From Styela clava (Eukaryota > Chordata > Ascidiacea > Stolidobranchia > Styelidae), in assembly GCF_964204865.1 (NCBI RefSeq), contig NC_135260.1, positions 992,001 through 1,056,000 on the forward strand: 64,000 nt of DNA, in the 5' to 3' direction. The position numbers and the translations under genes are program-made. This document shows, in pieces, positions 1-64,000 of the stretch; the first letter of the stretch is position 1, and each line of letters begins with the position of its first letter. Below the pieces are notes generated by a model. The model was not told the DNA's origin. It did not search any database and worked only from the letters and a program-made list of their open reading frames with translations.

Positions 1-2628
1 AATTTTGTTCAAGTGAATGAAAAAAGTGATAGGTTTAAATGATCGAATATAATGAATTTCGAGACGATTTGGATATTTGATTTGTTTTGGACGTCAGAAT
101 TAGTTGCCACACGGGTAGAAGCCAGGCAAGAATGATATTCGGAAGAAGCACTTTCCAGTTATTTCGGAAAACCACGGACCTCAAGTTCAAGTCGAGTCGA
201 TCACTGTAACGGGTCTTATTGGTGATCAGTCGCGTCCCAGTTATTTCATTCAGGCAACTCGAGTCATTTCAGGTCATTGATAAATCGTCATTCGAGCCTT
301 CACAGCGCTGCTACTTTTATGTTGCAATATTTGACAAAAGCTTTACTGTTAAAATATATTTCAGTGGAAGGGTTATTCACCGATTTTAGATGGGGAAATC
401 ACTTTCTCTAGCGATACATGCACAAATGCTGTTAGTTTTAGCCCACTTTTCAAACGAATTTTATTTCCTAATATAATAAAACATGTTCAACTGGTATAAA
501 GTTAACAATACATTTCTGTCTATGTCTTAGATGCACCATATATCCCAGCACACTTCATAGAAAACTCGATGTATCGTTTCATTGCTTTCTGCTCATGACT
601 TCAAAATGTTTTTGATTGTTGTGCAAAACTCTGGGAGAAAATTGGAAGTGAAAATAAAATCAGGTCACTGAATGGTAGAATTTGAATCAAAGAATTTCAT
701 GTCTGCATATAACCTGCCAGGGTCAACCTCATTATGGCGCTGAGTAATACCGCATCAATTCTTTATTTCTGTAAAACAATGGACAATGCATCTGGTATTT
801 CAAGTCAAAATTTGATTGTCTGTGTGTTCGAGTCAAAATTTTATCAGATCGGAGTTCCTATCCTATATTTCTATTCCACAATACGCCAAGCTCGAGTCTT
901 ACTACTAAAAATTCGGTCTTATTTAGACAATTTGAATAGAACGACTTTTAAATTCCAATTCTTCTATCAAATTAATTTCCTAGTTGTCTGAGAAATAAAT
1001 TTTGTCTCAATCATTTTCAAAATACATCGATAAAGTTTTGCAAGACATTTTTATTCACACAAAATAAAAAATAATATTCAACATTATAATTTTAAATTAT
1101 TCATCATGAACTTCATTTTTTCATTTCAGTTCCTGAAAAATAATTTGAACTTTTACTAGCATTAAATTTTTCCTAAAAAATGATTAGAATCACAAACACA
1201 CCTAACATATAAAATACCAGAGCAATGCTAATGAAAAAAATGTATATTACAATAATAATAATATTTCAGTCAAGGAAAGCTGTGAAAGCGGGTATCCTCA
1301 AACCAGCCCTTACAATATTGTTTTTAATCGAGAGATGACCATCTGGTTTGTTTCAAGTTGCTAAAGGGGTTTAAGAGCAAAAACAAAAATAATAAAGAAA
1401 AGTAATAAAAAAATCTAGCAAATTATGTTTATATAGAACAAATCTGTACTTTTGCGCGGAGATATGGATTGTCGGGATTGTAGATTTTCAATGTTTTCAA
1501 AGTCCAAATTTCTTTATAATTATTTATACTGACCGATCGTACCTGTCCATTGGAAAAAGTTTGCATTTACGAATAGTTTTATTATTAAAATTAGATTTTC
1601 AAGAGTCGATTGGGAATTTCATTTGACTTCACAGCCTTACCAAAATAAATATCAATAACAAATATAAGACGATGTCATTTTATAATTATTAAAACTTGAA
1701 ATTTTTAAATATCTAGAAGTTACAGATACGAAGCCGGTATTTAGAAAATATCAAACATTTTTGTAATTTCCTGAAATTTGCTGAACATGGAATATATATT
1801 TAAATAAACAAAATCGCCAACATTTCAAAATTATTTACAATCACTCAGAAATAAATCGGGTTTAAAATATTAATTCAAACATCTACTGAATATATTTAAT
1901 TAAGAAATAAAAAATAGTTCGTTTGGTAGAAATCTAACAGGGCATGCAGTTTTATTGAAATTCTTACCCAAGAAAAGCCCGACAGAAAGTCAATTTGAAA
2001 AAGTGAGCATTAAATCGCATCGGTTCAACATGTAGTCTTAAACTTTAAATTAAGTGGAATTGATTGTGTGAAGTAAATATGAAAACATAGTCAACGATTC
2101 ATCCGCTCGTCTCTATTCAATATAATTTCAAACCTTATTCCAAACGTCATGCAAACATACAATCTCGGGGCTCGAGAACTATCCGTGTTAGCCAAATGAA
2201 TATGCATGCCCCTGTACATATGCTTAAGTCCCTTTACACAAACTGACGTAAAATAGGCAAACAAATTTAGTAACCTCCATATCGGTACACATACCTTGGA
2301 ATTCTAGTGATTGCCTGTACAGAGTCTTTTTCAGAGTAAGGATTTGAAACACCTCTGACTTTACGAAAACTCCATCATTGTGGTCCTCAAAAAGCACATA
2401 AAGGTATCGGTAAATTAACCGTTTCGAACACGTTATTAATAGTAATTCTCACAACCCGTCTGTAGACTATATAAGGGGTTATATTCGAGAATATAAGAGC
2501 ATAGGCTTGTTCAACTGTGGAAATAGTAATTTGAAGTTTCAATTAGGCTAATAGGTCAAATAACAATTACTCTCAAACTCAAGTAATTCTACATTTTCTT
2601 TTGTTTATCAATTAGTCAATGGACAGAG
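1..2628. other. Intergenic stretch, no gene recognised
   Basis: This AT-rich stretch holds only short open frames, the longest about 85 codons at 734-991. None has recognisable motifs, a plausible splice context or a repeat relationship to the rest of the window. It lies downstream of the 3' end of the minus-strand lectin-like gene ending at 2,629. I see no RNA gene and no clear transposon termini. Confidence 0.6.
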
Positions 2629-5600
2629 TTATAATTCATTTTCACAGATGGCTCCGTTAAATTTGGTGGAAGATTTCTCATTGTAAATTCCTTGATAGCT
2701 GTCCTGCGGGTATCGACTGACACGAACAACAACAGTTGTGAGCGATGCATCGAAATGCGGGGTATCAGGAAACCAAACCTCAGTTGGCAGAGATATAGTT
2801 TGGCCCGTTGTTGAATACAGCTGACCGTTCTGCCGATATAAAAAAACACATCTTGAGAAATATACCAAATGGCGGTTTGAGAATATAGTTGTGTATGTTG
2901 AACCAGTACTTACAGTACTGGATAACATGAATCAGTCTCAACCTACCTCGTAAGTCATTCCCGTATGAACCCAAGTGTATGTATGACCATCAGGAATCAT
3001 TGGTCGTAAATAATCTCGAAGCAGGTTGTAGTGTGTGACGTTATAAATGTTAGCCAGTCTGTTCCCGCAAAGAGATTCAGCATCGCTTGATGTGACGTCC
3101 CACATCTCATAAACGATCGCTCGGAAACACTTGGAATTGTAAACGACACCACAAATTTCATCTACTGAAAACCAAATGAAAGCCAGTCAAATATGGAGTA
3201 AGATATTTTGAACACAATGAATAAAGCGAACTATTCAATATTATTTACTACTGTCTGCACAGCAGCCCGGTATGGAGAAAACCCATGCAAATGGGTTCAT
3301 CCCTATTTCTAACTTACTGTCTATCTATACGACGGCCAAATAGCCCACTATGGAAGCGACCATTCAATGGCGGTTTTGATCATATATCCATTCCTATTCC
3401 TAATCTACTGTCTATAAGGCAGCCCAGTCACTCTCTATGGATGAGAACATAAAAATACAACAACAAAAAAAGGATTATAAATAATAAAAAAAAGTATTAA
3501 GCAAGGTAAGTTATTTTCGGTTCACTAACATGCAAATGGACGCAATATGAAAATATTTCGATTTTTTTCTCTATATAGTCTTTACTGCAATAACTATTAC
3601 TATTGTTTAAAAGGCCTATTATCTATTCGCATGGTATACCAAAAGGTTTCAAACCGTGTGACATGGTAGTTACTTTGACATTTATTCCCTCTTGTATTTG
3701 ATGAAGCGCATTTTCCATCTGATTAACTTTCTCCGTTAAAGCTGTGAAAAATAGGTTGAAACAAATATAATTTGAGCCATCATTTTTTCATCTCGTATGC
3801 AGTGAATTTCACTGTTTATATTATATTCCCTCTTAGTCCCGCTAAGAGTTATAATTTAAATTTTACTAAAAAAACGTTTGCTTCGTGTTGCCAAACTGTT
3901 TGGCAAATAAGAAAACATTATATTCTGGCCACGAACCTTCCAAAGTCTTCTCTTCTTCTTTTGTGCACTGTCCCTTCTGAAAAGAACAAAAGAGAAATGT
4001 CTAACTCTCTTAATGACGTTTTTAATACTTAAGTTTGGCTTCATAGTGCCAACAAATGTCGTTTTTTTTTCATTTTACATGATGCCACACGAACGTACTT
4101 AAAATCTATTCTCCTTACCCTACGTCGCCCACTTGCGGTTTGATGGGAAGCCTGGCGATGGGCGCCTTGACTTGACGTATTTTTGATCGCCTTCGAGTCG
4201 TTTATTATACATTTTTAGCAATATTTGTAAAAATTCACTATTTTTGACAACAAAAACATAAAGTTCAGATAGTGCGGAAAAAATCATCATACATGAACCT
4301 AAAACATAGTTTTTTATAGGGGATTGTAATCCCAAAAACGTAGGAATAAATTAAAGGCAGCTGACTAATACAAGAAACCAGGCGATACTTCATAAATTGG
4401 TTTTAGAAAAGCTGAAAATCACCCCCAAAATACACTGACTTTACTTTTTCATAACCTAGTTGAAAGGCGCAATAACGCACAAAACAAAAGTCGTATTTGT
4501 GTGACGTAAATATTTATCATACGGAAGCCAGACACCAGACACGTGACCAAACAGTTGTTCGGTCACAACCGTTGGGTGCCAACGGTAGAGTACTCTACCA
4601 TGGGCGCATTTGGGTAGGAAAGATGGGGTAGAGTACGCTACCCTGAGAAATCTTCAAATATATGAACATGAAGGTCCCACATCGGTACAGTAAGGTATTA
4701 GCGGAGCACGCAATTTGCTGCAAAACAAACGTTACTGGATAAAGTCATCCCAGGAATTATTTGAAGTTGTTAATTTTTGATAAAATGTCGGGTTCCATAG
4801 TATTAAAAGAATATTTCAATTTTTTAGTATTTAATGTTGGGAGTCACTAAAGCGTTTTGACTTTTTTGTGTTACTCCTTAGTCATCAAAAATTTTATAGT
4901 TTCCATTTTATAAATACTACTATCAATATGTAACTAATACTAAAGCTCTCACCGTATTGACGTCACTCCAAATAGGTTTCCCGTCGCAAACCATAGGCTT
5001 CCAGCATTTCTCACCTAATGAGGAAAATAAAAATTTGAAAATTTAGAGAATTGTTTTATTCAAAACAAATTTATAAAATTAAATAAAAATCAGGTTACTC
5101 AACTATTTTATTATAACGAGACTAATTCTGTTATTTATTCGCTAATTGCGTGCAGCTGTGACTAATTGCCGCAAATTTATGGGCGATTTTTTCTTTTCTG
5201 AACAAAACGATTCGAGAATATATTACAATACCAAAAATTTAGTTTCGAAAGCCAAAACATTTCAAATGAGATGATCTTCTCATCAGAGATTTTTAAACCA
5301 AAGCGATGTATCGTATTGAATAAGAACAATCATTTATTTTTGTATGTTGTTATACCCAGGTTTGCCATATCATTACACCGCCATACTGGTCTCCTCTACG
5401 CAGGAATAAATAACGAGACTAATTCTGTTATTTATTCGCTTATTGCGGGCAGCTATGCCTAATTGCAGCTAATCTTTGGGCAATTTTTTCTTTCCTGAAC
5501 GTAACGATTCGAGAGTATATTACAATACCAAAAATGGAATAAATAACGAGACAAATTCTGTTATTTATTCGCTTATCGCGTGCAGCTATGACTAAATGCT

Positions 5601-6690
5601 AATAATCTATAGGCGATTTTTTTCTTTTCTGAACATAACGATTCGAGAGTATATTACAATATCAAAAATGGAATAAATAACGAGACTAATTCTGTTATTT
5701 GTTCGCTTATCGCGTGCAGCTATGACTAATTGCCGCTAATCTATGGGCGATTTTTTTCTTTTCTGAACATAACGATTCGAGAGATTTTTAAACCAAAGCG
5801 TTGTATCGTATTGAATAGGAACAATCATTTATTTTTGTATGTCGTTATACCGAGGTTTGTCATACCATTACCCCGCCATACTGGTCTCCTCTACGCCGGA
5901 ATAAATAACTATCCCCGCTCATACAAATATGTAATCTGAGGAGAAAAAACGAGTTTTCAATTTTGCGATAAAATTGTTTATTATTGCGAGTAAGTTGAGT
6001 CGTCTATATTAGCTGAAGCGTGGATTTACTGGTAATATTATTATTGAATACTAACATTCGTTTAATCGGACAAATAAAGCGTTTGTCGTTGCGGACAAAT
6101 AAAGTGATTTGAAAAAATATGGCAATTTGTAAAATAATGTTACCAATCTACTGTCACATTTGAACACTTTTCCTCTTCTATACTGGGGTGAGTACAGAAC
6201 CATCATGCCGCTTTCAAAATCATTTTTGAATTTCGGTTTTAAATTTGTGAACACTTATCATTTAAACTAGTTCTCAATAATACAAAAAAAAAAAATAATT
6301 ATCAAAAATTTTCGGAAGAAATTTGAAAACTCAATTCATTGTTGCTTTCGTAAAATCAGAAATTATAATAGCAGATAAAACAACAATCAACGCTTCCACT
6401 ATGAAACTTGTAGCACTAAAATTTTATTCACGAAAAATTATTCAATGAGCAACTCCATTTATAACAGCTCAATTATCTTTCATGATTTACTGTGGCAAAA
6501 CTGCCACGTAAAGTAAGAGTTAGCTTACCAACTAGTGATCAAATAACCATATTATATTACCCGTTGGGGCGAAACAATATAAACCGGGAAAGCAAGAAAA
6601 CTCAACAGTGCATGCACATTAATACTGACCTTTAATCAATGGAAATGCCCCTATAAACATAAGAAGAATGCATTGAATCGGAATCTTCAT
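2629..6690 (-). CDS. C-type-lectin-like secreted protein, gene 1 (multi-exon)
   Basis: Proposed exons on the minus strand are 6690-6630, 5014-4953, 3741-3655, 3164-2947 and 2829-2629 (stop). Exon 1 is a signal peptide of about 20 residues (starts MKIPIQCILLM). Exon 2 is short with two cysteines (EKCW, MVCDG). Exon 3 is a heptad-like neck (TEKVNQMENALHQIQEG), probably a trimerising coiled coil. Exons 4 and 5 form a C-type lectin-like domain with CGVVYNSKCF, LCGNRLANIY, LRPMIPDG, TGMTYE, ISLPTEVW and final GAICEN. Exons 4 and 5 join in phase 0. The exon 2 to 3 join is not in phase with the obvious donor at 4953, so exon 2 may end earlier at a GTGACG donor or one exon is missing. No EPN/QPD or WND calcium-site motif is visible, so sugar specificity cannot be predicted. 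It is a paralogue of the gene at 16,084-19,264. Start chosen: first ATG followed by a hydrophobic leader. Confidence 0.8.
3240..3440. repeat. Three degenerate ~80-bp repeats in a lectin gene intron
   Basis: The phrase 'actgtct' followed by an A/C-rich stretch, 'gcagccc' or 'tagccca', and 'ctatgg' recurs near 3,243, 3,316 and 3,400, spaced about 75-85 bases. The copies are degenerate, so this is a weak minisatellite-like structure in the intron between the neck exon and the first lectin-domain exon. Confidence 0.4.
5105..5945. repeat. Complex tandem repeat in intron 1 of lectin gene 1
   Basis: A unit of about 133 bp beginning AATAACGAGACTAATTCTG and ending in a TATTACAATACCAAAAATGG stretch occurs near 5,112, 5,411, 5,543 and 5,677. 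A second module (GATTTTTAAACCAAAGCG through CTGGTCTCCTCTACGC) interrupts it at 5,287-5,411 and recurs at 5,780-5,905. The alternation of two modules suggests duplication of a composite. Short open frames inside it are a result of the repeat and are not coding. Confidence 0.8.
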
Positions 6691-6771
6691 TTTTTGCCCA
6701 GAATTCGTCCACTTTGCTTTGGTGCCGAAGTCGATTCCCGAACAGTGTAGGATAGAATGAAGTCTCAATTC

Positions 6772-6779
6772 ATTTGCAT
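6772..6779 (-). promoter_or_regulatory. Octamer motif ATGCAAAT upstream of lectin gene 1
   Basis: A perfect ATGCAAAT octamer (reading the minus strand) lies about 85 bases upstream of the gene 1 start codon, with an AT-rich GGATATATTC just beyond it. The octamer is the known binding site of POU-domain factors. Occurrence by chance in AT-rich DNA is quite possible. Confidence 0.25.
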
Positions 6780-6814
6780 AAGAATATATCCTGTGCAAGC
6801 TCTCATTATTCTAA

Positions 6815-9800
6815 AGCGGAAAGAGAAATAGTTTATCTCATTTAACTTTTGGGATACGTGTTGCGTCACAAAAAGAGAGTTAGGTTTTTCTATCTTTATG
6901 AAACATCGCGACGATGCTACTACCCACGAGAGTAATAATTGGCGAAATTCTGATACATTTTGCGCGATATGGCATATGAATCATATTATAGAAAAAAGCA
7001 GGTCAAAACATGTCAACCTACTCCAATTGCCTTTATTAAGCCAATAGATAAATTAAATGAGAATACTGCACGAACTAAATTTATTCCCACTTTAGTAATC
7101 TAAATCTAGTTTTCGTTTTGCGACAATCGCAAATAGAAAATGTCCGAACGCCGCAAATCTACTGAAAGTATGCACGACGAGCCATCGATATTTTCAAAAC
7201 TTATGGTTCCTCGAATCTATTTGGATTTGATAGAAATATTGTTACCCTAGAAGTATGTGATCCAAGATGGCGAACATAGGAACGGGGTATGTTTACCATG
7301 TTAGGGTTAGGCCATAATTTTAGGTACAAATGCTACGGGAGTTACTTGACTAGTCCATGAACTCGTAATATAACTAAATTAGGGAAAATTGAAAAAAAAA
7401 ACTATGGCCTAACCCTAACCTGGTACACATACTACATTCCGTCATCCGCCATCTTGATTCACACACGTCGGGAGTACCAAAATATTTGGGGGATAAATAT
7501 GATCAACTGAAAAAATAAAAGTTGATAACAACTGCTAAGAAGATATATTTGGCACAGAGATGAACGAATTAGTGTGGATATTAAATTCGATAACAACAGA
7601 CAAAAGCTAGTTCGATTTTTGATTATCTTTTGCAATTCGATTTCATTTGCACTGGTCACAATACAAAAAATGGTGCCGAGGGTTAAGCTAGTTTAAAACG
7701 GCAAAAATATCAAACGGCCATTTCCTGAAATAAGTCAAACAAGTTTAAAGGTTCAAAAAAAACTGACCAGGTCAAAATAGTGTTTATGTAGATACTTATT
7801 GTATAATCAGAAAACAAAAATGGTTGTTTAAAACAAGTTTTCTCAAACTGGGTCGTGGGGAACCGTGATGACTGCACAGGGGAACCGCAACGATAGTCTG
7901 AAACATACTTATTTAAGTGGATATACACTGTCTTAAAGACATTCGTAAACGAGATAAACAATAAAGAGAAATAGTCCATCTCTTACAAATTTTAAGATAT
8001 GTATTGCGTCACCAAAAGAAAGTTTGGTTTTCCTAACTTTGTGAAACATCGCAACGATGTCACTACCACGCCCACGAAAATATTTGGTGAAATTCTGATA
8101 TATTTTCCTCGACATGCCATATTTATTTAAAAAATATACGATTGCCGCAAAACTATACTGAATCTATGCACGACGAGCAACCGATCGTATCAAACTTTTG
8201 GTACCTTGAATCAATATGGTATTGGTAGAAATATTGGTACTCCCGAAGTATGTAAACCAAAATGACGGATACCGGAACGTATGTATGTGTGCGTATGTGT
8301 ACCAGGTTAGGGTTAGGCCATAATGGTAAGTACAAATACTACGAGAGTCACTTGGCTAGCTCGTAATAGAACTAAATTAAGGAGAATTGGAATAAAACTA
8401 TGGCCTAACCCTAACTTGGTACACATACTACATTTCGTCGTCCGCCATCTTGGTTCACACACTTCGGGAGTACCAAAATATTTGGGGGATAAATGTGATC
8501 AATTGAAAAAATAAAAGTTGATAACAACTGCTAAGAAGATATATTTGGCCAGAGATGAACGAATTAGTGTGGATATTAAATTCGATAACAACAGATAAAA
8601 GCTAGTTCGATTTTCGATTATCTTTTGCAATTCGATTTCATTTGCACTGGTCACAATACAAAATATGGTGCCGAGGGTTAAGCTAGTTTAAAACGGCAAA
8701 AATATCAAACGGCCATTTCCTGAAATAAGTCAAACAAGTTTGAAGGTTTAAAAAAAAGCTGACCAGGTCAAAATAGTGTTTATCTCGTTCCTTTTTGTTG
8801 AATCAGAAAACAAAAATAGTTGTTAAAAACAAGTTTTCTCAACCTGGGTCGTGGGGATTCGCGATGACTGCACAGGGTAACCGCAACGATAGTCTGAGAC
8901 ATATTTTAGTGCATTTACACTGTCACACGGACATTCGTAAACGAGATAAACGATAAAGAGAAATAGTCCATCTCTTACAAATTTCACGATACGTATTGCG
9001 TCCCCGAAAGAAAGTTTGGTTTTTCTAACTTTGTGAAACATCCCAACGATGTCACTACCACGCCCACGAAAATATTTGGTGAAATTTTGATATATATTTC
9101 CTCGACATGCCATATTTATTCAAAAATATCCGATTGCTGCAAAATTATACTGAATCTATGCACGACGAGCCACCGATCGTATCAAAACTTTTGGTACCTT
9201 AAATCAATATGGTATTGGTAGAAGTATTGGTACTTCCGAAGTATGTGAACCAAAATGACGGATACCGGAACGTATGTATGTGTACCGGGTTAAGGTTAGG
9301 TCATAATGTTAGGTACAAATACTACGGGAATCACTTGGCTAGCTCGTAATAGAACTAAATTAAGTAAAATTGGAATAAAACTATGGCCTAACCCTAACCT
9401 GGTACATATACTACATTCCGTCGTCCGCCATCTTGGTTCACACACTTCGGGAGAACCAAAATGTTTGGGGGATAAAAGTGATCAACTGAAAAAATAAAAG
9501 TTGATAACAACTGCTAAGGAGATATATTTGGCACAGAGATGAACAAATTAGTGCAGAAGTAAATTCGATAACAACGAACAAAAGCTAGTTCGATTTTTGA
9601 TTATCTTTTGCAATTCGATTTCATTTGCACTGGTCACAATACAAAAAATGGTGCCGGGGGTTAAGCTAGTTTAAAACGGCCATTTCCTGAAATAAGTCAA
9701 ACAAGTTTGAAGGTTCAAAAAAAAAGCTGACCAGGTCAAAATAGTGTTTATGTCGATACTCATTGTATAATCAGAAAACAAAAATGGTTGTTTAAAACAA

Positions 9801-12800
9801 GTTTTCGCAAACTGAGTCGTGGGGATCCGTGATGACGGCACAGGGGAACCGCAACGATAGTCGGAAACATATCTATTTAAATGCATATACACTGTCACAC
9901 AGACATTCGTAATCGAGATAAACGATAAAGAGAAATAGTCCATCTCTTACAAAGTTTAGGATACGTATTGCGTCCCCAAAAGAAAGTTTGGTTTTTCTAA
10001 CTTTGTGAAACATCCCAACGATGTCACTACCACGCCCACGAAAATATTTGGTGAAATTTTGATATATATTTCCTCGACATGCCATATTTATTCAAAAATA
10101 TCCGATTGCTGCAAAACGACACTGAATCTATGCACGACGAGCCACCGATTGTATCAAAACTTTTGGTACCTGGAATCAATATGGTATTGGTAGAAATATT
10201 GGTACTCCCGAAGTTTGTGAACCAAAATGACGGATACCGGAACGTATGTATGTGTACCGCGTTAAGGTTAGGCCATAATGTTAGGTACAAATACTACGGG
10301 AATCACTTGACTAGCTCGTAATAGAACTAAATTAAGTAAAATTGGAATAAAACTATGGCCTAACCCTAACCTGGTACACATACTACATTCCGTCGTCCGC
10401 CATCTTGGTTCACACACTTCGGGAGAACTAAAATGTTTCGGGGATAAAAGTGATCAACTGAAAAAATAAAAGTTGATAACAACTGCTAAGGAGATATATT
10501 TGGCACAGAGATGAACAAATTAGTGCAGAAGTAAATTCGATAACAACGGACAAAAGCTAGTTCGATTTTTGATTATCTTTTGCAATTCGATTTCATTTGC
10601 ACTGGTCACAATACAAAAAAATGATTCCGGGGGTTAAGCTAGTTTAAAACGGCAAAAATATAAAACGGTCATTTCCTGAAATAAGTCAAACAAGTTTAAA
10701 GGTTCAAAAAGAAACTGACCAGGTCAAAATAGTGTTTATGTCGATACTCATTGTATAATCAGAAAACAAAAATGGTTGTTTAAAACAAGTTTTCTCAAAC
10801 TGGGTCGTGGGGATCCGTGATGACGGCACAGGGGAACCGCAACGATAGTCGGAAACATATCTATTTAAGTGCATATACACTGTCACACAGACATTCGTAA
10901 TCGAGATAATAGATAAAGAGAAATAGTCCATCTCTTACAAAGTTTAGGATACGTATTGCGTCCCCAAAAGAAAGTTTGGTTTTTCTAACTTTGTGAAACA
11001 TCCCAACGATGTCACTACCACGCCCACGAAAATATTTGGTGAAATTTTGATATATATTTCCTCGACATGCCATATTTATTCAAAAATATCCGATTGCTGC
11101 AAAACGACACTGAATCTATACACGACGAGCCACCGATTGTATCAAAACTTTTGGTACCTGGAATCAATATGGTATTGGTAGAAATATTGGTACTCCCGAA
11201 GTTTGTGAACCAAAATGACGGATACCGGAACGTATGTATGTGTACCGCGTTAAGGTTAGGCCATAATGTTAGGTACAAATACTACGGGAATCACTTGACT
11301 AGCTCGTAATAGAACTAAATTAAGTAAAATTGGAATAAAACTATGGCCTAGCCCTAACCTGGTACACATACTACATTCCGTCGTCCGCCATCTTGGTTCA
11401 CACACTTCGGGAGAACTAAAATGTTTCGGGGATAAAAGTGATCAACTGAAAAAATAAAAGTTGATAACAACTGCTAAGGAGATATATTTGGCACAGAGAT
11501 GAACAAATTAGTGCAGAAGTAAATTCGATAACAACGGACAAAAGCTAGTTCGATTTTTGATTATCTTTTGCAATTCGATTTCATTTGCACTGGTCACAAT
11601 ACAAAAAAATGATTCCGGGGGTTAAGCTAGTTTAAAACGGCAAAAATATAAAACGGTCATTTCCTGAAATAAGTCAAACAAGTTTAAAGGTTCAAAAAGA
11701 AACTGACCAGGTCAAAATAGTGTTTATGTCGATACTCATTGTATAATCAGAAAACAAAAATGGTTGTTTAAAACAAGTTTTCTCAAACTGGGTCGTGGGG
11801 ATCCGTGATGACGGCACAGGGGAACCGCAACGATAGTCGGAAACATATCTATTTAAGTGCATATACACTGTCACACAGACATTCGTAATCGAGATAATAG
11901 ATAAAGAGAAATAGTCCATCTCTTACAAAGTTTAGGATACGTATTGCGTCCCCAAAAGAAAGTTTGGTTTTTCTAACTTTGTGAAACATCCCAACGATGT
12001 CACTACCACGCCCACGAAAATATTTGGTGAAATTTTGATATATATTTCCTCGACATGCCATATTTATTCAAAAATATCCGATTGCTGCAAAACTATACTG
12101 AATCTATGCACGACGAGCCACCGATCTTATCAAAACTTTTGGTACCTGGAATCAATATGGTATTGGTAGAAGTATTGGTACTTCCGAAGTATGTGAACCA
12201 AAATGACGGATACCGGAACGTATGTATGTGTACCGGGTTAAGGTTAGGCCATAATGTTAGATACAAATACTACGGGAATCACTTGGCTAGCTCGTAATAG
12301 AACTAAATTAAGTAAAATTGGAATAAAACTATGGCCTAACCCTAACCTGGTACACATACTACATTCCGTCGTCCGCCATCTTGGTTCACACACTTCGGGA
12401 GAACCAAAATGTTTGGGGGATAAAAGTGATCAACTGAAAAAATAAAAGTTGATAACAACTGCTAAGGAGATATATTTGGCACAGAGATGAACAAATTAGT
12501 GCAGAAGTAAATTCGATAACAACGGACAAAAGCTAGTTCGATTTTTGATTATCTTTTGCAATTCGATTTCATTTGCACTGGTCACAATACAAAAAAATGG
12601 TGCCGGGGGTTAAGCTAGTTTAAAACGGCAAAAATATCAAACGGCCATTTCCTGAAATAAGTCAAACAAGTTCGAAGGTTCAAAAAAAAAGCTGACCAGG
12701 TCAAAATAGTGTTTATCTCGTTACTTTTTGTTGAATCAGAAAACAAAAATAGTTGTTTAAAACAAGTTTTCTCAACCTGGGTCGTGGGGATTCGTGATGA

Positions 12801-14720
12801 CTGCACAGGGTAACCGCAACGATAGTCTGAGACATATTTTAGTGCATTTACACTGTCACACGGACATTCGTAAACGAGATAAACGATAAAGAGAAATAGT
12901 CCATCTCTTACAAATTTTAAGATATGTATTGCGTCACCAAAAGAAAGTTTGGGTTTCCTAACTTTGTGAAACATCGCAACGATGTCACTACCACGCCCAC
13001 GAAAATATTTGGTGAAATTCTGATATATTTTCCTCGACATGCCATATTTATTTAAAAAATATACGATTACCGCAAAACTATACTGAATCTATGCACGACG
13101 AGCAACCGATCGTATCAAACTTTTGGTACCTTGAATCAATATGGTATTGGTAGAAATATTGGTACTCCCGAAGTATGTAAACCAAAATGACGGATACCGG
13201 AACGTATGTATGTGTGCGTATGTGTACCAGGTTAGGGTTAGGCCATAATGGTAAATACAAATACTACGAGAGTCACTTGGCTATCTCGTAGTAGAACTAA
13301 ATTAAGGAGAATTGGAATAAAACTATGGCCTAACCCTAACTTGGTACACATACTACATTTCGTCGTCCGCCATCTTGGTTCACACACTTCGGGAGTACCA
13401 AAATATTTGGGGGATAAATGTGATCAACTGAAAAAATAAAAGTTGATAACAACTGCTAAGAAGATATATTTGGCACAGAGATGAACGAATTAGTGTGGAT
13501 ATTAAATTCGATAACAACAGATAAAAGTTAGTTCGATTTTTGATTATCTTTTGTAATTCGATTTCATTTGCACTGGTCACAATACAAAAAAATGGTGCCG
13601 GGGGTTAAGCTAGTTTAAAACGGCAAAAATATCAAACGGCCATTTCCTGAAATAAGTCAAACAAGTTTGAAGGTTCAAAAAAAAGCTGACCAGGTCAAAA
13701 TAGTGTTTATCTCGTTACTTTTTGTTGAATCAGAAAACAAAAATAGTTGTTTAAAACAAGTTTTCTCAACCTGGGTCGTGGGGATTCGTGATGACTGCAC
13801 AGGGTAACCGCAACGATAGTCTGAGACATATTTTAGTGCATTTACACTGTCACACGGACATTCGTAAACGAGATAAACGATAAAGAGAAATAGTCCATCT
13901 CTTACAAATTTCACGATACGTATTGCGTCACCAAAAGAAAGTTTGTTTTTTCTAACTTTGTGAAACATCGCAACGATGTCACTACCACGCCCACGAAAAT
14001 ATTTGGTGAAATTCTGATATATTTTCCTCGACATGCCATATTTATTCAAAAATATACGATTGCCGCAAAACTATACTGAATCTATGCACGACGAGCCACC
14101 GATCTTATCAAAACTTGTGGTGCCTTAAATCAATATGGTATTGGTAGAAATATTGGTACTCCCGAAGTATGTGAACCAAAATGACGGATACCGGAACGTA
14201 TGTGTACCAGGTTAGGGTTAGGCCATAATGTTAGGTACAAATACTACGGGAGTCACTTGGCTAGCACGTAATAAAACTAAATTAAGGAAAATTGGAATAA
14301 AACTATGGCCTAACCCTAATCTTGTGAACATACTACATTCCGGTGTCCGCCATCTTAGTTTACACACTTCGGGAGAAAATATTTGGAAAAAAATTTGATC
14401 AAGTGAGTTAACTGATAGAATAGAATTTGATAACAACTGCTAAGAAGGAGCTATATTTGGCACAGAGATGAACGAATTAGTGCAGAAGTAAATTCGATAA
14501 CAACGGACAAAAGCTAATTAGATTTCTGATTATTTTTTGCATTTCTTTTTCATTTTACTGGTTACTATGCAAAAGGGGTTATGCTAGTTTAACACGGCAA
14601 AAGTTTCAAACGGTCACTTCCTGAAACAAGTCAAACAAGTTAGTTTGTAACGACGCTGAACAGGTTATAATAGTGTTTGTGTCGATTACTCACTGTTGAA
14701 TCAGGCACTCGAGAGTTAGA
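6815..14720. repeat. Tandem array of ~0.98-kb units containing a foldback MITE
   Basis: The marker CCATCTCTTACAAA recurs near 7,977, 8,969, 9,941, 10,929, 11,917, 12,902 and 13,897 (steps 992, 972, 988, 988, 985, 995), with diverged partial units at both ends. Each unit contains three parts in order. The first is a foldback MITE of about 240 bp. The second is a block with TTGATAACAACTGCTAAG and TTCGATTTCATTTGCACTGG. The third is a hAT-like remnant (TCTCAAACTGGGTCGTGGGG then ATCCGTGATGAC). Units starting near 10.6 and 11.6 kb are almost identical, while outer units are diverged. The array fills the space between the two lectin genes. Open frames of 60-141 codons recur in every unit on both strands but are not supported as genes. 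Confidence 0.95.
7237..7487. mobile_element. Foldback MITE with inverted GGTTAGGGTTAGG, first of eight in the array
   Basis: The left arm reads roughly TTGGTACTCCCGAAGTATGT, then ACCATGTTAGGGTTAGGCCA. The right arm is its inverse, with TGGCCTAACCCTAACCTGGT and later CGGGAGTACCAAAATA. The arms are about 100 bp around a 60-80 bp loop. Further copies in the array are near 8231-8480, 9224-9462, 10196-10434, 11184-11422, 12171-12411, 13157-13407 and 14149-14377. No coding capacity is seen. Solo copies lie at 17.1, 47.4, 58.4, 59.3 and 63.8 kb, so this is a mobile family and not part of the satellite alone. Confidence 0.85.
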
Positions 14721-14880
14721 AATATCAGTAATTATTTTTGTGTTAAGCAGCGTGTAATTAAAAAAAATAACAATATAACAACAACAAAAATACCAACGAA
14801 ACTTTAATTGGTCCACTTCCCCTTTCGCACCTAATTTTTTTCGCCATAGGAACAGAAACCTCTGATCCCGGGCAGGATAA
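14440..14880. repeat. Diverged end of the array and related dispersed repeat
   Basis: This continues the array family (GATAACAACTGCTAAG, GCACAGAGATGAACGAATTA) but then carries an extension absent from the internal units (GAGTTAGAAATATCAGTAAT, GTGTTAAGCAGCGTG). The same extension is found at 15,600-15,660 and 23,990-24,050. It therefore marks a longer version of the repeat from which the array unit was probably derived by internal deletion. Confidence 0.6.
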
Positions 14881-15059
14881 TCAGAAGTGTGATAGCAAGC
14901 TTATTCCCAGCGCTTTTACATCTCTTCCATCTTTCAGAATTTAAATTTGAAATCAAGCTATTTTCCCCGATAAGACAGACAACAACAACGAATTACTAGA
15001 ACAATCTATATGTGCAGTCACGTACAAAAATGACAACATATGACATAAAAATGAAATTG

Positions 15060-15245
15060 TAATCTATGTTTAATGTATTTCTACCAGAAGTACCGCATTT
15101 TATAGACCACAAGGCGCGCTCTATACCCTCTTTTCCTCAGAAATTGATCGTGCGCCTTATGTTCCTGATGTTTGAAACTGGTATTGCTTTATTGTCTACA
15201 CTCAAAACCAGTATCGGTAGTATTGTCTTATTTACAAACCGTGGG
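15060..15245. repeat. Fragment of a GCGCCTTAT-type DNA transposon
   Basis: The motifs CTACCAGAAGTACCGCATTT, AAGGCGCGCTCTATAC, ATTGATCGTGCGCCTTATG and TTGTCTACACTCAAAACCAG match, in the same order, the split copy at 39,040-39,376, which continues at 45,329-45,460. The 'cgcgcctta...ccg...aaaatacggta' style of terminus is typical of Tc1/mariner-Tigger-like non-autonomous elements. No transposase is visible. Confidence 0.5.
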
Positions 15246-15399
15246 TTTTCTTATTTGTAGGCAGGAGCGTCATATGCATGGACAAAAATTCTAATCAATT
15301 ATAATATAAACTGTTGTAATGTAATTGTGTAATGTAACATGATATGATGTTGTCAATTCGCAACATATTTGAGCATTAATTGAATGGCATATTATTGTT

Positions 15400-15860
15400 T
15401 TTATTTTTCTGGTAATTTTTCGCATTGCTATTTCATTTGCAATGGTTAGACTGAGAAAAAAACTGATGCCAGGGGTATGTTAGTTCAAAACAACAAAAGT
15501 TATGAACGGTCATTTCCTGAAACAAGTCAAACAAGTTGAAATGTTTGAAAACAAACTGACCAGGTTAAAATAGAGTTTATGTCGATTATTCATTATTGAA
15601 TCAAGCAAAATTCGAGTTAAAATATCAGTAATTATTTCTGTGATATGCAACGTGGCCTTTTCTGACCACCGCCTTCTCCTTCCTCACAATGTTAAAAACA
15701 TGTTTCCCAAACTGGGGTCCGCGGACCCTTGGAGATCCGTGATGACTGCACAGGGGATCCGCACTGATATGAAAAGAATCTGAAACATATACATTTTAGT
15801 GGATATACAATGTCACATAGACATTCGCAAGCGAGATAACGTCACAAGTTCACGCAATTG
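15400..15860. repeat. Outlier copy of the array unit without the foldback MITE
   Basis: The order TTTCATTTGCAATGGTTAGA, CGGTCATTTCCTGAAACAAG, CAGTAATTATTTCTG and a better-preserved hAT-like part (CCCAAACTGGGGTCCGCGG) matches the array unit. It lacks the foldback MITE and retains a segment the array units have lost. It looks like the ancestral arrangement that later seeded the array. Confidence 0.6.
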
Positions 15861-16083
15861 CAAATCGTAATTGTTACGAAACCTTGACAATTGAAGTGAA
15901 AAAGCTGTTTTAAAACGGCACTTGCTTTTAATGTCTGTGGGGCAGACCTTAGTCAGCGAGCTACATTGTCAGTAATAATCGATTGTATGACCTATTGAGT
16001 TATCACCAGTCGTTAACTTGTGTGACTCTGCCAAGGTCAATTTTGTTTATCGATTTTGTTTATCGATCATTCAATGGACAGAG

Positions 16084-19000
16084 TTATAAATCATTTTCAC
16101 AGATGGCTCCGTGATATGCATCGGAAGGACGAGCATTAAAAATCCCTTGATCTTTGTCTTCTGGGTTTCGCTCGACAAGAACAGCAACAGTTGTGAACGA
16201 TGCATCGGAATAGGTAAAAAAAAGGATTCCAAACTTCAGTTGGCAGAGATATAGCTTGGCCCGTCGTTGAATACAGCTGACCGAGCTGACGAAACGAAAA
16301 ATATGTTTTCAGAAGTATAACAAATGGCAGTTTGAAAATATAATTGAATATATATATATATAGTTGAATATAGTAATCCTTGTCATATGATCTGACAGAG
16401 CAAAACAAACTTATTTGGTCCCCAGTAAAAAAAAACTGGATGAAGCGTGACACTATAACGTGAATATTCTGCTCAGTCACACTTCAATTGGTGGATGAGA
16501 ATAGAATGTAATAGACACATAAGTCAAATTAGTTTGGATTAGTCTTCTCTGATTTAGTATCAGAGCTGTAAAGTTAAAGCGTTCCACTGGTGACGGATTC
16601 AAATTATTGAATTACCCGTAAAGACAAAAGTTTGTGGTTGGATTTGTTGATTAAAGTTGGAAAACGCTGGCAAACAAATTTTTTAAATAGGGTATGATAG
16701 TCAAATCAGCCTGGTGTAGTGTTATAAATTAAATTGAACTTCTCTCCTACATGATTCAGACTAGATCTACCTTGTAAGTCATTCCCGTACGAACATAAAT
16801 CCCTAACCATCCATCTGGAATCATTGGTCGTAAATATTCTTGAAGCAGTTTGTAGTGTGTGATGTCATACATGTTAGCCAGTTTGTTTTCGCAAATAGAT
16901 TCAGCGACGCTTAATGTGACGTTGTAGTTCCGCGTGCCATAAACGATCGCTCGAAAACATTTCGAATTATAGACAACGCTACATTCTGAAAGAAAAAATG
17001 ACAATCAAAAGAGTTTTAAGCCAAATATTTAGAACATAATTGCTAAGAACTATTTATTTTCATGTTTTAATTCAAAACTTTTATTTATTTTATTCAGAAG
17101 TAATTGTCTTTTGTAGTTTTTTCGGTACTCCTGAAGTATGCGGACCAAGATGGCGCATAACCTGAACCTGGTACACAACCTGAGTTCAGGTTGTGCGCCA
17201 TCTTGATGCGCTCTTTTCTTTATAATGATTGTGGGCATTTTAGTTTTGATCATATGCCATCTTATTTGCTTCAAGCAAGGTCACGCAAACTCACTCAGAA
17301 ATAAAGTGAACGTTTTTCTGAGCAAATTACGGACAACTATCTAATGAAGCCTAAGAAGTATGAAGTATATCAATGAATTATGCGCCGGATAATGCCAACC
17401 AATGGGACTTGAAAAAGTTTAGCCTAATATGAACAGGGAAACCGCTAAAACGTACTGATTATTAGATAACTGGAGTTGTCAATGAAAGACAACCGACATG
17501 ATCGCTAGTAGATATCGCAATTAATCAACAATATTAGTGGTCGCTTGCTTTTTAGCATTTAATATGTGAAAATTCCCTGATCATCTGAGAATTACTAGCT
17601 TTCTTATGCGAAAATATGTTTAGAATGGAAGTGAAAAACCAATAGTTCCTTACCTATTCTTGACTGTTTGTACAGAGCCTTGTTCTGGGGAATTTTTTTT
17701 TCATGCTCTCATAACGTTCATAGGTCCAGTGACCGCACGTAATGTTTTTATACCCCTCATTCTCAAAGACTAAGTTTCAATTATTATACCTTCAGTTGAC
17801 AGTCCTTGAGTGGTCGCAATTACTGTAGTGGTATCTTCTGTGGTCGCATCATTTTCTGCAAAGATAACATTACATTTATTTTTCTGTTCGCCCGAGAAAG
17901 TGTTGAAATAGTTATGTACGCGGTTTGTTTTATACAAGTTAGGTGTCAATTAGTCATTAAAAAAATAAAAAAAAGTTTTGCATCGATCGGTCAATGAAAA
18001 CATCGTAGCTCCTCAGTGAACACCATATAGAAATTTCAAACAAAACCGAATAGAGCGCTGAGTGGCTTTAACATAACAAAACGACGCAAGCGCGTCCAAC
18101 CCAAAGTTAGAAAGCATGGTATCTCGGAAATTCGGGAACAATACGTAGGGATTTTACCCACCGCTCCGGAAACAAAAATAATGTCGAACTTGAACATTCG
18201 AAAAAATTGATATGTAAGTTCTTGCTCTCACCAGTTTTATTTCTTAGCTTCTCTAATATCCTTTCCTCCACAATGTCCACCATCTTGTCCATACCTGAAC
18301 AGATAATAAGAACACTATATGTATAGATTTCATATGCATTCGCACTTGGATATAAGCCTATAACACAGATTGATCCATTTCCGAATGGCAATCACAAATG
18401 TTTTGTATAAATGCTATAGGCAAGCGGTTCCCAAAGGGTACGAAAATCAACAGAATTGTGTTAAACATACCTAAAATAGGATTGAATAATATATATGTTG
18501 GATTTATTACAAATGTTCTATTGTTTTTTATACGTCTTTTTTGTTACGTAACAGTAGAGGTAGACAATACTTGCTGCAATTTTGCGACCTACCGTTGATT
18601 TATTTGCTGAATCGAGATTAGTGAACATTTTATTAAACAACCTTTTTTTAGCATTTCAAAAAAAATCAGGCAGACGTGAGGAAGAAAAGTTGACCTTTTC
18701 CCTTCATTCCTTAGACATACATGTTAAAAGGCTTAAAGTACACATCACAAAATTGAGTTTTATTTGGAAGCGGCAACAAAAGTTTCTGAGCCGCTGCCCC
18801 AGGTTGTAAATGATGAGTTTGAACGAATTCTATGACCGTACAGTTTTATTCCGAGTATACAATGGCAAATCAGAAAAATTTTGGGTATTTCAAATAACAT
18901 ATTAGAATCCTAGTCAACCAATATCTGCTTGTTTTGAGCCTTGTTGGAGGCAAAGTCGTCAAATTCTTACAAAAGTGTAACAGAAGCCTACGAGTGGCTT

Positions 19001-19264
19001 ACCTGCGTTATCTATTTCTTGTATTATTGCTTTGGTTTTGTCTGAGTTCACGATACCAGAATCACCTTTCTCTCCAGGTAACCCGCGTTCACCTTTGGGA
19101 CCAGGCGACCCAATATGGTCTGAATGAGACAGACCTCCGTGGTTTGTATCATCAAATATGTCTTCAACCGTCTTGCATACCATGTGTTGGCTGTCCGCTT
19201 TCACTGTATAATGAGCTATCAAGCACAATAAATATAGCAAGACTAGTACGTTCATGTTACCCAT
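16084..19264 (-). CDS. Collagenous C-type-lectin-like secreted protein, gene 2 (last exon frameshifted)
   Basis: Minus-strand exons are 19264-19003, 18294-18232, 17855-17790, 16985-16771 and 16285-16084. Exon 1 has a signal peptide (MNVLVLLYLLCLIAHY), a cysteine (HMVCK) and about six Gly-X-Y triplets (GSPGPKGERGLPGEKGDSG). Exon 2 is a helical neck (MVDIVEERILEKLRN). Exon 3 is a Thr-rich linker (TTEDTTTV). Exons 4 and 5 form the lectin-like domain: CSVVYNSKCF, LANMYDITHY, LRPMIPDG, TGMTYK, ISLPTEVW, GAICEND. Exons 1-4 join in phase 1 and exon 4 to 5 in phase 0, as in gene 1. This is a collectin-like layout, so a trimeric secreted recognition protein is the inferred role. Exon 5 is 202 bases against 201 in gene 1. 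A run of eight A (plus strand) at 16,216-16,223 breaks the frame just after TEVW, so the tail with GAICEND is read only if one base is removed. Either a homopolymer sequencing error or a recent null. Confidence 0.8.
17125..17216. mobile_element. Minimal foldback MITE copy in a lectin gene 2 intron
   Basis: CGGTACTCCTGAAGTATGCG and CAAGATGGCGCATAACCTG are followed by the inverse CAGGTTGTGCGCCATCTTG, giving a compact hairpin. The outer part matches the ends of the foldback MITE in the array, but the (TTAGGG)-like core and loop are missing. It sits in intron 3 of lectin gene 2, upstream of exon 4 (16,985) on the minus strand. Confidence 0.6.
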
Positions 19265-19829
19265 ATTTTATTTGTTTATTATCTCAATATAAAGAAAAAA
19301 CAGGAAAAGTTGAACCATTTCTATTAGACGTGATGGGCTGAAAGTAATGTAGTAGTAAGAGTATGGATTTAGGATATTTTTATAAAGTTACCATATGCTT
19401 TCAATTCGGAAAAGGGTTAATAGAGTTTGGCCAAAGCATTATGGTGTGACAGTTAATGCCAATGCCCCTGAGCGGCGCGCAGTTCAAGTCGAAACGGTTG
19501 GTTAAAAATCTATTAGTATATGAATTCCACTTAATTAAATGGCGTATTATCCTAATTCAAGACCAGGCGATGAAAAAAATTTGACTGAAGAATAAGCCTC
19601 CAAGTGCCCGCGAATTGTCTTGATCTGACCGATGTAACAGAAAATCTATCATAGTAAACCAAACGAAATATATGTTTCCTCGATCCTTCCCGGCGTTCGT
19701 CATATATCATATTAATTTAAACGAGGCACAAGCCGTTGGGTTTTAAATAATTGTACTACACACAATTTGCTACAGTCTTAGACAAGTTAAAACAGAAAAT
19801 AACGTATAAAATTCTACAAGCACAAATGA
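19265..19829. other. Upstream region of lectin gene 2, no gene seen
   Basis: This is the putative promoter side of the minus-strand lectin gene 2. An AT-rich CTTTATATTG (minus strand) sits about 25-35 bases before the start codon and could serve as a TATA-like element. No open frame or repeat is convincing here. Confidence 0.4.
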
Positions 19830-19951
19830 TATAGAGGACTTGCACGGGTCACGTGACTTTGTTACTGGACGGCAATAAAACAAAAACGTCCATTTGGCTC
19901 CTGTCAGTTGCAAGTCGGATTATACGTTTCCGTTTTGTTTGGTTGTTGAAA

Positions 19952-20155
19952 ATGGTTATTTCGTATTGTTCCGTTGGCTGTACGTATAGTATAGACAACG
20001 AAATAGATCTTCAGTTATATTCCACTGATTTCAAAAGATCCGGGACGTCGCGCAATGTGGATATCATCTATTGCCTATTGGCAGAACTGCTTGGTGTCAA
20101 GTCCAGAAGCCATCTTACTTGTGTTTCAATGTTTGCGGACAGCACTTCGTTGATG
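19952..20155 (+). pseudogene. Decayed THAP-domain exon in the left arm
   Basis: The frame starts MVISYCSVGCTYSI, like the first zinc ligands of a THAP domain (C-x2-4-C), preceded by an ATG about 120 bases inside the element end. The second ligand pair appears in a different frame as VCGQHFVDG, matching the C-x2-H-F end of THAP domains, and is followed by a GTGAGTG donor. The two halves are out of frame, so this is a decayed first exon of a THAP-type transposase (P or Kolobok superfamily). Confidence 0.55.
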
Positions 20156-20424
20156 GTGAGTGATAATGTGGTGATAGTGTGCCGTTATCAATTTCTTTAA
20201 ATATTCACAAGCTCCCTCATTTCAACGGAAAGCAGATGACAAACTACTGTTATTAGTAGGCCTAGGCGTGGGCCTACTTCAGTACTTGCAGTTGCAGACT
20301 TGACTTGTGTAAGACAGTAAGGAATTAATAATCAATTGCTATAAGGTATTGTTTCCCTAATTAGCAGGTAATCTATTACTAAGTGTGAAGGGTTGAATAG
20401 ATAACTAAAGTTTAACACCAGTGG

Positions 20425-20648
20425 TCATGCAAAAAATAACCAGAATTCAATTGAATTCGCCATCTAGGAATACGCTCGCAACCGCCTCTGTGATCACCCT
20501 GGTAGTTTCACAGGTTTCAATCCCATGCGGGGATAGTTATGTGCGAGAGGATTGCAGCTCTACTCCCACCGAGGGTGGTTCACATGACCGCTGATCGGTT
20601 ACGACCATTCCCCACCATCCAAGTCCATGCTTCTGAAAACAAATAACT
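20425..20648 (+). mobile_element. tRNA-derived SINE head in the left arm
   Basis: GTTTCACAGGTTTCAATCCC resembles a pol III B box, preceded by GCTCGCAACCGCCTCTG. It is followed by the family's body motifs ATGCGGGGATAGTTATGTGC, GAGAGGATTGCAGCTC and CATGCTTCTGAAAACAAAT. The same body occurs at 49.1, 50.0 and 53.3 kb. The inverted copy in the right arm is at 22,381-22,603. Confidence 0.65.
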
Positions 20649-20649
20649 G

Positions 20650-20667
20650 CCCCCCCCCCCCCCCCCT
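20650..20667 (+). repeat. Run of 18 C
   Basis: An uninterrupted C tract lies exactly at the inner end of the left inverted arm, where homology with the right arm stops. It may have been involved in the breakpoint, or its length may be a sequencing artefact. Confidence 0.9.
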
Positions 20668-22380
20668 CGTGATTTTTTTATGGTGATTGGTAAAAAATAT
20701 ATGCTACCCGGAATCAAATTCATTTACGACTAGTGGCTGTGGTGGGATATGGACATAAATTTCACACTCCTTGATCGTTAGTTTTTATGAAAACTCTATC
20801 TGTATCCATTATCTTACAGATATGGGTGCGACCATGGAATAGATGGATGGCAAAGTATGAGTTGCAACAAGACCACAGTGACACAAGACCTCATCTTGCG
20901 TGACTTGATAATACATCCTCAGGATCCATTTATTGATGCTTATCGTAATGACAAAGTAACTTGTGATTACTGTGGATTGGTGGAGATAAAGTGTCAATTG
21001 TGCTTTAACGAAAGCAACTTCAAGACGACCCTATCAAGAAAAAAAAATTGTTTCGGTGGGTCTGGTAGTGAAGGTTTTTGTCTAACGTTGGACACCGATA
21101 CTACAACCAGACATACTACAACAGTTGCCAATGTAACTTTCCGAGGCGTAATATTGCGACTTTGTGATCTGAAAGTAAATTCTGATGGGTAGCCGGCTAG
21201 CCGCAACGTTTTGTTAAAAGAATATTATGAGATATGACTTAAGAGTCTAAACCTCTATTTGAGAGGGGTGTAACCCAAGATAATTTGCAAATGGTATTCA
21301 TGGTACCAAATGTATCACACACTTTACAGTAATTATAAATTATATTTAAAAAATAAAGCACATCAAAAATGTATTTTTAAAAAACAATTGGTTTTATCTG
21401 CAGATACTAGGTTGATATTGAGATTGACCATTTCAATGCTAAATTTTCTTTAGTCAAAAGGCACACTTGATTCGCAAAGATTTGTGAATGCGCACAGTAC
21501 ACCAATTTGTCTAATGTTTTGATTCCATAGGCAGGAGGTTGTGGATCGGTGCTGCTCAGGATGGGATATTTTAGCCTCTAAATGCATATTACGTGTTTCA
21601 CATGAATCCATCGTGCTCAGATTCGACTGTTTTCAAGGTCTGAAGGCTCCAACAGCCTTATTTTATGGGTACACAAGAGAATTTTCAGTGTGGCATGCAT
21701 GGGTCAGTTGGAGTCACTAACCTCAAGATATCTTTAAGCGAGGATAAGATAACCTGGAAGTAACATTCCATAATTTAGAGTAAAAAATGTATTTGCCTCC
21801 ACAGCCCTTTCAAATGGAAGATATGATGCCTCGGGGGTAATTTCTTTCAAATATTTTACAGTATTATGGTTCTAGTGAAAAGGGGTGTAGGCGGCTTTTT
21901 TTAAAGTGTGGTAGGTCTAGTCGAAAGAGACATTAAATGTTTATGCTAACAACTGCAAATTAATATTGCAACGCATACAAGTTAACAGAATTTGTTGAAA
22001 TGGTCCTGGCTTTTGCCTTTCTTCAAAATCCCCCTTTTTCTAACTATTCTCTTCCTCTCTGGGGATGGCGAAAATTCAAATATCGATGGGACATATAAGC
22101 AGCTGATAATGGGTTAGCTTCCCTTTTTCATGAAAATAAATTAAACACTAATCATCATTTGACAGTGCCAAGTTTGTGTATCAGATCAGTAATAAATTAC
22201 CTGCTAACTAACAAAACAATCAGACAACACCTTCTGACCATTAATGAAGATTTCTTTCAATTTAAAACGCAACTATGCCTACCAATGTGGGTAGTTTTTA
22301 GGGTAGAATTTATTTGTGGTTGGGGACAGATTGCAAGGTGCAACATCGTACGATACCATTCTATGTCGGGATTAGTTAGC

Positions 22381-22603
22381 CAGTTATTTGTTTTAGAAGC
22401 ATGGACTTTATGGTGGGGGATGTCGTAATCGACCAGCGGTCGTGTGAACCACCCTCAGTGGGAGGAGAGCTGCAATCCCCTCGCACATAACTATCCCCGC
22501 ATGGGATTGGAACCTGTGAAACTCCCAGGGGGATCAGAGATGCGGTGGCGAGCGTATTCTTAGATGGAGAATTCAATTGAATTCTGGTTATTTTTTGCAT
22601 TAG
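22381..22603 (-). mobile_element. tRNA-derived SINE head in the right arm
   Basis: This is the inverse of the left-arm SINE, with AACTATCCCCGCATGGGATT marking the end of the B-box region. Beyond the end of the arm homology it continues briefly with GGCTAACTAATCC, a SINE body segment that the left copy has lost next to its C tract. Confidence 0.65.
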
Positions 22604-22844
22604 CACTGGCGTTAAACTTTAGTTATCTATTCAACTTTTCACACTTACTAACCTGCTAACTACCTGCTAACTAGGGAAACAATACCTTATGGCAATTATT
22701 GATTAATACCTTACACGAGTCAAGTCTGCAAGTAGGCCTACGCCTAGGTCTACCAATAACAGTAGTTTGTCATCTGCTTTCCATTGAAATGAGGGAGCTT
22801 ATGAATATTCAAAAAAACTGATAACGGCACATTATGACTTCAAT

Positions 22845-23041
22845 CAACGAAGTGCTGTCCGCAAACAGTGAAACACGAGTGAGATGGCTTCTGAACTTGA
22901 CACCAAGCAGTCCTACCAATAGATGATATCCACATTGCGCGACGTTCCGGATCTTTTGAAAACAGTGGAATATAACTGAAGATCCATTTCGTTGTTTATA
23001 CTATACGTACAACAGCCAGCGGAACAATACGAAATAACCAT
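22845..23041 (-). pseudogene. Decayed THAP-domain exon in the right arm
   Basis: This is the inverted counterpart of the left-arm exon, starting at the ATG at 23,041 and again showing VCGQHFVD in a shifted frame. It has several substitutions relative to the left copy (for example a stop soon after the CGQHF motif), so the arms have diverged since duplication. Confidence 0.5.
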
Positions 23042-23689
23042 TTTCAACAGCCAAACAAAACGGAAACGTATAATCCGACTTGCAACTGACAGGAGCCAAA
23101 TGGACGTTTTTGTTTTATTGCCGTCCAGTGAACAAGGTCACGTGTCCCGTGCAAGTCCTCTATACAGGATGTACATAAGGACATTAAGATTATTATTACA
23201 GAGCTAAATGATGAATTTCTCAAATTTGACTGGATGGACACACTGTATATATTTCCCGAATTGTTCATCTTATGACAAATATGAAGTGCACCCCTCAAGA
23301 TGACATTATTTATAGAACAGTGAATACCAGCGAGTGAGCAAAGCTTTTTTATCACAGCCCATGATGCCTCGCGCACTTCTCTCGTTCTGAGCGGCCTGTT
23401 ATCAACAAGTATTCATCATGCGTATGGAATTTGAACCCGGGATGTGAAACAACGTTAAATTAACCAATATGACACCGCGCTATAGGAATTATAGGAATAG
23501 AAGGAATTAGCGTTGTTGTAAACTGTAACTGTACTTATAGAAACTCAACGCAATCAATTTAGACATCTGCACAATGCCAATGTGAAATTCCCCTTTTCCA
23601 GTGACCTTCTTGTTGCTCGGTATTTGTAGAAATATCAAAAATAAATAATTTTATTCTGAAATTTGCGAAGAGGTAAATTAAAGAATAAC

Positions 23690-24080
23690 GGCTGAGAACT
23701 TTTTCTAAAAAGATATACAGAGATGAAAAAATTAGTGCAGAGATCAAATTCGATTAAAACAGACAGACAAGAAGTAGATTTTTGATTCTTTTTCGCAATG
23801 CTATTTTGCTGGCAATGGTTAGAATGTGACGTAAATCTGATGCCGAACATATGCAAGTTCAAAACGGAAATCTTATGGTTTATTGATCGATTGAAATTTT
23901 CTGATCATGATTATCACGCGATGGGCTGTAATGAATTGGAATGAAGTCAAAATAATGTTTCTTTCGATTACTCACTGTTGAATCAGGCAATGATCACACA
24001 CTCGGGAATTAGAAATATCAGTAATTATTGTTGTGTTATGCAACGTGGCTTTTTCCTGATTGCCCTCCCGAAAAATTGCC
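23690..24080. repeat. Dispersed repeat related to the array unit
   Basis: GATGAAAAAATTAGTGCAGA, TTCGCAATGCTATTTTGCTG and TCAGTAATTATTGTTGTG match the repeat family at 14,440-14,880 and 15,400-15,660. It is a solo diverged copy, without the foldback MITE. Confidence 0.55.
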
Positions 24081-24469
24081 GCTCACGTTTGGTAGGCTAC
24101 TAGTATTTTAAATTTAATTAGCTTTGTGACCAAGCAAGCAGGCGCGGTCATATTGTTTCAAACAACATTTCTGAGATTTCAACACTCCCGATTCCCATTT
24201 TTTACGACCTCAAATCCAAGATTATGGGCGACTTTTTATGGCGTGGGGAAATAAGAACAGAAATTGCAAGTAAAAATATAATAACCTAACATAATTAGAA
24301 TAAACATATATTTTGCGGAAAATATGACCCAACGCTTGCTAAAGTGTGAGAATTTGAAAAACAGTAAAAATCGTAAAGTTGCATATATCCGGCACATTCT
24401 ACCAATAAGCTCACCTAATAATTGGGCATCATAAAAATATGAAAAACGAGAATATCGGTCAGAGACCGA

Positions 24470-24735
24470 AGACTTATCGATCGAAAGTTAGGGGATACCC
24501 AAAACAGCGCTCTTACCCCATAGTGACACCTTGTGTCCCATCACTAATAAATTAATAACTCGCTAATTATACTACATAATTCATCCAAAATCAATAGGCT
24601 TCTGGTACGACATATGATGAATGCACATGCTGGAATCTGGAGCAGATTTAATCTTGCTTTCGTGAGATATCGCGTGCATCAATCAGACAAATACCTATCA
24701 ACATACTTACCGATTAAAATCGATAAGTAATAATG
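24470..24735 (-). repeat. Dispersed repeat, inverse copy at 61,655-61,930
   Basis: AAAGTTAGGGGATACCC, CCATCACTAATAAATTAATA, TCATCCAAAATCAATAGGC, ATGATGAATGCACATGC and AACATACTTACCGATTAAA recur inverted and in reverse order at 61.65-61.93 kb. The unit is about 270 bp with no coding capacity. Its class is not clear. Confidence 0.6.
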
Positions 24736-24739
24736 TGAT

Positions 24740-26320
24740 ACCTGGTATACTTTGCGAATGCTGGATTTTGCTCTTTTGAAAATTTGCAAGGTTTACGGTT
24801 TATCACGTGATTTGTAATTTCAAGAGCCCTAAAATGCAGACTTCCAATGGAGCTAAAAATAATCAAAACTTCCAACTAAATCTCAAAAAACTCGACGCGA
24901 ATGTAGCGTACCGTCTGTCTATATTCCAAGTCCAAAATATCTTCTTATATTATGATCTGATCCATTTCTAAATATTCTCAACAAATATGGCTATTTTAAT
25001 TTAATTATTAGATGCCAATCTAAAAACCTAATACAAACAAATACTCCAATAAAATCAACAGAACAGAAAAGACACAATGAAAATACCAAACATCGAGCAT
25101 CACAAAACAAGAAAAATAATATATACAATAGAAAATCCTGAAATATTAAACAAACCCTAGAATCAAGAACAACTTTAAAAATAAATTTAGAACTCCTAAA
25201 ATCCGGTACATGACAAACTAACTAACCAATAACCATCTGTAATGAAAACAACTGTAATTACACCATCAACCATAAAATCAAAAATAATCACCTTTGGTAT
25301 CATACTTAAGAACTAGCAGCAAATAAACAGACATAAAAAGACCCTAAAACACTGGAAATCTAACTGAAGCAAACGCAGATGCATTTTTATAACTGGATAC
25401 TGGATAGCAAAGGACAGTGTTACAGCGCCATCAGTGTTCCGAACAATAAAATACGAAATATAGCAGTAATATCAAATAACAGCAACCAAAAGTCAAAAAT
25501 AAGGGTCGTCACACAACTTTCCATGCCTCTTCACAATCTAAAAATATTCACGTATTGCAGGTGAAAAATGCAAAGTACCGCTGTGGCCTACCCTTTCATA
25601 ATACAAATCAATGATTTGTTCAGAATTTTTTTTATTATTTCATTGTAGTTCATCGGCTCTATCTTAGGCCAGACAAAACTTTCTGTGAACGTCTGCGTCG
25701 TGTTGTAAATATATTACATTTTTGCGAATTAGGTGCGTTCCGGTTGTTACGATTTTTCCAGCTCATCACTGAGAGCAGATGCCAATAAATTAGTAAGAAC
25801 GGGCAATTGAAGGTTAAGCAATTAAAAAGTAGTTTGAAGAATTTTACCATTGAGAGATACAAAAGCCAAAAGAGTTTTGGTTTCAGCATATCTGTCAATT
25901 TTGTCGAGTATATTCCAGATTAAGTGAGTTTCGACAGCAAAATATTTAAAAATGAATGTTGGCGATTTTTACTGAAGATATCTCAACCAAGATTACTTTG
26001 CACATTTAAGAAAATTTTAAAATTGCACTCTTTGGCTCAATATATTTGTGCGAATATTTGTCTAAAATAGGGGTCCCAACGACCCCCCATCTATCGGTTC
26101 TGACAGACTTGGCAAAAGGAATTTGAATTGCTAGTATTTACAATAAAGCAAATTTCAAAAAAGTAGTCCGAAAAAAGAAGCCAGCTGTAAATTTCTCACT
26201 CTCAATTTCTTTAAAGTTGGTGTGGCAATAAATTTGAATAGCAGTTTTCTTTGGAAATTTATGCTTCTTAACTCATCATTTATGCAAGGCCTTCTAATAA
26301 TGCCATAAGACGAATAACAT
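24740..26320. other. Gene-poor AT-rich region
   Basis: No coding region is supported. The part at about 24,960-25,390 is strikingly rich in A and C on the plus strand and poor in G and T, which could be a remnant of an A-rich retroelement strand. The rest shows no repeat relationship that I can recognise. Confidence 0.5.
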
Positions 26321-26412
26321 AACTAGTTTTCGTGTATGTAACTACTCAAAAGCCTATGTTGAATAAAGGTGCGGCCCGCGCGTTCATCGAGTTATTTGTA
26401 TCTGACCCTCCT

Positions 26413-26420
26413 CTATAAAA
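26413..26420 (+). promoter_or_regulatory. TATA-box-like TATAAAAG
   Basis: CTCTATAAAAGGTTGCACG is a near-perfect TATA box in a locally GC-richer patch (26,360-26,900). No gene can be identified downstream before the minus-strand LINE 3' end at 27.1 kb, so promoter function is only a possibility. Confidence 0.25.
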
Positions 26421-26729
26421 GGTTGCACGTCCCTGGTCACACGAAGCGCCATTACCATATTTTTGTGACCTCAAAGCGGGACGCCTCCAAAGACCATAGT
26501 CTAATTTACCGATTTTACATTAGGTTCCTACATTTAACCACCCCGGCTGTCTTTATTGACCATATTGTCATCGAGAGTTTATGTGCTGTCTGTCTAAATA
26601 TCGCTTTCAGTCCGAATAATAGAAATAAATTGACGTTAACGTTAAGCACCCTTTTGGCGGACCGGGCTCACACATAACAAATTGTAAAAACTACCGACGA
26701 AAAATGTTAGCGGAAAACAACGAAACAAA

Positions 26730-26895
26730 ACAAGAGAGCTACGCCCAAATATATGGACACGTCTGTTCGCAGTACAGTACGGTGTACCGTACCGTCAGAT
26801 CACAGTCTACAAATATATTCACACCAAGCGAAGCAGTACAGTCGGACACAAAATGGCGTCCAATGACCGCAGAACGTTCAGTGACGTCATAGCAA
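26730..26895 (-). repeat. Dispersed repeat with TGACGTCA, partner at 53.67 kb
   Basis: CAAGAGAGCTACGCCCAAAT, ATATATGGACACGT and a terminal TGACGTCATAGC occur here. The inverse, with GCTATGACGTCATC, GTGTCCATATATTTGAGC and ATAGCTCTCTTGTTTG, lies at 53,665-53,745. In this copy extra sequence separates the two conserved parts. TGACGTCA is the palindromic CRE. Confidence 0.5.
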
Positions 26896-27299
26896 ACAAA
26901 AACAAATCTTACAGTGCTAACAGAAGTATTTGAAGTAAATAAAAGTAATAGTAAATTTCATCTTTCACCACTAAAAATTTCAAGGCAATTGGTCCAGTGA
27001 TCAAAGAGAAAAGCGTTTTTTGAATATTTCAACTAGGTTTCTGAAAATTGTCAAAGAACAACATAACAACAAAACGATCGTTATGTCCACTAAACGTGTC
27101 CAATAAAAACACGCATTCACGGTTCACCATCACTAAGTAGGCTATCGGTGCGACACACGGCAACAACAGTATCGAGAACATGTTAATTGGTTATGTTCAT
27201 GTACCATGTTGATTGGCTGAACGCTAAAGCGGGACTTTTGGCTGACCGTGCGGGACAAGCCGTTGAAAACCGGGACTGTCTCGCCTAAAGGATTGAAAA

Positions 27300-28007
27300 T
27301 TAAAATGAAGGGATTTTTCTTCGATAAGATAGACGTTGGATATGACAGACGGCAGCAACAACGATTAACCATAACGATTTGTGTGTGAAACCGAGAACAA
27401 AAAGACAACATGATTTTTTTTTATTATTAATATCCACACGATAACACATAAACACAAATGCACAGTTTATGATAACTTTCCACTTCTTAACGTGTTTTAA
27501 CAGTTTACATTTTCTAGTTGCAATAATTTTTTCACAGTTTAATATACTTTTTATCATATATAAAAATTGATCAAATTGAGGCCTTTCATAACGTAGTGTA
27601 CATTTATAGATATAATATCTTGCACTCCATAAAACACAGTTTAAACCTTGGTTTTGCTCTACCCCCATTAAGATTTCTCTATATGTCAGATTAAGATTTA
27701 GACCATATTCAACAGTTAGCCATGCATTAACTATTTCCCAAACTTGTTGCACAAATTCACAGAAATAAAATAAATGTAACACGGTTTCAACATTCCTTTC
27801 ACAAAATGTACATTTCGGACTTGATGTCTTATTTATCCTAAATAATAGGTAATTTGTAGGTACTGCTCGCAAAGCAAATTTAACATGGAAAGATCGAAGT
27901 CTCGATTCGATAGTGCAATAAAAAACTTTTTCATACTGCGTCAACCAATTATCCAAGTTCTTGCACAGTTCATTTGACCATTTTTCTATTTTCTCCTTAG
28001 GCATCAA
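27300..28007 (-). pseudogene. LINE copy A C-terminal zinc-ribbon (zf-RVT) region
   Basis: A 235-codon open frame includes FHVKFALRAVPTNYLLFRIN, then CTFCERNVETVLHLFYFCE. This is the zinc-binding domain that follows reverse transcriptase in many L1/Tx1-type and plant LINEs. It ends in the 3' UTR shared with copy B. It is an intact stretch of a broken ORF2. Confidence 0.85.
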
Positions 28008-28152
28008 GATTTTTACATTACGAAGCTTATCATATATGTATCTGGAAGTTTTATCGATGCGTTAATATCTTCCAATAGACTAAGATGTGGATTGGCTTGA
28101 GGGGTTTTTACTAAATTGTTTTTCCATGCTTGGGGTATACATGATAAAATTT

Positions 28153-29390
28153 TTAAATATGATTGCATGTCATTATAAAAATCAGAAAAGCAATAATGAT
28201 GAAAATGATTGGAAACGTTACAATTTGGTGTTTAGAATCACAGATATCTTCAATAAAGCAAAGATTTTTTCTATTCCGATCTTCAGTATATAACATTTTC
28301 CCTTTAATTGATATCTTTTTATTAAACCACAGTGGTTCATGCAAGTGACGTACATCAGTAACAACTTTAGATTTAAAAATATGCCAATAGTATAGAGTAT
28401 CTCTTAAACATCTCGACTTAATGTTTTTAATAAATATTCCAAATGGATATACATTTCCATAGAACAAATTCATTCCTACATATAAATTTAGAAAAAATAA
28501 TTCTATTCATTTTCGTATATAAAAATACCCAACAATTTAAAATCTGTTGGGTTCCACTCAAGTCCTCGATCTTTCACAGGACAATTTTGGCAATGATTGT
28601 TTCCCCCCGGGTACAAAGGTTAGCATTTGCTCATTTTAATTTTGCATCTAGACATGGAATAGAAAATATCGGTTTCATAAAATATCGTTTTGATGCTTTT
28701 TTCCGAGCCATCAGAATACACTGTTGCATCATCTGCAAGCAAGGAAATTTTAATTACTGTGTTTTCAAGACAAATTCCTTTTATGTCATGATTTTGTCGA
28801 ATTTTACATGCTAATATCTCCATTATTAGTAAAAAAAATATATGGTGAGAGACTACAACCTTCCTTGCCTCAAACCTATTGATAACAGTACTTTGACTTT
28901 GGTAATACAATGTTTTGACCCACTTAATAAACATATCATCAAAATTTAAAAATTTCAACACTTCAAAAAGATAATCCCATGAAACAGAATCATAAGCTTT
29001 TCTATATCTAAGTTTAGTGCAGTTCCAGAAAGACCCCTATATTTCAATTCATCTCTGATATTAAAAAATAGTCTCACATTTTAACCAATATACATACCTT
29101 CCTTTGATAAAACCTTTTTGATCATGGTGAATCAATTTTTGTATTCCATTTTTCAGTCTATTAGCTATGCTTTTGGATGCAATTTTATAGTCCACATTCA
29201 ATAATGTAATAGGTCTGTAGTTTTCAATATATTTAAGATTTTTTCCTTGTTTCGGAAGAAGCTTTATAACTCCTCTCGATTGTGATTTGCTCATTTTCCC
29301 GGTTTCTACAGAATAATTGTATGAATTGAGTAGCACTTCTTTAAGATGTTCCCAGAATTCTTTGTAAAATTCCACTGTATAATTATCCAT
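28153..29390 (-). pseudogene. LINE copy A reverse transcriptase, broken
   Basis: Segments in order are 29,390-29,061 (YTVEFYKEFW, GVIKLLPKQGK, YRPITLLNVDYKI, HDQKGFIKGR), 28,961-28,620 (WVKTLYYQSQS, the catalytic-box variant LLADDATVYSDG) and 28,473-28,153 (PLWFNKKISIKGK). These correspond to RT fingers, palm and thumb of L1/Tx1-type elements. The segments are in different frames with stops between them, so the copy is dead. Confidence 0.85.
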
Positions 29391-29580
29391 CTTTTGAATA
29401 TATCTGAATATTCCTCATCCCGATTTCTTTTACTTGAAAGAATGTCTATTTGCATATCGCTTGAATCTTGAATCTTCTTGAAGTTCCCTAAATTCCTTTG
29501 CTTCGTTTTCTGTTTGTATTTCTACTTGTATATTTTCTTTTGGTGTTGGTGTTTGTATGTTCTCAGTACCGGTACCGGTA

Positions 29581-30375
29581 TTACTTTTTGTGTGTTTTGT
29601 CTTCTGTTACTTCAATGTTTTGTAACTGAACATTCCTTTCGTGTGTATGCATTTCCTCAGCAACTGCTGTTTGTGGTAAGCTCTTTCTTTTTAGACAATT
29701 TGTAACGAAGTGTTCGGTGCTATCACATGCACGGCAAGTTTGCTTTTCTCCATCATATTTGACAAAAATTTGCCTGCCATTGATTTCTACATAACTTGGT
29801 AGATCAAACATATTCGTATACTTGGTTGTTTCTACCATAATATTCCAGTTCCCTGCACGAAGAGAAGGAGTTTCCTGATCTTTTACCTCCCAGATTTTCA
29901 GAATACCCTCTGGATTGATGTTGGTAAGTGCTATAATAATATTGTTTATATCTGGTTCTCTGTATATGCCGGGTACCCCACGTAGAATAACTTTTGAAGA
30001 ATTTGACAAAAGAAGTCTTCCTTGAACGTTTTTCATTCCTCCTGGCATAATGTACGAATCTAATTTCAAAATATCTCCTCTACACTTTGCAGTTACTTAA
30101 AATACATTCGACCTTCTTTCCACAAGTGCCTCCAATTCTTCCAATTTCAAGCATTGTAAAATTGCATGCTTCACTACTTTTCGATTATCAATATCATATG
30201 GTTTACCAAATCCCGCAACATACTTTATTTCCATGCAACATGGTCTTTCTTTTTTATTTAATGTTGTTGAGAATATTCTCTTTCTTGATTTCGCAAAATT
30301 CAATCCTATAGGCGTTACTGCAGCGTAATTCCCAGCCGGGAACTTGTTCGCACCTCCGCTCGCCATCGTCATCAA
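29581..30375 (-). pseudogene. LINE copy A ORF1, zinc-knuckle protein with one nonsense codon
   Basis: The first part starts MASGGANKFPAGNYAAV and runs to ERRSNVF, where an in-frame TAA (30,097-30,099) interrupts. The same frame resumes at once (KLDSYIMPGGMKNVQGRLLL) and contains an RRM-like stretch (SKVILRGVPG..YREPDIN) and a CCHC knuckle, C-RA-C-DSTE-H-FVTN-C. This is the nucleic-acid-binding ORF1 protein of L1/Tx1-type LINEs. It would act as the RNA chaperone of the retrotransposon particle. A single substitution separates it from an open frame. Confidence 0.75.
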
Positions 30376-30475
30376 TAGATTCTCGTATCTGCGCCCGGGA
30401 CTTCAGTCAAAGTCAGAACCCTCATCAGGTTTGGTAGACCTCGCGCGCACTTAACAGTTTAACTTAACACTTAGC

Positions 30476-32220
30476 GGTTTTTGTGAAATCGCTATTTCAA
30501 ATACGATAATTTTTTGAAATTTTGAAGATAATCCACGAGAGGACGTAACTTGGTTTTTGGTATTTTATACTTTCCGCAACTTATTCCAAGTTTAATGATC
30601 GTACAGTATATATGTATGTCCAAGAGAAAAAAATGTTTGATAAATAATCTAGTAAATTTAGTTGAAATATCAAACGGTTTTTAAATATGTTACGTCTGCA
30701 TTGTTTATAAAATTTTGAATACACGCTATGTTTGGTATTATATATGGCCAAGTCAAAACGTGCTGCTACTGTTCTGACATAATGAAATTAAATCTATAAG
30801 GTACCTGCTTTTCTTCGAATGTGTCGTAGTGCTGCCTTTATTGGCCATTTTTGAGAAATCGCCCTTTCCAACACGATATTTTTTCAAAAATTCCGGAAAA
30901 AATCCACAAGAGGGCGTAAAATCTTTTTTTTGTTATTTTGAGATTTGCCCACTTCTTCCAAGTTTAATGAACGTACGGTTTTGATGTATGACCAAGAAAA
31001 AAAAAGGTATTTGATGAATTATCCAGTAAATTCAGTTGAAATACCAAACCGTTTTTAAATATGTTTATATCTACATAGTTAATAAAATTGAAAATTATAC
31101 GCTATGTTTGGTATTATATATGGCCAACTCAATACGTGCTGCTACTGTTCTGACATAAAATAAATCGTATCTATAAGGTATGTGCTTTTCTCCAAATATG
31201 TCGTAGTGCTGCCTTCATTGGCGGTTTTTGAGAAATCGCTATTTCGAAAACGATAATTTTTCGAAAATTTGAAAATAACCAACGAGAGGGCTTAAAATGA
31301 TTTTTTTGTTATTTCATACTTTTCGCAACTCATTCCAAGTTTAATGGACGTACAGTATATATGTATGTCCGAGAGAAAAATTTGTTTGATAAATTATCTG
31401 GTAAATTTAGTTGGAATACCAAACCGTTTTTAAATATGTTACATCTACAATGGTAATAAAATTGAAAATTATACGCTATGTTTGGTCAAAACGTGCTGCT
31501 ACTGTTCTGACATATTGAAATCGAATTTATAAGGTATGTGCTTTTCTCCGAATGTGTCGTAGTGCTGCCTTTATTGGCGATTTTTGTGAAATCGCTATTT
31601 CAAATACGATAATTTTTTGAAATTTTGAAGATAATCCACAAGAGGACGTAACTTGGTTTTTGGTATTTCATACTTTCGCAACTTATTCCAAGTTTAATGA
31701 TCGTACATTATACATGTATGTCCAAGAGAAAAAAATGTTCGATAAATCATCTAGTAAATTTAGTTTAAATATCAAACGGTTTTCAAATATGTTACGTCTG
31801 CATTGTTTATAAAATTTTGAATACACGCTATGTTTGGTTATTATATATGGCCAAGTCAAAACGTGCTGCTACTGTTCTGACATAATGAAATTAAATCTAT
31901 AGGGATCTGCTTTTCTCCGAATGTGTCGTAGTACTGCCTTTATTGGCGGTTTTTGAGATATCGTCCTTTCAAACACGATATTTTTTTGAAAATTCCGGGA
32001 AAAATCCAAAAGAGGGCGTAAAATCATTTTTTGGTATTTTAAGATTTGCCCACTTATTCCAAGTTTAATGAACGTACGGTTTTGATGTATGACCAAAGGA
32101 AAAATGTATTTGATGAATTATCCAGTAAATTCAGTTGAAATACCAAACCGTTTTTAAATATGTTATATCTACATAGTTAATAGAATTGAAAATTATACGC
32201 TATTTTTGGTATTTTATATG
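30476..32220. repeat. 368-bp tandem monomers with three-unit higher-order period
   Basis: The start motif TTTTTG(A/T)GAAATCGC recurs near 30,476, 30,845, 31,223, 31,579 and 31,948. Unit 4 matches unit 1 best (CGTAACTTGGTTTTTGG, TGTTACGTCTGCATTG), unit 5 matches unit 2 (GAGGGCGTAAAATC, TTCAGTTGAAATACCAAACC) and unit 3 is distinct. The higher-order period is therefore about 1.1 kb. The array lies directly upstream of LINE copy A's ORF1 and stops precisely where LINE copy B's 3' end begins, so it is probably copy A's 5' UTR. Confidence 0.85.
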
Positions 32221-33298
32221 GCCATTCACGGTTCACCATCAGTAAGTAGGCTATCGGTGCGACACACGGCAACAGCAGTATCGAGAACATGTTAAATTGG
32301 TTATGTTCGTGTACCATGTTGATTGGCTGAACGCTAAATCGGGACTTTTGGCTGACCGTGCGGGACGCCGGGACAAGCCGTTGAAAACCGGGACTGTCTC
32401 GCCTAAAGCCGGATGGGAAAGCCTAGCCATACCTCTTCCATCTTTCAGGATTGAAAATTAAAATGAAGGGATTTTTCTTCGATAAGATAGACGTTGGATA
32501 TGACAGACGGCAACAACAACGATTAACCATAACGATTTGTGTGTGAAACCGACAACATGATTTTTTGATTTCCTATATATAAATATAGGAAAAATAATTC
32601 TATAGATTTCCACGAAGCATCAAATTCATCATTTACTAAAAATTTAACACATCTCAATTTAAGATCAATGAAAAATGATTCAATATCTATCATATTAACC
32701 CATATTAATCATATTATTAATTTTAATTTTGCATCCAGACATGGAATAGAGAATATCGGTTTCATAAAATATCGTTTTGATGCTTTTTTCTGAGCCATCA
32801 GAATACACTGTTGCATCATCTGCAAGCAAGGAAATTTTAATTACTGTGTTTCCAAGACAAATTCCTTTTATGTCATGGTTTTGTCGAATTTTACATGCTA
32901 ATATCTCTATTATTAATAAAAAATATATGGTGAGAGACTACAACCTTCCTTGCCTCAAACCTATTGATAACAGTACTTTGACTTTGGTAATACAATGTTT
33001 TGACCCACTTGATAAAGATATGATCAAAATTAATAAATTTCAATACTTCAAAAAGATAATCCCATGAAACAGAATCATAAGCTTTTCTATATCTAAGTTT
33101 AGTGCAGTTCCAGAGAGGCCCCTATATTTCAATTCATCTCTGATATTAAAAAATAGTCTCACATTTTAACCAATATACATACCTTCTTTTGATAAAACCT
33201 TTTTGATCATGGTGAATCAATTTTTGTATTACATTTTTCAGTCTATTAACTATGCTTTTGGATGCAATTTTATAGTCCACATTCAATAATGTAATTAG

Positions 33299-33907
33299 TC
33301 AGTAGTTTTCAATGTAATTCAGATTTTTTCCTTGTTTCGGAAGAAGCTTTATAACTCCTCTCGAGTGTGATTTGCTCATTTTCCCGGTTTCTACAGAATA
33401 ATTGTATGAATTGAGTAGCACTTCTTTAAGATGTTCCCAGAATTCTTTGTAAAATTCCACTGTATAACCATCTTCCCTCGGGACTGGTATTTGTCTCATT
33501 TCTTTCAGGGCGTTTTCGCATTCCCTCAAAGTTAATAAGCCTTCACTTTGTTGTTTTTCTTCCTCTGTAAGTTTTGTTGTCTGCACAGTACATAAGTATG
33601 CTCTTATATCTTCTGTTTTTGAAATAGTTTTTGGAGTTGATAAATCTTTATAATACTCAGAGGCCATATTTGCTATCTTTTGTGGATCTTTGATTTGCTC
33701 TCCATTGTAATGTAATAAATTGATACCATTTTCGTTCACATTGTACTTTTCTTTTTTCAAAAAATATTCATTACATTTGCCTCCATATTTGGCTTGCTTG
33801 ATTCTGCTTCGAACCATAGCTCCCTGGGCATCTTGAACAACAAGGCTTTCAAATTTCTCTTTATTTATGTTCAATCTGCTTATTTCTTCACTAGTTTTTG
33901 TTGGCAT
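33299..33907 (-). pseudogene. LINE copy B linker and start of reverse transcriptase
   Basis: This region reads QAKYGGKCNEYFLKKEKYN, then NGEQIKDPQKIANMASEYYK, then DGYTVEFYKEFWEHLKEV and GVIKLLPKQGKN. It is the conserved stretch linking endonuclease to RT in L1-like ORF2 proteins. Palm sequences continue in other frames down to about 32,740, with the ADD box in broken context. Confidence 0.85.
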
Positions 33908-34105
33908 ATCCTCCAGCTTTTTAATGTCGATTTCAAGATTTTCTCGCTTTTCCTGGTTTTCTCCTTTCTTTCATGAAGCATATTGAATCGTGTACCCTCT
34001 GATAATACATTTCATTGTATCCCACATTGTTGTTGGTTCAACATATGTATGAGCATGATGTTTCATAGTTTGTTCTATTATCTGGTGTATCAATTCTTTA
34101 TGATT

Positions 34106-34878
34106 TTAATCCATTAATAAACAGTTGTTAAATTTCCAGTATCCTGGACCACGATTATCTGTTTTCCAATCTATTGAAAAACTAGCCATCTGATGATCCG
34201 ATTGAATACTTGCTTCATGCTTACTATCTATTGTATATGTAAGAAGTGAAGCATATATAAGAAAAAAATCTAATCTGGAAGCAACTATTGGAATATATTG
34301 TTCTCTGGTATATTCTTTCAATCCAGGGTTCAGCTCTCTAAATATATCAATTATTCCAATTTCTTCAGCAATACAGTTAATCAGGTTTTTACCATTTTTG
34401 TTTTATGTACTGCTTGTCCACCTCTTTTATCTAGTTTATTATTCATCACTGTGTTAAAATCTCCCTCAAGTATTAATTCAGAAATATCTCTCTCTTCTAT
34501 TTTTTGCAATAATTCGAGAAAAACCTCTGTATCATCTTTGCTTGGACCATACAAGTTAACAAGCATTATGTTTTTTTCTTCAATTTCCATTTGAAGAAAA
34601 ATATACCGGCCTTTTGGATCACAGTATAGATACACTTTCTTGTATGATAGTCTTGTTGATATTAATATTGCAACCCCCGCACTTTGTGATGTATAATTAG
34701 CTGCAATTATTTCATACCCTTTGAATGTGTTTATTTCTCTCTTCATATCATTTGTCCAGTGTGTTTCTTGCAGAAAAATGATTCCGAGCTTTCGCAAATT
34801 GAATAATCGAGAGGCGTTTCTTCTTTTCATACTATCTCGTAAACCCCTACAGTTGAATGTGGTAATTTTCAATGCCAT
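34106..34878 (-). pseudogene. LINE copy B AP-like endonuclease
   Basis: MALKITTFNCRGLRDSMKR is the N-terminal beta strand with the metal-site Asn of the APE-type endonuclease. FLQETHW carries the catalytic Glu, NLYGPS and EGDFNTVMN carry the following active-site residues, and SDHQMASFSI the catalytic Asp-His. The frame shifts near 34,381-34,395 in an A-run (minus strand), and the second part resumes at KEYTREQYIP to GYWKFNN. A stop follows after NCLLMD. This domain nicks target DNA for retrotransposition. Confidence 0.9.
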
Positions 34879-34892
34879 TTAGTTTATTTATT

Positions 34893-35153
34893 TTATGTTA
34901 CTTCAGTACATCTGTATATTGTAGCACGATTTGTACATGCATGATTTTCCACATCTAAGATATTTTGCTTGAATCCGCACATACATTGCAGGTTAAAATA
35001 CTCACAATTCACATTTAAACATTTGGAGATCTGTCTCATGCCTGGTGAGTCATTTATCATTTGGCACACTCTTAACAGAAAAAGAGGATATTTGCCATTT
35101 CCACTCCCTCCATTGGGGTGTAGTGATAAATTTTCCGCCTTATTTCGTTGCAT
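34893..35153 (-). pseudogene. Possible ORF1 C-terminus of LINE copy B
   Basis: A cysteine-rich stretch (CLNVNCEYFNLQCMCGF) lies immediately upstream of the copy B endonuclease start. It could be the end of the ORF1 protein whose zinc-rich part is found at 38,440-38,964. The assignment rests on position and cysteine content only. Confidence 0.35.
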
Positions 35154-35159
35154 AATTTT

Positions 35160-35940
35160 ATATACACGGTGTTAATGCACTCACAGGGCGTGTTACCAAA
35201 CATTTTCTCCACTAAACTTGGTGGAAATGCATGAACGCGTCATGCCACGTGATGTCGAGGTGACTGTGACGGTGTGAGAAGGCTTGACGCTATTGGCTGA
35301 AATCGTTTCGAATATTTTTATGCGCGCTGACTTGACTTATCACTCTGCCGAGGCTTTGATGAAACTCTGTGCATAACAGACTGTGTGGGGTATTCAACTC
35401 CAATTTTCAATAGATAGAATAAGTGGGTGGGCACAATTTGTGCTGAACTTGCCTCAAGCTACAATATGTGGAAAACTTACATTGTGTGGAGAGGTCTGGA
35501 GGTTTAAGCTTGCTGGTACAGGTAAGATTTCGAATTATTAAGTTGATGCTGATAAACAAACGCGAAATTATAGTACCGGTACGGTACCTTGATCTAGCCA
35601 TAAATAAAAAATCGATCAGTCAATCCACTTCTACTATTACAGTGTTCATGTGGATTCAGATTGCATTTGGGAAATTTTCGGTCAGCTAACGTTGCCAGTC
35701 AAGCAAACCAAAGCTTGTGTTTGCTAACGTTAAGTGACCAGTAGGTACTAGATAAGACTAGACTATACCGGTAAAATTTAACGTTATCAGTAACTTATAT
35801 CGCGAGTCGTAACTTCTGAACTTCGTACCAGTAACGTGAGCTACGGTATTCTATCTCAACTAGTCTACTTTTGATTTGCCAAACTCCAGATCTTGTCAAG
35901 CTTTGTTTGCTAACGTAAAGTGAGTAGTGACCACTGACCC
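35160..35940. other. Unannotated stretch with duplicated pieces
   Basis: No coding region is supported. CTTCGTACCAGTAACG with its flanks (35,785-35,875) recurs at 36,330-36,420, and GTTTGCTAACGTTAAGTGA recurs as GTTTGCTAACGTAAAGTGA. A palindromic GTACCGGTACGGTACC lies at 35,574-35,589, similar to the cluster near 45.8-46.1 kb. Confidence 0.5.
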
Positions 35941-35942
35941 AC

Positions 35943-36223
35943 AACCCCCACATGACTACGTCATCTGAAAATTACATCACTGCATCACTATCGCGTCATA
36001 GAGCTTGCTAAAGCTGTAAAGTATAGTTACGATCGTCCGAAATGGCATCTGTGCAGCTATCTATCTCTTATCGCTGTATCGGTATTGTTTCCACGACGAA
36101 AAAATAGCTTGCTCGACTTCGGATGATTGTCTGTGCACCCATCCGTATACTTTGGAGTGCCCTATTGCGTTGTTGCGACTTCGCAGTGATGTAATTTTTA
36201 GATGACGTAGTCATGTGGGGGTT
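35943..36223. mobile_element. MITE with ~41-bp terminal inverted repeats
   Basis: The left end AACCCCCACATGACTACGTC, continuing through AAATTACATCACTGC, is inverted at the right end (GCAGTGATGTAATTTTTAGA to GTAGTCATGTGGGGGTT). The element is 281 bp without coding capacity. The host sequence on each side is itself duplicated (35.8 and 36.35 kb), so the target-site duplication is unclear. Confidence 0.75.
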
Positions 36224-36588
36224 AGAAATTACATATGCAAATATTGTTGAGCCAGGCCAACTACTGAACTAGAAGTACTTCGGGCGCATACTTCAGGAGA
36301 TCCGATAAGACTATATAAATACAGAAATATAACGGTATCAGTAACTTATATTGCGAGTCTAACTTCTGAACTTCGTACCAGTAACGGGAGCTATCAACCA
36401 ATTTTGATTTGCCAAACTTGCCAAAAGGATTCTGGCATATCTGTGTACAGGCTATTGGGCTTATTTATCTGTTTACAACATGTTTGGTGGGTCGAGCGGG
36501 AACAATTTATTTTCTTTTGTGCTTAACTTGGAATTACACAATTTTAACAGCTATCATACATTTTGTTAGTAGCCTACTGAGCACATAA

Positions 36589-37134
36589 CTTTCTATTCAG
36601 AATGTTGATATTCTTGAAAATGAAGATGATCACAGTATTGGGTCTTACAAGTAGATGATAACAGAGAAACTAAATGTGAGAAATATAGCAGATGAGCAGT
36701 GCTGCAGTGAACAACTCATAGGTGAGTCTTGTTATTTTGTGCAATAAATATAATATGCAAGTCTGATATTGGTACATGTTTTTAAATCTAGTGTGTTGTA
36801 TATGGGTGTAAAATACAGTGCGAAAATGAATAAAATAATTTCACCATTACAAACATTTTGTTGAAAATAACTTTCTATTCAGGATGTTGATTTTCTTGAA
36901 AATGAAGATGATCACAGTATTGGAACTCACAAGTAGCTAATAGCAGAGGAACTAAATGGGAGAAATATAGCAGATGAGCAGTGAACAACTGATAGGTAGG
37001 TCTTGTTATTTTGTACAATTGATATATGCAAGTCTAATAATGGTACATGTTTTTAAATCTAGTGCGTTGTATTTGGGTGTAAAATACAGTGTTGAGAATG
37101 AATGAAATAATGTCACCATTACAAACATATTGTT
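36589..37134 (+). repeat. Tandem duplication of a ~280-bp segment with exon-like content
   Basis: The two copies (36,589-36,865 and 36,869-37,134) share AACTTTCTATTCAG, GAAAATGAAGATGATCACAG, AATATAGCAGATGAGCAG and TACATGTTTTTAAATCTAGT. Each has a pyrimidine-AG acceptor-like start followed by coding-like sequence (LENEDDHSIG), and the first ends at AG-GTGAGTC. Each also has an in-frame TAG soon after. They may be duplicated pseudo-exons. Confidence 0.6.
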
Positions 37135-37196
37135 GAATTTTTGACGCTATATAGCCTATATGTAGATGTATGATGATATCACTCTATAGTCTATGT

Positions 37197-37954
37197 CAGG
37201 GGTGGGCACAATTTTTCAGTATAAAGCCGCATGCTGTAAGTCAGAACTTTGAAAGAGCCGCAGAATTTGTGAATTTAATAATATTATCAAAATACTATGA
37301 ACAGAAAATAAATTCACACAAGAGTCTAATAACAATAAATCGATAAACAAAGCAGCTATACTCAAATATATGCACAATTTAAGTTCATTTAATTTGTGTT
37401 TCCTTATAGCTGATTTAGGAGGGTAGTCTCGTAAGAAGTTTTCATGATTCGTTTCATGGTGCCGTTTAACATTGCTGACTTTATTCTGACTTAGTAGCTT
37501 ATGACAGATTAAGCACAAAAGTTTATTCTGGAGTTTATTTACTGACTGGAAATTCGTACGTTCTTCCCATTCTGACTTGACAACTCTGTTTTCATCTTCG
37601 TACTTCCGTTTTTAATTGAGTACATATCGCACAGTAACTTAGTTAGACTAACTAACCGCAATCAAGCTGCAATACCGCCGACGCATCAATAAACATTGAC
37701 CATTGTGACTAAAGATTTGCTGACTTGACTGACTTAAATTCAAAATTCAACGCTACAGCAATTTTCATACTAAAACATCATTTGTCCTAATCATTGACGA
37801 AAACTTCTTTACGACTTTTAATAAATTAAAAGAGTTTACATTGAAGTTTTTCTCTTAGTTGAAATTTGGATATTAATTTATGTTAGCGAGAAGAGCCGCA
37901 CAAAAAGTCTGGCGAGCAGCATGTGGCTCGCGAGCCGCGGTTTGCTCACCCCTG
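37197..37954 (-). mobile_element. hAT element, 758 bp, with 7/8 target-site duplication
   Basis: The terminal inverted repeats are CAGGGGTGGGCA on the left and the inverse of CAGGGGTGAGCA on the right, the classic hAT end. Flanks are gtctatgt (37,189-37,196) and gtctatgc (37,955-37,962), an 8-bp duplication with one mismatch. Subterminal AGAGCCGCA motifs are present on both sides. The interior keeps only an N-terminal piece of the transposase. Confidence 0.9.
37370..37518 (-). pseudogene. BED-type zinc finger fragment of hAT transposase
   Basis: MCLICHKLLSQNKVSNVKRH continues with HETNHENF and YPPKSAIRKHKLNELK. This is the C-x2-C...H-x3-5-H finger and following KxxEL region seen in hAT-derived SCAND3/ZBED/GTF2IRD2-type transposases. 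The rest of the transposase is deleted. Confidence 0.7.
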
Positions 37955-38439
37955 GTCTATGCTTTAAAATCATGAAAAGTTAGAACCAATACTTATGTCT
38001 AGCCCTAGTGGATTGGGATATAACTTAGTTTAGTAAAATTCGTCTATTTCAATATGACCTTGGTAAGAAGACAAACTGACAAAATAGCTAGTCTGTGTTG
38101 TTCACCACTTTTATAAATTACTATCATAAATTACTTGTCCAGTACAAGGACTCCAATTCAGTTGGAAACATTTTCATTGAATATGTTCGAACATGCGACC
38201 CTTTTCTACTGCAAAAGACATACTCATCTTATCTTTTTTTTTTGTATTTTTAGATTGTAAGTCTATTTCAATGATGAACTCTGGATTATTACCACTAGAT
38301 CACAGTTCGAATGGAAACTTTAATTACACAAAAGCAATGGCAGTGATGGACTCTTGTTACAGGATTTTCAATCTACAAATACCACAAATGCCATTCATCA
38401 CAGCATACCTACTGCTTCTGCGAAATGGAGAATTCCCAT

Positions 38440-38964
38440 TCAAAAAACAAAAAGGCGTAACTTGACTTTCTCATTACGATTCCCTCTTTTTTCATTTAGA
38501 GTGCATGCACATTTCGAGTGACTTTTCCCACATCTGCCGCATTCAACATATTCTTCTACCAACTTCATACTTTCCAAGTAATTGTAACAGGACAGATGGA
38601 CTATACTCTGTTCACAATCACCACATACCATGTTGTTTCCATTTTCTATGATTACTATTTTCTTATAAGTGACGTATTTATTGCTGCAGCACTTTTTCGT
38701 TACAAAATATGCTGTGTTACAGTTGGGACAAGATAATTCTTTTCTATTCTTGGGTATTTTATTAACAAATTTACAATCTCCACACTCTTCTGAAAAACTT
38801 GAGTTCGTTGATACTTTGATTGTTGATTCTATTTTATCTGAATATTCCTCATCCCAATTTCTTTTACTTGAAAGAATGTCTATTTGCATATCGCTTGAAT
38901 CTTCTATATCATTTTTTTCTGTGAATGCAACATCTTCCCATCTGAACAAATTTTCTGTATCCAT
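38440..38964 (-). pseudogene. LINE ORF1 fragment, cysteine-rich C-terminal half
   Basis: The reading frame starts MDTENLFRWEDVAF and is acidic (DSSDMQIDILSSKRN), a stretch shared with the LINE copy A remnant near 29,400-29,470. It then has many CxxC pairs (CGDC, CPNC, CGDC, CGRC). It is therefore the second half of the same LINE's ORF1, lying about 3.3 kb upstream of the copy B endonuclease on the same strand. It probably belongs to copy B, split by the intervening 35.2-38.4 kb insertions. Confidence 0.65.
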
Positions 38965-39039
38965 GTATTCTTCACAAAGTTCCCTAAAGAAAAAAAGACA
39001 ACATAATTCCCTGAAAAAGACAACATAATGACACCGAAT

Positions 39040-39383
39040 TGAAATTCTATGTATAATGTAATTTTACCAGAGGTAAAGAGGTAAGGGTGATAAGCAGTGG
39101 TGGGATTCAAATTTTTTGTCGCCGGTTTCTTCACAAAAGTCATATTTTTCAGCCGGTTCTATTACAAACAGAACACTGACAGTAACCAGTAATGTTAACC
39201 GGTTCGCTGATCTCATAAATTTCCGTGAGACGGTTCGATCGAACCGGCTGAATAAGGCCCACCACTGGTAATAAGGCGCATTCTAAATCGATCGTGCGCC
39301 GTGTAAGTCGGTGTGCATTGTGTATGAAAGAGGTAGTGCTTTGTTGTCTACATTCAAAACTAGCACAGGTACTATTGTTTTAA
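39040..39383. repeat. Host DNA-transposon fragment broken by two insertions (left part)
   Basis: TCTATGTATAATGTAATTTTACCAG, interrupted, then AAGGCGCATTCTAA, ATCGATCGTGCGCC and TTGTCTACATTCAAAAC follow the order seen at 15,060-15,245. The right part continues at 45,329 after the P-like element and includes AATCCGGTGCGGCGTATGG and AAAATACGGTA. It is a Tigger/pogo-like non-autonomous element by the form of its end. Confidence 0.6.
39095..39267. mobile_element. hAT MITE, 173 bp
   Basis: The ends CAGTGGTGGGATTC and GGCCCACCACTG are inverted. The flanking 8-mers gtgataag and gtaataag match at seven of eight positions, the length expected for hAT. The interior has GCCGGTT repeats (AGCCGGTTC, GAACCGGCTG). 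It is inserted in the GCGCCTTAT-type repeat. Confidence 0.85.
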
Positions 39384-39530
39384 CATAGCCATTATATAAC
39401 TAGTCTGGAAGGCCGTATACTGACCTGTTGTTCACAGCGTCATCTAGTGTTGGCGTGGGTAATCCAAAACCACGGCGTCGTCTGCTGTATATTTTTAGGC
39501 CGCTCGCTGCTAACGTTATTCAAATTTCGA

Positions 39531-40485
39531 ATGAAAATGGATTTATCTGAGGAAGAAATGCTTGAATTTTTTGATGACGTGAGTTATATAGTATTGGTTG
39601 CTATACTGAAATAGGATTTGGTCCCGAAGGAATGAATAGTAGTTTAATATATGAATGCAGAAGCCGGCTTTGGTTTGACTAAAAATTTGGGCAGTATTAT
39701 TACATTTAAATTTTGCTTTATATAAACACTTACGGCATATACTTTTTTAGACCAGAGTTTATACCTAAACTATTTTACATATTGATGACGAGATAGAAGA
39801 GAAATGGGGCATATCTGTAGTAGAAATCGACTACGGAAGCGTTGACTGCAAGAAGCAACTGCAGATTGCACTGAGTGATTTGAACATCCAGTTGAACCAG
39901 GAATCACCACTGTGGGAGGAAGTTTTGGCGGATTTGATGGAAATTTCTAGGGAAGAGTCCAGAATTAAAATGACAGCTGAATACATTAAAAAATTGCAGA
40001 AGCCATACTCTAACAATTCTGAAATACCTCATTTGGATGTAAAACGAATAATCAAAACTGCTGCACCGAAAATTATAAAAGAAGCGTTTCAGGTAAGCCT
40101 AACTGAGCCGTTCATGCAAATTTCTGTAACCGAAGACGATAAAAAGGTGATAGAGTACCTAGCTGGGGGATTGCTAAAATGGGGAATAAAGCTTCTAGGT
40201 GGAGAAGGTGCTTCATGGTGCGAAAGCCAAGCTTCTGTGCGCGATCTTCCTGATTTCTTTCAAGAACGCAATAGAGGCGGTCTCATATCAGCATCCGAAC
40301 GTGAATTCCGGTCTCAAGTTTGCAAAAGGATAATAGATGAACGGCGTATTATTGGAAATATTGACATGGACCCCTTCAGCCCCAGTGAATCCAGTATTCT
40401 GACAATTCTCGTGCGAAGATTTATTCGAACAAGGGCCCATATCCATTGCAATACTGAACTGCAGAACAACGTGATAAAAAAATAA
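39531..40485 (+). CDS. Second gene of the P-like element (unknown function)
   Basis: Exon 1 (39531-39578) starts MKMDLSEEEMLEFFDD and ends at a GTGAGT donor in phase 0. Exon 2 begins after TTTTTTAG at 39751 and runs to the stop at 40485, in the same phase. An in-frame TAA at 39,766-39,768 interrupts just after the junction; otherwise the product would be 260 aa. The frame is charged at its start (HIDDEIEEKWGISVVEIDYG) and helical in the middle. It later shows KVIEYLAGGLLKWG and then ERNRGGLISASEREF. The 'YLAG' plus 'RGGL' spacing recalls the C-terminal domain of THAP9/P-type transposases, but I am not sure. It starts about 150 bases inside the left terminus, so it probably has its own promoter there. 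Confidence 0.6.
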
Positions 40486-40988
40486 AAAAAAACTGGACCC
40501 AAATCATATGGACTTCGCGATGCTTTGAAGGATTGTTTTTCCAAATAATCTCATCATTATACCAAAACTATAAAAATTACCCAACAGAACTAGTTTCATT
40601 TTGTGTTTTTTAGCATGAGAAATACCATAGGTAAACTGAACAGGAATTTTGACACTAATATGAAGAATTACACAGACCCTGTAGAGAAAAACAAAAAATG
40701 CACAGGCCAATAATTGATAGCTATTTTTAAAACATGGATGAGGTTCCATAAAATTATACGGGGGAAAGAGCAACTTTTTAATTTGAATTCAGTCTCTCAA
40801 ATAAGAGGCATTTTTGGCGATTGAACCATCGATTAATATAAAAATACAATTTTGGATACATAAACTATTATTTGAAGCAGAGACGGGCCAGTCACTAAAA
40901 TTAGAAACGATTTAAGAAAATGAACTAGTACTTGTATATAAATCCGGATTTATTCGAAGCAAAAAGAACTTCAGCTTCTGGAAATTTA

Positions 40989-43900
40989 TCAATCATTTTT
41001 AATCTCAACATTAGAACCAAAAACCGTATTAAAAGATTTTACAACATCTATTGATCTGGAGTTCGATGTGAACAAACTTAAGGTAGGGTTTCCAGTACGG
41101 GAACCTCGATCGCGTTGATGACCAAAATATGCCTCTAGAGGGTCTTGGTTAATACTCCGTGGTAAAACATAGCTCGCACCACTGCTCAGAACAATACGAA
41201 TAATCGCAGCCATTGAAACGGATGCCATTATCAAGCCATTTCTTGTCACTGAGCAGCATTTTCTGGCGATTAACATCTCCTACTAGTGGCCGACCGTACG
41301 CCTTTTCTTCCCAATCATCCAGGTATTTTAGAAAATCTTTCTCAAGCCATTCTATTCTTTTATCATAGATGTTGTAAAAAGGCTGGCGAGATGGTTTAGC
41401 ATTTTTATTCTGAAATCCTGAGTTCATGCAGTCAAACCACTCGTCTGAATTTAGAATAAACACTGCTAAAGCAGAAAAACCCCGATTTTCTATGGCTTTA
41501 CCTAAAATAAATTATTGGTTTGAAATAGAGGTGAATCAAATTCATGCTGTTTTTTAACCTCGAAGAAGTATATATCTTACCTACAGTATAAGACAAAGTT
41601 TGTGCTGCGATACGTACACTCATTTTTTCCCAGGGACTCGGATTAATATGTGATTCAGTGATTTTATGAAAGAGCCTCAACTCTCCCCGCTTTAGATCTT
41701 CCTAAAAAGAAATTTCATTTCATGATGAAAGTGTTAAGCAGAGGCTTTCACAGCGACATATAGATTCATACCCTTATTAGCTGCCTCACAGGTTCCATAT
41801 AGATGTCTTCTCCGTTCCACAGATTTTTTTTCGTACTAAGCAAATTATTACGACAGGTTTTCAAAAGGTGAGGTGGATCCGGCAGCATGTAGACGTACCT
41901 TTGAATTTAAAATTTTTGCATTACAACCATGCCTTGAGACATATGAGTGCCATCACATACAAATAAAAAGTTTTGTATACCAAGTAACATCAGCAGGGTT
42001 TCTCATTCTGTAAGGAATCCTGTCCTCTTTGGCTGCCATTAAATTTATAGCTGACCTATTTGCTGCAAGACCATCAACTTCAAAATGAAAACAAATCTTT
42101 ATAATTCTGATACTGATATATTCAGGTGTTTAACTAGACTTAGCTGTAATATAACACACAAGAATGCAATGAATTTTTACAACTTTTCTGTATCTTTCTC
42201 GTCTTTCTGTGTTTCTTTCACTAATATCTGTGTGACACCATTGTTACAAATTTTGTACAGAAATAGTTCTATGCTTGACTACATGGTTTTCCATGGCTAA
42301 ATGCACACAACTTGAAGAAAATACCATCTATGTCTGATCAAAATGATTCAACGTATAATAGAAACCACTGAAGAATTAACTTGCAAACAATAGCAAGAAT
42401 AACACAATGAGTCTGATGAGGTATTTCCACCAAAAGGTCACATAATAATAGGACAAGATTCTCTGCATTAATTCCAGCCGTAGGATAATACGCAAGAACG
42501 CCATCCAATTTGGGATGCCTGTGAAATAATGATATAGTTTTAGGCGGCTATCATAACACCTCAAGCAAAGGAAGTATTTACTGGTTGTTATATTCCAAGT
42601 GTGAACCGTGGAGTTGCACAATTGTACAGTGAAAAATGGAATGTGTGCACAGGCACTAAAATAGAGGAGTGGCGTCTCTTATTGAAAATAACTTTACCTC
42701 GAACATATATCGCAAGGACATGATTGGCAATCCTGTTATACGATTTGGACAAATTGTTAATGCATTCATTTCCAAAATCGACATAACCTGTAACCTCCCC
42801 AGTGGATGATTTAAACACAAGATCTTCTGAAACCAAACAAAAAATTCTTTCTAAGCTGCAAAAATTCATGTATATTCTGGAGAAAAAAATAGTAAATTTT
42901 GCATCAGGAGTTGCATAGCCAAATTAATATAAAAAAAGCCTACTCATTCTACTGAAACGTATAATCTGACTACCTTTTATAGACATTTCATCAACTGCAA
43001 GTACAACCATTTTGTCACATTCTTTCTCTGCAGAATCTGCTTCTACTTGTATACGCGCAGCAATGGATTTTTGAAATCCGTATTCACAGGAACCACAGAA
43101 AGCATTTCTGCTATTTTGCAGTGTACGTGGAGCAGGCAAGACTATGATTCTTTGTATAAATTTATACGCAGATGGTGACTTTGCATACAACATGAGACAG
43201 TAACTAATAGTAACAATTGATGTGAACTACAAACAATATCTCCCAGGTCTTTAAATAACTGGTCTATCAATATAACAAGCAAAAAGGTAGTCAAAATCGC
43301 CAGAGAGATGAATGAATTTAATAATGATAATCCCAACAAAAGTAGATTTACCAACCGAATAATAGATGGTGGATATCTCCTTCCAAATTTACTGTTAGAT
43401 TTTTGCAAATGTTGCTGGACTTCCCACCAATCTTTTAAAAACTCATCCTCTGACAATCCTTCAATCATGGAGGACATATTTGTTGAAACCATGATGCCAG
43501 CCTTTCGTACCTCATTTTCAAGATCACTTAAACTGCAAATAGCTTGTAAAACATGAAAGTAAATGAAAACAAAAGCCTTCGTCAATGGTCATTGCGTATA
43601 ATAACTCACCGCTGTCTATTTATATTAGCTAGTGCGACCAATCTTTCTTTACTAGCTGTAGCATAAGTACACCGATTAGCAAGTGGAACATGTTTTAGTT
43701 TTTCGAATCTATTGGTTTTTCGCTTGTCACTGTCTTGATCATGCACATGGAGACGCATACAAGTAGAGCAGATGTTGGGTCTTGCACCAGCATAAGAATA
43801 CGCTATTTCACATTAAGAGCTGATATATCTGTATTGATACAATACCAAATATAAATTCAACAAAAATACAATTAATTATATATCTGTATAGTATATCTGA

Positions 43901-44945
43901 CTAAACGCAAATATATCTTACCTCAATTTCAAGGAAATTTCGCCAGTATCTTCTATTTCTGCAACACTTCTGGGAATCCATGAACTCTTTGTGGAAACAA
44001 CATTATAACCAAAACAAGGAGTGAGATCAACCAAGTTTTTGAGTAAGATTGAAATTGAAATTCCTCTCAAACTTAGTGTCGATGATATAGTGGAAGAGAA
44101 CTCCAGCAAAAGCGCAAGAAAAGTAAAATTGTTTTTGATCAAATTGGCAAATTAAAAGGCTTATTTCCGGTGTCGCATGTAAACTGTGATTAGAGTAGTA
44201 TGTGGAATGAGCTTCGTGTGCATTAATTTGATGCATTCTCCAGTTTTTCAGGGTAATACTTTCAAAAGCTGTAATTATTTCATTGATGGAATTGTAAATC
44301 GAAGATTGAGATGATGAAGATGGACAGTCATTTGTGGATGAATATTTGGGAACAATCCTTCTTGGTGGGCAAGGGAATACTTCATATGCGATTTTCTTGG
44401 CAAACATTTTGTAGGTAATGCTCCTAACTTAATCCAACTTCTTTTATTGGTCTTTTGGATATCTTCATCCTCGAAATGATCACCACAAATTCTGACCTTA
44501 CCATCCTCAATTTTGCTTTTGAAATTAGGAGAGAAGCAATATTTGAACACAACCTGGGTGCAATAGAAAATTACTTAGCAATTAATATTGCAAAATAAGT
44601 GAGTTAATTAGAATACATAATATTAGAATGCATAAAGCACAAAATACACAGTGAAAACTCTTTAGGCTACTTCACATACATCAGTTGCGTGCAGCATATT
44701 TCTGAAATGGAAGCATAAACTTCACCCATGCTTTTGATGGCCGAAATGAAATACGGAAGAAAGGGGAAAATTGTCGATACCAAACAAACCTGATGAAACT
44801 TTTGTGCCCATTCCTTTGAAGGCATTCCAAATTTCTTATTTTTACCATCCGGGACATGATACAAATGGTCACCATTCCCGGATGAACTTTTGCAACCAGG
44901 AATGCAGCAGTATGATCCAGACCATCGATGCTTGCTTGGAACCAT
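40989..44945 (-). pseudogene. THAP-domain P-element transposase (THAP9-like), with lesions
   Basis: Minus-strand exons I can place, approximately: 44945-44790, 44553-44410, 43800-43610, 43532-43353, 43184-42974, 42826-42698, 42518-42405, 42080-41987, 41900-41772, 41702-41582 and 41500-40989. THAP domain: CCIPGC and HLYHVPDGKNKK in exon 1, then ICGDHFEDEDI and KLGALPTK in exon 2. P-transposase core: HVPLANRCTYATASKERLV; AYKFIQRIIVLPAPRTLQ; VVLAVDEMSIK (first catalytic Asp); STGEVTGYVDFG; AYYPTAGINAENL; VDGLAANR; DPPHLLKTCRNN; HINPSPWEKM; and C-terminal SINQDPLEAYFGHQR. Frame conflicts are seen near 44,400 and near 41,236 (between QKMLLSD and NGLIMASVS). It would cut and paste the element via its TIRs. 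Confidence 0.85.
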
Positions 44946-45328
44946 AATTGAATCTGCAACTTACCTAAAAAGCAAATTACAGGCGTAAAAGTGATTAAAA
45001 ATTGACAGCACCGGTACGGTATCGCAGTGGCTTAGGATAGGATTCTGAACTGCTTTCCTGCATATACGGTATATATTCATATTTTATAATAATATAATGC
45101 ATTTTTATTTTCAGTTTTCTATATCTTGTCAACTTTGCGCAACTTCAAATGTGTAACATACCCTGTAAAAAATCTAACAACGCCTGTATGATTCGATTGT
45201 CCAGCGGACGACAGGGGTGTAAAACCCACGCTAACACCAGATGTCGCTGTCAACAACTCGGTGCTCGGTGTCAGCTCGGTGTCATGCAAGAAAGCTAAAG
45301 CTCCCAGACTAGTTATATAATGGCTCTG

Positions 45329-45460
45329 GTTTTAATACTAACCTGGTGGTATACGATATATATATTTTATTCTAACAAAATACAATCTGACCAATTTTGT
45401 TGATGTTTATTGTAATCCGGTGCGGCGTATGGTCCGTAAAATACGGTAAGTATTGGGGCA
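45329..45460. repeat. Host DNA-transposon fragment (right part)
   Basis: This is the continuation of the fragment at 39,040-39,383. It contains GTAATCCGGTGCGGCGTATG and ends near GTAAAATACGGTA, which resembles the terminus of Tigger/pogo-type MITEs. Confidence 0.55.
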
Positions 45461-45818
45461 GCAGGGCATGACCGCAATCACATGTTCGGTTAAATTAGCT
45501 CACTTCAGCATATTGCACTAACATCGTTCATAGATTTATTTGGTCTGCATTCGATTACCAGCTAAAAGTTCAGAAAAACTTCGGATTTAAACTTGAACTT
45601 TTCACGTTAAGTGACGAATTGAAATAGAAAAAATAGTTTAGTTCAACCTTGCAGTGACGACTATTTTTGTTTACATTGATTCCTTTGTCGTGAAATCCGT
45701 CCGCGTTCGTTCCGTTTTCGGAAAGACGACATCGCCCACGAGTTGTCATGGTTCCATTGGATACGATACGGTACGGTACAGAAAGATTGGATTTCCGTAC
45801 TGTATCGGTACCCGGGTA

Positions 45819-46127
45819 GGTACCGGTACCGGTAGAAATGGTTGTCTGTATAATGCTTAGTTACCGTAACCACTTACCGTACCGGTACCGTATTTGTTTA
45901 AACTGCTTGGACTTGCACCAGTCTGCCAGTAACAAATACCGGTACCGGTACCCACTATCATCACTGCATTACCGGTACCGGTATCTCATGCACCTGTATG
46001 TTGGACTTTGAACCTCTTGAGACTGTTATTTCAATATTTGATTACAGCAATCTCACAGCTTTGCAGCTTGTTAGGATGCCGGTGCTTAGCAATATTTAAC
46101 TTCTTGAACTTGCATTACCGGTACCGA
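45819..46127. repeat. Cluster of ACCGGTACCGGT palindromes upstream of SAMD8
   Basis: GGTACCGGTACCGGTA (45,819), CCGTACCGGTACCG (45,877), ATACCGGTACCGGTACCC (45,937), TTACCGGTACCGGTATC (45,969) and TTACCGGTACCG (46,115) fall within about 310 bases, about 1.1 kb before the SAMD8 start codon. Isolated copies occur near 29,570 and 35,575. They may be regulatory or a simple-sequence expansion. Confidence 0.8.
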
Positions 46128-46139
46128 ATACTGGTACCT

Positions 46140-47242
46140 ATAGGCCAAGAAATAATTCAAGTATTTTAACATTACCGTATGTACTACAGTACTAACAGAC
46201 TAGTCAAGGTTGTAGTGCAGAAGCAGGAAAACAAAGAGGGTGTACGGATTTTTTCGACCACATTATTGTTTCTGTTATGATTTGGTTTTACATTCCAGCA
46301 TTCGCTTGCATTTTGTTTTTTTGTGTTGTTCTGTTTTATGTCAGAATACCGAAATAATATGATTGATTGTTCAAAATAAATAATACACATATGGATTTAT
46401 AGTAGAATTGGTTACTTAGGGTTGGGGGCACACCTCACTTAACTGAAAAAATGATCCCTTTGAATACATTCAGTATTATTCTCGTTAATGTGAATTTTAT
46501 GCAAGTTTGTGAACAAATAGGCCTGAAAAAATGGAGGCAAAATGTCAACTCTTCTTCTTTATCTCTGCATGATTTTTTTCAAAATATGAAAAATAACTCA
46601 TGTTTGCTAAATACGTACAGAAGATACATGAACTGCAGCTTGCAAAGTTGCAGCAATTACAGTAGGGCACACTATCCAAATTTCGAGAATGTCCCTTATT
46701 TGGTTCAATAAAACAAACACTCCATGTGTCTCACAAACGAGGGCGTCTGGCACAACGGCAGATGCGTCATATCGCGCCATGCTTGTCTCGATAATAGTTT
46801 AAATCAACTGAAAACTTCAGCTTTTACTCCACCATTGGCTGATTAGCCGATGCAGGGGGGATAAACAAGTGAGTTGATGATCTGAGAAACTTATATTGCT
46901 ATGACATTTTTTTCCTCGGTGGTTTAGCGGAAAATGCGTTATTACAAAACGATCGTGAAATAAAAAGAAACGTTGCATTCAAAGTCGAGAAACGATCGAA
47001 ATTTAATACTCGAAATTTCGCAATTTGCGTAGCCCTGTTCTAACAAATTCTAACCTCTCATAAACAGAATCAAAGAAATGGCATCAGAATATTAGTGACA
47101 ATACCAAGCTTTTTATCAATTTATTCAGAATATTTTTATTCATTCCAGAATTTACCTAACAGATTGTTTATAATTCTGTAAGTTGTTAAATTTGGCAGAT
47201 GCTTGGCAACGACCATGGCAAATTCACTTTAAATACATCATA
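46140..47242. other. SAMD8 upstream region
   Basis: This region holds the presumed promoter and 5' UTR of SAMD8. I see no clear TATA box or initiator and no convincing open frame. Trans-splicing, known in ascidians, could make the transcript start hard to recognise from sequence. Confidence 0.4.
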
Positions 47243-50200
47243 ATGGAATTACCTAATGACATCACAATATGGACTTGCTCTCAAGTGGAGATCTGGCTGA
47301 AGAATGTCGGCTTCGAAAAGTTTGTGGAGTTGGTTTGTAACGAACATGAGGTCGATGGGAACTCGCTGCTGACTTTGACTGAAAATGTAAGTTATGTTTT
47401 TGATTTCTCTGCAGCTGATGGGTCAATCGATTTCAATTTTTTAGGATCTTTTTTGAGTAGTATGTGAACCAAAATGGTGGACACGGAACGTAGTATGTGT
47501 ATCAGTTTAGGGTGAAGCTATAATTCCAGGCACAAATACTATGGGAGTTGTTTGGCTAGTCCCCGAACTTGTAATAGAACTAAAATAAGGAAAACTTGAA
47601 TAAAAATAAGGCCTAACTCTAACCTGGTATACATATTACGTTCCGGTTAGGCCAAATTTTTCTGGTTGATAAAATTCTTGGGCACACCTTCATATGACAT
47701 GTTGGTCATATTAGCTGTTTGACCTTCGTTTCGAATATTTGAGTATTTCTCTCTTGTGAATATGATACTTAAAGTTATTATCGGGGTTGCTGTTGTGGAA
47801 TGAATGCTTTCTATGCAAACAACAGTACAAATGATTTCAAATTTGCAGTAGGCCTATTCCGGTATGTAGAAGCCGTTAAAACTTGGAGGCTATTAGGTTC
47901 TTCAATTTATTTCCATATTTTCTTTAAACCTTACGGGCCTCACAATATTTAATGCAGATTTTGCCATTTTTGTGATTTGCGTGGATACCTTCATATGATA
48001 TTCGATACAATTTTTTTCATATCTTTCACTCCATATAAAGCTTTGTTTAATCGGCCACTGCCTACCCATATATATCACCCGAATGATGATTTCTGCAGGA
48101 TTTACGCTCACCACCGCTCCAACTCCGGAAGCTTGGTGATATAAAGAAACTTGGTGCCTGTTTGAAAGAGTTGAGAGTGAAGCATGCGGCTACATTGAGA
48201 GAGAAAGCTTGTAAGTATAGCTAGTCTTAGTTTGTCTTAGAAAAGTTGAGTTGACTTTTTATGTAAATGTTTGCTTAAATGAAGGTCTCAAGCCTCTAAT
48301 TAAAACGGAAAGACTGCTGATAGAAGATTTTGATGAGCTATCACCTATATAGGAGTTTTTTATTCAAGTTTACTTAAAGAAAACATTTAATAACCAAACT
48401 AAATGAAGGAGAACTGATAGAAAAATCAAAAGCAAAGATGAAGCTATAGTTTTTTGTACCTATCGAATAAATTCTTGAGCCCTCAAATGATGGAGCAATG
48501 ATTGCATGTATTCACTGTTGAGCTCTATATATTGTTGATTGAAGCAAATCCTAAAGTCCTAGAATTGTGAACGAACATTGATGCGCGGTTTCCTCAAAGC
48601 AAGATCCCAAGTCCCAACTAAAATGAGACTGGATGTAATATATATTAAAATATATTGTAAATTAATTAAATTTGATATTGTCAATTCCTGATTTTAAAAA
48701 TAATTTGAAGTAGTTTTATTCAAAAATATATTGTTTATAGCATTTGGCATTTGATAGTCAGACAAAAAATCAACCAAATTCTAGAAAGAACTAAGGTTAC
48801 TTAGGATTTTGAAAGTTTGCTGAAAATATCATGACATTTGAATTCTGGCATTCAGAATTGGAAATAATTTCCATTCAACTCCTGACTTCACAAAAATGAA
48901 AATCAATCAAAGTAGTATTTATCTTAACTATTTTCATGAATTTACAATCATTTTTACAAAAAAAAATTTGGTTTGACCTTCTCAAATAGCAAAAAATAGC
49001 AAATTTCTGACGCCCTGAAAGAAAACGTTAAAAGGCCTATGGTGTGAATGACTGAGATTGTGCAACAGGGGGTGCATTGTTCTAACTATTGGTTAAATGC
49101 TGGCCATCACAGGTCTGATTACCATTCGTGTGTTCGTAAGTTCAAATCCTTTTGGGGATAATCATGTGCAAGTAGATTGCTGGACTCCTGACCGCCGTAG
49201 CGTATTTTACATACCCTCTGGTCGGCGACGGCTTCTTCCGCCATCAGGTCCATGCACCTGGAACCCACGTGGCTAACTAATCTTATACCTGACATGAACT
49301 GATAGCTGGAGCAGAGACCCTGGTACGCCATATAATTAAGCCGTCTTTCCCAATTTCCTCCCAATATGCGAACACACATGCTCATTGATTATTTTGTAAT
49401 TTTCAAGGTCTCCAAAGATTTGATAACTACGACCCACTGTCTGTAAACTCATCAACTTATATGAGGAGGCGAGTTTATCGTCATACTAACGGTTCTGCAA
49501 AGATCAGCCAATCATTGTACTCGGATGAGTCGTGCATGAGTGATTCCACAGATATTGATGATCAGGATATCTCACACAGCAGTGGCAGAGTTCGAGTTTT
49601 CAATCCAGAGTATGGCAAAACTTTGGTAAGTGTAATAGTATGCAGAGGTTTTCTTACAACGCTTGCTGATGCCTTTGCTTATGACAAGGGTCTATTTCAT
49701 CTGAGCTATTGAAAGGTGATAAATACATTGATATGATAAGGATTTAATTATTATGTCGGGAGATAAAATCTGATAAGGTGACTTTGTCCTAAGAAAAATT
49801 TCAATCCAGAACTATGACTTCCTCCAATCTGTGGTTGATGCCCTTCAAAATATTCATTATTTCATGATTTTATATTTATATATTCAGATTAGCTGAGTTG
49901 TTTGTTTCAACTTTACTGAATTTTCCCACTTTAAACTAATTGAATATACAATGACTTCTATACGTTCTTAGGATGTAGCCTATATGATATTTAAAAATAA
50001 ATTCAGGATTATAGATTATTTTTGGCACAGCAGTGTGGCTCATCTATTAAGCGTTAGGAATAGGCTCGCCACCAAACCTCTAATTACTCTGCGTGGGTTC
50101 GCAGGTTCAAATCCCATGCAGGGATAGTTATGTGCGAGAGGATTGCTGGACTCCTCGTCGACGTAGGATGGTTCACACCGGTGGCTTCTTCTGCCATCAA

Positions 50201-53200
50201 GTCTATGCTTCTGAAAACAAAATTAACTAATCCCATACCAGACATGGAATGGTAACCGGACAAGAGGCCGTGGTTCGTCATATGGTTAAGCTGTCTTATC
50301 GGCTTTCTTCTCCCCTAGGATTATTATGTAAATCCTATTTGGTTTTAGTCATCCCTGGATAAACTCTTGAATGTAAGAAATTTGAAAATTCGAAACTTTA
50401 TATTCTTAAATTTACAGCATATTTGTTTTATTCGAGTTTTCACTCGAACTTTTTCATCATTTTATTTTTATGTTGTATTTCAGATTAGCTTTCTCTACAA
50501 TCTCTTAGCAATGTTTGTGACATCATACACAATGGTGGTCGTGCATGATCGAGTACCAGACAAACAGAAGCACCCGCCGCTGCCAGATATATTTCTTGAT
50601 AACGTGCCATTAATTCCTTACGCCTTCAAACTGTCGGAACTCTGCGGCCTAATCTTAATGTCAATGTGGTTTTGCATCCTGTTCTTTCATAAGCATCGGT
50701 GAGTGTTTGCTTTTTTTAGTATTTAGGATATGATCCCCATATTGGACCTTTTCCAGTTAGCAATACTTGTTGGGACCAAAATCTTTTTCAGCAATTAATC
50801 CACTTAATTTTCTGATTCACCTATGTAGTTGTCAACATCGTTACATCCAGCGAATAGCATATTCTGGCAGTGCCGCCACATTTAATATTTTTCGCTAATG
50901 ATTTGGTTTCTGCAAGACTTACTGCTTGTTCTATGCTTTTGTGCTTGTGGGTGTAATGCAAGGATGCTGTAGTAAGAGTAAAGATAATTAATATTTTTAT
51001 TCAGATTCATCTTAATACGTAGAATGTACAGCATCAGTAGTTCAGTATTTCTTCTTCGATGCATAACTATGTTTGTGACATCACTGTCAGTGCCTGGAGA
51101 TCATCTTCAATGCCAAGCCGGTAATTTTCCTTTTATGGGATTCATTTTTTCACTCAGAACAAGGATCTACCACAGTAATACAGAAAACCTGAAGGCGTCA
51201 TAGCAGAGGTCAAAATCATGAATTGATCGTAATTGGAAGTTTTGGTTTTTAAGGGTTAATTAAGGTCAAGATTTTAGACTCAATAAGCATTAAGTTTTTA
51301 AGCATTCTTGGTAGACAGATAGGCCTTGTTGTAAAAATTTGGTTTTTCGTACAGTTCAGCCTTACACGCTTTTCTTCAGGATATATGAAAACCCTGATTA
51401 AGTCATCTCATTGGCTTTCCTCTTAATAGAATAAATATGAAAATCATATTCCATGATAAAACTGCCTTTTTCCTTTCCTTTAGAGATAAATATAAAGTTC
51501 CTAAAGTGATTCCGTTGAAATGGGAAATCCCCCATCTATCTGCTGGTTCTGGGTCTTTAATTAATATAACATCTCCTATATAATCTTTGATAAGTGGTGT
51601 TAGTTAGATATTTCATATGGTACTCTCCGTCAACATCAGTAGTTTGAAAACTCTAGAATTCAAACTTTTCGAATTAGATATTAGAACCTCAAATGTCGCT
51701 GCTCAATAACCAGCTTTGGTTCCTCACGACTTCCCTTCCCCAGTAAAACTGTGTAAATTATCACTTTTTCGTAATTTGTGCTTGTGATATTTTTTTACTG
51801 GTTGGAGAAGATAAACTTGACTTTTGTTGTTGCAGCTCACTATCGAACAACAGAACAAAGAATAAAGCGAGCTTTAGAGATATTTGCCGGGGGAGGAATG
51901 TCATTGACAGGCGTCCATACCTGCGGAGATTACATGTTTAGTGGGCATACGATAGTACTGACTTTGGTGAATCATTTGATCACTGAATGTGAGTATTTTA
52001 ATGTGGTTTCTTTGTATGAGACTGTTTTCTGCTACCTAAGAGGTGTCAGGACTTTGAAGTCTGGGAAGCTTTAACTCCTGGTTCGACCTTAGGTTGAAGA
52101 AAGTGAATGGTCAATTAATGGCACATATTTAGCCGCTATGCTTTTGAAGTAGCAAAATTATTCTTGTTTGCGATATTACCAACTGAACTCTTTCATTTCA
52201 ATGATGATATTAAACATCAAAATATTATACAGAAGCTCAAAAGCAATAAATTCACCAAGCGCCCTTATTAACAGCCTGTTTAAAAAGGCCTTCACACTCT
52301 TAAAGAAGTGGTTCTCAAACGGTGGGGCGCGCCCCAAAAGGGGGGCATAAACAACTTTTTGAGGGGGCGTGAAATTAATAGAAAATATTCGTTAGATCTT
52401 GCCCGCCTTGTTTTGAATATTTACATTTCAATTAACCCATTAATTAACGTATTTTCAACTTGTTTTTTGAATAAAACATGCTTTTCACCCTACTATCTGC
52501 TATTTGTAGCTTATTGTTGGCTAATCATTTTTGAGGGGAAGCTCGAGACTTAACAAATTCTAAAAAGGGGCAACTTGAAAAGTCTGAGAACCACAGCTCT
52601 GAAGTATTTGTTATCAAATTTGTATCCAAATTTTGAACTAATTTTCTCTCATAGTCGGAGCCGATTTAAATTGCTTGCTTGCGTCAATGTTCGATTTATC
52701 AAAGTAACCTCTTGATGTTTTGCAGATACCCCAGCAAGATGGTATTCTCTTCACATTGCGTCCTGGGTTTTCAACTTGTTCGGTGCCTTCTTCATTCTGG
52801 CTGCTCATGAACATTATTCCATTGATATGTGAGTAGAAAGCTCGCTTTAATGAAAAAGCTCTCGGCATATCAGTATCTAAAAGTGGCATAGCCAGGAATA
52901 TGCAAAAGGGGGGGTGGGGTAGGGGGTTCCAAACTTTTTAATTCCCAAGTTATACCGGGAAATGTGGGCTTTGAGAAGTTTTGAGGGTTAAAAGAAGTTT
53001 TGAACTATGAAAAATTGATATGTATGATTGTTGTTATGACTAGGATGAGAAAAGTTTTAAAGACTTTCTCATAGATTGCAACTCCCCTGTCAGCACGCTA
53101 CTGAAGGTAATGCAAATATCTAAAAACTTCCCACTTTTGACACTTCAATATTTGTGCTACAAATTTTGACCTGTCTGAGTTAGCAACAGTATTTGTCCCG

Positions 53201-55421
53201 ATTATGGCAGCTTTAATCTTTTACCTGTATCTTTTAACATTATTGCTTCCCCGGCGGCCAGTTGAGTCAATGTTTAGCTTGTGATCTGGTCAATAAATGT
53301 TAAATTTATCTTTCTTCCAGTTGTGCTAAGCATTAGGGATATGATTGTCATCGCACCTCCCATTTCCCTGTGCGGGTCCGCCGGCTTGAATCCTGTAATA
53401 AGTGTAATAATAAATGCAAGAGGATTGTTGGACTCCTCATTGCCATAGGGTGGTTCATGAAACTGCTGGTTGGTTACAGCTTCCTCCATCAAGTCCATAC
53501 ATCCGAAACAATCAGGTCAATTATTTCCATACCCATCCCGAACTGGTAACCAAATGAGAGGCCTTGGCTCGTCATACAATTCGGCTTGTATTATTGGCCT
53601 TCCCTCGTAATAAAATATACAAAATCCCATTTACTCAGAAATTGTTGCAAATTATTCACAATATGATATTCGCTATGACGTCATCAAAATTATTGCCACT
53701 GGGTGGCGCTACGTGTCCATATATTTGAGCATAGCTCTCTTGTTTGTTTTTGTTTTTTACTGGTTGGAAAAAATAAACTTGACTTGACTTGACTTGATTA
53801 TCGGCTCACATGTAGATTAAGCCATCTTAATAGCATTTCCCTCCCCCGAAAAATTTATATCAATTTGTCCTGTTCTTTATTTCAGTGTAATTGCCTTCTA
53901 CATAACATCAAGAGTCTTCTTATATTATCATATGTTGGCGAATACCAGAAGCTACCAGCATAGCAAAAGGATTAGGGTGAGTTGTCTCAGTATAGGTCAT
54001 TTTCAAAACTTTTTACTTTATAACCAAAGTGTTAAAATTCTACTCATGGTTCTTTGGAAGTGTGTGCTACAGTGTTCACTCTAAGGAAATCATGAGTGCG
54101 GAGGTTCCTCGCAAGTCCAAAATAAAGTGCGAAGGTGCCCTGGCTGATTTTAACAAATTAGGTGCGCTAACTTTAATTTCAACTCTGTTAAATATAGCAG
54201 ATACTCGTTGTGCCCGGTAGAAAAAAGGTATAATAGAGCTGTCTAAATGTGGCAACAAGGCGGTAATACAATACGGCATTATCTAGTGCGGTGGTTCCCA
54301 AACTAGGGTCCGCTGACCTTTTGGGATCCGTGAAGCTATTTCGGAAGGTCCGCCAAACAAATCTGTAATATGGCTAATAGCTTGATAATATAAAAATTAA
54401 GTGCTAACTGTAGCCTTTGAACCTGAGTATGGATTTAGAGTCTGGTGTGTTTTTACTGATATTGGAGTCATATTTTTAAATCCCCCAGGTCTGGTTTTCC
54501 GTGACATTCGGGCCACAACAGTCGTACTAACACACTCCCTGAAGCCACTTTTCATAGCGATAATCGTAGTCAAAATTTCATACAAAAACTGCATTATCAA
54601 TGGCCTTTTATTAATAACAAAGACTTGCATGCGGCATACTTTTTGTGGCCTTATCGGACACAGGAGCTGGAATGAATGAATTACATTCTGTAGGATTTCA
54701 TTGGTGGTAATTAATCGATAGTTGATGCCAAGACTGCGGAATCAGACATTGTGTTTTTATTGATATTGAATTCGAAGTCCTATTTTCAAACTCCTGGGAA
54801 GTCAAAAAAAAAATTTTAAATTTCCTTGCGGAGGTCGAATTACAATGACCAGGATTGCTGGTCATCCGTTGGTCTCATGTCTCATTAAACACGGTAAATT
54901 CTGCTAGAAATCTCTAATAAATGATGTCAGTTAGGTAATTTGCACAATTCATATGGCACTCACCATTAAAAACATTCATCAAAAACGTCATTTTGAAACT
55001 CTAAAATTCCCTATCTGTTAAATAAGACATTAGAACCTTGGGTGTCGCTGCACGATAACCAGCTCTGGTTCCCGTGCAACTTCTCTTCCCCAGTAAAACA
55101 GTAAACTTTCTCATCTTTCTTTCCATCACTTTCTCGTAAATTGTGTACGATTTCTTTTACTGTTTGGGAAAAATAAACTTGATTTGACTTATGCTTATAT
55201 CTCTCTTAATAAACTAATCAACTTCCTCTATTTTTTATGCAACCACTAATTTTTTTCATATATTTTTACAGATTTGGTTTCCTTTATTTTCCTACTTCGA
55301 ATGCAATGTTCCAGGCAAAGTACCCAACGAATATGAGTGGCCGCTTTCAGTGCAAAAAATCAGGAATTTATTTGTGAAAATTGCAAAACATAGCAAGAAT
55401 ACAAAAGTCTCTCTGAACTAA
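47243..55421 (+). CDS. SAMD8: SAMD8 / SMSr: SAM-domain ceramide phosphoethanolamine synthase
   Basis: Nine coding exons join in phase without a stop: 47243-47386, 48099-48210, 49408-49625, 50484-50698, 51005-51120, 51836-51988, 52726-52828, 53886-53976 and 55272-55421, giving 433 aa (vertebrate SAMD8 is about 415). Exons 1-2 encode an N-terminal SAM domain ([20 protein letters not shown], then [18 protein letters not shown]). Exon 3 is a charged linker. Exons 4-9 encode the six-helix transferase: [36 protein letters not shown], the active-site D3 box [10 protein letters not shown] and the D4 box AAHEHYSID (His-His-Asp triad), then ANTRSYQ and [12 protein letters not shown]. In vertebrates this ER protein makes trace ceramide phosphoethanolamine and restrains ER ceramide. 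Glu before the second catalytic His (HEH, where SMS1/2 have HDH) agrees with SMSr. Start chosen: the in-frame ATG just before the SAM domain. An upstream ATG (47,183) is possible. Confidence 0.95.
47436..47650. mobile_element. Foldback MITE in SAMD8 intron 1
   Basis: GAACCAAAATGGTGGACACG, GGAACGTAGTATGTGTATCA and GGCCTAACTCTAACCTGGTA match the array MITE. The copy is degenerate: the left core reads GTTTAGGGTGAAGC, and the right outer arm is shortened after TACGTTCCGG. It starts about 50 bases after the exon 1 donor. Confidence 0.75.
49070..49370 (+). mobile_element. tRNA-derived SINE copy in SAMD8 intron 2
   Basis: Its B-box region GTAAGTTCAAATCC is followed by TTTTGGGGATAATCATGTGC, AGATTGCTGGACTCC, CATCAGGTCCATGC, GGCTAACTAATC and GAGACCCTGGTACGCCATAT. 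It ends about 40 bases before the exon 3 acceptor at 49,407. Diverged from the copy at 50,025. Confidence 0.75.
50025..50345 (+). mobile_element. tRNA-derived SINE, best-preserved copy
   Basis: The A-box-like TGGCTCATCTATTAAGCG, then GCAGGTTCAAATCCC as B box, give a tRNA-like head. The body has ATGCAGGGATAGTTATGTGC, ATTGCTGGACTCC, AAGTCTATGCTTCTGAAAAC and ACCAGACATGGAATGGTAAC. The tail has GGCCGTGGTTCGTCATATGG and TAAATCCTATTT. It lies in SAMD8 intron 3. Family members are at 20.4, 22.4, 49.1 and 53.3 kb, and bare tails at 56.1-58.9 kb. Confidence 0.85.
51578..51829 (+). repeat. Dispersed repeat with AAACTTGAC tail, next to the exon 6 acceptor
   Basis: AACATCAGTAGTTTGAAAAC, TTAGAACCTCAAATGTCGCT and CCAGCTTTGGTTCC, ending in TACTGGTTGGAGAAGATAAA and CTTGAC, match the repeat at 54,900-55,190. 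Its last bases lie only a few bases before the TGTTGTTGCAG acceptor of SAMD8 exon 6 (51,836). A 3' end of TTGAC repeats is typical of L2/CR1-mobilised elements. Confidence 0.65.
52304..52600. mobile_element. hAT-like MITE in SAMD8 intron 6
   Basis: GTGGTTCTCAAACGGTGGGG on the left and GTCTGAGAACCAC on the right form the hAT-type inverted ends. The interior has GCGCGCCCCAAAAGGGGGGC. The flanks do not show a clear 8-bp duplication, so the copy is old. Confidence 0.65.
53315..53640 (+). mobile_element. tRNA-derived SINE copy in SAMD8 intron 7
   Basis: GTGCTAAGCATTAGGGATAT corresponds to the A-box region and GGCTTGAATCC to the B box. GAGGATTGTTGGACTCCTC, CCATCAAGTCCATAC, GAACTGGTAACC and AGGCCTTGGCTCGTCATAC are family body motifs. 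It ends in ATATACAAAATCCC. Confidence 0.8.
53665..53797 (+). repeat. Dispersed repeat with CRE and (TTGAC)n tail
   Basis: GCTATGACGTCATC, GTGTCCATATATTTGAGC and ATAGCTCTCTTGTTTG are followed by TTTACTGGTTGGAAAAAATA and AACTTGACTTGACTTGACTT. The tail is shared with the repeats at 51.6 and 54.9 kb. The upstream part is shared, inverted, with 26,730-26,895. Confidence 0.65.
54283..54360. repeat. hAT end remnant
   Basis: GCGGTGGTTCCCAAACTAGG and GTCCGCTGACC are the typical left end of hAT MITEs, also seen at 15,705-15,760. No matching right end is recognised. Confidence 0.45.
54900..55190 (+). repeat. Dispersed repeat with AAACTTGATTTGAC tail in SAMD8 intron 8
   Basis: This is the second copy of the family at 51,578-51,829, with GACATTAGAACCTTGGGTGT, CCAGCTCTGGTTCCC and TTTTACTGTTTGGGAAAAAT at the end. 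It ends 80 bases before the exon 9 acceptor. Confidence 0.65.
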
Positions 55422-56980
55422 CTTACAATCGTTGGATCGGTAGTAGCAAATGAGCATTTACAACTGATTCATAGATATATTTACAGGGAGCTTTTAAAGC
55501 CTTTACTTTTTTAAATTGCAAGCACATTTATCAATACCATATATAGTTTGTTGATCCCTGCAGGTGTGAAGAAATAAAACACTAAAAAAAAAAATCTGGC
55601 TAGAATATTGAGAACTGACTTGATAACAACATTGATATTGTAACAGGGCTTTATGAACATCCTGAATATCAAAGCGATGTGGTTGCTCGTACATTTGCCA
55701 TTTTTAGATTAAAATGATCTTTCTTATGGACGTATCACGTATTCTTCAAATTCATGTACAAGCTAAGTCTGAGTATGCTCAGTGTTCCAAAGATATGTGA
55801 ATACCTTCAGAGCCAGTGCAGTAAACTCTTGACCTTGGAAGTAACTTAAAATATTTTCATTTGAAATTTTGCTATTTTGAGTGTTCAAAAACTGGTGGTC
55901 GAAAAAAAAAAAACTTTGTTCTGGTAAAAACAGGGTAACCCCCCTCCCTCTTCAAAAATCAGAAATTTTGTCTAACACTTGGAATTTTTATTTGTGTTGA
56001 AATGTTCAAATTACATGATTTTGGCTCAAAGCACCCTTCTCAGAGCCGAATTGCACCTTCTTAAACTCTAGCTAGTTCTTTCACGTTCGCTTTAGTGATT
56101 CCTGACCAGTCTATGATTACAGAACAATTAACTGGTTAACTATTCTGATACCAGATATGTTACTGGTAATCAGACAAGAGGACCTGGTTTGCCATTTGAT
56201 TAATACGGCTTACCGGCTCGTCACACTCGGGATAAATACAAAATTTGTTATCTTATGATCGAATTTCCTCTCCCCCAAGATAATTGTCGAAATCATGTCC
56301 TTTGATATCAGAAATTGTTGCAATTTTTTTCAGTCTATATTATGCTTGTGTGTTTCACCACTATGATTAGCAGTATTCACTCCTTAATTTTTATTGTTGC
56401 TAGTCCTTGTTTCCGGTAAATTATTTCCATATCCGACTTGGACTGGTAACCGGACGAGGTGCCAGGGTTCACCAAATGATCGAACTGTCTTATTGGACTG
56501 GTAACCAGCGGAGAGGATGTTTTTTTCACCACTAATTCATTCGTCTGATTTTTTTTCACTCTCCTGAGATAAGCATAAATAATTCTATTTTATTGTTGCA
56601 ATTTATTTTATGTCCATATAATGCTGTTGATTATTTTGTCACTATGAATTAACATTATCTTATTGCACTGTTTTATTTTTTATTGTTCGCTGATGCATGA
56701 CTGGTCAGAATACTTTAATTCTAATAACTAAAGGCTGTTGCTACAATTATGCGGTTATCGGATTTTGTTCAGACCTTTTCTAGCTATACTATTAGCATTA
56801 TTTTTTGCGCTGGTTTTTGCAACATTCTATTGAATTTCATGTTTACTAGAAGTTCAACGTTCAAAAAATCCGAGTGCCTAGAAATATTCAATGGTTCTGG
56901 AATAACAGCACCATACTGAGATTGTTATACCAGCTTACTCCAATATTATCTTAATGCCTGGTTTCCTATATGATTAACTA
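55422..56980. other. SAMD8 3' UTR side and repeat-rich intergenic DNA
   Basis: The SAMD8 stop at 55,421 is followed by an AATAAA at about 55,574, a plausible polyadenylation signal. SINE tails (GGTAATCAGACAAGAGG, CATTTGATTAATACGGC) lie at 56,100-56,255 and a short one at 56,395-56,500. No gene is seen. Confidence 0.5.
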
Positions 56981-57607
56981 CCGTATTTATTCGATTATAA
57001 CGCGCAAAATTTTGAACTGAATTTTAGGCAAAAATCAATGCTGCGCGATATACACGAGGTCTGAGAAATGCGGTATTGAAAATGTGGTTTTAAACATCTG
57101 AAACGTGCGTGCGCTCGCGCATGCACATTCCAATGCAGGACGATTTCGTGCAAGCACACGCACATGCGACAGCTCAGCGTGCGTTTGACATTCGTGCAAG
57201 CGTTCGATTTCGTGCAAGCACACGCACATGCGACAGCTCAGCATGCGTTTGACATTCCCGCTGCGTTGAGAATATTTATTTGCCATTATCGTACTGTACT
57301 GTAGATACCCATTATATATTACCCATTATCTATTATGGCAAGACAAAAACGTTCTGCACTGATTTAAACATAACCCAAACAGAAATCGAACAGTTGTTTG
57401 GTGAATCAGAGACTGAATCCGATTTTGAAGAGTTTTGAATTACTGTGTGCTTTTAATAAATTTTTGTTCATGCTGTGAGTTGTTACCTTATGTGCTTACC
57501 AGTAGTTAGTAGAGAAAAAATAAAAAAAAGAATTTTATACCAATTTTCATTCAAAATTTAAAGGTGCGCGTTATACACGAATGCGCGTTATAATTGAATA
57601 AATACGG
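56981..57607. mobile_element. Pogo/Tigger-like non-autonomous element, 627 bp
   Basis: The ends CCGTATTTATTCGATTATAA and, inverted, CCGTATTTATTCAATTATAA match through CGCGC (24 of 25) and are flanked by TA on both sides, the target of Tc1/mariner elements. Inside, a short frame near 57,390-57,440 ends EIEQLFGESETESDFEEF-stop, an acidic tail like that of Tigger-type transposases. A 64-bp unit (CGATTTCGTGCAAGCACACG onwards) is tandemly duplicated at 57,141-57,257. Confidence 0.9.
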
Positions 57608-57609
57608 TA

Positions 57610-59312
57610 CTTATCCTTCTATTATTCCTTTGTGCTTGTGAATCCAAATGCATTTAATGCAAGTATAAGGATAACTATTCTAAGCTATTCAAGAATGTTG
57701 CTGCACTTTCGTTTGTGTTAGTGTTCAGCAAGGCTCTTGGATTACTCTACTTATTTTCTATAATTTTATCATGCAATTGTCACTTAGTAAGTCTGTAGTT
57801 TTATTTTATCAAAACCTGTATGATTGCACTATTGTTTTTATTAGTTTTAATTTCACTCTTATATTAGGCTGTCTTATCACTTTACTCTCGCTCAAGATAA
57901 ATGAAACGAACTTTGTTCGCCAGCATATTCACATCTCATTATTGAACTATTTCTTATGCTTGTTACAGCCTCGCAATCAAGTTCATGCATCTGAAACAAA
58001 TAACTGGGTAACTGGACATGTAACCGGCCGCGAGGCTGTAGTACGTCATTTGACCGAGCCGTCTTTTGGGCTTCTTCTCCCTTATAGTTATGAAAAAATC
58101 TTTCGCCATAGAATTGTATATTACAGCTTTCCAGCACATGATTTCTAAACACCAGGCTATAAATCAGTATTAAGTCGGTGCATCTGAAACAAATAATTGT
58201 CTAACTAATCCCACAAAGGTTTTGGTTCACCATATTACTAAGCTGTTTTATTAACTTCTATTTACCCGAACTTTTGTCTGTTATTTGTAAATTTTCTCCA
58301 CTCCCACCCCCATCTTAACAAGAGCAATAATTTCAAATGTAACAAAGTTATATATCCACAGCAATTGTATACATCGGTGGGCTCCAGAAGTATGTGTACC
58401 AATATGGAGGTAACTAATTTTGTTCGCCTATTTTACATCAAGTTGCGTGAAGCGACTGAAACCTATGGACTGGGGGATGGATATTCACTTGGCTAACACA
58501 GACAGTCTCTGAACTCTTATAGAACTAAAATAAGGAAAATTGGAATAAAATTATGACCTAACCCTAACCTGGTACACATACTACGGGAAGTACCCATCAG
58601 TGTTGTATCTTCACTAAGGATGTGCTAGTATTATTCATTTACTTCAGCCGATCTCTCCTAAAAACCACAATAATTAAAAATGTAACAAAGTTATATATTT
58701 TTGGCAATTGTATGCCCAGGCACTGTGTCCTTACCCATCATTAGCGCTATTGAGTCGCCTTTAGACAGTTTTCTCCATCTTCCTAACCCGTATCTTCTTG
58801 TTTTGGTTACTGCTTTATTTTTACTGATAACCGGACGAGAGGCCGTGGTTTGTTATATGATTAAGCTGTAATTTGGGCTTCCCTTTCCCCAGGGATAAAT
58901 ATGTAAATCATATTCTATCCTTTATTTCAGTCAATCCTTCTTAAAAAGCGCAATAATTTAAAATGTAACAAAGTTATATATTCTCTGTAAACGTATACCT
59001 ACAAGCGTAAATGTGATCTGTATTGGAGCTATATTTTGCAAGCCTGAAAGTGCATGACCAAATATGGCTGTTGTACACATAGCAGATTGCAATGTTTTTT
59101 GAATTACAACAAACTTTGTTGCGCAATAGACATTGTTATGCTTTCGCTACAAAGTAACCGTCTAGCCAACCTTACCTATTGTAAGCCAGTGTCATGAGCT
59201 TGTTTTGACCATTCCTCTACAGAGAATCGCATGAAAATGTTGATTTGGGAACCATATAATCACCTTTTTTCCCCGACTGTTTCAAAGGTATTCACATGAA
59301 AAGCACAAAAAT
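57610..59312. repeat. Repeat-rich stretch: SINE tails and recurring modules
   Basis: SINE tails with a TAACCGG(A/C)C/GGCCG(T/A)G core lie near 57,965-58,100, 58,165-58,280 and 58,825-58,925. The module AATGTAACAAAGTTATATAT recurs near 58,338, 58,680 and 58,960. A foldback MITE half-copy with ATGACCTAACCCTAACCTGG is at 58,385-58,590, with its left arm largely lost. The open frame at 57,771-58,148 overlaps SINE sequence and is not accepted as a gene. Confidence 0.6.
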
Positions 59313-59525
59313 TTTGGTACTCCCGAAGTATGTCAACCAGGATGGTGGACACCGGAACGTAGTATGTGTACCAGGTTAGGGTTAGGCCATAATTTCAGGT
59401 ACAAATACTATGGGAGTCACTTGGCTAGTCCCCGAACTCGTAATAGAACTAAAGTAAGCAAAATTGGAATCCAGGTTCCAGTGTCCACCATCTTGGTTCA
59501 TATACTCCGGAAGTACCAAAATTTT
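59313..59525. mobile_element. Solo foldback MITE, complete
   Basis: TTTTGGTACTCCCGAAGTAT on the left is inverted on the right (ATACTCCGGAAGTACCAAAA). The left core ACCAGGTTAGGGTTAGGCCA is present. The right core is deleted down to CAGGTTCCAGTGTCCACC. The copy is outside any array, which shows the family is mobile. Confidence 0.85.
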
Positions 59526-61031
59526 AAAATGTAACTGTTTAATTTCAAACCTGTATATTTTTGGCAATTGTTATCTAGTTATTGAAACCTTATCTACTGT
59601 AAGCTAACATCATATATCTCTAACAAGAAGCAAAATAATTTATAATATGACTATCCTATATCCTTTCTACAGATGTATCTTGGCCTGACAACCTTATCTG
59701 TCATTATTAGCGCTCTTTTAAGTTTACTCGTTTCAGGATATATACGAAAACTTCTTTGAGGCCTTATACCTATTCTTTGCTAGCAGCATATCTTCTTTTC
59801 CATTCTCTTCCTAATTTGTTACGTTTGCAACGAAATTTATTGTGTGTTTCAAGTGATTAATTTTATTAATTGAGATTATTCATTTTGTAATATTCATTTC
59901 ATGTGTTTAATTTTTCTTAACACGTTATTGTGCATACTTTTGTTCCGATGTGGCTGTGTCAAACACAAATAGTAACATGCTCTGGATCAGTGTTTTAACT
60001 TTTATCATCACAACATATTTGTCGTGGCCACATTTTATTGGTGAGACCGATGTGCTTGCATATTCTCGGTTCTCGCACAAAAAATAGTATTTTGGCTTTA
60101 TTCCTGTGATTGTGGGTACTAGTTCCAAATCTTTCAAATTTGATCGATATTTTGTTTTAACATAAGTAAGTGTCGATAAATTTTTCCCACAGAAGGAAAA
60201 AGAGTAAGTATGGTTATCTCTAACAATAATGGTACCACGCCCCCATTGAACCTTTTTGTGTCCACTGGGAGGTCGGGCCTCCAGTTTGACGAGCTCCGCT
60301 CTATATAGTATTCTTTTAATCCCAGTCACTAAGAATATAGTGCTTGTATATAAATTCAGTATCTATAACAACTTGCCAAACTGACTGATACCGATGCCAA
60401 ATCTCAACAGACTCTGGTGTATGTAGTAACTGTGTATATTTATCAAATGTTGCCTATTTTGTGATTCAATCTATGTTAAATTTAATCAAGCCTGAATGAT
60501 TTATATAGGAATAAAGAGATTATGTAATTCTAATTCTCCACATTATTACTGTCTTATTCAAGCAACTGGTACATACGGATTCGGTGAGAAGTAGACAAGG
60601 GGGAAGTTCTGACATTTAAAACAAAATACCCCCTGTATCAAGAATTTTTAACAATAATTTATTTTACCTAATTATTATCAGGTGAGGAGGGAACATTTAT
60701 TTTATTTTAGCACCATGGGAAGTGAGAAAATCTACAGAACGGTTTCTTCATCAGGGGTGTTCGCTTAATAGAATGTGTCGGAACAATTTGTAAAGGGTTC
60801 GATGCTCCTAAATCATCAAATATAGGTATGAATTCGATGCACGAAAAAATTGGGAATCAACAGGCACCGTAAACAATGCTATTTCTTAACAATTCCAGAA
60901 CGGGGGTGTAAGAAGCGTTTCAAAGGGTGCAAAGAAAAAAATGGTTGAGAATCTTTGACTATAGCAAACCACAACTCTACAATTACAGGCATCGATTTCC
61001 CTACACCACCATGGGGATGAATAACCTAGAG
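59526..61031. other. Gene-poor region between SAMD8 and ferritin
   Basis: Apart from the uncertain minus-strand frame at 59,925-60,329 nothing coding is supported. GGAATAAAGAGATTATG near 60,510 contains a polyadenylation-signal-like AATAAA on the plus strand, but no transcript can be tied to it. Confidence 0.4.
59925..60329 (-). CDS. Open frame of 134 codons, uncertain
   Basis: The frame begins MTGIKRILYRAELVKLEARP and includes KKVQWGRGTIIVRDNHTYSF. I recognise no domain, signal peptide or membrane segment. It is long for chance in AT-rich DNA and does not coincide with a repeat that I can identify in the window. There is no splice or promoter support. Confidence 0.2.
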   Translation of the reverse strand: MTGIKRILYRAELVKLEARPPSGHKKVQWGRGTIIVRDNHTYSFSFCGKNLSTLTYVKTKYRSNLKDLELVPTITGIKPKYYFLCENREYASTSVSPIKCGHDKYVVMIKVKTLIQSMLLFVFDTATSEQKYAQ

Positions 61032-61344
61032 CAGTGGTTCACTGGTGCCCAAACTTTCTGATATGGTTACCCCAAAATCGAATTACTGAAAGCTCAATTA
61101 CCCCTCTAGTAGTCATAACGTTATCACGGCGAAAATACTAACACCACCAATTGCATCATCTGATTTTAAGATGCCAAACTTGCACCAGCTCAGCATTTCA
61201 GCCTTAAATCCATACCTCAAAGTATTGTTATTATGACCCTGCGAAGTTGCGAAGGGGTTGCAAAAGAAATTGTTAAAACATCTGTTAAAACCTCTGGATT
61301 ACCCCCTGAAATTACCTTAATTACCTGCAGTTTGGGAACCACTG
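61032..61344. mobile_element. hAT MITE, 313 bp
   Basis: CAGTGGTTCACTGGTGCCC on the left and GTTTGGGAACCACTG on the right are inverted hAT-type ends. The flanks read acctagag and cctagaag, which share 'cctaga' and resemble a slightly mutated target duplication. The interior has TTACCCC motifs mirrored as GGATTACCCCC near the right end. Confidence 0.75.
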
Positions 61345-61654
61345 CCTAGAAGTTCAAAGCCCCCCATAATTTGAGGTGTGACACCACACTTTAAATTCCG
61401 AACTTGAATATAATTGTGTGTCGTATATACCAGTTCAGATTCTCAGTCAAATGCATAACACATTTCAGGGGTTACAAAATAGTTGTATTGTTAATAGCAA
61501 AATATTTACCATCCCCATGTCGGAACCTCACTCAATCATGCTATTTTCCGTTATTCAGAAGGGATGGGTGGACATCATTTGCTCTACTAATTCCATTAAG
61601 TTATCAGTGACTGGAATGACTGTCATCAACAAACCACCAGTGAGACTAACTTTT

Positions 61655-61930
61655 ATCTCGATCGGTAAGTATGTTGATAGGTATATTTGTCAACACTTTC
61701 GTATGTTACACGATAACTCACGGCAGCGAGATTGAATCTGCTTCAAATTCTGTATGTGCATTCATCATATCTCGGACCAGACGTCTATTGATTTTGGATG
61801 AATTATGTTGTATGAATAATTAGCACGGTATTATTAATTAATTAGTTATAGGACACGCGGTGTCGCTGTTGAGTCCGACCGATCTGTTTTGGGGATCCCC
61901 TAACTTTCGTCGCTGCAAACGATTGTGTGC
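61655..61930 (+). repeat. Dispersed repeat, inverse partner of 24,470-24,735
   Basis: ATCGGTAAGTATGTTGATAG, ATGTGCATTCATCATAT, TCTATTGATTTTGGATGAAT, TATTAATTAATTAGT and GGGGATCCCCTAACTTTCG mirror the motifs at 24.5 kb in order. No coding capacity. Confidence 0.6.
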
Positions 61931-62628
61931 GTAACAATGCTGCTGCGATGTGGAGTCTATGTATTTTGGTTACACGCGGATTAATAAGTCGGCGATCTCC
62001 GATCGCTATCTAGTTTCAATTTTAAGGCTAACGAAAATCATCTATCGAAGACTCTACTAAATGAGTAAATTCATCTAAACCGAATGAATCGGAATCAAAC
62101 GAAACAAAATTTAGATCAGTTTTTTTGGGAGTTTGAAGACTTCTTCACCACACTGTCATCAAATCCTACTCGGGAGAGGTAATACCCATTATTACATAAC
62201 ACACACTGCTTTATTACGTCATCGTGAAAAGATTTTCAATAGATTGCAAAGCTAATAAATGAAGGGAATGAAATTCTAATACAAGAAAATAATATTCAAT
62301 CAAAAATAAGTTCAAAATTCAAAATGTGGGAGGATTATCTTTTAGGGAGGACCATCTTGATTACCCTTTTTCATTTTTCAAAGATGGGGGTGTAAAGTTA
62401 TAGGACAGATATAAAAAGAAACAAACTGTTGCATCATAATATTATAAGAATCCTTTATGAATCACAATAATGAGAATTTAAAATCCAGTGAAATATAATC
62501 AAACTTTTTACCATGCTAGATTGAACATAAATAAAGCATCATATGCAGTATCTACGGAACAAACTTGGCCATGGATGTTGATTATATCCCACTGTGAGCA
62601 GTGCGGGCAGGAGGAACGCGTAAAATTT

Positions 62629-63723
62629 TTACTCCTCGAAATGTTTGTTGAACAGGAATTCACCCAGGCCTTCTCCGACACGTTTAAGGTTGGTGATGTA
62701 GCCCTTCAGCTTGTGGATCGCGTCAACTTGCTCGTGGAGGAAGTTTGCTTCAATGAAGTCTTGGAACTGTAGAAGGAAAGCTTTAGATTAAGAGCAGTGG
62801 TTCTCAAACGGCGACAATTTTTTGACAGGGCGTGAACTAATTTAAACTTTGGATAAATATGTTCCATCAACGTGTTTCGTCATACTATCTTCCTTATCTG
62901 TGGCATACTGCTAGCTAGTTATTTTTTAAGTGGGGCGCAAGACAATTTCTAAAAAGGGGGCGCGCGGCCCAAAAAGTTTGAAAACCAATTAATTAGAGTT
63001 TCGCAAACTACGCCTCAATGGGATAGATAATATTTGCCACTTCTTTTGGCAACATCTTGTAATTTGAATTTTGTAAGACTTAAAATCACTTAATAGGGTT
63101 TTGTTTGCTTTTAATTCTATAATCGGTTTTTATTTATTTGTTTCGATCATTTACTTTATTTGCCTGTTATTTTAATTATTATATTCCAATTTGTGATCTT
63201 GATTCCAAGCATCGTTTTCAAAAGAGCATTCCCCACTGGTTATTGTAGGTGAGTTACAGACTCAATAGATCTGTCAAATTTTTCAAACTGGTCCCTCCGA
63301 CCCCCAAATGGGGGCCTCGAAGCACTTCTTAGGGGGCAACAAACTAAGGCTTGCACCGAGCAATATTTGCGGTGTATTTTACAATATATGAATCAGAGTT
63401 GAAAATTTCAACCCATTACAATTCAAAACAGTTATACCACTCATCCTCTCACTAATTGAGTGAGTGACCTTAATTTAAGAGCACTTTAAGACTGTCGGTG
63501 GGATTTGGTCCATGATCTGTAATTTGCCCTCGTTAGTTCCTTTATATTACTTCTTGTCTAAAGCCTAGTTATGAGGGAAACAGAACTTCAACCTACCTCG
63601 GGATCGTTCTCAGCAGTGTCATGCAACTTCAGCAGATTACGGTACACAGTCTCCTCCAGTTCCAAGGCTGCTTGCATCGCCTTGATGATGCTGCAGTTTG
63701 TCAGGTTCAGCGGCTGAGGAGCC
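62629..63723 (-). CDS. Ferritin heavy-chain-like subunit, last two exons (5' part outside window)
   Basis: Exon 63723-63597 encodes [20 protein letters not shown], then [20 protein letters not shown] and DPE. Exon 62766-62629 encodes [20 protein letters not shown] and [20 protein letters not shown], ending KHFEE and stop. The join is in phase 0 with GTAGGT and CTACAG splice sites. This is the C-terminal third of a ferritin: end of helix C, helix D and the short helix E. The Glu in LELEETV and the Gln in HEQV correspond to ferroxidase residues E107 and Q141 of human H-ferritin, so an iron-oxidising heavy type is likely. The usual 24-mer cage would store iron in the cytosol or be secreted; targeting and any iron-responsive element lie upstream of base 64,000. 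Start not in the window. Confidence 0.95.
62795..62990. mobile_element. hAT MITE in the last ferritin intron
   Basis: CAGTGGTTCTCAAACGGCGA on the left and GTTTGAAAACCAATT on the right resemble inverted hAT ends. Flanks attaagag and aattagag suggest a mutated target duplication. The interior has GGGGGCGCGCGGCCC. It begins 29 bases upstream of the last exon, measured on the minus strand. Confidence 0.65.
63285..63350. repeat. hAT-end-like remnant
   Basis: TTTCAAACTGGTCCCTCCGA followed by CCCCCAAATGGGGGCCTCG looks like a hAT MITE end with a GC-rich hairpin. No partner end is recognised before the ferritin exon. Confidence 0.35.
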
Positions 63724-63809
63724 TTTGGATGAAGGAAAGATTGTTATAGTACAAAAAAACACTAACATGTGGGAGATCACTCAATCTGCAACTAATTGGT
63801 CAATCTATT

Positions 63810-64000
63810 TTGGTACTCTGTACCCGGTTAGGGATAGGTCATAATTTTATTCCAACTTACCTTATTTTAGGTCTATTTCAAATTCAGGGACAAGCCAAGT
63901 GACTCCCGTAGTATTTGTACCTGGAATTATGGCCTAACCCTAACCTGGTACACATACGACGTTGAATTTGGGAGGGTCTGGATATATTTTCTGAACGACA
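63810..64000. mobile_element. Foldback MITE in a ferritin intron, cut by the window end
   Basis: TTTTGGTACTCTGTACCCGG, then GTTAGGGATAGGTCATAATT form the left arm, and ATTATGGCCTAACCCTAACC followed by TGGTACACATACGACG the right arm. The loop is in the opposite orientation to the array copies (TTATTCCAACTTACC first). The outer right end lies at or beyond the window edge. Confidence 0.8.

Follow-up and report, generated by a model that had tools for sequence, protein, structure and literature searches.

A two-gene P-superfamily transposon in Styela clava whose second gene appears to encode the C-terminal domain of the transposase

P elements are a standard model of cut-and-paste transposition and, in the available descriptions, encode a single transposase chain. 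A P-superfamily transposon in the ascidian Styela clava raises the question of what a second gene, convergent with that of the transposase, might contribute to such an element. The transposon spans positions 39384-45328 of the window, i.e., the 64,000-nt stretch of contig NC_135260.1 analysed here (genome coordinates C14:992001-1056000). Its terminal inverted repeats match at 24 of 25 bases, with 28-nt arms (39384-39411 on the plus and 45301-45328 on the minus strand) at 93% identity, and the repeat pattern has only two matches in the window, namely these two ends, with zero expected by chance. Local alignment places a subterminal inverted repeat at approximately 39427-39487 (plus) and 45202-45257 (minus), and a 7-bp duplication, GTTTTAA, flanks the element on either side (39377-39383 and 45329-45335). 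The original prediction was thus correct as to all three boundary features. Terminal and subterminal inverted repeats are a feature of the superfamily; the same termini are found in two other full-length copies, on C8 and C13. Among 11 copies inspected, eight have a perfect 7-bp duplication of their own and none an 8-bp duplication, the remainder comprising two with a damaged left end and one with its ends present and no duplication.

The surrounding window is eukaryotic in character, as its introns, LINE remnants and THAP/P genes show, and contains several other repeats and frames. A minus-strand open frame of 207 aa (38440-39063) with several CxxC pairs, matched only weakly by zinc ribbons, lies just to the left of the element. 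Further to the left are about seven 0.98-kb units arranged in tandem (7155-14640), parts of which recur at 47568, 58513, and 59437; a multi-arm long inverted repeat, possibly a foldback element, with arms of up to 230 nt at 91% (19857-23136); and broken minus-strand LINE remnants with endonuclease and zf-RVT domains (27300-34878), within which a four- to five-copy repeat occupies 30554-32209.

The minus-strand gene (40989-44945; about 11 exons, placed by hand) encodes a transposase with THAP, putative HTH, and RNase H domains, the last with a GTP-binding insertion. Exon 1 (44790-44945) holds the first half of the THAP domain, exon 2 (43922-44553) the second half and a linker, the exon at 42974-43226 the end of the putative HTH and the motif VLAVDEM, and the last exon (40989-41501) the motif NQDPLEAYFG. 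In the window copy the gene carries several frame-breaking indels, with exon 2 broken and a 5-bp indel in the last exon. Unusual introns as an account of these frame shifts were rejected, since the C8 copy is open at those sites, exon 2 included; there, the transposase comprises 839 codons in 11 exons without a stop (hand-placed exons, split codons omitted). The domains of the C8 copy bear out the expectation of a THAP/P transposase: its spliced protein scores 30.7 bits for THAP (PF05485; cut-off 23.9), and 58.5 (PF21787; cut-off 24.6) and 46.2 bits (PF21788; cut-off 24.8) for RNaseH_N with the GTP-binding insertion. The Tnp_P_element HTH (PF12017) reaches 19.3 bits against a cut-off of 23. 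TNP-like RNaseH_C, scored with its neighbours, is marginal in the C8 and C13 copies (24.2 bits; cut-off 24) and below the cut-off in the window copy (23.2) and in the spliced C8 protein (18.9).

The C8 protein also aligns with the catalytic chain of the Drosophila P transposase (6p5a_A; E 2.1e-16), 6p5a being the only solved structure matched at E ≤ 1, and in Pfam it matches P-type families; the transposase is not RAG1-like. The aligned stretches include VLAVDEM, CDGLAANR, and NQDPLEAYFG, which we presume to supply the catalytic D, D, and E, the last pairing with NQDIVEHFFG. Residue 433 of the 454-residue query is the last to align, and the C8 protein stops 21 residues later, before a C-terminal domain (CTD); none was found in the minus-strand gene. 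By its transposase the element belongs to the P superfamily, and it would be a cut-and-paste transposon of the autonomous type.

The second gene lies on the plus strand, starts beside the left terminus and converges with the transposase gene, leaving about 0.5 kb between the two 3′ ends. As predicted it is spliced, exon 1 (MKMDLSEEEMLEFFDD; 39531-39578) with the donor GAC/GTGAGT being followed by exon 2 at about 39781-40485. In the C8 copy, a 207-nt intron separates exon 1, of 16 codons, from exon 2, of 263 codons, giving a product of 279 aa instead of the 260 aa originally proposed. The exon-2 acceptor (39779-39780) reads AT in the window copy; in each of the 16 other loci where this stretch is present it is AG. 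Among 15 other loci, 11 have GT as the donor and four have AT, and ATT replaces the start codon in two. Exon 2 of the window copy has lost 30 bp in frame and meets its stop codon sooner, which makes it shorter than in C8 and C13. A frame of at least 230 aa arose in only two of 1000 random element-sized sequences, and a long second-gene frame is therefore unlikely to be due to chance. Because the exon-2 acceptor is lost and the transposase carries frame-breaking indels, the window element is a dead copy: it is complete, as claimed, with respect to its termini and duplication, but not its genes, both of which are broken.

The copy search of the 376.6-Mb genome scored 40 of 46 candidates, and copy counts are hence lower bounds. 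It yielded at least two other, younger full-length copies, C13:16440256-16446237 and C8:8829470-8835436, with their own 7-bp duplications CCAGGAC and GTTATAT, respectively. Across aligned bases each is 98% identical to the window copy. The two are 99.8% identical to each other (a difference of 0.2%), which implies recent movement, and C13, too, has open frames in its second gene and in the last exon of its transposase. Both copies carry the second gene at the same place. A whole or partial match to it is present in 18 of 20 copy loci fetched, and the two loci without it (L026 and L027) are fragments lacking the entire left part. Insertion into a single copy was rejected as an account of the second gene. 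The original prediction would have been refuted by copies without this gene, the gene being traceable to an unrelated insertion; the outcome was the opposite.

In an older subfamily, at about 81% identity, element positions 2003-4333 are missing through a common internal deletion, whose junction is seen in L011-L014, L016-L019, and L027. The members of this subfamily are derivatives in which the transposase is deleted and the second gene retained, the fragment L027 being the exception. Four of these loci (L011, L012, L014, and L016) contain an insertion at element position 1750-1757 that we take to be hAT-like, running from CAGGGGTCTC... to ...CCCCTG or similar, with an 8-bp CTCTAGAG-type duplication and a length of about 0.4 to 2.3 kb. 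In a separate series on C19 (5345567-6726894; L021-L025), the left part of the element (positions 1-946, with most of the second gene) is repeated in twelve pieces, one of them in two parts; their spacing is 82-102 kb for the first eight and 58-437 kb for the others. Most of their frames are broken, and matching right-part pieces (941-1044 and 5309-5945) lie elsewhere. This series is either a segmental array of large size or an old copy that received a large insertion.

Purifying selection on the second gene, which had been proposed as a check, is evident between subfamilies. Comparison of the C8 gene with a subfamily consensus gave a dN/dS of 0.23 over 279 codons, with 42.5 differences counted as synonymous and 41.5 as nonsynonymous, and exon 2 alone against a consensus of 13 loci again gave 0.23; the transposase exons kept in the subfamily gave 0.30 (392 codons). 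Read in the other five frames, exon-2 DNA yielded 1.08, 1.08, 0.87, 0.32, and 1.39, of which we take the low antisense value (0.32) to reflect mirrored codon positions. Single copies against their own consensus ranged from 0.29 to 1.14 (13 copies, leaving aside the distant L028 at 0.35 and the short L021 and L023, and with L027 giving no value), a spread that fits decay after insertion, as expected. Between the C8 and window copies dN/dS was 0.39, from six synonymous and nine nonsynonymous differences. The second gene has evolved under purifying selection and belongs to the element.

What, then, does it encode? The C-terminal half of exon 2 is homologous to the CTD of P/THAP9 transposases: both its sequence profile and its predicted fold match the second protein to the CTD chain of the Drosophila P transposase (6P5A/6PE2), the homologous part being preceded by an N-terminal stretch of about 130 residues. 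Plain Foldseek on the fold of the second protein returned no significant match, and a second structure model, from the C18, C2, and C6 genes only, was of low confidence. A known non-transposon gene was rejected as the identity of the second gene: the protein has no Pfam match, its one solved-structure hit as a single sequence is at chance level (E 0.88), phage records yielded nothing, and in viral contigs no relative could be confirmed. The second gene thus appears, from its sequence, to supply the CTD missing from the transposase, an identification that goes beyond the original prediction of a two-gene element, itself supported here.

The same arrangement recurs in other P families of this genome. 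A search with the C6 CTD gave 61 matches at E values up to 10, which fell into 37 loci, a count that leaves out the window element's own family, while the C18 transposase as query gave at least 104 matches in at least 83 loci (103 of 640 candidates scored). For 27 of the 37 CTD loci a transposase match is listed within 6 kb, and for ten none is. Among the 27 pairs, 26 are convergent, none is on the same strand and one is divergent, a case in which an additional CTD piece lies close to a transposase that is already part of a pair. Many of the 37 loci are copies of one family, and by identity they fall into about four: C18/C2; C6 and relatives; C19:15771903 together with C2:30759413; and C9:14680099, where the match is weak (E 0.024). 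The window element's family brings the total to about five. In the three families whose main genes were read (C8, C18, and C6), these end after RNaseH_C without a CTD. Two C18-type copies gave a dN/dS of 0.64, which overlaps the control frames (0.31-3.71) and comes from 14 differences, too few to be of use. Neither end of the C18 family was located in L059; the right end probably lies beyond this locus. No relatives of the C18 transposase were confirmed in viral or prokaryotic contigs, nor of the separate CTDs in viral contigs.

In contrast, a further P family of the same genome, homologous in RNase H/GBD and CTD, has its CTD in the same frame as the transposase. All nine of its loci above the cut-off for Pfam THAP9_C carry that domain on the same strand, directly behind RNaseH_C. 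Reading of L061, L065, and L066 placed the CTD in frame after RNaseH_C, with an internal stop in L066; loci including C9:2461013-2463517, C13:4853917, and C6:11275790 have a single long frame, and three fused-family loci have open frames of 822-834 aa. In the catalytic core, split elements are 34-64% identical among themselves and 24-27% identical to the fused family, and families sharing the convergent layout are as little as 34-36% identical to the window element. The split cores resemble one another more than they resemble the fused core, which fits a single split clade; this is a comparison of four sequences and not a tree.

Two-protein DNA transposons exist outside the P superfamily. Harbinger-type transposons encode a transposase unrelated to the P type and a second, Myb-like protein, and so resemble the present element in the number of their proteins but not in kind. 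The partner encoded by the RAG-like transposon ProtoRAG is RAG2-like and not a piece of transposase; its convergent layout of enzyme plus partner is similar, albeit with a different transposase family and no relationship. The convergent RAG1-like and RAG2-like genes are described in the available text of PMC7204232. Closer by descent, the Drosophila P element (6P5A/6PE2) shares the order of THAP, putative HTH, and RNase H with GBD and the inverted and subterminal repeats, but carries its CTD in one polypeptide where here it comes from a separate convergent gene. It makes 8-bp duplications and has four ORFs in 2.9 kb (available text of PMC7776569), as opposed to 7 bp, about 11 exons and about 6 kb here. 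The same text describes 8-bp duplications for zebrafish P element-like transposons. THAP9 and the zebrafish P-like elements have a homologous transposase; the zebrafish protein is described as a single chain that includes the CTD (PMC10983969). The element thus differs from canonical P elements of the Drosophila, Anopheles, and zebrafish type in the 8-bp duplication and in the one-gene transposase with CTD. In titles and the beginnings of abstracts of the open-access literature, we found no prior report of a split-transposase P-type element.

We consider it probable that a P-superfamily clade has its transposase split into two convergently transcribed subunits, with the CTD acting in trans. 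The minus-strand gene would provide the catalytic subunit, with THAP DNA binding, a putative HTH and RNase H with its GTP-binding insertion, and the plus-strand gene the CTD as a separate protein behind the N-terminal stretch; a CTD working as a free subunit is plausible. The second protein may dock on the catalytic subunit where the covalent CTD sits in the Drosophila P transposase, perhaps via its N-terminal stretch, completing the complex and helping to hold transposon and target DNA. If it does complete the complex, transposition would need both products.

Alternatively, the second protein could be a CTD-derived regulator, i.e., a repressor or assembly inhibitor, next to a catalytic subunit that works without a CTD. 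P elements encode truncated repressors (the 66-kDa and KP proteins; available text of PMC7776569), and retention of the second gene in the transposase-deleted subfamily would suit such a role. Yet the 66-kDa repressor described there has the THAP N-terminus but not the C-terminal third, the opposite of the second protein, and CTD-less main genes in C8, C18, and C6 beside a fused P family fit a division of labour better than a spare copy; we regard a purely regulatory role as unlikely.

The data disfavour two further readings more strongly. A passenger without a role in transposition, e.g., the reverse-captured tail of another P-like element, might account for the many decayed copies, and a nested element could have brought the CTD homology. 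Against it stand the purifying selection on the second gene, the absence from that gene of any additional terminal repeat of the element, and the convergent layout common to families that have diverged widely in their catalytic cores, making this reading very improbable. Least credible is a joining of the CTD to the transposase by an RNA route (trans-splicing) to give one fused protein in the end: proximity of the two gene ends might permit it, but the genes lie on opposite strands, and the second possesses a start codon, an intron and an N-terminal stretch of its own, retained in most other copies.

For the split transposase itself, we lean slightly towards a stronger form, in which the whole clade would have an obligate two-subunit transposase with the CTD in trans, excision or integration being switchable by the balance of two promoters, in parallel with the two convergent genes of RAG-like transposons, and in which the split would go back to a single event, an inversion of the 3′ portion of a once fused gene, or would be ancestral with fusion occurring later. 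A natural split would mean that the CTD can be modular, its role being directly testable, and would add, beside the RAG-like elements, a second case of a convergent two-gene transposon made of an enzyme and a partner.
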